64,000 nt of DNA from positions 56,905 through 120,904 of the forward strand of contig JAHBMJ010000665.1 in the NCBI GenBank assembly GCA_018398765.1, given 5' to 3'. Of this stretch, positions 1 to 64,000 are shown piece after piece (position 1 is the stretch's first letter; each line of letters starts with the position of its first letter). Made by a program: the position numbers and the translations under genes. The stretch comes from Chromera velia. Its lineage: Eukaryota > Sar > Chromeraceae. The notes under the pieces were generated by a model that did not search any database, was not told the DNA's origin, and saw nothing but the letters and a program-made list of their open reading frames with translations.

Positions 1-919
1 GGGTTACTCGACGCGGCCTCTGTTCGTTTTCTTTCTCTTGTTTTGGCCTCGTGCTACAGCAATTTATCAGTCTGGTGTACATGTCCAAAGGGAAAGTTGC
101 CATACCGTTTTCACGGACACACGTACATTGAGTTTGTTGGACACTTTGTGACTGACGCCGCGTTGCCCGTTCCGCATCCACTGTTTGTCCAGTGTTTTGT
201 AGTGATCGAGGCCTCAATGGAGCTCACGAAGAAAGTCTTTTGATCTATCTGAAGAGAGGCACTTGTTGTCTATCCTACCCTCAGATTTGCTTGACTTTTT
301 CCCATTGTTCTGGGTTCCTGTTCACTTGCTTGCAGCCGGGCACACACTCGACTGGCGATTTTACAATTGGTATTCGCCTTGCACACCGCTGTCAGTGAAG
401 TCATTCGGGGAAGGGGAGGTCAGAGAGCTTGGGTGAGCGAGAGCCGTGATGGTCTTGCTTGCATGGTCGGGAAGAAACGGCAGCTGCAGGACGGGACGCG
501 GGGTATGCATCGAATCTGTGTGCAGGATGCAAATGCAAATGTAGCCATTTTGATGAAGTGTCCGTAGAGCTTTTCAAGTTCATTTCAACACAGCTCCCTT
601 TTTGTGGGCCCCGAACGTCATCGTGGGGCTCAAAGAATCTGTCTGTGAGCTGTCTGTTGTTCCCTTCCTGGTACTTGATGAGTTTCATTTGCTCTGTATC
701 AATGTGGACCTCAAGAAATAGGCTCGGGGCACTTGAACTTTCGATTCATGAACAAACTTTCCCATTCAGCAGACTGCATTCTCAACTGATCTTCATTTGT
801 GTGTGTGTGTGTGTGTGTGTCTGTGCATGTCTGAGGCAGGACATGTCATATCATGGCGTCGTGCAGTATTTTTTTCTTCGGCATGTATCTGCTTGTATGC
901 ATGTCTTGTGAATCCGCAG
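1..919. other. Unassigned 5' region of the ankyrin/beta-helix gene
   Basis: No exon could be placed with confidence. The first exon I can phase begins at an acceptor near 920 and has no in-frame ATG, so upstream exon(s) and the promoter of the plus-strand gene probably lie here or left of the window. Short open frames exist (for example around 459-780 plus), but none shows a recognisable domain. A (TG)n array lies at about 797-823. Confidence 0.4.
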
Positions 920-3821
920 AAAGCTTGCAGTGGGTGGCTCGGAGCGTGTTTTGGAGGCTGTGCTTGGGACGGCAAGCGACAAGTCGAAAAAAGAGGCGGC
1001 AGGGAGGCGAAGAGTCACGGAGGGGGGCCTTCGAGAAGATTCAAACTTCTTCCAGGAAGGAGTGGGGCCAGGAAGTGACGAGGACCGCAAGAAGGGCCAA
1101 ATTCAAAAAAGTCCTTTCCCGGTCGACCAAATTGACTTTTACATGGACACAGTAAGTTTGTTGAGTGGAGAGTCTTGCTGATCTGCCCATCTTCTGCTGT
1201 TTTGTGAAATGACAGAGCGGTCTGTTTTTTTTCAGATGTTTTCTTCACTAGTCCGAACAGGTAGGCAGCAAAGCATGACAATGGGTGCATTCAAGTTCCG
1301 CCTTTGGCTAAAATGAAAATGCTTATCGGAGAGTTTATTCTTGTTTTCCAAACTCATGCCACCATTTGAAGTGAACGCAACTATTCCTAGCTGGACATCC
1401 ACCACCAGCTCTCTGTGTGCAAAGTGAATGAATGAATGAATGAATGAATGAATGAATGAATGACAATGCAGCACTACATCAACATGTCCAGCCCTCTCCT
1501 TCTCCAAACAAGCTGCCGGACCTGCATCCACTACCTCTTCACGAGAGATGAGAAGGAAGGCGACGACTGGATGTACGTGGCACCCCTGAAGCCCCACCCA
1601 TTCGAGGCGGGATGGGGGGGCAGGTACACTGACACCTACGATATGTGCTCATGCGGAAGCATGCCGGCGCTTCACTGGGCTGTATACCGGTAGGTAATCC
1701 CTTCCTGCATGTCATGCAGGTTTGAGGTCGATTTTCTAGTCTGAGCATCTTTGCCTGCGTGCCTTCGAAGCGAATCGTGTGCCCCGACTGAAGATTCAGA
1801 CAATGCTCATATTGTGTGTCCGAATTCGCCCATACTCTCATGAATGATCGTTCGCGAAGGCTATCATTGAGTAATGAACCCACCCGTGCAATACAGCCAT
1901 GCAAGGAATCAATTTCAGTGGACCTGATGTTATCGCCTTACATGCTTGTCTCCAATTCCAATCAGTGAAGAGCGAGATGGAGAGATGACGACGGATTCTA
2001 AATTTCATATGTATGTGGTGCAGCGGGAAAGTGCCGGCTGTGCGTCTCCTCCTGCGTTACGGAGCCAACCCCTTTCAACTGGATTCCGACGGGCGTTCCG
2101 TTCTTCACTGGATGGATTTCTCGATGGGAATGGAGGTTCATCTCGGTTGCATGCATGGCTGTTCGTTGGCTAGTTGGCTGGACGCTTCACGTTCTTCAGG
2201 TTCTTTTCCCTCCTGGAAGTTGCCACGCGTGATGGGCTGTGCTTTTCTGCGTTTTTGCTGCATGAGGCATTGAGTGACGCGTTTCTAACAGGTTTGGGTT
2301 CCACGATCGTCGAAAATTCTGCCAGTGAATGAGTCATCAAAAAGGGCGATCGGCTATCATGACACTGAGAAATTTGACAAGGAACCAAAAGAACATGACG
2401 ATAGGGATCGGAGTTGGGCGCAGATTTGTCATCTTTTTCAATAATTTCTTTAGAAGTCTCGTCCAGATCCTCTCATGTCGTTTCTTCTTGTGTATCTGTG
2501 TGGGTCTGCGTGTGCAGCATGCGATCCGAAACTTGAACGCCTTGCTGAAAGAAAGTGCAACGACCTATGCCCTTCTCAAGGGTACCTCGACAGGCAAGGT
2601 AACAGGACGGCAGACAGAGGACAAAGAAAGTTCCTGCCGAAGAACGCAGCCTGGTGATCCATTCTGCTCCCCCCCAACGGATCCGCGGAATGTCTGGGAC
2701 CGCCAGCAGGCTTGGGCGGCCGCACAGGTGGCATTGACGGCAGCGGACGACCACGGAATGCGTCCTGGCTTCTACCTTCTTGTGATGAAGAGGTTAAGGG
2801 AACTGAAACAGACATCCAGTGCAGGATGGATCGCGAAGTGGAGAAAGTATATGCCTGACATGAAGTACGAGGACATCATGTTTCAGCAATTTGGCACCGT
2901 GTTGAGCATCAGCCTCGAGCCTCTCTTCAAGAGTTCCTACTTCAGCGAGGAGGACTATGTGGTGATGAAGATTGAGGCCCTGAGGGAGATCTACTCGGTC
3001 AATCTGGATAACTACAGGGACGCTGACGGGGTCAGTCGGTGTGTAGGTTTGATCAATGACATCAGCCATCACTGCTCTGGGATCAGGCAGGCAGGTAATC
3101 AGGTGGACTGAAGGCAGGCAGGCAGGCCGACAACCACCCCACTGAGGCAAAAAATGTTGCCGTTCTGATACAATCAAGTCTCCGTTCGGCTTTCTGCCGG
3201 CACCTCGTTTCATTCCATATCGCTGTTGCAGTATAACTGTGCATCGTTCTAAACTTTGCTTTTACTCTGTCACTGACAATGCTGCAAGCTCTCTCTAACT
3301 CAATCTTCCTTTCCATTGTAATCTTTTACTTTCTCGATCAAACCCATGGATCACTTTCCCTTAGCGACTCCCGTCTGCCCGTTCCTTGAAGCTGGGGATC
3401 AATCAAGAATTCTTCGATCTGCAGGCCAATGCGCTAATGTACGCGGCAGCAGCGGGATACAGCAGGGCCATCAGCGTGATCTACACAGAAGCACAGGCTG
3501 CGCAGAAATGCATTAAGTGCAGTCGACTGGTCGGACAGGCGGAGGACGAGTACGACCTGCTTGAAGGGTCCCTGCCGATCCATCTTCTAGCGTACAAAAG
3601 CAGAGAGCTTCCAGAGGTACGTCATTCTCCTTCTCTTCCTCTCTCTTTCTTTTTGCACTTTCAACTGTTCTTTCTTTCTTGTTTTCTCTTTTCCTTCTAG
3701 CCCACTTTCATCCCTACTTCCGTCGTGCTGCGACACCTCCCCACTTCCCTCCGACCTTCCTTCTGTCTCTTCTCTCTGTTTTCTTTCGTTCGTTCGTTCG
3801 TTCGTTCGTTCTTTCTTTCTT

Positions 3822-3862
<41 letters not shown>

Positions 3863-5436
3863 TTCTTCTCTTTTAGTCTCTCTGTGTTATCTCTATTCTC
3901 TTTCTTCCTTTTCTCCAGCTGTCTTCCCCGATCCCCTTAGCAGTCGGTGCTCTTCCGTTTGGTCAGCACGGCTTTCCTTTCCCTCCCCCCCTTCCCTTCT
4001 CTCTTTCCAATGGATGATCGAATCAATCGAGTCAATCGAGGAGGCAAGCATGCATGGGGAGGATCGAGTGGAGTGACCCTTTTACCGGGACGTCGACTCG
4101 ATTCTTTTATCGGTGCATGCAGTCAACCATCACCGCACTGCAAGCCTTTGCTTCTTACTCCGGCTCTTCCGCTCATCTGATGATACCCAACGACAAAGGA
4201 CTCACGCCCTTTCAGCTGGTTGCCTTCTTTACCGGCAACTCGGACCCCTTCTCGGTCTGTCGGTTGGTCGGTTAGGCTCTCTTTGTCTGAGAAGCGTGCC
4301 GCAGGCTTCTTCCCGTGCTCGTTTGTCTGCATATGCATGCGCCCAACTTTCCGCAACTTTTCGTCTCCGAATTCTAATACTTTTCGTTTCATCTCGTTTG
4401 CCCGGTCCCGTTCTTTTTTGTTTTCAACTTCTTGACTGCCAGTCGCACGCATGCACTTGACTGACCGAGCAGACTGACTTTCTCATTCTGTCTGCTTCTG
4501 CACCTCTCTGCCATTGTCCCTTCTTCTGTCAGGAAGGCAAGCTGAGACCCAGCTGGTCAGACAAACACCTGCATGGTGAAGCTTCAGGAACTCGGGTGTA
4601 CTAATGCTCACAATTTGTTCGCTTGTGTCCGTCTGTCTCGTCTCTCGCTTGTCTCTGTCATGATTCTTCTGCAGGCGGTTCTTCGTCTGGTGAGTGCAAA
4701 CAACGACGCCAGTCTCCCAACGGATTTCTCGGAGACCGAATCAGATCGAGAGGATCTCCTGAAGGCCCTTTTCTCACGGGTTCTAGAGGACTGCTTGCGC
4801 ATTAAGGTGGGAGAATGAAAACTTCGGTATGATCTCAAAATAATATGATGTGCAACCACTGCATCAATAAATACGGGGTCAAACAGACAACCATTCAACC
4901 TTTCTTCAAAGGCGATGACGACACATCCTTTCCTTTTGTCTTCCTTCCTTCTCTGACTCATTTCTTTGTGCTCTGGAAGTGATCCGGTTGCATTAAATCG
5001 CTTTCCTTGCGTTTCATTTCGTGCAGATGACTCCAGTGGGACAGGGCTGGAGTCCGGTGCAGGGCTGGAAGTCTCGAGAGGAAATTAAGAAGCAAGCTCG
5101 GCACCGGCTCACTGCCGACATAGCGCTGACGACGGACATCGAACAGACGACCCTCTGGGTGGGTGGGTGGGTGGGCGGGTGCCAGAAAAATCAAAACTTT
5201 CAGCTGACTTATTGTGTGTCGTGAGCTCGTGGATATTGGAGGGGGCTGGAGAGGGTGTATTTTTCTGTCCTTAGTGATCAAGGAGGAAGGAGACGAACGG
5301 ATGAGCTCTTCGTTTGAGGTGCAAACGATGGCTTTTTTTCTTTTTGTCTGATGAGCTGCATCAACCCATGTGTATGGAGGTGTGCGATTCGCTGCGTAGG
5401 AACTGTGTGCTTGTCCGAGTGAGTACGGTTTCATGC

Positions 5437-5468
<32 letters not shown>

Positions 5469-5529
5469 GACTGTCTTTCTGTCAAAAGAAAAAAGAAAGA
5501 AAGAAGTGGAAAAGAAGTCATATAGTCTG

Positions 5530-5561
<32 letters not shown>

Positions 5562-7498
5562 GTGTTTGTTTGTGCGCAGAAGATGATGTCGATGCTGATT
5601 GCGTTGGGAGCTGAACTTTCGCGAGAGACATGGGAATTTCTTGAGGACTCCGACAAAGATTTGGAGAATAAGAGCGACCTGGAGCCGGACTTTGCAGCTG
5701 GTCGTCTCTTTTGGCCTCTCCGGAACCGTCTCTTTCTTCAACACACTCACCAAAGGGCTGCAGGATTGACTGGAGAACCAAATCTTGCCCCGCTAAAGTC
5801 CCTTAGACCTTGGAAAGACCCACAAGCAAAGAAGTACGACGTTGAGGGAGAACACAGAGATGAGTACGCTAGAGGTCTCTTGCAGGAGGCGGAGCAGCAA
5901 AAATCAGACTCTGCCTCTGCCGATGATGATGCAGAGAGGGAAGGCGGAGAAGACAACGAAGAAGGGGTAGAAGAAAAGTCAAGCAATTCGAATCATCCTC
6001 ATGAAGAAGAGTCTCTTCACCATGAACATTCCCCTCTGTTGCCATCTTTCCTCTTCAGAGATGCGGATGTTGACGAGGGTGCGCTGACAGAGGGAGACTG
6101 GATCAGACTGGAGGTTGTGTCCAGAGAGGAGAGAGACCATCTTCGACCAGACGCAAAGGAAAGACACTCGTGCATCGACCTCCTGGATTCGGGAGAACAC
6201 ACAGACTTCCACAGCACAGGCTGGCCACGCGACGTCTATTCCGATACAGAACCTGTAGTGTCAGTGTTAAACTTTGTGTGTGAGAGTCGGAATGAACATT
6301 GACAGACACTTTCTTATTGAAAGGAATTCCTGAAAGTGTGAGCTGGTTTCGCTCGACGCTGATCCTGAGATGAGAGACGAGAGTCAAAGACCTCTTCGGT
6401 CTCATTGACTCGATTTGGTTGATTCCCACGACGCCTTCATTTGCTTCTCTTTTTTCCCTCTCTGCTTCTCACTCATACTCTCCGAAAACTGTACCTCTTT
6501 CTGTTTTTCTGTATTGCGCAGCTGGCACCGATTGGGTCGCCATCTTTTGCCAAGGGTTTATTGCGTGCATTCTTTGGCAGCTTTCTCATGTCGACCTGTC
6601 TGGTCGCAAAATTTCAAAAGCGACCCAGTGTGCCCTGCAGAATTCTCTGTCACCCAATCACAGTCAATCCAGATGTCTCAAGATGTCTGCCTTCTGTTTC
6701 CCGTGCGGTCTGCAGAGCCTGCAATCTCTGGAGCGCCCTCTCCCTCTGCATTTCACATCCCAACCAGGTCACAAAGGAGGGTTCTCTGCAGAACGCGCGC
6801 AAGTGCGCAATTTTACTTCGACCATTGCCGGATGGCCTTTCAGACTTTGGGAGGCCCACGTTCGACCTCTGTGCGTTGAAGATCTGGATGCCGAAACGAA
6901 AAGTGGGTGAGCAAGCAGGAGCCTCCGGTTTACGTCGAAGACACATCCACATCCGCCCCAAGGACTCTCCTTTGTCGGCTGAGCGACGGCCTGTCTTGAC
7001 GTGTTTGTCCAAAGAAGCTACATCGACGGAGAAAAGAGGGAGTCTGACACAGGGGGCGGAACGGAAGATGAAAGAGGAGATAGCAAAGTGGAGGGAGGGG
7101 ATGCAAGAAGAGTCGCGTGAGTTCGCAAAAGCCCGACTTCCTTTTGTGATAGAAGGTGCCAGAGGAACGTTTGCTCTTCCACGGCCTGTGTGGGAGTCTG
7201 AGTCCCTGTCTCAGTCTTTTCTATCTGAAGAAGACCGAGAAAAGGAAGGAAACGAGATCCGTCATGAGAGTGAGGCGGCGCTACATCCATCACCAGACTC
7301 AAACACAGCACTTTCCCAACAGAATCCCTCCCCTTCTCCCTCTTCGTCTGGATCGAGAAAAGGCCATTACGTGGACCTTCAGGATCGGAAGACGTGGCTT
7401 TCCGTGCTTTGGATAAAGGACTCTCGACTGATTCTCTCGGACTTGGAGGTCTGCTCTGTGCGTGCATCAGCTTCTCTTTCTGGAAATTTGTGTTATGA

Positions 7499-7529
<31 letters not shown>

Positions 7530-8262
7530 TCCTTCTTTCTGTCTTTGCTTGTCTGCCTCTCGGGTCCAGCAAATCGATGTCACTTCACCGATTAGAAATC
7601 ACCCGATTGCGCAAAATCGAAAGGGGGTGGGTCCCTTGATTTCTTTCTTCAACAAATTCTCCATGCCATCCTGAGGGAAAGCAAAAGCCGACGAAAACAA
7701 TATCAATGTGTGCCAAAAGAGAGGTGCGAGGGGTACTCATGAGAGAACCGTCAAAAGAAACAGACGACAAGTTGAAACGAAGATACGAAGAATGTGTGTA
7801 AAAAACTAGCGTCTCCTGCATCTGACTGTCCGCAGATCCGTGGTGCTCCAACTTTCTGCGTCCTCGCTGTTGATTCCCAGGTGATCGTCCTCAATTCTAT
7901 TGTACGAAAATGCGGGGCTGCAACCTTTGACAGCGGTTTTATGGGTTTTGCCCAAGATGCGCAGAAACGTCTCTATTTGTTTGAGATGGGCGAGAAGGCT
8001 CCGAGAGTCGACACTCGCCTACCAAAGAGGTATCGTCGTCAGAACTTCAACATGTCATGGGAGGGTCAGAGAATGACGGGCTCTGGCCTACTCCTCTTAC
8101 ACCAGAGAAGCGGGTTCTCGAGCCACCTGATTCAGGGCAGCGTGTTCGAGGACAACTCCAGCAGCATCTCGGGAGGAGCCATACAACTCTGTGTGGACAG
8201 AAGCGCGGCCATGTCGAAAGGATCCGGAATTCAGATCTCTGGTCAGACTCGCCCGTCTGCCC

Positions 8263-8338
<76 letters not shown>

Positions 8339-11300
8339 GCCCGTCTGTCTGTCTGTCTGTCTGTCTGTCTGTATGCTATCTGTACATATTCGTCTATGTA
8401 TCCGTTGTATTCGATTGTTTTCGATGCTTTATCACGCTGTCTGTCGTCTTTCCCCCCTACACTTGCTCCGTTTGTTGGTTCCCCCACACGGAAAACTTCT
8501 CGCTTTGTTTTCAATAAAGCCGATGCTGCGTCCATACAGCTTTTCCCTTCTTACTTGGCAGTGTGTTGCTAAAAGATCGGCTGTATTTGTCTGACGCATC
8601 GATGCAAATTGTCCGTGTCAGTGGCCTGCCAATTCATTACTCTAATCTACAAAGGCTCCTTCCTTTCTGTCCGGTTTTCATTCCGTGGCCCATCTTATGC
8701 CTTCATTCATTCAGGCTCGAAGTTTGTTCGAAACCGCGCAAGGATCAAGGGCGGCGCAATCGCAGCCACGCACCGGGCAGAGAGTCAAGAGTTCTTGATG
8801 CTCGTGACCGACTCTCAATTTGAAGAAAATCTGGTCAGTAAGTCCGTCGGTCAGTAATCGCTTACTTGGTCAACAGAGTGACATTCCGTCAGTCAGACAA
8901 GCAGACTGAGAGACAGGCTGAGAGATAGAGAAACAAAGAGAGTGAGAGAGACAGACAGAAAGACAGACAGAAAGACAGACAGACAGACAGACAGACAGAC
9001 AGGCAGGCAGACGGATTGAGAGACAGAGAAACGGATAGGCAGAGAGTCATTTAGTCAGATGCTCCGATTCAGTCAGTGAGTTAGTCAGTCAGTAAGCCAA
9101 ATGAAGAGTATCCGCAAGTCAATGTTGGCGGAAGGCGAAAGCGTTGTAAGGGGCAAGAGAATAAGTGGATCCACTGGCAGGCTACCGGGCTGGCCGTCGC
9201 CTCCACATATGTGTGTATGAGTGATTTCGGATGTGAGTGCCCACGCGCGCGCGTGTATATGTGTGCGTGTACGCAAACATGTGTGCCTGCGTGTGTACGG
9301 GTCTGTGTATGGTTGTGTGTGTATGTGCGTGATCACTATTTGTGCGTCGGATCCGGCATGCATGCTTGAGTGTTTGCGTGTGTGCTTGCCAGTCCGCCTG
9401 ACGGCACTTCATAAATGTTTTTCCCTTTCCTACTCCCCGTTTTATCTCTCCTCCTCCTCCCCCCATATCAATGCAGGCGTTCTCGAACGAGGATCACTTC
9501 ATGAGAGTCGCCTCGGTATTCAACGAGACTGCTAACACGATTCTTGTCAGCAAGGCCGCAGAAGAGGCGGGAGACTTCCCCACCGTGCTTGACACGGTCG
9601 TGCTCGCAGTGCAAAGCAGGGGAAGACAGGTGCCAACAGCGAGTGGTGGGGCCGTCCGAATTCTGGCGGTTTCCGTATCTTCAAAGGTCGGGTCTCCTGA
9701 AATACTGCAGTTCTGAAAAGTTAGAATCTGCGCCATACGATTAGAGTGATATCGCAAATACTTTGTTTGGGAGGACGGGATGAAAAGAGTGCTTTTTATA
9801 CGAGAATAGACAAGATAGGAAATGAATCCCCGAAATGTGCGGGATCAGCCAATGGCTGAATAGGGTTTCCGTCTGTTCACAAAGTTGGGAAATAAAACAA
9901 ACACCGCACCAAACACAGTCAAGCTACAAGGGAAAGCTTCCAGGCAGCGCGAGAATTACTGGCTTGGCTTCCTGAATTTCTTCTGGGATCCATCCCCTGT
10001 AAAAAACCCTTTGAGGTCATATTCAGCGTGTTTTTCTGCATGTCTGTATATCTGTCTATCTACCTATCTGCGTGTCTGTCTGTCTGTCTGTCTGTCTCTG
10101 TTTCTCCTTTCGTTTATCTATGCATATGTGTGTGGTAGCCATGTCTTTTTGCCTTTCTTCGCTTCTCTCTCCTGCTCACACACTCTCTTTCTTCCTTGGC
10201 GTTCTTCTTTACATGGGTTTTCAGTTGACTTTCCATCCTCTTTTTGTGTCACTGGTGGGCACTTGGGCTTCGTCTTGCTCTTATGGAGTCTGCTGCACTG
10301 TTTCCATCCCCTGCATGCAGCCCGTGGAGGGACTTCTTCATGGGCCCGGGAACGAGAGGGCCGCACGAATCCATACAATGCACGCGGTGTTTCGCAATTG
10401 TCTTTTCAGGTCGGCCAATGGACCTGCTTAATATCTGTGGCCATGAATTCAGGACTTCTTTCTCTCTGTCTATCTGCTTGTGCCTTTTGAATTGCCGACT
10501 ATCCGACTTTCGCCTGCAGGATCTGCACGACAATACGTATCACTTTTTGGATACGTGACTCTGCTTTTGTGTGCAGACAAAACCGAGCGACGGACTGGGG
10601 GGGCGCGCTGACGAGCTACGGTGCCGCCCTGCGCGTTGAGGGCTGCGATTTCAAAAAGAATCTGGTTGTGGGCGTGTCTGCGTCCTCGACTGCCGATGCA
10701 GGTGCCATCAGCGCGTCGCTTCCAAAGGACTTGAACGGAAGGACCCGGACCTCTGCAATTTTGAAAGACTCTCTGTTCGAGGACAACAGACTCGAGTGCA
10801 CCAAGGACGGACTTGCAGTCGAGCAAGTCGTCATCGCTGAATATGGTTGGTATGTGGGTCAGCTTCAAAGCCCGGAAGGAATGGGGTTTCCAACGAACAG
10901 GGGTGCCCGGGTCATTCAAAACACACAAGCGGAAGTTCCAAGAACAGAGCAGCGACTTTTTTTTCGTTGCCTCCTCCAACGCTCCCTTCCTCCCTTCCTC
11001 CCTTCCTTCCTTCGTTCGTTCCTCGCGCTCTGCATGCCCTCTTGGCTTTACGCTCAGACTTGAATTTCAATTTTCCGTTTTTCCCGTTCTTTTTTTGAAT
11101 TTATTTGCTTGCAGCAAACCTGACTGTTCAAAATACAACAATCCGGCAGTCTGAGGGGGGGGTGTATGGATCCACCAGGCTGGCACAAATTGTGGTCAGC
11201 AGCCAGCTTTTCTTTCTCTGTTTTGCATGATGCATGAAATCGAAAGGAGTTTGTCGATCTATCGATCTGCCTGTCAATCGACAAGTCCATCGAGAAGAAA

Positions 11301-14300
11301 AAAGAAAAAAAAAGTCCTTTTTTCTTTTTTTTTTCCTTTTTTTTTCTTTTTTCTTTGTGTCAATCGACAAGTCCATCGAGATACCTGGGCCGGGTGGGGT
11401 GATGATCTTGCTGGCGTTTTGCGAACAGATTTCGAGTCGTTTTCTTCGATTCGAATTTCTGTAGAATGAAAGTCACCTCTCATGATGTTGTATAATCATG
11501 GTCCGGTTCGGATGCGGATGCTTGACCTTGGGGTCAAAGCGGGCGCGTGACGTTCGGTTTTTGCCCCAATGATGTGCATTTAAAAGACTCGAGACTGCTT
11601 GTGCATACCTTCGTGGTCCGTTGCTGAAGAGAAGAAAGGAGCCTTTGATACGAGCTAGTCCTCTATAAATGATAATAAAGGTTTTTGCTGGTAGAAGGCC
11701 ACCTTGTTGGGCTCGGTGAATCCATTCGCCTCTGAAGTCTCTTTCCTAGTCTCTGCAGGTGACCGAGTAGCCTAATCTGAGCGGAATCAATTCCGTTTCC
11801 GATACCTTCCTCCTCGCTGTATTTTGTGTTTTGCAGACAATTGATGACAAAGGCGTATCGGCCGGAGGACTAATCACAGAATGTGCAAGCGGATCTCGGG
11901 CTGTCCACAAATTGCAACACACGAGTAGCAGCCAGTCGTCAGTCCCAGAAGCAGACTCTCTGTCTGTTGCAACATCACTGTGATTAAGATCAAATTCATT
12001 GGCGCTTTCCGCTCACTCCCTCAGGAGTGAAGCGAAGCTGCTGTTTCTCCACTCCGCTTTTCTCACTTACCCTAGCTGTCAAGCAAATCAACGGACAATG
12101 CGAACGATTCACTCGTAAACGTCGAGAAGTGCACTGGTCTCTATCATCAAATTTGAATTTGCACGAATGCACCGATGGATCCCTGACTTTTCTTTATCGT
12201 CTGCTCTTTGTTTGAGCAGCTGACTAGCCTACTGGGGCGCCTGCCTTTCTGTTTTTCTTGGTCTAGCTTTACGATTGAATAAATGACCTTGCAGGTTTAC
12301 CAGCTACTGCAGCGAGTGTGCCCCTCCCCTGTTCCTCCTTCAGGGGGGCAAAGCTCAGGAATTCTCCTCAAAGGGTTGGTCTGTGACTTCTTGGTAGGCT
12401 AGAGAGAGAGAGGCAGGGAGAGAAAGAGACAGAGCCAGAGCGAGAGGCAGACTGTCTGTTTCCGTTGATGGCAGGACTGTATGAATGGACGAAAAGAAAT
12501 AGCCAAAAAAGGTGTGCTCAAATCGGACGTTGGCACTTATTAGGTTCCCATTTCATTTATTGATGGAGTTCGATTATGGAGTCACATGCACGTTTGCGCT
12601 TGACCTTTTTTGCGCTTTAAGTCGATCCAGATGTATTCTTCATTTATATGCACAGAAAGGGTGGAGCAGGACAATTCCTTTGATGAACCCCTCCATTTTC
12701 TCTCTTCTTGTCTGATTGGATTGCAGGAGAAGAGAAAGATCTGGGGAATGACGTCGAAGGATGCAAAACCGAATGTCCAGCTGGAGTCTCATGCGAATTG
12801 GTTTGTCAAAATGATGGCACACTCGATTGAAGATTATGGATCTGTTTAATTTGGCGTGTTTCGGTTTTCTGTCTCTGCGCATGCACTGGCGTCTCAACCT
12901 ACTTGACAGAGAAGAAAAGTGGACCGATGCCGAAAGGGATAGAAAACAGGACAGATAGTCAATCCAGGCCATTAGCCCGCAAGGTGCACCGATAGAATCA
13001 AACAATATCGAATATGTCGCTTATTTTGCAGCCTTTTGGAACCACATGCAGTCTAGCTTCTGGTGCGGCTGATGTTTCGGATGTGCTTGCAAGTTCCGCA
13101 TTCATGCGCTTGACTTTAGCCAGCTTATTCTTGCAGAGAAAATTAAAAAAAAAAAAGGATCTGTATCAGCTTTGTTTTCTCCCCTTTGAGTTGAGCTTGC
13201 AGGGCGGGAACAGAGTCTTCGCCCTCCCAGGCTTCTACTGTGTCCACCTTCCCGAGAAGTCCGAGGAACCCTCTGGAGGCGTTGCCTGCAGGGAGTGTCC
13301 ACCAGACAGGTGTCTGCCTGAGAGGCAGCATGAGAGGGAGTGCAGACAGGAGATCGAAAAGCTGTCTTTCCAATCTCAGTCGTCTGCCCAGCTGACTCCA
13401 AATTTCGGCATGGGCAGTGGGAACGCACAGGAGTCCGTTCCTGCTGTGTCTCAAAAGCCAGGCTCAAGAACATCTCAAGGAGACATCGTTCACACAGCAG
13501 GGGAAGCTGGCTGGTCCTCTCCAGTCCTCTCTACTGAATTTACCGAGGGTGAACACATGGATGTGTGTCCCGGAAAGCTCACTGTTGGAGGATCATCTCC
13601 GTGTCCCGGTCAGCTCTGATCTTGACCTGCATCGATCTACGACCACAGAGGTTGACATTTTTTTTTCTGTGTGGCGTGTAGAATGTCTTCTAGTTTCGCA
13701 AATTTCTTGTGGCGCTGACTCGTTTGCTCGCTTGCATCGCAGCAAATGACCAGCACATATTCTCTCAAGAATCAGAATAATTTTTCAGAGTCAATCGATG
13801 TGGTATTGACCACAACCATGCTCAATCGCCATTGTGCATTCATGCATTCGTGCAGCCCATATGGAGGGAGTCCTCTGTGCGGAGTGCACCAAAGAGACTG
13901 CCTTCCTCACATTCCCCACCTCCCTCGGTCAGCAGACATCTTGATAACCTCGAGCTCTCTCATTCTCTGCTGTTTGCAGCCTGCCCATGTGCCTGTCTGT
14001 CAGCCCGTCAGACGGTCAATCTAGCTGTCCGCCCACACGGCCTGCTTATCTTTCTATCTGTCTGTCGCTGGGCATGCCTGTCTATCTGTCTTTGTATCTA
14101 TCTGTCTGTCTGTCTGTCCGTCTGTCTGTGTTTCTCTCTTCATCGCTGCGGTCATCTTTGTCTGAGCGCTCTCTCGATTGTTTGTACTTCTTGTGGCGAG
14201 TCAGTTGGAAATATCGGTGTGTATACTCTTCCTAATTCCTGTGACTCTCCGCTCCATTCCATTCCGTTCGATTATGCTCGTCCATTGGATGCATGCAGGC

Positions 14301-14940
14301 AAATTCCAATGCCACCCTCATTGCGGCAAGGAACTTGAGAACTACGACGTTGGTCTCTGGGTCTCTGTCTTGCTTCTCATCGCTGTCGTCCGCAATCTGG
14401 TTTTCGTCTTCACAGACGCAGCAGGAGTAGGGGTGGTCAAGTCGCTTTTCTTCTTCTCGAACGCTGTCATGCTCCTCAGACTGTCAGAGGGTCAACGCAG
14501 GTCTGTGCTCAGGAGGTTCGTTAGAAGCGTCGGGCTCTTCGTGAACCTCCAAGCGTCCGCCCCGCCTGGGGCTGATGAGGAGGTCAGAGAGGGAGGGGCA
14601 AGGGGATGAGAGACGAAAAGGAGGGTGATGGTTTAAGTTATGGTTTGCACTTCACTTCTCTCGACACTATTAGGAATATTCGGAACAAACGGTCCTCTTC
14701 TGATTCCATGATGAGAGTACATGAGTGCACTCAGTCGTCTGAATGGTCTTGTCTTGAGAGTACGTGCTGACCTTCTCTGTGATTTGTGCCTTCTGATTGC
14801 AGCTGAGTACAGTGCAGAGATGGATGGCGCTGTGCACTGGTCCCGGATTTTCGAGTTTTGGGGTTCTGACCTTCTCTCTCTGGACCGTCAGCCGCTTTCT
14901 CTCTCTTTGTTTCTCTTTGTTTCTCTTTCTTTGTCTTGAA

Positions 14941-14977
<37 letters not shown>

Positions 14978-17900
14978 TGTGTGTGTGTGTGTGTAAGTGT
15001 GTGTGGTTTATTTGAGCCATGTATTGTTTTGTCCGGCCTCCGTATCCTTTGCTCATTGCCTGTATCTCCGTTATTCCGGAAATGGACATATCTAAGTCGA
15101 GCTGATGGATACGTGAACCAAAGAAAATGGTTCAGACATGTTGCACGCACAAGTGTAGACCTGGAGCCCTCGGCGTACGCGTCTGTCTGGAACCGTACTT
15201 TGCTTTGTTTGTTTGTGCAGGCTGTGGTCATTCCATTGGCTCTTCTCTTCATGTGGGGAGTCCATGGGGTTCTCGTGATGATCGGAGGGACGGGGGGGGG
15301 AGGTCCGGCGGTCGATCATGGAGGAAACGGCGATGGCGGGAAAGGGGAGCAAGGAGAGAGGGCTGATGAAGCACTAGAGTTAGAGGGAATCCCGGCACAG
15401 AGTTCGAAGGAGGGAGACGTTGTGGACAGAGAATCCCTTGTGCCTAGCTGCGCTCCCTCATCTAGTTCTTCTTCTTCGTCTGCTCACTTCAATCTTCTGG
15501 AACGACTTTACATCCGGGTGTTCGGTTTTTTTCTCGTCGAGTTCTATCCCTTCTGGCTTTTGTACGTTGCCAGAATGCTGAAATGTATACAGGTTCCCGG
15601 GCAGGATCATCCTGTGATCTTCTACGCTCCCGCAGTCGAGTGCCGTGGAAATTTTCGTGCGTTGTTATGGTTTACCCTCGTCCTTCTCACTCTAGTTCCA
15701 GTCGGAGTTTTCTTCTTCATCAAGACAGCCCCTCGTGAGAAACCACTCGTAAAGCCTGTGATCGCACAGCTGGCTGGATGCTTCAATGAGAGATACGAGT
15801 GGTCAGTCAGAATAAAGGTGGAGTCATTTCGATTCCTTTTCACTCAGGAGGCTCGATGGAACCAGAAAGAATGAAAAGGGCGAGAAGGAAAAAAACAGAG
15901 AGAAACGCCTCAGACAGTGAGGAAGGGGAAGATAGGAACAGTGAGTGAAGAGTTGGCTTTGATTTTTTGATGCTTGCACGATGGTAATTTGCAATTGAAG
16001 GGCACAGCTCCAGAGCAGCGTGTCGCCTAAGAAATCCGATCATTGGATCATTAATCCCAATCTTCCTCATCCTACATTCGGGTCGGGAAGGTGTACATGT
16101 TCGCTGATCCTCTGGAGAGAAGAAAGAAGAAAGAAAGCAGAAAGAAAAAAATGGAAACAGGAAGGAAGACAGAAAGAAAAGCTCCTGAGTCAGGGTGCTT
16201 CGAGACAGATGTTGCACAAGAGTCTGCTTCGCGCCCTGTGGAGTCGGACAGTCAAAGGTTTTGTGTTAATTCGCTGTCTGTGTGTCTGTCAAACACACAC
16301 ACGCGCACGCGTGCGCGATCATCTAAGCGGGTACATATATGTGCCGCCGCTTCGACGATTGTGCATGCATGCATGCATGCAGGTGGGACGCGGTATTTCT
16401 CGTCCGTCGTCTCGTTTTGGTCGCATTGGTGGCACTGGAGAACAGCGAGAGGACCGAGACCGTGATCGCAAACGGCCTTTTTGTCCTGATGCTCTTCCAT
16501 CATCTCGTCTGCCGGTCAGTGGGTACAGCAAGAAGAACTGGAGGGATGGCAAGTTGCTGTTTGTCGCTCCTGCACATAAACACGAGATAGACAATTGAAT
16601 TTACGGTTTTCACTCTGCTTTCGGTCGCATTTTCTTCATTAACGCGATTGTTTAGTCCTTTCTCACGGTTGTCGATGGGCTTGGGTCAATCATGGAGTTT
16701 GCGAAGAGAGAATTTCCTGGAACGGAGGAAAGGTAGAGAAACTCTAGTCAAGAATTAAGGTATCCCCATGGTAGACAGCCAGGCAGCTATACAGAAACAC
16801 CATCGAGTTTGCAGTTTGTCAATGAATGCAAAAAAAAGGAAAGAATTGATACAATGTCCTCGCGCCTTGCGCTAGAGAGTGCTCCGTGCGATTTTTGACC
16901 TCGTTTCTTTCTCTATCAAGGAATCTGCTGAAGCTGTAGCTGAAATTGGCAGACGGTTCACCGCATGGGTGCCGTGCAGTTCGATATCGTAAATCCATTC
17001 CTCAATGCCGCTCTCTCGACGACGCTTGTGAAACCGCATGCCTGGTCATCCTCCCCTTTATCTGTGCGGCACGGAAAAGCTTGCAGGTGGGTGTGAGGAA
17101 GCGCAAGTGAGAGGTTTGATTTGAGGGCATTTCATGGAGGGAACCGCAGCGAAGGGGGGAATCGAGAAGAGCACAGACAGCGAGAGGCAAACACTTGAAT
17201 TCCAGTGAGACCTGATAGAAGAAGGCGGCACTTGGCTTCTTCGCTTTGTTCATGAAAGTGCCGTCATCTGTGAAGTGATTGTTTCCGGAATTTCAGTTGC
17301 CTCTCACCCTCGATCCTCTCTCAGCGTCTGCACGGCATTACCTGTCTGCAGGAGAGATACGAGGAGGCCGCCTGTGCGCACGACGGGAACGAGCTCTGCA
17401 GGAAAGGGATCAACTCCGAGGGGGGAGAAGCCTTCTTTGACGTAAGTGTGTCAATGAAGGATCCTGCTAGTTGCCTCAACAGTGCATGGGGATGGCATTT
17501 TTGTCCTTGGTGATTCTGTAGTTTTTGGCCTTCGCGTTTGCCTCGGCGAGGCCTTCTCGGAGAGGCAGACAGATACAGTCCGGAAAGAGTTTCAAAAACA
17601 AATTTCATGTTTGAAAGCTTTGATACATCAATTTTACACAAAGGCTTTGAGGACTCCTTTGTCTCTCGGAAGTTGACAAAACACTGATAGCCTGTATCAG
17701 CCAGTCACGCTTCTGGTTTCTGTTTCTGTGCAGCCCTCTTTCCTTGTTGGGGTGTGTCTTTGCGTCCCGTACGCCTTCCTCATCGCACACTACGGTCAGT
17801 CACAATTCATGCATTCAGTGGCATCATGGCAACGTGTTCCACTGTTGCACGTACTGCGACAAGTCGAAGAGATGTAGCAAGAAATCAATTTGAATGAACA

Positions 17901-18749
17901 GATCTGCGGATCAATCAAGCGATCGAGTTGATGGTTGCCTTGTGGGTCTCATGTGTTACCTCCTCGATGAATTATTTTGTATTGGTTCGCACGCGTATTC
18001 TTCCATCCTTTCTTGTGCATGCATCGACCAGCGTAACGGCTGAAAAAATACCCGTAGTGCTGAATCACTGCCGCTCTTTCACATTCTTTCATGATTTTAT
18101 GCGTTGGTGTTCTGAAGACTTTCTGTGTTTTTCTTTAGTTATCTCCTTCCGCTGTCGAATGCATGCAGTGACCCAATTTCAAGGTAACATCAAGCGATTC
18201 CAAAGAAACATCTACGGAAGTGGAACCGGCAGGGAGGAGGGGAATACGCAAGGAGAGACCCCGGGAGATAAGGACCCGTCAGGACAGGTAAATACAATGG
18301 AGCCTCTGAAGAGTTCCAGTGCTCCCCCTCTTCTGGACATTGGGCAATCCCACGCCCATTCTGATAAAAAAGAAGAAAAAGAAGACGACACGCCAGGTGA
18401 GGGGGGCTCCGTCGGACCTCGCGGCCCGTCTTTGCGTCAGGCGCCTCCAGAGAGTCGGAGCAACTCGATGGAAACACCTCCGGGACCAAGCAGTGCAGCG
18501 CCACCTGGCCCCCTGGTCCCCGCAGAACAGCAAGGTGACCAACATTTAATGCAGGAACAGCATTCTAGTTCAAAATCTCATTTTGCAGAACGGCAGCAGA
18601 AGCCTGAGGGCCCGAGAGAGTTAAGTGCAGACTCACCGGAGAGAGACCTTGAAGAGAAACCGCCGAATGCTCCGGCCGCATCTAATAGTGGAGCCCTTGA
18701 TCTGCCTTCAGACGCAGAGGCCCCGTTCCCCCCCGGTTCCCCCCCCTGA
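920..18749 (+). CDS. Ankyrin / beta-helix / Cys-rich polytopic membrane protein (5' partial)
   Basis: Exons kept in phase: 920-1151, 1472-1689, 2024-2135, 2518-3030, 3365-3616, 4123-4254, 4533-4595, 4675-4806, 5027-5158, 5356-5418, 5580-6263, 6522-7448, 7570-7626, 7836-8241, 8715-8833, 9477-9686, 10321-10409, 10577-10845, 11115-11194, 11837-11902 (or 11941), 12076-12128, 12295-12374, 12727-12800, 13203-13608, 13856-13927, 14299-14582, 14803-14886, 15221-15801, 16383-16518, 16940-17086, 17352-17441, 17734-17794, 18169-18749 (stop TGA). Ankyrin repeats are clear at 1660-2135 (ALHWAVYR joined to GKVPAVRLLLRYGANPF), 3430-3616 and 4150-4230. Beta-helix rungs of F-x-x-N / GGA type run from about 7,860 to 12,130 (SVFEDNSSSISGGAIQL, GGALTSYGAALRVEGCDF). 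Cys-rich modules follow (SYCSECAPP, GVLCAECTKE). Eight to nine hydrophobic segments lie between 14,340 and 17,794, and an acidic, Pro-rich tail ends the protein. I infer a surface receptor- or channel-like protein; ligand and topology are unknown. Exon 6522-7448 is open in all three frames up to ~6,880, so its frame there is less certain. The region 16,500-17,100 is the weakest part. Confidence 0.8.
1425..1464 (+). repeat. (GAAT)n tetranucleotide array in an intron
   Basis: About ten GAAT units sit just before the acceptor of the exon starting at 1472. It is one of many intronic simple repeats in this gene. Confidence 0.9.
3785..3860 (+). repeat. (GTTC)n, (TTTC)n and (TC)n arrays in an intron
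   Basis: Consecutive GTTC, TTTC and CT runs lie within the intron after the exon ending at 3616. They produce long serine/leucine frames that are not genes. Confidence 0.9.
8262..8372 (+). repeat. (CTGT)n array near a splice donor
   Basis: About 25 CTGT units with few interruptions begin some 20 bases after the donor at 8242. All frames through it are open (Cys-Leu-Ser-Val periodic), which gives spurious ORFs on both strands. Confidence 0.95.
8943..9012 (+). repeat. (ACAG)n array in an intron
   Basis: AGAC/ACAG tetranucleotide units occur in the intron between exons ending 8833 and starting 9477. The surrounding intron also carries GTCA-type units that begin at the donor itself. Confidence 0.85.
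14943..15004 (+). repeat. (TG)n array in an intron
   Basis: A TG dinucleotide run with two single-base interruptions lies between the exons ending 14886 and starting 15221. Confidence 0.95.
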
Positions 18750-19192
18750 CCCATCGTCTGGCCTCCATTAGTGCACCAAAACAGAGAAAAATTTATAAAC
18801 GTACGGTCATTTCAAGCGAAAGTGACCGGGTTAGAGCTCGAGATGCATATGGACCGGGTAGGACCGGGTTGGCTAGTAGGTTGGTCTAGAGGTTGGTTTA
18901 ATAATTCATTCGATTCTTCTTCTAGAAAATACTATAAACTTTAAATTTGCTCTCCAATGTGCATATTAGACTTCGCTTTTTATCTATTGCAAAGATTGTA
19001 TATACACAGTTATACATATTAATTTTAATATCATAATTGTAGAAAAAAAACGTAAGGCACAACTTAGGGACTAGTAATAGTATTTCAAGTTCACTATATG
19101 TAATTATTGACGGAACAATATGTGTTTTTGATTGATATATGATGATCATTACATACTTATGCGTGTATGCATGCACTGGCATCTGCATTATA

Positions 19193-19228
<36 letters not shown>

Positions 19229-19750
19229 GTGAATTGTGAATTGTAAATGACTAAATAAATGAGTTAGATGATTGAAGCCGGTGAGCCACTACAGTGCGGT
19301 ACCACTTTGGCTCTGGGCAACCCTAGGGCTAACCCGGTATATCATACAAAAATTGATTAAATTAAATTCGATCACTCAACTAAGCTAGGCTCCCTGGCCC
19401 ATTAATTTGAAAGCTTGCAAGACTAGGCGGCCCCTTTGCTTTCGTGATAAAGTTTTGTCTTAAACTGGTCTGCCAGACGGAGCAGAACTTCAAGAAAACA
19501 AAACTTGCACACCAGTGACACCATGCAACAAAAATCTAGATAAAACTAGGCTACCCGTATCAAAAAAAAGAAAAAAAGAAAATTTGGCCAAAAATTTCGG
19601 GGAGAATTCTTTTTTTATTTTTGTTTCAATGCTGCCTTCAGATGCATATTTTAGGCTGAGTATGATAATGAACGGTAGAAATGATGACCAGGTCGCTGTC
19701 CAGCAGCCTAAAAGCGAAAGCCCACAATCGCGAGACAATACCAGCTCACA
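18750..19750. other. AT-rich intergenic spacer between convergent genes
   Basis: This lies between the stop of the plus-strand gene at 18749 and the stop of the minus-strand IF-2 gene at 19751. It is AT-rich, with a (TA)n run at about 19,203-19,228. It should hold both 3' ends. I see no clear polyadenylation hexamer that I would defend and no gene. Confidence 0.6.
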
Positions 19751-30369
<10,619 letters not shown>

Positions 30370-30720
30370 TCTTTTGGCTGCATCTTCAGGGGTGGACGTG
30401 CTTGATCCTGACCTCTCATTCGTTTCCAATCATGATCAATGGGTCAGCTGAAAGCAAGAACTCCATCGACGACCAGTGACACACTGAGAGAATGAAATAA
30501 CGCAGCCAATGGTGCTGGGTCTAGGCATGTGGAAGCAGTAGAACCGCAACGTGCACAGCGTAGGGCCGTCTCTCTCTGAATAGCCCTCTCCAACCTGCGG
30601 TGACAATACTGCAGTGCATAACGCCTTCTGAAATAGTTGGTTCCTCGAGCAGCAGTCGCGACTCGCGAGTCGCGAAGCTCTGTTCGACCTCTCGAGTTTC
30701 AGCCCTGCACAATGCCTGTA
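30370..30720. other. Upstream region of the IF-2 gene
   Basis: This precedes the IF-2 start on the minus strand. The open frame extends to about 30,429 without a further ATG before an in-frame stop. It presumably contains the promoter and 5' leader; no motif is evident by eye. Confidence 0.4.
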
Positions 30721-30724
30721 AAGC

Positions 30725-30935
30725 CCGCGGCGTTTGTGGGCAAACGCCGCGGGGTCGCGGAGCGACCCCGCTTGGCCGCGGGGCGCCCGCCGCGGGGCGA
30801 AATTTTCTCCTGTCCGCGGCGCGCCGCGGAGCGGCGCGGCGCAGGATGTGTGGAGCCCCGCGGCGGCACGCCGCGGGGCGGCCAGGCCCAGCAAAAAAGT
30901 CCACTCCACGGCGGAGCCGCACCGCCGCAGAGCCT
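30725..30935. repeat. GC-rich palindrome cluster A
   Basis: Perfect hairpins are packed together: arms 30,725-30,736 / 30,741-30,752 with a 4-nt loop; 30,751-30,758 / 30,762-30,769 with a 3-nt loop; an 18-bp palindrome TCCGCGGCGCGCCGCGGA at 30,813-30,830; and 10-bp arms 30,855-30,864 / 30,870-30,879. SacII sites (CCGCGG) recur. The surroundings are far less GC-rich. Function is unknown. Confidence 0.9.
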
Positions 30936-31198
30936 GCAAAAAAAAAGTTGAGGCGCCGCCACAGAGAGGAATCTCATGGGATACGCTCAGTTCAACTCAT
31001 GCACTCGACTCATTTTCAGATTTAACTTTACCGGACGTTCTTTCAAACCTCTTCCAAATTCCTCCTTCAAAGAACTGTTTACAACTGTTGATGACAATTG
31101 TTCCTTTGTTTTATTGGTGACCGACTGCAGCAGTACAGAAACATTGAGTCCTGATAGGTCACAGACTCAAAGTTGGTACACCGTCTCCTCTAAGTGCC

Positions 31199-31326
31199 TG
31201 ACTGTTTGGAAACAAATCTAGAGCTTATCTTCTAGAGATTCAGCACTGAAAGATTACCACACAATTGACTGTTTAGAAACAAACCTAGAGCTTATCTTCT
31301 AGAGATTCAGCACTGAAAAATTACTA
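31199..31326 (+). repeat. Two-copy direct repeat of ~58 bp
   Basis: Segments at 31,199-31,256 and 31,267-31,325 are nearly identical (both contain TCTAGAGATTCAGCACTGAA) and are separated by about ten bases. This is a local tandem duplication in the spacer left of the orphan ORF. Confidence 0.85.
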
Positions 31327-31482
31327 GCACTGAAAGAGACTGGTTTCGAACTTCTGAATGGTGCAGGCCCCAACTCTGAAATCCTTCTCGTTCAGTTTGA
31401 GCACAACGTTTCAAAGTCAAGAGAGCATTGGAATCGGCGTCGATTTAGCAGTGCAGAAGGGCTACGGTCTTGTAAAACATTT

Positions 31483-32103
31483 TTGCAAGGTATAAGAGAA
31501 AAGGAGAAGCTCGTTTCATACCTCGAATATGTGTGCAGGTCCATTCTCGATTTAAATTTCGATGCCGTGAGCAAGATTCGTCTTCTCCCTCTCCTCCTCC
31601 TTCAGCTATCTCCCCCTGTAGCAAAAAAGTCCCAAGAGGGTTCTCCTGTTGCAGCGCTCCAAAGGGTTGTCTCCAATCAGGGGAGTGAGTGTCACAGTGA
31701 TGAGAATGGGACAGGGATGGGTGGATCAGGTGAGAACGAGACGGACGAAGGTGATGAGAGTGAGATAGACGAGGCTGTTCAGAATGAGAGAGCTCGCAAT
31801 CTGGCGGATGATGAAATGTCTGATTCGGACTCAGACGAGAATGAGTCTCTAAGTGATACAGACGAGGTGTGTCCGGATAACAAGGAATCAAAAGTGTCAG
31901 ACAGACCCTTGATTTTTTTAGTTGTCGCAGTGGCGAAGGAGTTGAGACTCTCGTCACAAGGGGGAAGCAAGAAGGGGGTGAGAACCAGAGGTCAGATCCG
32001 CATTCAAGGACGAGTGCCCGACTACGCGGCCTTCTTCAGGCAGTGCACCTCTGATTTGGAATCAGATGGTCATGTGAGTGACTGTGATTTTAGAAAGAAA
32101 TAA
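31483..32103 (+). CDS. Hypothetical acidic protein (orphan ORF)
   Basis: An open frame of 206 codons to a TAA stop. The first codon of the frame is TTG, so the true start is either the next in-frame Met or lies in an upstream exon. Its middle is rich in Asp, Glu and Ser (residues ~75-145) and its end is basic. I recognise no domain. It sits between the two GC-palindrome clusters. Compositional bias alone could keep it open, so coding status is uncertain. Confidence 0.35.
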   Translation: MQGIREKEKLVSYLEYVCRSILDLNFDAVSKIRLLPLLLLQLSPPVAKKSQEGSPVAALQRVVSNQGSECHSDENGTGMGGSGENETDEGDESEIDEAVQNERARNLADDEMSDSDSDENESLSDTDEVCPDNKESKVSDRPLIFLVVAVAKELRLSSQGGSKKGVRTRGQIRIQGRVPDYAAFFRQCTSDLESDGHVSDCDFRKK

Positions 32104-32500
32104 GTGTGTCACTTTGATGCCCGGAAATCGCATGAACACGCATGAAATTGCAAGTGAATTAATTGATTAATTTAAAAATTATTCCCTGCAATGCATTCAA
32201 ATCAACGAAATAATTCGATCAATTTCAAAATAGTTATATCACACCATGATTCTTGATCAGACTATGACTTATAGTTTCTTTTATTGTGAATTAGATTAAA
32301 AATAAATGAGTTACTAGTTTTTTTGTGTGTTTATTTTTTGTTTGTTCTTAATATTTCCTATATTAATTATATTATTTTATCTTATTTTCATGTTTGAAAT
32401 AGTTTAAAACCATAATAGAATGACTTATTCCTGCTATAAAATACTTATAGATATATTTGATATGATCTATCAAGACTTGTAAAGGGGTTAGAGGCCGCCG
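32104..32500. other. AT-rich spacer
   Basis: An AT-rich stretch with no gene or motif that I can defend. It runs from the stop of the acidic ORF to the second palindrome cluster. Confidence 0.6.
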
Positions 32501-32690
32501 CGGGGCTGTGAGCGCTTGAAACCAGGTGAAACCCGCGGCGGTACCGCCGCGGGGCAAGCTAAATTCCGCGGACCAAATTTAAGAGCCCCGCGGCGCAGCC
32601 GCGGGGGTAAAAACCGCTGCTTTACAGGCATTGGGCCCCTGCAGCCTTTTGAGGGATGGGGCGCGACCCGCGGGCCCGCGGGGTAGAGCC
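32493..32690. repeat. GC-rich palindrome cluster B
   Basis: Perfect palindrome with arms CCCGCGGCGG and its complement around TA at 32,532-32,553; hairpin arms 32,586-32,594 / 32,598-32,606 with loop GCA; palindrome CCCGCGGGCCCGCGGG at 32,667-32,682; short TCCGCGGA at ~32,564. It is the same style as cluster A, about 1.7 kb away, and abruptly flanked by AT-rich DNA. Confidence 0.9.
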
Positions 32691-32876
32691 CATGCACGTA
32701 GACGGACTCGATCATGCATCGAGTCAGACTGCATGCCACCGATTGCCACTGAGTCTGATCTGAGTCTGACATAGTCTGACGGATCGAGATACGTATTAAT
32801 AAGTTTGGCTGTGTTTGGCTGCCTTATATTACCTCGTTACTACGTGTTACTACCTTTTGCGTGTTCCTTCATTTTT

Positions 32877-35111
32877 ATGGACTGCCTCCATTTGCGCTTC
32901 TCTGCAAGATCTTTAAATCCAAAAATGACACTGCAATTGTTTGTGATGGGGCCGCGGTCGGCGATTGTCCCGCTATCGCGAGTACTTTCATCGCCCACCT
33001 TTCAAAGTGGTGATCACGGGCAAGCAGATGCTGTCAGCGGAATTCCCGTGAAGGCCTTGCAATGGTGCCTTTCTCAGTGTGTGTTCGTTTGCTTTCGGTT
33101 GGGGAATGTTACTGAGTTTAGAGGAGACGCCGTCGTGAGTTCCGGAAACCGGAGATTGGAGGGGACTGTGCGGAGAAATTGGTGGGGGTTCGCGGGAAGG
33201 CGGAGTGCGGATGCAAGTCTGTATGAACACAACGCAGGTCTGCTGAGAAGAGTGCGGGATCCAAAAAGGTGTGTGATGGAGTCGGGAAGACTTTACAAAA
33301 AAGAGACGGCAAAAGATTTCAACCCATCTCTTTTCAGCTCCGGGACCTCCAAATCGACTGACAGGGACCCTGCACACCTTTTGGAGTTTGGTGAGGTCCG
33401 AGTTACGTCTAATCTGTCTGAATCCTTCCACGAGGCCCTAGAGACGCCCCACCTTCTCCGACCCCTCGACGACTTCCTGCGTCGCCTTCGACTCCGACCC
33501 CCCTTATCCGGCCCCAATTCCCCTTTTCCGTCTCCGTCTCCGTCTGGCTCTTCCTCTTCAACAGAAGATGGGACGCCACCTTCCCAATTCTCCTTTCTTC
33601 TGTCCACTGCGCTCCCTTTCCACCCCTCAAGTAACCTGGCCAACGAGACACGGCCTCTGCCTGCCAGTCAGGGGACAGAAGTCGAAAGATCCCCAGAAGA
33701 GTGCAACAGACTCCTCAGACAAGCGTATAGAAACATCACCAAGTCCCTGTACTCTCTGAACAGACTGCATTGGGAAGCCCGGACTTGCATTGGCACTGCA
33801 AGGCACCGTCCAGATCCGATTCGTTCCCTGAACTTCCTCCGAAGAATTCAATCTCAGAAGAAGCACAACACAGTAGGCCTACTCCCTCAGAGACAGACTG
33901 TCAGTCTAGCAGTTAGCCTCAGGAAGTGGCAGTCTGGTCTGAATCACCTCCTCAGACGATCGAGATCCATACCGAAGTCGCAACCTCAGAATGCCAGAGC
34001 CCACGCAGAACAGACTCCCATGCAGAACAATAGACTCAGTGCAGCCCAGACTTCCGACTCGCCAGAGTCAGAGGGATGGCACACGCGGAGTCCTCCTGAG
34101 ACTGCCCCGGCCCTGCCAAGCGAGGGGGGCGAGAGGGTAGTCAGTCTGAGACCCTCTGATGTTGATCTGCTCCAAGAGGGTGTGACTCGGAGTTTCGGCC
34201 CCACACCCGAACAAACTGCCACACGAGTCCCGGAAGGAGACAGCAGAGCGGGGTGCATGGGTGAAATTGAAATGCCTGTCGGGGGTCGTTTAGTCGAGAC
34301 GGTATGCCTCTCTGCCCTCGGGTGCGGGCTCAGGGGATACCCGCCTCAGGATTGCGCTCGTGCTTTCTTGGACGCGCTTGGGGAAGCGTTAGAGAGGAGG
34401 GAGAGGGAGACTGTTGGGGTAGATGTATTGATTGGAAAGAAAGAGGGGGGGGGAAGAAAGAAGATTCTTGAGAAAGAGCATCGTGGAGCCTGTGGTAGGC
34501 TTCTGCTGAGAGGACAGGGGAAAGGATGTGCCAGCGATATTTTTTCAAACAAGTACGAGGGCAGTTGGCTTCCTCTTTTCTTTGAGGTTCGTTTCCTGGA
34601 TGTAACGATTCTCAGAGCCTGGGTGGCCGAAGTAGAGCAGCGACAGTTGCAAGAAAAAGAAGAAGAAAAAGAAGAAGAAGAAAAAGAAGAAGAAGATAAT
34701 AGCGCTGAGGTGGTCAACGAGACCGTTGTAGCAGCGACTAGCATGCCAGTGGGCACACAGGGTAAAAGCCCTCTTCTCTTTTCCATGCCGGCCGAAAGGA
34801 GTCATAGTTCTACAGAGTCGCATGACGTCATAGAAGGGTTGGGACCGGTGAAAACTCAGAGAGGATCGATTCTACATCAGTTGTCGCAGAAGGAGAGGGT
34901 TAGTGTCAGAATGTGGAACACGCCGAGCAAGGACGACAACAGGCTGGTGTCATCCTTTTTTGCAAACTGTGGCGCCGACCACCCTTTGTTTCAACTTGAA
35001 GACAAGGCATTCATCAATATTCAGAAGCTGACACGGTGTGACTACGCTGAAAAGGCAATGCGCGATCTCCTCCAGATCTGCCGAAGGCTAAAAGATGCTG
35101 TTTCCCCGTAG
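32877..35111 (+). CDS. Hypothetical intronless protein, 744 residues
   Basis: A single open frame from ATG 32877 to a TAG ending at 35111 (the frame is open from ~32,805). This is unusual where the other genes have many introns. The product is Arg/Ser/Pro-rich in its first two thirds, with a low-complexity Ser/Pro tract near residue 215-230. A pure Glu/Lys run lies at ~34,650-34,700, and the C-terminus is more globular, ending near LTRCDYAEKAMRDLLQICRR. I recognise no domain, signal peptide or membrane segment. It could be a host orphan gene or an element-borne ORF, since GC palindromes lie just upstream. The length makes chance openness unlikely. Confidence 0.55.
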   Translation: MDCLHLRFSARSLNPKMTLQLFVMGPRSAIVPLSRVLSSPTFQSGDHGQADAVSGIPVKALQWCLSQCVFVCFRLGNVTEFRGDAVVSSGNRRLEGTVRRNWWGFAGRRSADASLYEHNAGLLRRVRDPKRCVMESGRLYKKETAKDFNPSLFSSGTSKSTDRDPAHLLEFGEVRVTSNLSESFHEALETPHLLRPLDDFLRRLRLRPPLSGPNSPFPSPSPSGSSSSTEDGTPPSQFSFLLSTALPFHPSSNLANETRPLPASQGTEVERSPEECNRLLRQAYRNITKSLYSLNRLHWEARTCIGTARHRPDPIRSLNFLRRIQSQKKHNTVGLLPQRQTVSLAVSLRKWQSGLNHLLRRSRSIPKSQPQNARAHAEQTPMQNNRLSAAQTSDSPESEGWHTRSPPETAPALPSEGGERVVSLRPSDVDLLQEGVTRSFGPTPEQTATRVPEGDSRAGCMGEIEMPVGGRLVETVCLSALGCGLRGYPPQDCARAFLDALGEALERRERETVGVDVLIGKKEGGGRKKILEKEHRGACGRLLLRGQGKGCASDIFSNKYEGSWLPLFFEVRFLDVTILRAWVAEVEQRQLQEKEEEKEEEEKEEEDNSAEVVNETVVAATSMPVGTQGKSPLLFSMPAERSHSSTESHDVIEGLGPVKTQRGSILHQLSQKERVSVRMWNTPSKDDNRLVSSFFANCGADHPLFQLEDKAFINIQKLTRCDYAEKAMRDLLQICRRLKDAVSP

Positions 35112-36380
35112 GAGACCATCGGATAGACTATATAGGATACCGTAGAAGTATAAATGAAATTAATGAATTGTTGTTCAAATTGATTGCATGACAGAAATCA
35201 TGTTAGTCAAAATTATCAGTTTAATTCTAAAAATTCATGTAATTTAATTCATTTGAATTTATAGGTTTGAATGCTACTATATCGTTCTTATTAAGTAATA
35301 AGTGATTTATCGATGCCCTAGGACACTGTCGCCGTTTTGTCTTTTAAAGGTCGCTCCCGCAAACGACAGGGGGGTATGCCTCACTGCTAAGGCTCAGACC
35401 ATACCCTGTGGCCCACTTGGTTTCCCAAGCCGCGATCAACTAACAACTGTTTTGAATTTTGCATGTTTAAATTGGGCCGCTGATTGAGAGGGAACCACTC
35501 TAAAGATAGTACTAATTAATGATACCAGACGGTAGGGCATTGTGGCTTAATATGCATGCTTCCTGCATCCGTCTCTCTGCTTTGTTCACTCCTCCCGTTC
35601 TTACCTTCTTTCCCTTTTCCATTGCTTCTAAAATCCTTTTGTACATATTCTTCTTTTCTTTTTTCGTCTCTTCCCTTCTCTTTATGATTACTCCATTATA
35701 TTACTTTATGAAAGCATGATTCAAATTATTATAATGAACGGTTTAATTTACCTTGATTCTAATTATCTAAAACTAAAAATTAATGATTCACGCAGTGTAA
35801 CGTGGTATCCTTCGGCTGGAAAATAACAACTTTTCCCTGTTTAACGTTAGAAGTATCCAGCTAGATATCTAGCTAACTCTAGATATAGATGACGATAACG
35901 CGTCATAGTCATAGTCAATGATTAAACAAAAAGTTTTACTAGTAGTTTTTACTACTTTCTAGACTAACTATCTGTACTTAAATCAATTAGTAAACTAACC
36001 AGTTTTTTAATAGTAGTAGTATTATAGTACAAAATTATAGGAAGCCATCAAAAAAATCAAAACCGACTGTATGGGTCGGACCCCCCCCCCCCCNCCCCCC
36101 CCCTACCTCCTCAGCATCTTGGTCAGACCCCCTCCCTCCCTTTCTCTAAAGTCCCCACCTTTAAAGTCAAATAACACCAACTTTTCTAGCATTTAAAGTA
36201 GTTTAAAGTTAAAAATCATATCGAATAACAACTAAAACTAAAGTTTAAAACTTCTTAAAAACTTAAATTTTAAAAGCTTAAATTTGAATTATTATGCAAA
36301 AATTATGTGATAGATATATATCAGGTTTGTTTAATGTAATGTAATGATCAATCGGCAAGACGTGCAGGCATTGGATCATC
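35112..36380. other. AT-rich spacer with a C-tract and assembly N
   Basis: AT-rich DNA without a recognised gene. A poly-C run at 36,081-36,103 contains one N at 36,094, marking uncertain sequence. Short repeats such as CTAGATATC occur near 35,860-35,885. Confidence 0.6.
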
Positions 36381-37345
36381 TTTTCTTTGATACATGAGAA
36401 GAGAGGATGTGTAGTCCTCGATCGGCTTATTCTTTCCACCAAAAAGTCCCCCAAGGATATCGCGGTTGCCCAGTCCTTTCTCAATTCTTTGTTCACCAAG
36501 GCAATCGACCCACCACTATCCTTCCCTCTTCCCATAACAAATATAATGCCCGGAGCGGGCAGATGTCGAAACACCATGTACAACAACAGCCAGCAACTCA
36601 TATTTCCAAGGATGACCTCCTGGTCCAGGAAAAGAGAGATTGAGAGGGTAAGTGAACATACAGGCAGTCTTCTCTCCTGCTTTTTCAGGATTGGTCCGAT
36701 CCATCTGGATCAAGAGAACCTGAGGCGCCTCTATTAAAAACCATGTCTCCGTCCCTCTCAGCTCTCTTTCACCAACGACTTTGGTGGTGGGGTGGGGTAA
36801 ATAATGGTTCAACATAAACTGAGAAACGACAATGGTGTTGTTTTTTGGGAAAAAATGAAGTTCAATCGACCGAATGTCGGGCTTTTTGGTGCTGCTGTTG
36901 TGATGACAGACGTCAGGGAACTCTTTTTCTATCCCCTCCCGCCCCATCCAGAGAGCCTCCCACTCCTCTACCATTGTAACATGTCCTTTGGAGTTGAACT
37001 CTTCGTGAACGAGCTCAATCACATCTAGAAGAAGCTCGCCTGCGTCTTCCTACCTTCCCTAGCAATAAATTCCCCTCGAGCCTGAGCCTTGTCGACTGAA
37101 CAAACCCCTCATCTTTTGCAACAGACTACGAAGGGTGTCCACACAATCCAGCCTGTCCAAAACTAAGTCTCTCAGAGAGAGAAAGATGGGAGATGCAGAA
37201 AGGTTCGACATGAAGGTGTAGTTTAGATGAAGAAGCAGATAGAAGACTCGGTGAGAAGACTTACGATGTTGGCCCTTGCTGGTCCTGCTATTCTTCTTTT
37301 TTGGGCAACGTGGAGTGGGTTGCTGCTTTGAGGAGCCTTATACCC
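36380..37345 (-). pseudogene. Ubiquitin-specific protease (USP) remnant
   Basis: Reading right to left, the frame 37022-36516 contains typical USP blocks: LVHEEFNS after the EDAGELLLD segment at ~37,050-37,010, RGTETWFLIEAPQVLLIQMD, and the catalytic His box SGHYICYGK at ~36,560-36,530. A stop follows the His box within four residues, while similar coding appears in a shifted frame below it. Upstream, EDAGELL is preceded by in-frame stops, and a candidate Cys-box region (TFMSNLSASPIF, ~37,225-37,185) lacks an obvious catalytic cysteine. I read this as a decaying copy; an intact gene with missed introns remains possible. Confidence 0.45.
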
Positions 37346-37419
37346 TGGGTGGAAAAGCATAAGTTGGGAGTGGACAGGAGTGGCATTGCACCTCTGTGCA
37401 TTCATTGCCATTCACTGAA

Positions 37420-39750
37420 TTCGGATCCTACAACAGGAGAGACGGTTGTGGCTCTTCGGGCAAGGTGGTAGAGAAAGTCTAGACGAGTTTAGATAGACGT
37501 TTTGGGGCTTTGTTTTCTGTTGTTGTTTTTGTAAGTGATTCATGGCAGGTTGATGGATGGCTTGCATGGTGGAAGAGAAGATTGGAAGTGAAGGTGATCG
37601 TATTTGGTTCGGTACTAGGTTTGGTGTGCCTTCTTGCCTTTTGATTCTGTTCTGCGAAGTAAGGTGGAGGTTAAAAAGCGTCTGTTCGGCGTAGCCTCCT
37701 CTTTTCTTTTCTTTTCTACTGGTGGTCTTTTCGGAAGAAGAGAAAGGGAGATAGAAAAATGAAGAAAGGAAGGGCAATTATGGATAGTTCAAAGAGGTCA
37801 AGAGCTAGTTTCAGCCATACGAGACCTCTCGAGCTCAGTACCAAAAGAGAAAGAAAGTTTTGCAGTCAGTGGTTTCTGTTATACAATCTCTTTAGTGCTT
37901 TAAGGAGAACACCCAGAGATGGGGGGTGTACTGGAGAAATGTGTGTAGCCTTGTGGAGTGAGTGATCGAGTGGACTGTGAACGCAAAAGTACGTCGGGTC
38001 ACTGTTCTTTCGTATAGTCTTGCACTGTTTCAGAAAGCAATGTTTAACTGGGAGATGCAGTCTAACATAATCTCCCTCAGGGGGTGATTGTTAGGGTTTC
38101 AGAGGGTAGACAGACCTAGACAAACAGCTGCTTACCAGTGATATGTTTATATCTGCGTATGACAGCGTTTGAGTTGCTCTCGCTTGCTTTTGTACGAAGT
38201 CAACTCAAAAGAGGAGAGATACTCAGCTTGTCTCTAATGTCTCGTTCACTCCTGCGGGGAGCAAACTCGAAGGGTGATTGTTGGTGCGTTAGAGAGTGCA
38301 GACAGATAGGCGTATTGTGACTATAGGTCGATTGCAGCGGCGGATTGATTCAATCAGGAGCGTGCACGTACGGCGAGCGTCAATATTACGGAGAGCATGC
38401 ATGTGGCATTTAATTCATTTAATGCAAGTGCATGCATATACGGAGAAACTGCACGATCCACTGAAGGCGGTTGCATATATGAATGTATGAATGAACACTC
38501 AGGCTTCTTCTGTTTGAGGCTGTATGCGATCAGATTGGATGTAAAAGTGAATATAGAGAGGTGCATTCCTCTAGTGATGAAGGAAGCCGAGTTGCTTTAC
38601 TGTTAAGTAGGGAGCCAAGTTGCTCTAACGGAGGTGTTGCTCACAAGAGCAGGTAGGAGGTCTTATTGATCCACTAGGTTAGGTAGTTCATCAGATTCCA
38701 TAGGCACCGAAAGTGTGTTCTTTCTCCCCATACTTTAACAGTGAGTAGATTAAATAATCATCGAGAGTGCTTCCTGAATGTCAGTAGATTAAAAGGCATA
38801 CAAAATCCAGATTTCGGTCACTAAGACCTCTTCGGTTGTCTTTAGTATCTTTAGGTTTCATTTCTTTTTTGGTATAGAAGAAAACCAATGAGTAACTCGA
38901 CATTAAACCTAGCGTTAAACTCGTTTTAGCAACTCAACAACACTAAAAACCCCTGGTGAAAACCCTAAGAGTTCAACCTCAAATCTTATCTCAAATATCA
39001 AATATTTGAGCAGCATTGAGCTTGAAACTCAAATCAAATCAAATCAAATTAAATCAAATCATATATAATCAAATCAAGCATGGTCACTATATGCAGTAAC
39101 TACACTTAGTGCAGTAATTATCATCATCATCAGTATCATACGCCATCGCCAGCAGCTGTTATAGAAATAGGTGCATCAAAAAATAAATTTAAAAGGCATA
39201 TATATGCAACAATAGCGTTACAATGCAAAATTGATTTTTGATGTAGGTGTTTCATCGAACGAGTCTCAAACTTTTAAATACCAGTTTGAGACAGACCGTT
39301 AAGAAAAATTAAGAAAAATCTATTTGGTGTCTGACAATGCGGTCAATTGGCGTCATGAATGCTCATGGGGAAGCGAACTTTCAATTAATTCATAAAATTT
39401 GATATGGTGTAGGTAAGTCTAGGTTCAAGCATTCCTCCCTTAATTCCCTCTTTCAGCACTGCTCCCTCAGCCACTTGTGGTTCACTGCCTGCACAAACAC
39501 ACACAGAAATAATGGTGAGTTGAAGCAAAAGACACAAGCGCCTTGGTTGCACCATCTTGTGGGATCAGAGAGAAGCGAAATCAAATACGTTCAAATAAAC
39601 ACAAAAATGCAGCCAGTTCAGGTTTATGACATTCCGATTTGGGACTCTTCTCGAGGTTGAGTCGGTTTGCCTTAGTCAAAATTGCACAGTGAGAGAGGGC
39701 GTGTGTTTGTATGAGAGAGAGGGGTGATGACGCCCCTTTTTTTCAGCATT
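37420..39750. other. AT-rich spacer, mostly unrecognised
   Basis: No host gene was recognised. Short open frames (37,412-37,777 minus; 37,759-37,965 plus) show no domain. Simple AAATC repeats lie at 39,020-39,075. LTR-like junctions within it are listed separately. Confidence 0.5.
38078..38300 (+). mobile_element. Copia-type LTR remnant (fossil)
   Basis: CAGGGGGTGATTGTTAGG at 38,078-38,095 is identical to the polypurine-tract/3'-LTR junction of the copia element at 54,121-54,138. A second, similar junction (AAGGGTGATTGTTGG) lies near 38,270. Beyond the junctions the sequences differ, so these look like remains of other, older copia-like LTRs. Boundaries are unclear. Confidence 0.4.
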
Positions 39751-39752
39751 TG

Positions 39753-41196
39753 CTACAAGCAAGAAAAAGCGGGCCTCTGTGATGCCACTTTTGTACAGGC
39801 GCATGGAGGTCTGTATCGCATTTCTGCTTTTCCAAAAGCTCTGCTGTCGACTTGCAGCTGCATTCATGTTCCTGTCTACTGCCCGGTCGTGCTTTGGCCC
39901 ATCCCTTAATTTGATTATTCCCAGACAGACCTGAACAGCGGATGGCCTCTTGTCCGGGTCCACTTGCAGGAGCTGGCTGACGAATTCCTGTGCCTCTTGA
40001 CTGACCCCCTGCAGTCAGATAGACAACAGGAAAGAGGGTTCAGGGCAGGGAGAGGGAACTAAAATGCATAGCCATAAGACCATCTGCGAGTACTACCACA
40101 CACGAACGCACGTCATCTTTGCAGAGACCTGAGCAGAAAATAAAAGAACGTACAACACCCTGAGTGAATTTCTTGTCTGCGCAAGGTTGCCATTTTCCCC
40201 TGGCTATGTGTCAATGTCTTTCGCTTCCCCCTTTCTTTTTTCCCATCAACCATGACAGCCGGCTTGCAGGTCCGGCCGGGTCCTCTTAAATTTTGTCGAC
40301 TCACTCGCTCTACACTTACCGAGGGAAAGACGACTGCTGGGGGGCACTCCATGACCTGAAAGCAAGAGGGAGAAGAAGGATGTGCGGTTATGCGGCAAAG
40401 ATGGGGAAAGGACAGATGGCTGCTGTTTCTGGAGAAGGAGAGCAGCTGCAGAAATTGCCGGGAGGCGAGAGAGAGAAAATTCAGCTAGCGTTGCCCAGGG
40501 TGGGCGGAGAGAAGGACGAGTGCTGGGAAATATGACAGTGCGTGGAGGGTGGAGCGCCGAGGGCTGCTCGGATTCGTCGATTCGTTTGCATCCTTTGCGC
40601 GTTTGCTTTTTTAGCTCCATTCGAGCCGCCAAAAAGCTGTAAACTGAGCAACCAGGTCGTTACAGAGAGAGACGCTCTGGAAAGCAAGCCCATGGATGCA
40701 GGAATACGCTAAAGGAATGATCCGTCTTAACCCACCCACGGACCCACCTTTCGGTACTCTTCCACCGTGACAGCTTCGAATGGCATTCCACCTGTCAGCA
40801 TCCAATAGGTGATCACACCGACTCCCCTGCATGCACACGTACGTGGAGGGAGCGTTTATTCATAAGCCATCAATCGATCGATAGGATAAAAGAAAGAATA
40901 GATGAATCCAATTGTGCGTGTCACTATATGACAACAAGGAGACTGCTGGAAGAACCATAAGAAGAAGAAGAAGAAGGAGTAGTAGTAGTATGGAATCATG
41001 AGTTGTGGCTGGAAAGAGAGAAGGCAAGAAGGAAGACGTGCTCCTGTTTTGGAAAGAAGAAAGAAGAAGCAGGAAATGCGATACTGCTTCCTGCCCAACA
41101 AGTCTCACACTGACTGACTGACTGACGGACGGACGGACAGACAGACGGACGGACGGACGGACGGACAGACGGACGGACGGACGGACGGACGGACGG

Positions 41197-41228
<32 letters not shown>

Positions 41229-44109
41229 ACGGACGGACAGACAGACGGACGGACGGACTGACTGACTGGCTGACTGACTGACCACATGTCGCACTTGTGG
41301 TTGAACTGTCCCTGGAGGACCTCTGGGGCCATATAGTAGGGCGTGCCCCCCTCGTTGGACGACTTTGCGTTGGGACAAGACAGTCTCTCCGCAAGTCCAA
41401 AGTCTAGAAGTTTCACAATTCCTTTCCTCCTCTGTTTGATTGCCTCGTCACCCTGCAGCCGTACGTGTATTGATTGCAAGACAATGAATTGTTTGGTCGC
41501 AGCCAATGTAAGACTTCAGTGCCTCTTCTTTTGCATCAGTGAGTCTCCAGAGAGGAAAAGCAAAAATGTAGGGGGGGCAAGAAAGTTATAATGACGAAAA
41601 GTATTTCCAGAAAAGTCTAGGAAAAGGCAAAAAATCGTGCCAAGGGAGGGTCAAAAGGAAATGGGAAGAATATGATCATATACCGCTGCTCATAAAGAAA
41701 AGCCAGAGGACGACGGCCATCTGCGTGCCTGTCTCTCTCTCAGTGTCTGCATTTTAGACGCCATCTGTCAACTTTCTGTTGCCTTTTTATTTCTGGAAGA
41801 AAAACAAAAGAAAGAGAAAGAGGAGGAGAAATTTCTCTCTGCCAGCCTGATCTTATTTGTCTTGACAGACATTCGATCATCTCTTGCCTTCTTTCTGACG
41901 GACCCCAATGATCATCATGTTCTCAGGCTTCAGATCCTTGTGTACAATCAACTTCTCGTGACAGTGCGCCACAGCCGAGAGGAGCTCCCTCAAGATCCCT
42001 GTAGTCTCCGCCTCTGAGAAGAAGGGATGCTGCCGCCCATTCGACAGGCGGGCCTCGAAAACCTGAAGAGGCAAATTCATTCGTGCACATATCGATACCT
42101 CCACCCGAGAAGGAAATGAGAGTACGCAAAAACCAGTATGATGAGATGGAAAAATCAATTCGATGACTTCAAAGACCTGCAAGGCTCTTTTTACGTGACA
42201 CGCCGACCCGAAATAACTCCCCGATTGAGAGCGGTCGCTGCAGAAAACTCTGTTTCGGAGCGCGAAAGAGAAATGGAATGAGATTGATGGAAAAGCATAA
42301 TGTCATCATGTTTCCGGCTCGTGCAAGATAAGCTGCATTCAGGCACTCACTCACGCACCTCCCTGAGCTGACAGCCGTCCACAAACTCGGACAGCAGATA
42401 GATGTTCTCCCCATCTTCCCGATGGTCAAAGAACCGAACAATGTTGGGATGATCCAGAGATTTCATGAGAGAGATCTCGTTAAGGATGCACTCCCGTGCA
42501 ACAGAGGAAGAAGACTTGGAGGTTGCCTTACAGCATCTGCGTGAGTGCACGCATGAATGTATGCATCGATGTACAAGGAAAAGGGAGGAGCATAAATGAA
42601 AGCCTTGTCGTACGAGAGAGAGAGTTTCTTTGGTGGACGCAAAGCCAAACATCTTTGAGTCCTCCTGTGTCTGTCCATCCATCAGAGGCGTAGCAAGTGG
42701 AGCTGAATTTGTGTTTACGCACGCGCGGTCAACTCTGTGCAGAAAGATTTGAGCTATCGAATGGTGGTGAGTCCAAAAAGAATGCAGAAGGAGTCTGCCG
42801 GGCGCGTTCAATGACGCTGGAACGAGCTTTAGTAGGTCTATTTGATGCGAAGCAATCCCAAGCAAAAAGTCCTGTATACAATGAAGAAGAAAGGCAGGCA
42901 GACCTTCTGGTTGCAGAATCACCGTCGTCGAGAGCGTACACCGTGCTGAATCGCCCCTCACCCACTACACGACTCTCCCGAGCCAGGAAGGAAAGGAAAG
43001 AGGAGGGAGGACTTGGGGGGTCTCCGGCTCCTCCTCCCTCTTTGTCTGCAAGGTCTTGGACGGTGTAATAAGCCTCTTCTTCCACGCTGTCGTACGCATG
43101 GGGGAAACAGTGATGTGAAGGGGGAAGTATGCACTCGCCCTCTCCTTCTGCGTCGTCGTAACCTTGGGGAAGTGAGTGCTCGACATGTGGAGGGGGCAGC
43201 ATGCACTTGCCCTCTCCTTCTGCGTCGTCGTAACCTCGGGGAAGTGAGTGCTCGATGTGTGGAGGGGGCAGCATGCACTCGCCCTCTCCTTCTGCGTCGT
43301 CGTAACCTCGGGGAAGTGAGTGCTCGACATGTGGAGGGGGCAGCATGCACTTGCCCTCTCCTTCTGCGTCGTCGTAACCTTGGGGAAGTGAGTGCTCGAC
43401 GTGTGGAGGGGACAGCATGCACTCGCCCTCTTCTGCTGCGTCGTCGTAACTTTGGGGAAGTGAGTGCTCGACGTGTGGAGGGTATGTATGGTCAACCTCT
43501 TCATCTTCTTCCACAAGTTCTTCTTCTTGGAATTGTGCGTCGAAAACCCCCCTGCCAGAGGAGGTATCGGAGGTTGGGGCCTGGGTGGAGTCGGTGAGGC
43601 ATCGCATAAGAGTCTCCTTCTGCTCTCTTGAGAGCTCAGCCTGCAAGCAAAGGGGGGCAGGGGGAAGAGAGCTTTGAAGTCCACAGGCATGAGAGGCGGC
43701 TAGAACAGATCGACAGAGCAGCACAATCAGACAAACCGAAACAGACTGACAGGCAGAGAGACGGACAGAGAGACCAACTTGCCGAGCAATGTCCTTTGCC
43801 TTCTCCTTCTTCCTTCGCCTTTGCTGATGGAGCTAAAGGAGGGAGACGGAGAGACAAAACCATAGAACGTGAGACACAAAGAAAGAAAACAGAGAAGAGA
43901 AGAGAGACGAACAGAGCAAATTCAATGCTGCCAAGGAGGATCAAGAATAGAGAAAAGAGAAAGGGGCGCTCACCAACACACCTTGTGCTTTTGCAGCCAG
44001 TTTGCTATCACCTCAAATGAAAGCTCTTCCTGTCTGCTGCCCCCCCTTGGTCTCTCGTAAGTTCTGCAAGCAGACGCACGCACAGACACACACACACACA
44101 CACACACAC

Positions 44110-44153
<44 letters not shown>

Positions 44154-46647
44154 GGGGGGGGTTTGCATGAGAGGATGCTTTTACTTACCTGCGTTCAGAC
44201 TAGCAAGTCATTCTACTCCAATCACGAAGAAAGAGAGGCAGACAGACAAAAAAGATGAATAACCTTACACTGAGTCATCCATTGGAACTGAACTAAGAGA
44301 ACAAATGAACGAGTGGATAGATGAGTGAAGAGACTGATACGTGGTTATGTATACATTCTCTGCAAGACACGCACTCTTCCCTGCCGCCCGGCTAGATGCC
44401 ATCTCGCTGATCAGTCGAACAAATCCGGTCCACCACTAGATTTCTCTCTCGAAGTTGATCTCTCTCACTGGATGGTTGGCTGTGCAAGGCTGACTGACCG
44501 TACGAGTTTTGCTCTTTGGACGAATTCGATAGTTCTCTTTGTCTCGTCTGCCTGCTCTTGAAGAAGGGAGACCGTGCCGACAAGAGTCGTGTCACAGTTC
44601 CCAACCTGCAGGGTCGCAACATTTCACGATTTTTACCAATTTGAAAGATGGGAGGTCCTAAAGGTAAGGGGGTAGAGATCAGGAGGGGCAAACTGTTGCA
44701 TTGTCGTGGACGACAAACAGGTTGAGGAGTCTGATTCGGGGAGCATTCAGGGGAAACAACCGACTTGAAACACAAGCACACCCAACCGACTGAGCAGATA
44801 AAAAAGTACGACCTCCGCCCAAAGAGAAGACTCAACAGAGAGCGAGGGGTCTCGACGAGACTCAAATTCTTTGCGGAAAGCCACTGAGCCATCGAGCAGC
44901 TTCACTGTGCATACGCTGTTGTTGCAAGCTGACTCGAAAAACAAGGAAAGGGCGAGCAAGGAGAAAAGGTGACTGACCAGGTACGGCTTTAGGAGTCGAG
45001 TCAGCATCGAGTCCCTGAAAGGGCAGTATCCGATTCTGCCCTTCCCTCCCTTTTTCTGCTTGGAAAGGATGGCCCTCAGAACCCTCGCGAGAGCAAAGAG
45101 AGACGAATTGATCGCCCCTGCCTCCTTTGCTGTTGCCTGTCGCAGCAACGACTCGTACTCAGTCGCGTCCACCGCCTGAGGTTTCTCGGACCCTGTAGAG
45201 AGGGAAGGGGGGGAAGCGAATTACATGTACGTGAACTCGAATGTGCCAGATGCTCTGGTATGAGCAAACACAGCAGAGAAAGGAGGGAGAGCTTGACTTC
45301 TGTTCGCAAGGGAAATTGGGCAGACAGGTCAGGCATAGGTCAGACGCCGGGAGAGGGCACTTTGAGACATTGAGGGACGTCCTCCTCGTCCATATAGTCA
45401 GAAGGAGGGCCAGTGCAACCACTGAAGTCGTTCAGCCACCCAGCAACCTACCTGCTAGGTCGACGAATGCTAAGGAAGACATTTTTCGGGGAGTTCTTGG
45501 GGAGCGCGCAACACCCTTCTTCTCTCTGGGTATCTGCAAGGATCCGCCCGGGCAGATGGGGTGACATTAACATTCATACCATGCTACTGGCTTTAGCATT
45601 CTGCAACTTGGTCTGTGCGGTGTATCTCAAGGGCCTTGAAAGAAAAAGACATGTAGGCGACAATGACGGCTAAAGGTGTGTGTCCCAAATTTCTGGTCCC
45701 CTGCAGGTGTTGCTCGGGAGAAATGGCGTGAGTCGAAGGGAGAAAAGCGAAAAGTCGACATGGCCTGTGATTGTGCATTGCCTCACTGACTGACCATCCA
45801 AGCGTCCAGTCGATATATGGCGTGAGACCGGGACGAATAGGCGTTCCTCATGCTTCCCCCAACGTGTCTGGACTTCAGATTTTTCTTGATCGCTTTGCAA
45901 GTGTCATCAGCAGTCCAGCACTGAACGTTTCGGGCTCCCTCAACCGACACTTCATTGCTCCTGGGATCCTCTCGAACCTCTGCAGGTTGGTGTCAAACAG
46001 AGGGGGGGTGTTGTGTACTACGGGTGTGTATCAAGGTAAGTCATTTTGATTGAAGCTCAAGTGGCTGACTGACTCAAAGTTGTGGGATCGTTCCGCTTGC
46101 GAGAAAGATCCATCACTGTGTTGTTGTAGATTTCAATCATGATGAGCTCGACAAAGAAGTGCATTCCAAGCTGCTCGGCTTCCTCCTTTGCTCGACGGAA
46201 GAGCTCCCTAGTCACGCGAAACACAAGACCATCATCTCCCCTTACTCCCTGCATGGTGTGCGTTTTCCCTGTCCCCGTTTGCCCATACCTGCATCGAACG
46301 AAAGGGGGCATACACACAGACTTTCAACGAACTCAAGACGATGAGAACGATGGGGATCATTGGCCTTTTGAAATGACTTACATGATCACGCTTGTGTTTC
46401 TGTTCTCAAGAGCAGCCTCCACCATCGACTTCCCGATGGTCTCATGAACATGTACATTGAGTGCTGCGGGGTCAAAGACCTGTACATCCCCCAGCTCGTG
46501 GATCTCACTTTTATCGTCCACAAAGAATGGTTTGCCGTCTTCGTTTGCAAAGAAACTCTTTTCTTGCGAGGGGTCCATGTCCCTCTCCGGTTTGATTCGG
46601 AGATGGACCTGGACGTTCGGTCGTCCGAGATCCCTCCTTCTTTGCAT
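39753..46647 (-). CDS. Kinesin motor fused to Ser/Thr protein kinase
   Basis: Exons in transcript order: 46647-46382, 46288-46074, 45979-45795, 45700-45608, 45533-45452, 45192-44978, 44605-44499, 44063-43982, 43832-43779, 43640-42904, 42536-42359, 42062-41904, 41452-41283, 40826-40748, 40355-40320, 40008-39931, 39857-39753; 946 codons plus stop, in phase throughout. Residues ~1-390 are a kinesin motor: P-loop GQTGTGKT (46,284-46,261), switch I SSRSH (45,836-45,822), switch II DLAGSE across exons 5/6, [10 protein letters not shown], and a neck-like [18 protein letters not shown] short basic linker and 24-residue repeats follow (~486-610). The kinase (~655-910) has GEGRFSTV (~42,960), the invariant Lys in CCK at the start of exon 11, HKDLKPEN (41,942), DFG (41,404) and APE (41,329), resembling the CaMK/CDPK group. 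ATG 46647 opens the motor. The last exon is the least certain. Two adjacent genes instead of one is the main alternative. Confidence 0.75.
41103..41284 (-). repeat. (GTCA)n / (GTCC)n array starting at a splice donor
   Basis: About 180 bp of tetranucleotides fill the start of the intron after the kinase exon with DFG and APE. On the minus strand the array begins with the donor GT itself. It creates long Pro-Ser-Val-Arg / Ser-Gln-Ser-Val frames that are not coding. Confidence 0.95.
43100..43490 (-). repeat. 72-bp coding minisatellite (24-residue repeat)
   Basis: Five clear copies and one degenerate copy lie inside exon 10 of the kinesin-kinase gene. Consensus core is [19 protein letters not shown] followed by xCMLP. 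Copies alternate Lys/Glu and Gln/Arg at fixed positions, suggesting a 144-bp higher-order pair. The unit is acidic and probably disordered, forming the linker between motor and kinase. Confidence 0.95.
44078..44151 (-). repeat. (CA)n and (GA)n arrays in an intron
   Basis: Adjacent CA and GA runs lie in the intron upstream of the exon at 44,063-43,982 of the kinesin-kinase gene. Confidence 0.95.
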
Positions 46648-48100
46648 GGTTGCCTCTTTCGATGACTTAGGATCGCAAAACGTGCTTGCTTTTACGAAGG
46701 CCTTCGAACAAATACGGTTTTGCAAGCTCCAATGATGTGGGAAAGTCGACTGGAATGGCGGCAAGCGTGCATGTCGGTCAGACAATCTGTGTCGATCGAT
46801 CGATCGATCCATGCATGCATGCAGAAGTCGTCATGCATGCATATTGCATGCATGCATGCAGGCGTGCACATGCATATCCCCGGCCCGGGCATTGATTTGT
46901 ACCGACTTTTTGTAGGTGGTCCCGGTATGCATGTTCAGGCATAGCGCCGTCTACGCACATGGCGAGACAGGGAAGACAGTGCATGCATGAATACATACGG
47001 AAAGAAGAGCTAGAAGAAGAGTCCTCAGATTGCTTCTTAGACAGCACAGAGAGAAGATTTTGAGTGAATCACTCAATGAAAGCTGTGTTGTTCTGTACTC
47101 TCCATATTTTTTTGAACGAATCCCGATGGTTAGATCAGAGAAACACGCCCTTTTCGGGCACTTTCTTTCATGTGTTGCTTTATCTGGGAGCAGGGGGGAA
47201 CAGAATAACGGTTTGCTTTTGGCCCTTTATTTAGTCTTTTTCTCTATAAGGAAGAGGCCTTTCGGAGTACGTGTGGGAAGTAGAGACTCCCGTCACAAGT
47301 GCAGAAAGGAAAGGCATAGGTAGGTTGACGTTGCTAGCAATTCTAAAAATTCAGACACATATATTTATTGCTGTAGGCACCAGTAAATAAAAAGTCGGTA
47401 CAAATCAATGCTCAGGGGATACATGTATACACGGGATCGATCGACATGCATGGGATTGACACATACACCCCATGCACCAGTTAATTGGGTGAGTGCTTCG
47501 GGAAGCATTGTGTGCAATGTGTGTGCGCTTGTTTGCAACCGCGCGAGTTTATGTATTCTTGCAATCTCAGCTAGCTAGGGCCATAAGCTAGGGCCCTTGC
47601 ATATGGCCCGAGCATGTGGCCCATGTAAGATGAGTTGCCCTCTGAAGCGAGATATATTTTCGGTTCACGGCTCCGTGTAAGTTGCTTGAGGCCCTTGAAG
47701 TTGAGGGGCACTTTTCTCGAAAGTGCTGATACGGACCGTGACAGACTTTTTTTGTCGATCAAGAGACTGATAGACGGAGACAGAACCGTACCCTTCCCAA
47801 AATAAAAAAATGCAATATGTGAGTGCGTACGTTCTCAATAGATTTTAGAGCCACTCTGAACAAGCGCTCTGAGATGCCAGTCTGAGCGTCTCGGCTGAGC
47901 TGTCTCTCAGGCGATGAAGACTAATGATGACATAAGAATCTAACGTCTTATATTAATATATATGAATTCCTAAGACAAAGAAAGACTGAACGGTACTAAA
48001 CGATTAACTTTTTTTAGAAACATTCATTTAACATTGCTGAGGCTCACATCACTCTGTTCAACTATGATCCTTAATGGTAAGACTTAACCCTTAAATTTTC
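46648..48100. other. Upstream region of kinesin-kinase gene and spacer
   Basis: GATC and GCATGC self-complementary repeats lie at 46,795-46,875, in the likely 5' leader or promoter of the minus-strand gene. The rest, to the copia element, is AT-rich with a few open frames lacking recognisable domains. No RNA gene was seen. Confidence 0.5.
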
Positions 48101-48359
48101 TGTTAGGCCATCGAATGTGTGGTTATTCGTTAGTGCCTTTCCAGAGCCGCTTACGTATTAGTCCGTGCGAGCCCTGTTTGTGGGGCACATTCATATGTGT
48201 TGTTCTGATTTTTGTGGTGTTCTGCTGTGTGCGTGAAACGGCGAGATCCGTCCTACCATGTATCTAGTTTGCAGTGTTGTATCGACCCCCTTCTCCCCGG
48301 ACCTGAATTACCGTAAGATCTATTACGTGAATATCATCATCAACCCCTAGACTTTATCA
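48101..48359 (+). repeat. 5' LTR of the copia element
   Basis: Starts TGTTAGGCC, ends CTTTATCA; TTTTC precedes it. Aligns without gaps to the 3' LTR. Confidence 0.93.
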
Positions 48360-51300
48360 GTCAATGTGTCAGCTTCTGCGATCGCCGCTACAATGATGGA
48401 AACTCGAGCAACAACAGAGATGAAAGAGGCCATCCTCAAGTCGGTGCGAGAGGAGTTTGAGACCTGGGTCCAAGTTCACCGCCCTCGATGAGAAGCTGGA
48501 TCTTATCCTGAAAGCCCAGCAGCCCAAGCAAGAACAGGCCAAGCCTGCCAAGGCAAACCTCCCCCCCGCCATGTTGACGCTTCCCCGCCAAGTTCCCCAG
48601 CAGAAGCAAGAAGATGAAGATGATTCCCCCATCCCTCCCTTAGTTGATTCGCCAAGGACCCCAGTCTACGAGACCCGCTCTTCCCAGCCCTATACTATCG
48701 CATTCCCGCCGAGCCGCTTTTTCCCGCCTTCCTCTCCCAAGAAGAAGGGCAAGAAGATGGACATGTCTGCGTGCCCGAAGTTTGAGAGCAAAGCCGCCAT
48801 CAAGACCTTCCACGAGCTGTGGAGTTCTTTCCAGCGGTCTACCTGAAGTGTGAGAACTTTTCGTCCACTCAGGAATGGAGAGATCAAATTCTCCTTGCCC
48901 TCAACAACGCCAGCAACGGCCATGCACAGTTCAAGACTGACGTGCGCCGTCTGCGAAAGGGAAAGAATATCCCAGTCAAGAAGGTTGTCGACTACCTGGT
49001 GGAGGACTACATGAGTGCTGTGCTTGCCCAACAGTTGTCTGTGCAGGATCTGCTCGACAACTTCCCATGGAAGCGAGGGGAAGAGCACCGTCGTGACTGC
49101 AGAGACCACCTCAGCTGGGTGGACTTGAACAAGCGGATGGAAGACGTGATTGTGCAGGCGGGCGACATTGAGTGGAAGATTACCAACAAGCAGAAGGTCA
49201 ACGCTTTTGTGGGTGCTCTATCCCTCGAACAGAAGAAGGAGTATCTCCGAGACCACCGTCTCCAGAGAGGGGGAATGAAGATCGCCGACCTGAATGAGCT
49301 CACATGGGAGGAGCTTGAGGACAGCATTAAGTTCTATGTCTCCATCGAAAAGCTTGAAGACAAGCACCGCCGGGAAAGACAGGATGGCCGTTCCCATCAT
49401 TCCAGGAGAGAGGAGACGGCCTTCACCGGCAGAGGCCAACACCACTCGCACCACCACCACCGCCAAGGTTAGCAGCAGAAAGAGCAGGGGGAGAGCCATG
49501 AGTGCCACTGGGGGGTGGCAAGAGATGAGAGGAAGAGGTCGCAGCCAGAGCAGAGGACCTTGCGGGCCGCACGGGGATCCCCAGAATCCCCGGTGCTACT
49601 ACTGTTAGGAGTATGGGCACTTCGCACGTGACTGCGAGAGGCAGCGCAGAGGCCTCTCCCCTATCCCTCCTAGACACCGTGGCTTCTCCCACAGGGGCCT
49701 CCAGCAGCAGCAGCAGAGAAGAAGGAGCCCCACCCCTGCTCCTGACAAACAGGGGCAGAGAGCACCCGAGAAGCAGGGGCAGCGTGGCCGCTCCCCCACC
49801 AGGCGATGACTACACTCGGGTAAGGGACGCCAGGGGCAGCACAGCCCGTCTCTCCCTCTGAAGAATCGCTTTTCTGTGCTTGAGGAAGAGAGGGAGAGTG
49901 ATTGGGGCGAGTGTGGGGCCTTTCCGGTGAGGAGGAGACGGAGTCGAGACGGCGTGCAAGCGAGTGAGCGAGAGTTGTCTCCAGTGGTAGATACTGGAGT
50001 AAGTGGACATTTCTTTAGAGACGATGTGAGGCATTGTGTTGTGGAGATGAGAGAGGGAGAGTGTGAGTTTGTGGGCGTTGATGGGCGAGTCCATAGAACG
50101 ACTCGGAGTCATGAGGTCGATGTGGAGCTTCCAGGCGTGGAGACGGCACGAGGGGGCACGGAGACGGCATGTCTTTCCAGTGCTTACTCTCGGTCAGTGC
50201 CTGTTTCCCTGATGTCTGTGCATGGTCTGAAATTGCAGAAAGTGCATGAGCTGTATTGGGTTGAGCTCCCTCAAAAAGGGGGAGGCAAGTTTCGTGCGCG
50301 AGTGCGTGAAGAGAACGGAACGCTTGTATTGTGTGTGCATGGTTCGTCTGCTCCTGTGTGCAGAGACAAATCTGTGGGTCTTTTTCGTGTGTGTTTGAAT
50401 GTCGAGGGGGGGGGTGATAAGGGAAATAAGAACAGGTCTCCACAGCCCTCATCTGTGTCTGGGTCTCCACAGCCCTCATCTGTGTCTTCTAAACAAAATG
50501 GGAAAGGAAAGGCAAAGGAAGTGCGCGTGTCTCCGGCAGGATGGAGAAAACTTCGTTTCCCCACTGAAGGTCAGATGAGTTTGAGAGAGACGTTGATGTG
50601 GCACAAGCGTTTTGAGCATGCGACGGGCTCCCGTCTGTATGCTACCATGAAAGAGAAGGGTCTTTCGTCTCGTGTGACTGTGAAAGCATGTGATGAGGTT
50701 CGTTCTGTCTGCCGTCAGTGTCAGGAAGTGAATGCAGTGATGAGAAGAATCCCTGCCAGAGAGTGTGCGCCTGATGGAACATCTTCTGCCCCCCCGCCCG
50801 CAAATGAAAGAATCTTTCAGGATGTGATGTTTCTGCCGGGGGGGAAGCCTGTTTCTTTGATTGTTGATTCTGCGGATGGTTTTGTGTCTTGTATGGTTTT
50901 GTTTTCGAAAGGAAAGGCAGTGAGGCATTTGATTGAGTGAGTACATCGTTTTGAGCGTCTGTCCGCGAAATATGGAATGAGAAAGAAACCAGTAGAGGTG
51001 TGGACCGATAATGGAAGGGAGTTTCAAGGGAACAAGAAAGGCGGTTATGATTTCTTTTGTGATGAGGAAGGCATTTTTCATCGTAGGGGTCCTGTGTATA
51101 CCCCACAACCTCAAGGCAAGGTTGAAAGAATGAATCGCACGGTGAAGAGATTGATGTGGAAATTGCTTGCCGATTTGAATCTTCCCAAGTATTGTGCGAA
51201 GTGGCTGTTGCCTGGAATCATTGATTCCATCAATGAATGTGTGGCCAGTCGAACTGGCAAATCTCTAAATGCTTTTATGTTTGGTGCAGACGCAGCCAAA

Positions 51301-54131
51301 GCCATTTCCCCTCTCTCTGTCGGTGACCGGGTGGTTGTGTCCGATCCTTGTCCCTCGGGCATCTCGGGACAATCGGTTTGCGGGAAAGATGCGATTTTCT
51401 GTGGGGTAGAGAGTTCTTCTGTTGTGTGTGTACTTGTAAAGACAAAGAGTGGGAAGGGGTGGCGTCCTTTGCATGTTCATCCGAGTGCTGTTTCATTAAA
51501 GTCTTGGTATGGTCTTGATGTGTCTGGTGATTTTTTGCATGATGACGACAAGAGAAAGGAGCTTGTCGATGATGAGTTGGATCGTTTCTCCGATTTCTCT
51601 GTCGATGATGAGGAAGAGATCGATATTTCTGCAGATGGGGGTGACCTCCCTGAAGCTGTCCTTTCTTCTTCTCGAGCTCAAGCTCACCTTCCCCAGCAGG
51701 TGACCCAGGCGGCCGTGAGGCAACTGGAGAGGGTCCTTGCGGGTGAGCCAGATGTGTCTGTGCCTGTCTGCCTTCCCTCTCAGAGTGATGTTGGCTCGCA
51801 AGTCCAGCGTCGCGAACTGGAGTGGCGGGCTGCACAGCAGGGGGTGGGGAGTAGAGAGGCTTCGGCAGAGCAGTCAGGCAGGGAGTGCACGCCCAGTCAG
51901 ACAGCGTCTGTCTGTGTTGAAGAGAAGAAAGAAGAAGAAAGTTTTCTTGAGGCAGAAGACATTGATGTCGTGCCTGAAGGAAAGTCTGCGTTTCGTTTGG
52001 GTTTTCCCGGCAAACAGAAGACAAAAAAAAGAGTGCGTTTCGCACAGGAAGTTGAAGTGAAAGAATTCTTTTAGGAAGATATCGTACAGAGGAGAGCACA
52101 GGAAGGAAAGAAGTTAGCCAGAGTAGCGAGGAAGGAAAAGAGAGGCGAGAGAGAAGAGAGAGAACCGGGCTTGGCAACCCAGAAGTCGCCACAGGAGAAA
52201 GAAGAAAGAGAAGAACAGAGAGGAGAGAAAAAACAGGAGAAAGAGGAAAACGGAGAGCAGAGAGATAACAGAGAGAAACTGAAAAGCAAGATTAAAGAGA
52301 AGAGAGAGCAGAGAGGCGCAAAAGGAAGAAGTCAGCGAGTCAAAGTGAGTGAGAAAGTAATTGAGAAAATGATGAGTCATGTGAATCCGAGAAAGGGTCA
52401 CATCGACGCAATGGAGGAGGAAGTGAGGAATGGAAGTCATGATGAGGCAATGAAGAAGGAGTTGAAGAGCTTTGCTGAGAACAAAGTGTTGAAGATAAAT
52501 GGAGTGAGAGTGCTGTAAAAGAGAAGAGTCATGAAGACACGATGGGTGCTTACATGGAAGATGAAAGGAGGAAAGAGAGTGCCGAAAGCCAGGCTGGTCT
52601 GCAAAGGATTTCAAGACGACAGGAAGAATGTAGAGACATTCAGTGGGACGGCCTCCTGGTGGGCTCTTTTGTTTTGCTTTGTGTTTGCGGCTGGAAAAAA
52701 GTGGTCGGTCGGAAAGTCAGATGTGCGTACTGCATTCTTGACTGCACCGATAAATGATGAGGTGTATGTGCAGCTGCCAGGGCGCGTTCCAACGGGGTCT
52801 CCCGAAGGTGTCATTCCTGGTCAGGTCTGTCAGTTAGAGCGTGCAATGTATGGTCTGAAGGATGCACCGCGTCCATATGGCCAGCATTTCAAGAAGACCG
52901 CGAAAGAAGAAGGATGGGAGGAAGTGCTTGAGTCTGTCTTTCTTTTGTATGAAGAAGAAGACAAGAAAAAAGGAGCGAAAGCGATCATGGTTGCGCATGT
53001 GGACGATCTTTTGGTTTTCTCTGCTGATCCCTTGCGTGACTTCACGTCCATCAGAAAGAGAATGCAGATGGACGAGCCTGAGATTCTGGTAGGAGGAGAG
53101 ATGGGTTATACTGGATTGGAGGTGAAAAAGAATGGAGATGAGTTTGTGATTTCGCAGGAAGGATACTTGTCTTCTATCCCTGTAGAGAAAGAGAGTTTGC
53201 CAAGAAAGAATTTGTCTTTCGATCTTTTGGCAAAGGAGGAAGAGAAGGATGAGTTTCTTATTGCTGTGATGTAGAAAGTGATGGGCATTCTTGGATGGGT
53301 GTGCAGGACTTCTGTCGATTTGGCTTTTCTGTTTTCAGAGCTGTCGCGGTACAATTCTTGCCCGACGGGTGCGAAGTTGACTGCTACCCTCCTTGCCCTT
53401 GTGCGTACGAAAGAGAAAGGAGAGACTTTGAGAATGAACGCAGTGATCGATCCAAAGATTGCTTTGTTTCTTGATGCTGCATATTCCTTTGTGCAATGTG
53501 AAGGAAGAAGTGCTTTTGAATGTTACTTGGTTGATGAGAAGGAAACGGTCGAAGTGATGAGGAGGACAAACTTAGTTGCATGGAAGAGCAAACGAATAAA
53601 GAGAAAGTTGATTTCCTCTACGTCTGCAGAGCTTTGTGCCCTTGTTGATGGTGTGAAGCAGGCCTTCCAGTGGAAGGAGCTTGTGTCTGCTTTGTGGGGC
53701 AAGTCTCCCTCTGTGAAGATTTATACAGACAGTGCTCCTTTGCTTGCGCAGTTGGAGAGCGGGTCCTCAAAGAGAGAGCCTCGCATGGATGGTCTGCTGA
53801 AGTACGTTCGGCAGGAGCTTCATGCGCTCCGCGCGAAAGTGTCGTAGGTGTCTACGAAGGATCAGAGGGCCGACAAGCATACGAAGTTTATTGTGGAAAG
53901 AGTGAAGGGGAGGAGTGCACCTTCGGTAGAGCGTGAAGTGGGGGGTGCAGTTGAGCCTAAAAGAAAGGTTCTGAATTTTGCGAAGTCTGCTCGTACAATT
54001 CAATTCTCTCGAGTTGCTAGAATGAATTGATGTGTAATTGAACGATTCATTGAGTGAGAGATTTTGTGTTTGTGTTGTGACGGCCTATATGTTCCCTCCC
54101 GCCTTCATTCGGCGTTCGGTCAGGGGGTGAT

Positions 54132-54390
54132 TGTTAGGCTATCGAATGTGTGGTTATTCGTTAGTGCCTTTCCAGGGCCGCTTACACATTAGTCCGTGCG
54201 AGCCCTGTTTGTGGGGCACATTCATATGTGTTGTTCTGATTTTTGTAGTGTTGTGCCGTGTGCGTGAAACGGCAAGATCCGTCCTACCATGTATCTAGTT
54301 TACAGTGTTGCATTAACCCCCTTCTCCCCGGACCTGAATTACCGTAAGACCTATTATGTGAATATCATCATCAACCCTTAGACTTTATCA
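54132..54390 (+). repeat. 3' LTR of the copia element
   Basis: Starts TGTTAGGCT, ends CTTTATCA; TTTTC follows it. Same length as the 5' LTR. The differences are nearly all transitions, several at CpG positions. Confidence 0.93.
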
Positions 54391-54899
54391 TTTTCTCTTT
54401 TGCATGTAAACGGGACAGACGGACGTAAACTAATGCAAAATTTAAAAGACTGTTCCATTATGATTTGGACTCTTCAAAAAAATAGAATTTAAGAAAATTT
54501 TATGTTAAAGAGCAAACTGGAGAAATAAAGAAAATAGAATTTCAAACGTTTTGATAAAAAAGAAATAATTAAGAAAAATAATTAGACTTAAAAAAGTTGG
54601 TAGAAAAAGAACTAAAAATGTGTTGTTTTTCTCAGATTGGCCCCAAAATGCTTGCGGGATAGGGTTGTTTTGGAGACCGTTTTGGTGTTAGAGACCGTTT
54701 TGGAAAATTTTTCTTTTTAGGGTCGGATGCGGTCGGATGGCATCGCCTGTGTGCCTATCAGCCTAAAACGGCTCCTAGGCCGTGATCTACTATGTACGGG
54801 GCCACGATCTACTACTATAAAAAACAAAAATGGGAATGCCACGCCCAGACTGACTGCAAGCTCTCGACCCTCAAAACTTTCACAAGGATGCTTGCACAC
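54391..54899. other. AT-rich spacer
   Basis: AT-rich DNA between the copia element and the fold-back element. No gene was recognised. Confidence 0.6.
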
Positions 54900-55432
54900 C
54901 CGCATGCCGGGGGCGAGTAGGGTGCTTTTTGCCCCCTTAAAGCGGCGCATTATCGCAAAAAACTTGTTCTCATAATTGGTAAGGAGTTAGAAACTGAAAC
55001 TTTGTGTAAGAAGACGTCGTAACGATAAAAAAAGAACTATAAAACAGATTTTTTATATCCGCCCGGGAGTTCTAACTCCGCCTAGGGTTTGGCATTAATT
55101 AATCAATCAATCAATCATCATTTCTAGAAACATAGGCTGTCATACAAATTTTTTGATTTTGAGGCCATTTTTTAACGGTTTTGAATGGTAAAAAAAACGG
55201 TATGAAACTTATAAAATTTGTATGGCAGCCTATTTTTCTAGAAATGATATAAAAAATCTGTTTTATAGTTCTTTTTCTATCGTTACAACGTCTTTTTACA
55301 CAAAGTTTCAGCTTCTAACTCCTTACCAATTATGAGAACGATTTTTTTACGGAAAAACGCCGGTCTCCTATGCAGAGGCTACATGCAGAGGGGGGGGCAA
55401 AAAGCACCCCACTCGCCCCCAGCATACGGAAC
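54900..55432. mobile_element. Fold-back (MITE-like) inverted-repeat element
   Basis: Left arm ~54,902-55,060 and right arm ~55,249-55,428 are imperfect reverse complements. The outer ends read GGGGGCGAGT...GGTGCTTTTTGCCCCC inward, followed by a matching CTCATAATTGGTAAGGAGTT segment. A second inner pair (CTAGAAACATAGGCTG at ~55,124 against its complement at ~55,228) extends pairing almost to the centre near 55,180. No ORF. The whole unit could fold into one long hairpin, typical of fold-back or MITE-type DNA elements. A target duplication was not identified. Confidence 0.75.
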
Positions 55433-55529
55433 TAATTGTAATCAGAAATTGAATAAGATAGAAATGAAAAAAGAATGAAATAGAAAGAAAAATTCTATGA
55501 AAATGTAAATAAAATAATTAATAATATAT

Positions 55530-57715
55530 ATGTTGTTATGTTTTGGTTTTTCTCCTCTCTCCCGCTTGCTACTCTTTATCTTTTTCAATTTGTTTCACCT
55601 TTTTTTTTTTTGGCCTGAACGCTGGAATATATTGCGCATTGCTCCAGTCCCTAAGGGCCCGCCGAGTCTTGACTGTAACGAATGGTGCCCGATCCACATT
55701 ATGGGGCTTCTGGATAATATTTTTATTTTATTGACTCAAAGATCTGATTCAGGAAGGAGGTGAAAATTAATGAAAGGCAGCTTGGCTTCAGACAGGGGGT
55801 GGGGACAAGGGAAGCGTTCGCTGCTCTGTCTTTGTTAATTCTTAGCTCCAAAAAGAAGAAGAGCCCTCTGATTACTGCGTTTGTTGATTTCAGTAAGGCG
55901 TTTGATACAGTTCCTTGGGTCAAAATGTTAGAGAGGCTTAGGGAGGAAGGAGTAAGCCAAGCCGATGTTTGGATGATTTATTCAATGTATAGTCAGGTGA
56001 AGGCTCGGGTAGATAGGGCAACAGAATGCTTTTCAGAAGGCGGAGGAGTAAAACAAGGCGATCCTCTCTCTTCTCTCCTCTTTCTTCTTTTTATCAACAA
56101 TCTGCATAAGTCTGTCAGCTCCGATAATGAAAACAGGAATCAAAGCTCGGCTGGGGATACTGATAGAGAGACTGAGTCTCCTGTCAGACTGTCTAACATT
56201 TTAATCGAAAGCATCGAATACGCTGACGACTTTGTTCTGTTTGCTCATAGTGCTTCAGACTTGCAGAAACGCCTGTCTCGCCTCGAGGACTATTGTAAGG
56301 AGCACGGCCTGAAAGTAAATTTAAAGAAGACAAAAGTTATGCGTCTCTCTTCCACCCAGCCTGACCTAGTGCCCCGGACCCCTTTTCTTTTTTATGAAAG
56401 CAGACCAGTGGAAGCGGTGAGTAAATATAAGTATTTGGGCAACTAAGTTTTTAAGGACGGGGACCTTAGCAAGACAGTCGAAGCCCGTATTGAGGCGGCA
56501 GAGAAGGCATTGGGGGCTATGTTTGGTACTCTCTCTTCTCTGGGCTTTGTTTCTCCCTTTTCTAAAATTATTTTGTTCAAGACCAGTCGCACTGTATGGA
56601 CGGGAAACGATCCCGCTAAGAAAGACAGATGTTGTCTACCTCGATGTATTATACTTATATTTTGTTCGATGTTGTTTTAGTCTCTCCTATCACTCCTTTG
56701 TTTCGCTTTCCCTTCTCTCTCTCTCTCTCTCAAGCCATTTAGTTCTCTATTTAATAAGTTGAGTGGGGGCTTCATCCAATGCATCAAATCGATTGACCGT
56801 GTTCTACCTTGGGCAGTGTCGAATGAGTGCTTGGCTGGCTTGTGTGAACCCTTCGTTAAGACAGTAAAATGGCTGGCCATTCCATTAGATTGCTCCCTTT
56901 TGTGGCTTCCATTGCCAAGCACGGTGGGGGACAAGTTTAAAAGGAAGGGCAAGAGCAGAAGGAAAAGGGCAGTAAAAAAGATCGTAGAGGGTGCCTCGCT
57001 GTCCGACTGCTTGAAAGAAGAAACTAGAAACGTTAGCGACAGAGACAGAATTTTCCCCCACCTTACGAATCTCTCTCCTTTCTAATCAGAGAATCCGACC
57101 AGACAGCGTTTGGCTATGCACCTTCTGAGTGAAAGGAAATGGCGTCCGAGAAGTGAAATGATACAGTGCAGTATTGAACCTCTGCCAAAAAGTCTGTTGC
57201 ATACGCAGTCCTCCGCAGGCTTCTGTATGCTTTTCAGGGCTCTCACAGGAGGGAATATAGATAGAACCCAACCGGAACGGCTGTACGATAAGTGTTTGTC
57301 CCCCTCGCGTATGATCAAAGATGAGGTTCATGTCCTGACGGAATGTAAGAACACAGAAAAGGAACGGAACAGGCTGAAAGAACTGTACGAAATTGCAAAG
57401 CAGAAAGCGCCCATTGACATAAGAATACAGATCGCACAACGCGTTGCAAGTGCAACCGGGAGGGGCACTTCTGATAATGAGAAGAAAATGAAGGATATGG
57501 TGTTGCTGTTGTATACAATCCTGCCTAGAAGCGGTTCCAAAGCTATAGCCGACTATCTCAAGAAGGTCCATTCTGTTAATAAGGCAAGTTGAGGCGAATC
57601 GATCCGATTGGCATGCAGGCTTCCTTATCCCCCTCCCCCATGAATATGTGCTTTGGGTTGTCCTCAAAGCCTTGCTAGTGGCTTAGGATTTGGCGTCGCT
57701 AAATTTAGGATTTAA
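55530..57715 (+). mobile_element. LINE (non-LTR retrotransposon), 5'-truncated and decayed
   Basis: Reverse transcriptase begins near 55,640 (IAPVPKGP). It continues after a frame change at ~55,760 with QLGFRQGVGTREAF, FVDFSKAFDTVPW, GGGVKQGDPLSSLLF and catalytic EYADDFVLF (~56,215), to a stop at 56,444 just after YKYLGN. Related coding resumes in other frames to 57,592, including a C-terminal zinc-finger-like segment with the HxxxxC half near 57,330. No endonuclease domain lies upstream, so the copy is truncated at its 5' end. At least three frame changes or stops make it dead. It meets the second LINE tail to tail at ~57,720. Confidence 0.85.
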
Positions 57716-57719
57716 CCCT

Positions 57720-59493
57720 CAATCATCATCATCATCATCATCATCATCATTATTATTATTATTATTAATCGGTCTATAGGCCATCATGCAGTGCATGAGC
57801 CTAGGACAATGCTGTATTGCCCCTTTGCCAGACCTGCATCATACAACGGGAGGGGGCTTCACTCTCGCAACTCTAAACACCCTGCATCTAGAAGATGCTT
57901 TCTAAATTACTGATGTCGTTTCCCTTCTGTGGGAGGAGTGCGACAACTGCAACAGAGACTCTCAGGCAGTAGAGGCAGACAGGAAGACCGGTGGAGAGGG
58001 GGGACGGGAGATGTACGTGGGAGATGGAAAAAGAATATTCAAAGGTGAGACGGGAAGAGAGGTAAATAACCATCATATGCATCGAATTGCAGGCCTTACG
58101 ATGGAGGGCGCAGACAGATGTTTCACAAGAGTCGCAGGGCCGGTATGGGTGAGTGTCTGAGTGCTAGGGTGACCTTCATTCGTGCCAACAATTCGCTTTG
58201 CGTGGCGTGTTTTAGAGGGGTGGAGTCTATCGATAGCAACCACTTTCTCTCTCTTTCTTGGGCTCTGTCTAATTTGGCTTCAATTTCAGTTATAATTGCA
58301 TTCAGAGCCTCTCGATCTGCTCTTGTTTCTGTGCATTCAGTCAGTCGGTGCAGTAGATCGTCTGCTTTGCCCCTGCATATAGGGCAAACCGCGTCTTCCA
58401 GCCCTCTGTACGGTGCATGGGGGCGACCATCAAGCAACATATACAGCAAGGCTGAAAAAGGGCCTGAGGACCAGATCGCAGCGCGAAGGAGGGAAACGAA
58501 ACGGGGGGACGAAGGGGATGAAGGAAAAGTAGAGGAAAGGAAGAGGAGAGACAAACGTTGGGCAGTAGGATAAGACGTTTGGAACACATTCGGTCTGACT
58601 CCTCTGCCAAACTGCAAAATCGCCCCCCGTGAAGCGGCCCTTTTTAGACAACCATCAATCCATTCATCAACTTCCCGGTTGATCACTGCTCTTAAAAGAT
58701 TCTGAAGGAGACGGCCAACCTTGGTGGCTTTCTTTCTTCTTCTGATGGTTGGATTGACAGTTATAAATTCTTCCAATCCGGTCGACCCAATCAATTTTTG
58801 TGCGTGTATCATAGAGGAAGGACAATCACCATTCATTAAAGCCGACCAGGCACCCGCGGGCATCTTGAGGTCAATATATTTTAAGTTAGTCAAATACCCA
58901 GCAAGTCTCATCGACACATGCACACGTGCAGGAAGTAGACCGACAGCACACAGGGTAGGTACACGGAAAGAGGAGAGAGACAGATTGAAAGCCCAACGGA
59001 CAAAGCGCAATTGAAAGACATCTAATGCATCCATGTCTAACTTGCGGACAGGCAGACAGTCAAACGCATATAAAGCAACAGGCAACCAGAAAGCGCACAA
59101 ACATAAAATTTTTGCTGCGGGGGGCAGGCGACCTAAAAAGAGTGCTACGCTCTTTGCATGATCCATCCATCTACTCGCTATGCTGAGCCTCTCTTCTATT
59201 ACCTCCCTTAAGTCTCCCCCTTTGAACAAAAGAACACCCAGATACTTATATGACCCCACTCTCTCGACTTCTTTTCCCCCAAACACAAGCCTGCCTTCAA
59301 TTGCAGGGTAAGAGTCGGACAGACGCATGATTTTCGTCTTTTTTAAATTAACAGTGAGCCCCCTCTCTTCACAAAAAGAATTCAATTCATTTAAGCTGAC
59401 CTGCAGGTCATACACGCTCTCAGCAACGAGGACAAGGTCATCGGCATAACCAAGGCTATCGCACTCAACCCCACCGAGCAGAACCTCTGCACG
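57720..59493 (-). mobile_element. LINE, 5'-truncated, minus strand
   Basis: The frame 59,480-58,123 starts inside reverse transcriptase just before YADDLVLVAES and runs open to a stop, so the N-terminal half of RT and any endonuclease are missing. Segments match the plus-strand LINE (NLKKTKIMRLS, VGSYKYLGVLL, LPVALYAFDCLPVRKLD). The C-terminal zinc finger is CPICRGKADDLLHRLTEC. The 3' UTR ends in a (TAA)n(TGA)n microsatellite tail at ~57,770-57,722. At ~1.4 kb of intact frame it is younger-looking than its neighbour. Confidence 0.85.
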
Positions 59494-59494
59494 A

Positions 59495-59532
<38 letters not shown>

Positions 59533-59590
59533 CGGTCTATAGGCCATCATGCAATATATGAGTCTAGGACATATAGTATGAAAATAAATA
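59494..59590 (-). repeat. LINE 3'-tail-only copy with (TAA)n
   Basis: Minus-strand sequence GGCCTATAGACCGATTAA followed by a long (TAA)n run. This is the same 3' end as the LINE at 57,720. It directly abuts the truncated 5' end of that LINE, so the two copies are in tandem. Confidence 0.8.
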
Positions 59591-59674
59591 AAGTAAATGC
59601 AGGAACCTAGTGGAAATTTGGAGGGCGCAAAGACTGAAGCAGACTTAAGGAAAGATTCGCTATGTTGGGTCAGC

Positions 59675-59815
59675 GGCGTCAGACCAATCTGACATGAGGA
59701 CAATCTGACATGAGACTCATCCGACGTGAGACTTACCCGACGTGGGGAAAGTCCGACGTGAAGAAAATCTGACGTCAGATTTCTCTGACGTCGGATCAAT
59801 CTGAGGCACATCTAG
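59675..59815. repeat. ~16-bp degenerate minisatellite (GACGT core)
   Basis: About eight units of ~16 bp carry TCTGACATGAG or TCCGACGTGAG variants. They keep a minus-strand frame open, but that is a product of the repeat. Confidence 0.7.
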
Positions 59816-60625
59816 GGCACATATTGAATAAAAGCATAAAAAAAAAAATCCTAGAAAAAATCTCAATCATCCAAAAAAAATCTCAGTTGCAAAAAATTGC
59901 AAATTCAGAATCAATTTGAAACCCAAATTCGGTTGGAGCTCCACCGACAGTTTTCAACTTTTTGGACTCAAATCGATCGGTCTTTGACTCTTCGAAACTC
60001 TTGAAATTTGGTTTCAGACCTTAGCGAATTTGAACCTCATGTAAATCGAACTTTGACTTGAACCTTTCTGACTTCAATCAATCGGCTTTCTATCTGTGTT
60101 CCTTCTAGGTCTAACGGCGCCTTCTTCTCTTAGCTTTACCTGGCTGCCTGGCACAGACACGAAGTCCGACCCTACGCAGTTCAAGACTCTGTTTAACGTT
60201 AATTAGTCTTGCCTAATAAATGCGTACACTAACGTTGCTAAGCATTTGCCAAATATTAGATTCGCGCCTCGGTACGCCTCGGCGGTTAGCTCAACACAGC
60301 TCAGCTTTATTAAATTTTGCTAAAATATGAGCCAAGACTCGGGAGCTTACAAACCATGCATGAGTAAGTATATAATTAATGTGATATGCTCAATCAGTTG
60401 AGTGAGTGTCTCGATATCGCCTGATGGAGGGTCACATAATGACTCACATTTGAAGTATACAAGGTCTTCACTTAACACACATTTCTGATAATTCAACATT
60501 TATTCCTGTATAGTTGCTAGTGCTCAGAGTGGCCTCTCTGAACAAGCTTTTACGCTTCTAGGCTAGCAATGCATGTGTGCTCAGACTGTTTTCTACTATT
60601 AAAACACGATGGCTACTGGGTTTAG
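59816..60625. other. AT-rich spacer
   Basis: AT-rich DNA with short runs of A. No gene or RNA was recognised. Confidence 0.6.
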
Positions 60626-60629
60626 TCAA

Positions 60630-60765
60630 CTTCATCATCATCATCATCATTATTATTGATTGGTCTATAGGCCATCATGCAATGTATGAGCCTAGGACAA
60701 TGTTGTATTGCCCCTTTGCCAGACCTGCATCACTCATCGGAGTGGGCTTGCCATCTGCTATAGCT
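60630..60765 (-). repeat. LINE 3'-tail-only copy with (TAA)(TGA)n
   Basis: A third copy of the LINE 3' end: CATTGTCCTAGGCTCAT and GGCCTATAGACC followed by TAA and TGA triplets. It matches 57,722-57,850 over roughly 120 bp and lacks any coding part. It is a severely 5'-truncated insertion. Confidence 0.8.
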
Positions 60766-61400
60766 GAAACCTGGGGCCTGAATCATGATGCTTAATCGAT
60801 TTAAGTGCCATCCCTCACTATAGAAGGCTGCGACAGTCAAACCAACTAGCAAACCAATCCAAAGTACTGAGAGCAGACAGAGCAAACCAGTGAAGAGGGA
60901 GAACAAGGATTGGAATGGATGTATGAAGAAGGCGTTCGAAGGGTCAGAGGGATAAACAATTAAAAAAAAAAAAGGTTTAGTCATTGTGCTCGTATCTTTT
61001 ATCTGTAAGAGAAGAGGAAAGGGAGATAAAAAGGAAAGAAAACAAAGAAATAAGAAACAGAACAAACTTCTATTGCTAAGTTTTATACTCAGTCTGCTTT
61101 CATAGCCACATTGCAACAAACTTGCCCTTTTAAAGACCAGGTCGGTCACCCTTTCTTTTTCCTGCTAGATAGTTTTCAAGCATCACAAAAGCCCGCACAG
61201 CGCGTATGACCGATGCTATTGGGAAAAACATGTCAAAGGAGAGGTTTTCTCTGCTGAACGCTTGTTTTTCCCCTTCTTTAAACTGTTTGAGAAAGCCAAT
61301 CTCATTTTGAATCTGATTCTATGCCTTCTGAGGCTAAGACTTCTTTGCTGACTTGGAAACAATGGCGGGAGTCGTCATCTGTGCAGTGAAGCGCAGACGA
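60766..61400. other. Spacer without recognised gene
   Basis: Nothing recognised. A minus-strand frame at 60,730-61,149 is hydrophobic but low-complexity and crosses the LINE tail copy, so I do not call it a gene. Confidence 0.5.
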
Positions 61401-61404
61401 GGAC

Positions 61405-61990
61405 TCACGTGGTCACCTCCCTTAAACAGAGAGAAGAGCTGCTACAAAGAACGTTGCATATTGCATTCTTCCTGCTCTGATTCAGAAAGGTGAGATTCTC
61501 TGCAAACATGAAGCCGCACCTTATAAGAAGGGAACGCGTCTCCATACCTGCGAACAGAAAAGAGCGAACGCCCATCTCAGGTAGCAATCACATCGTTGAC
61601 ATGCTTTTCCGTCATGTCATAATGAAAAACTGCATGCCTCCAGGCCCCTTTGCCTAACAAAATCTGCGCTGTCACAGCAAGGCAGATCCTCTTATACATA
61701 AAGGTCAAACAGCTCATGAACAGTCTAAGCTGAGGGCCCAAACGGGTTTTTGCTGAAGTCTTCTTCAAGGAAAAGGTAAATCAAGTGCACTGAGGCCTCG
61801 AAAACCTCAGGAGGAGTAGGTGGGGAGGGGGGTTTTGCGGAACCAACATCCATGATAGTGGAGTAGACGAGTCCAGGGATTTGGTTGACAGAGTCACCTT
61901 TTAAATTCAAGGAGGAGGACATAGATGTACTGTTGTTGGTAGAGGGCGTGTTGGCATCGCTGTGTGTGGAAGGCAAGACGGAGGCGCTTT
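61405..61990 (-). CDS. Possible coding remnant, unknown protein
   Basis: Adjacent minus-strand frames (ending near PPEVFEASVHLIYLFLEE, then FMSCLTFMYKRICLAV, then FMFAENLTFLNQ) look more protein-like than their surroundings. They could be exons or pieces of one decayed gene: a CAG acceptor precedes the second piece at ~61,730. No domain was recognised. The upstream frame runs into the minisatellite and meets stops. Confidence 0.25.
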
Positions 61991-62430
61991 GTGGGGAGGG
62001 CGTGTTGGCATCACTTTGTGGGGAGAGCGAGATAGAAGCGCTTTGTGGGGGAGGCGAGACGGAAGCGCTTTATGGGGAGGGCAAGACGGAAGCGCTTTGT
62101 GGGGGGAGCGTGTTGGCATCGCTTTGTGGGGAGGGCGAGACGGAAGTGCTTTATGGGGGCTGCGTGTTGGCATCGTTTTGTCAGGGAGGCGAGATGGAAG
62201 CGCTTTGTGGGGAGGGCGAGATGGAAGCGCTTTGTGGGGGGGGCGTGTTGGCATCACTTTGTGGGGAGGGCGAGACGGAAGCGCTTTATGGGGGGGGCGT
62301 GTTGGCATCGCTTTGTGGGGAGGGCGAGACGGAAGCGCTTTGTGGGGGGGGCATGTTGGCATCACTTTGTGGGAAGGGCAAGACGGGAACGCTTTGTGGG
62401 GGGGGCGTGTTGGCATCGTTTTGTTAAGAG
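61935..62430. repeat. 27/54-bp minisatellite
   Basis: Alternating half-units built on GGCATCGCTTTGTGGGG and GACGGAAGCGCTTTGTGGG form a 54-bp period over ~9 copies. Because 27 is divisible by three, several frames on both strands stay open (Pro-His-Lys-Ala or Glu-Ala-Leu-Cys-Gly periodic), none convincing as a gene. Confidence 0.9.
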
Positions 62431-62904
62431 GGCGAGATAGAAGGCTTAGCGTTCTGAGTCACCCGGGGGGATGGATTGACGTAAGCTTCAGGAGGTGATA
62501 AGTTTGGTGTGAAAGGGGCAGCCGAGGTGGAAAGGGCGGACACAGTTTTTTTAGATGCGACCTCACCCGTAACCGACTTCTTTTTGTTTGACCTAAAGCC
62601 TCTCTCAGCTAAGGGGGAAGGTGAGTTTGTCTCTGACTCTGCAGATGAATGCCTCAGCTTCTTGTGCCTCCTTCTCCGTGGGCGGGAAACTAATACTGTC
62701 AGCTTCTTCAACTTTATCAAAATTAAGATGACTGACGACACTGCAGGAAGAAAAGTGTCGTCCAGTGTCTTCTTGACATTGCAAAGTGGGGTATCCAGCA
62801 GAGCACTTCCTGCCGGCACAAGCTGCTACACCACAGCCACAAGGGCCACTCGCGGATCTGAATGTTCTGCAGTTCCCCAAGACATCCCGTCTGAGCCGGT
62901 TTGA

Positions 62905-64000
62905 GTATTTCGATCGCTCACTTAAGAAAAACGATCATCAAACCGAAAAGAGAGACGGCTGCTGAACGATGCTGAAGTTGTAGCAAAATTAGAGTTCACT
63001 TTGAGCAAAAGCTGGGAAAAAGGTTATCAATTTGCCAAAGCTGAGAGCCAGAAAAAACAAAGTGAACAGAATGAAGCTAGAGAATGGAGAAAGAGTTTTC
63101 TGCTATGATCGAAACCACGAGACGGGCGCTGTGAAGAATGGGTTCAAGCAAAACTGTTTTTCAGTGAAAAATTTCCGAAGAACTCTCTAGTGAGATGTCG
63201 TCTCAAGCTCTAACTGAATGATTCTCAAACAGCGGTTTCTTCAGCGGTATCATCACTAGTGACTACGTCAAACTATGTGAAATTTGCTTTTTGTACTAAG
63301 TTTAATTTTTAGTTTGTATATTAGTAATATTACTTTGTAATAAAGTTTTAAATGAACAATTTATTTTAATTATAAATGATTCATAAATTAGAAGGGCTCA
63401 GTATGGACGTGCCCACCGTCGGACGTGCCGCCGTAAGATAGTGAGATATATGGTATAGGTGCGCTTCGTGCATTGCATAAATTGTAATTGAGATTGATTG
63501 CTGGATTGATGTTACATATACAGAATAGACTCAATAGCAGAAAAGGAGATGTTTCTCCCATAGTATAACTTGCATGACAGTTCTCTCCTTAAGAAATCAT
63601 ATAAATTCTTCTAAGTGCTCTACTAACTGAGTGTGCTGACAATTAAAACTTTTGTACTGGAAAGTGACTTTGAAAAATTTAGTTTTTAAAACATTAAAAT
63701 AGATAGTTTAACCTTTAAACTAATTGATTTTCATAATTTATTTAAGACTATTTAAGCTTAGTAAGATGTTTAAAAAATAAAATAAAAAAATGTATATATA
63801 GAGTATGTGTTTTTTCAAAAACATAAATTGTCTGGTACCTATCATCGTAAATTAACGCTAAGACGAAAACACAATAAAAAATGCATCTGAATGGCTCTGA
63901 ATCGATCTGATTGAAACATTTCTTCTCATGATCATAACTGTTTTGTTTTCAATTCATATGAGGCAGTGCTCAACGGTGGGCATATCAGGGGTAGGGGGGG
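62905..64000. other. AT-rich terminal region
   Basis: A short plus-strand frame at 62,975-63,110 is Lys/Glu/Gln-rich, but its start is not defined. Otherwise AT-rich with no recognised feature to the end of the window. Confidence 0.5.

Follow-up and report, generated by a model that had tools for sequence, protein, structure and literature searches.

Gene structure of the locus

The window, a 64,000-nucleotide stretch of contig JAHBMJ010000665.1 from Chromera velia, carries on its minus strand a chain of 16 exons that runs from 46647 to 39453 and encodes a product of 892 residues. The 15 introns are all of the GT-AG type, and their phases are consistent along the chain. An earlier note on this DNA had counted 17 exons and placed the end of the gene at 39753; the count obtained here is 16, and the last exon (39488-39453, encoding AVNHKWLREQC and the stop) carries the gene 300 bases further. 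This exon is supported by the protein kinase profile match, which reaches residue 888 and thereby the end of the profile. Codon use in the frame of the chain is positive in 14 of the 16 exons and negative only in exons 14 and 16, each of 36 nt. No Rfam family reached its gathering score in the window. The features of the gene are as follows, where C2722 and C3976 denote other contigs of the same genome:

46382..46647, minus strand: exon 1, carries the start codon; N-terminal portion of the kinesin motor; similar copy on C2722
46074..46288, minus strand: exon 2, motor, P-loop GQTGTGKT
45795..45979, minus strand: exon 3, motor, switch I NAYSSRSH
45452..45533, minus strand: exon 4, motor, switch II DLAG, which exon 5 finishes; copy on C2722
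44978..45192, minus strand: exon 5, motor; 96% identical on C2722, with a 3-nt in-frame indel
44499..44605, minus strand: exon 6, last motor helix; its donor, GTCAGT, is also present in C2722
44064..44498, minus strand: intron 6, first critical joint, with CT and GT microsatellites; the C2722 copy turns to N here
43982..44063, minus strand: exon 7, neck-like segment, no Met
43779..43832, minus strand: exon 8, basic (K/R at 8 of its 18 residues), without Met; precise donor position uncertain
42904..43640, minus strand: exon 9, remainder of the basic segment, then the five repeats of 24 residues and the kinase Gly loop
43113..43482, minus strand: tandem repeat of a 72-bp unit (5.1 copies, 93% matches) encoding the 24-residue repeats
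42359..42536, minus strand: exon 10, kinase beta-3 Lys (CCK) and helix C
41904..42062, minus strand: exon 11, kinase catalytic loop HKDLKPEN
41283..41452, minus strand: exon 12, kinase DFG and APE
40748..40826, minus strand: exon 13, kinase C-lobe
40320..40355, minus strand: exon 14, kinase C-lobe, codon score slightly negative; its start is a donor position in the paralogue on C3976
39931..40008, minus strand: exon 15, kinase subdomains X-XI
39453..39488, minus strand: exon 16, kinase end and stop, codon score slightly negative; absent from the earlier model

Motor and kinase domains

The product contains a kinesin motor (Pfam PF00225, residues 56-355, E 1.8e-67, profile positions 47-326 of 327) and a protein kinase (PF00069, residues 624-888, E 6.8e-59, profile positions 3-263 of 263), both of which are certainly beyond chance, while NCBIfam gave sub-threshold matches only. 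The motifs that the earlier note had read in the two domains are present: GQTGTGKT, NxxSSRSH and DLAGSE in the motor, and the Gly loop (GxGxFxx), Lys, HKD, DFG and APE in the kinase; the 24-residue repeats between them, five in number, are also as described. With P-loop, switch I and switch II in its motor domain, the protein belongs to the kinesin superfamily, whose members likewise carry an N-terminal motor with all nucleotide motifs. Among the best 60 of 158 PDB matches, KIF13B is the closest solved relative (133 bits), followed by a putative kinesin-8 (124), CENP-E (121), KIF1A (121) and kinesin-1 (119). The motor is divergent, and since the scores of several subfamilies lie so close together no subfamily can be named.

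The kinase has a complete catalytic domain with all the motifs of eukaryotic protein kinases, and shares the HKDLKPEN loop with the CDPK/CAMK kinases. Its closest solved structure is 3is5, a calcium-dependent protein kinase (E 8.6e-50), and 20 of the 22 top PDB rows are named calcium-dependent or calmodulin-domain kinases, the other 2 being generic (all among the best 60 of 2684 matches). The calmodulin-like EF hands that are joined to the kinase in a CDPK are not found: Pfam detected none in the whole protein, none appeared in the linker at E values up to 10, and a crude pattern for EF loops had no match on the minus strand from 39500 to 35000. The protein differs from CDPK/CAMK kinases in that it has no EF hands, ends right after the kinase domain and bears a motor in front.

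A second copy of the motor

Contig C2722 holds a second copy of the motor half that is 88% identical and has its frame intact. Its six exons show no frameshift and one in-frame indel, the introns have 17 indels, and the splice sites are kept at 6/6 donors (GT) and 5/5 acceptors (AG). Between the two copies the motor has a dN/dS of 0.31-0.33, and this sequence comparison shows the motor to be under selection. From intron 6 onward, just where the kinase would follow, the C2722 copy runs into N (positions 1-5794 of that contig). The aligned sites of intron 6 are already 93% identical, so the conservation of the exon 6 donor in C2722 says little. A second copy of the kinase half was not found by DNA searches, whose only matches were to simple repeats and, over 41 bases, to C3976; one of these searches scored 40 of 599 candidates, mostly on a simple repeat.

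The joint between motor and kinase

The connection between the two halves depends on two short exons, 7 and 8. The junctions proposed in the earlier note (44499/44063, 43982/43832 and 43779/43640) have GT-AG ends and phases of 2, 0 and 0 exactly as claimed, and the spliced chain is free of stops from motor to kinase. The phases are thus correct, but their weight as an argument for fusion does not hold when they are taken alone: some in-phase GT-AG chain was possible in all 300 Markov resamples of the linker and in 699 of 723 real window segments of equal length, so that chaining by itself is weak evidence, not above chance. The best chain score of the real linker was matched by 0/300 resamples but by 94/723 real segments; this score is that of the optimiser's best chain, whose path differs from the exon 7-8 chain of the gene model in having an extra exon (44406-44335) and an exon 8 that ends at 43767.

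In the frame required by the chain, exons 7 and 8 have coding-like codon scores of 6.4 and 6.1 bits. Scores as high occur in 0.6% (exon 7, n = 1442) and 0.5% (exon 8, n = 2003) of open intron segments, percentages that are indicative only, as the same introns were reused as background and the segments overlap. Neither exon contains an in-frame Met, the first one downstream being at 43607 within exon 9. Because they are coding-like and lack such a Met, exons 7 and 8 are sensible only as the continuation of the upstream frame, and the linker repeats share a single exon, exon 9, with the kinase Gly loop. Intron 8 (43778-43641) is open in frame, with codon use that is not coding-like; its retention would keep the link, which leaves introns 6 and 7 as the only critical ones. 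By splice-site matrices trained on 12 introns, excluding introns 6-8, no donor in the gene outscores the GTCAGT of exon 6, and the acceptor (2.1 bits) and donor (4.0 bits) of exon 8 are the weakest among the 15 introns.

The same stretch could instead hold two neighboring genes on one strand, a motor-only kinesin whose frame stays open for about 11 codons beyond exon 6, up to a TGA with its last base at 44465, and a kinase starting from the Met at 43607. Such a division would account for a read-through stop after exon 6 that is common to this gene and C2722 (in C2722, RSVSLAQTNIQ and stop), and start codons are at hand, both the in-frame Met and eight ATGs in any frame between 44465 and 43611; in-phase chaining is cheap, and fusion artefacts are frequent in some annotations, the portion consulted of one survey judging most helminth-specific fusion predictions likely artefacts (PMC12964723), which we count against a single gene. 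The coding-like exons 7 and 8 would nevertheless have to be noncoding, and exons 6 and 9 lie only 858 bases apart. This gap is without AATAAA, a signal that this organism may or may not use, and begins with a strong donor kept in C2722, to which the similarity of intron 6 gives little weight. On balance we consider two genes unlikely.

Assembly error offers another way to bring the halves together. The microsatellites at 44071-44150 stand directly before exon 7, the C2722 contig turns to N at the corresponding place, and the almost identical motor copy could have led the assembly into a misjoin at the CT/GT microsatellite of intron 6. The contig has no sequence gap between the halves, however, its only N being at 36094; exon 7 continues exon 6 with the right phase and coding-like codon use; and the DNA searches described above found no other kinase half. 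A misjoin is accordingly very improbable. Fainter still is the chance that the locus gives alternative products, with retention of intron 6 or 7 yielding a motor-only protein and splicing yielding the fusion, so that the kinase tail would be optional; the short read-throughs (11 residues after exon 6 and VCW before the stop after exon 7) would suit this, and in neither case does intron 8 break the frame.

A single gene encoding one protein, in which a kinesin motor is tethered to a CDPK-derived kinase without EF hands, is therefore the best reading, as the earlier note proposed; though unproved, it is probably correct (probability roughly 0.7).

Kinase paralogues and other kinesin loci

The kinase half shares intron positions and phases with a CDPK-like paralogue on C3976, namely between RR and CCK (phase 2), after IIG (phase 0), inside a Trp (phase 2) and after EEYxK (phase 0), as well as, read by eye, the joint before VLLRRG and the GISREA start. 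Kinase introns are partly shared with another paralogue on C59.

Among the matches listed, the 54 kinesin contigs have C664, C1718, C1731 and C3598 in common with the kinase contigs (107 and 85). On the last three, kinesin and kinase are more than 14 kb apart, on opposite strands in two, and among the matches listed no other kinesin has a kinase closer than 14 kb on its contig. The comparison is weak, as one kinase search, in which 113 of 735 candidates were scored, did not recover even the kinase of the present gene. Relatives outside the genome were not confirmed in viral or in bacterial and archaeal contigs, which says little. As weak further support for a single gene, at one kinesin gene (C3064) among 10 loci, some of them overlapping, the local alignment passes the exon 6/7 joint to residue 388.

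Comparison with known systems

The claim that no well-described family has this architecture stands for ordinary genes, as no kinesin-kinase fusion of that kind was found described in the literature searched, where the sole phrase match was a trial on RET-fusion tumors; it needs amending for KIF5B-RET, which also joins a kinesin and a kinase in one protein. That fusion arises by rearrangement in human cancer, involves the RET kinase and is not inherited, whereas here we find a free-standing gene with a CDPK-like Ser/Thr kinase. In the main text consulted of a survey of 1624 kinesins the word "kinase" is absent (PMC2867816), and in the part considered of a kinesin survey covering photosynthetic eukaryotes, kinases come up solely as partners or in other contexts (PMC1434745). 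Alveolates do have fusions of kinesins or of a calmodulin-dependent kinase with other domains, such as kinesin-RCC1 and CaM kinase-radial spoke in Tetrahymena; the portion examined of the Tetrahymena fusion table holds no kinesin-kinase fusion (PMC3143110). According to the section consulted of a study in Chlamydomonas, CDPK1 phosphorylates the kinesin-2 subunit FLA8 and so lessens IFT injection into flagella (PMC9891718), there as two separate proteins acting in trans, unlike the single chain predicted here.

Class III myosins (MYO3A/MYO3B, NINAC) likewise unite a motor of the cytoskeleton with a Ser/Thr kinase in a single polypeptide, but they pair an actin motor with an N-terminal STE20-type kinase, whereas the present gene would pair a microtubule motor with a C-terminal CDPK-like kinase. 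The two are unrelated by descent and alike in design, a design that the gene model predicts for this locus. The MYO3A kinase phosphorylates both the motor and the kinase domains and thereby limits motor activity, as stated in the part consulted of PMC7947357.

Origin and possible function

The predicted protein would start with a kinesin motor, continue through a neck-like and basic segment and an acidic linker of 24-residue repeats, and end in a Ser/Thr kinase that belongs to the CDPK/CAMK group but lacks EF hands. It probably originated when a kinesin gene became fused ahead of a CDPK-like gene, and the kinase half still has the kinase intron pattern of the latter. From the gene model and its domains we infer that introns 6 and 7 are spliced out, that the protein is motile and active as a kinase, and which substrates it has. 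The motor would walk along microtubules with its tethered kinase aboard, and the kinase might phosphorylate tracks, cargo or the motors themselves, providing local or self-limiting control of the sort that the myosin III kinase exerts on actin. A bolder proposal, tentative and on the doubtful side, is that of a kinase that propels itself. Such a protein, the microtubule equivalent of myosin III, would have arisen independently in alveolates from a kinesin and a CDPK-derived kinase uncoupled from calcium, and was maybe duplicated later into a small family; its kinase would turn off the motor wherever motors accumulate at the ends of microtubules.

Control of kinesins normally comes from kinases that are separate proteins. 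A heritable motor with its own kinase, if true, would unite transport and signaling in one molecule, like myosin III on actin, and self-limiting motor control on microtubules could then be tested in a simple system. It would also link the cytoskeleton with the evolution of calcium-type kinases in organisms that are probably related to the apicomplexans.

Gene model and domains of the predicted protein

The predicted kinesin-kinase gene lies on the minus strand and, as read by hand and checked by script, runs from an ATG at 46647 to a TGA ending at 39453, with 16 exons, 2679 bases and 892 residues. Its 15 introns, of 93 to 456 bases, are GT-AG with consistent phases. An earlier note had singled out three critical junctions (44499/44063, 43982/43832 and 43779/43640), which hold in this minus-strand exon chain by both GT-AG ends and phase; its gene end at 39753 was wrong, and the model continues to the following exon.

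39488-39453, minus strand: exon 16, a normal kinase end; with it the Pkinase match extends to the profile end

In Pfam searches, residues 56-355 match Kinesin (PF00225, E 1.8e-67), with GQTGTGKT at 91, NAYSSRSH at 206 and DLAGSE at 247, and residues 624-888 match Pkinase (PF00069, E 6.8e-59), with GEGRFSTV at 629, HKDLKPEN at 748, DFG at 777 and APE at 802. Among the best 60 of 158 PDB matches, the closest relative of the motor is KIF13B (133 bits), followed by a putative kinesin-8 (124), CENP-E (121), KIF1A (121) and kinesin-1 (119); these scores are close across kinesin types, and therefore no subfamily is named. The closest relative of the kinase, among the best 60 of 2684, is 3is5, a CDPK (E 8.6e-50), and the nearest PDB CDPKs are presumably mostly apicomplexan. 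Between motor and kinase lie, in order, a neck-like segment, a basic stretch (385-402; 8 K/R in 18 residues) and an acidic region containing five repeats of 24 residues, encoded by a tandem array with a 72-bp unit (5.1 copies, 93% matches). Inside intron 12, 41109-41282 is a 174-base tetranucleotide-type array; numerous other stretches of the assembly resemble it (67-93% identity among matches listed).

The predicted joint between motor and kinase

Several features favour a single gene. Exon 9 holds both the repeats and the kinase Gly loop, so the last motor exon lies just 858 bases from the exon carrying that loop. In the required frame the linker exons 7 and 8 have coding scores of 6.4 and 6.1 bits, levels that 0.6% and 0.5% of open intron segments, respectively, also attain, and intron 8, which is open in frame, scores -8.6. 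No Met occurs in exon 7, exon 8 or in-frame intron 8, the first in-frame Met being at 43607, within exon 9. Local alignment to one other kinesin of the genome, on contig C3064, weakly extends as far as residue 388, beyond the junction of exons 6 and 7.

In-phase chains are readily found, and this ease counts against chaining as proof of the joint. With 723 real window segments substituted for the linker, a chain was possible in 699 and the score was equalled or beaten in 94; the best 12 are without exception plus-strand segments that overlap long open frames, several within the retrotransposon region. The real linker outscored all 300 of 300 Markov resamples. The optimiser left exon 7 intact and kept the exon 8 acceptor, but it added an exon at 44406-44335 and placed the donor of exon 8 at 43767 instead, so even a real fusion would leave the precise linker uncertain. 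Among the 15 introns, the weakest splice sites are the acceptor and the donor that flank exon 8.

A second motor copy

The assembly searched (177.8 Mb, eukaryotic, 4040 contigs) holds a second motor copy on contig C2722, which matches the window DNA at 88% identity over 46668-44390 and then at 93% over 44323-44154. Across the six motor exons there are no frameshifts, no stops and one 3-base indel, with 312 of 356 residues identical and a dN/dS between copies of 0.315 (NG86) or 0.332 (YN00); the introns carry 17 indel events. GT is kept in 6/6 donors and AG in 5/5 acceptors of the C2722 copy. Judged from these sequences, the motor half is a real gene under selection.

Scattered repeats aside, similarity stops near 46797 upstream of the gene, and therefore the C2722 copy seems to be a duplicated segment and not simply an allele, although it may instead be a rearranged haplotype. 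The first 5794 bases of the contig (C2722:1-5794) are N, beginning inside intron 6 of the motor copy, which is thus silent on a following kinase. The N stretch adjoins a homopolymer and microsatellite region of that intron. Between C2722:5958-8324 and window 44390-46668, exon synonymous divergence is ~0.21 and aligned intron sites differ by only ~4-9%; divergence is highest in exon 2 (83% identity), where changes cluster at the exon end. It is unusual for exons to diverge faster than introns, and the pattern may reflect mosaic gene conversion.

Origin of the kinase half

A paralogous kinase locus on contig C3976 shares 48-54% identity with this kinase across three exons. The two have intron positions in common at RR|CCK (phase 2), IIG| (phase 0), within the CDVW Trp codon (phase 2) and at EEYxK| (phase 0), and two more boundaries, one ahead of VLLRRG and one ahead of GISREA, match by eye. 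The patterns used for the first four positions also locate the Trp and EEYxK positions in the kinase locus on C59, and they detected none at that on C1473. Exons preceding the C3976 kinase bear a weak EF hand resemblance (E 0.025; 15.4 bits vs a cut-off of 30), and no kinesin is among the matches listed for this contig, though its sequence covers just 1.6 kb ahead of the exon matched first. We infer a direction of joining in which a CDPK-like gene seems to have acquired a kinesin front end.

Precedent and genome setting

Among the literature matches listed, no inherited kinesin-kinase gene was found, the tumour fusion KIF5B-RET being the one relevant precedent. The word kinase is absent from the main text of a 1624-kinesin survey (PMC2867816), and kinesin is absent from the main text of the Phytophthora kinome paper (PMC3019232). 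Kinesin-RCC1 fusions are described in Tetrahymena (PMC3143110). Proteins with Kinesin and Pkinase domains may well already stand in protein databases.

Profile matches in the genome, as hints only, include light-harvesting PF00504 (58 stretches) and alveolin-type IMCp PF12314 (11 stretches); among controls, the IMCp profile also matched Caulobacter and PF00504 also Synechococcus. A profile search of the assembly with PF00124 gave 0 matches. A chromerid or similar photosynthetic alveolate would be a plausible source. A Copia-type retrotransposon lies a few kilobases to the 5' side of the kinesin gene, and the ORF ahead of its RVT_2 resembles an integrase by eye, although Pfam gave it no match (E up to 0.01).

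32775-35108, plus strand: 778-residue open frame, unmatched in Pfam (E up to 0.01)
49810-50937 and 50941-52071: long ORFs preceding RVT_2
52519-53271, plus strand: Copia-type reverse transcriptase RVT_2 (Pfam, E 9.7e-24)
55748-56443, plus strand: reverse-transcriptase ORF, RVT_1 type (E 1.9e-25)
58126-59811, minus strand: reverse-transcriptase ORF, RVT_1 type (E 2.5e-9)

Proposed action

The N-terminal position of the motor suggests an ordinary N-type kinesin, a type that is likely plus-end directed. The predicted kinase has full catalytic motifs, and no EF hands were detected in the predicted protein or linker, nor by pattern on this strand from 39500 to 35000; it is therefore probably not directly calcium-gated. 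In Chlamydomonas, CDPK1 phosphorylates kinesin-2 FLA8 (PMC9891718), so such chemistry exists in trans, whereas here kinase and kinesin would reside in one predicted protein. The kinesin-kinase chimera KIF5B-RET has been described as a signalling hub (PMC11868595). For a protein of this kind, myosin IIIA serves as the working model: its kinase carries out intermolecular phosphorylation of motor and kinase domains and limits tip accumulation (PMC7947357). For the predicted protein we infer the whole of this functional account, in which tethering would put kinase activity onto microtubules, next to other motors.
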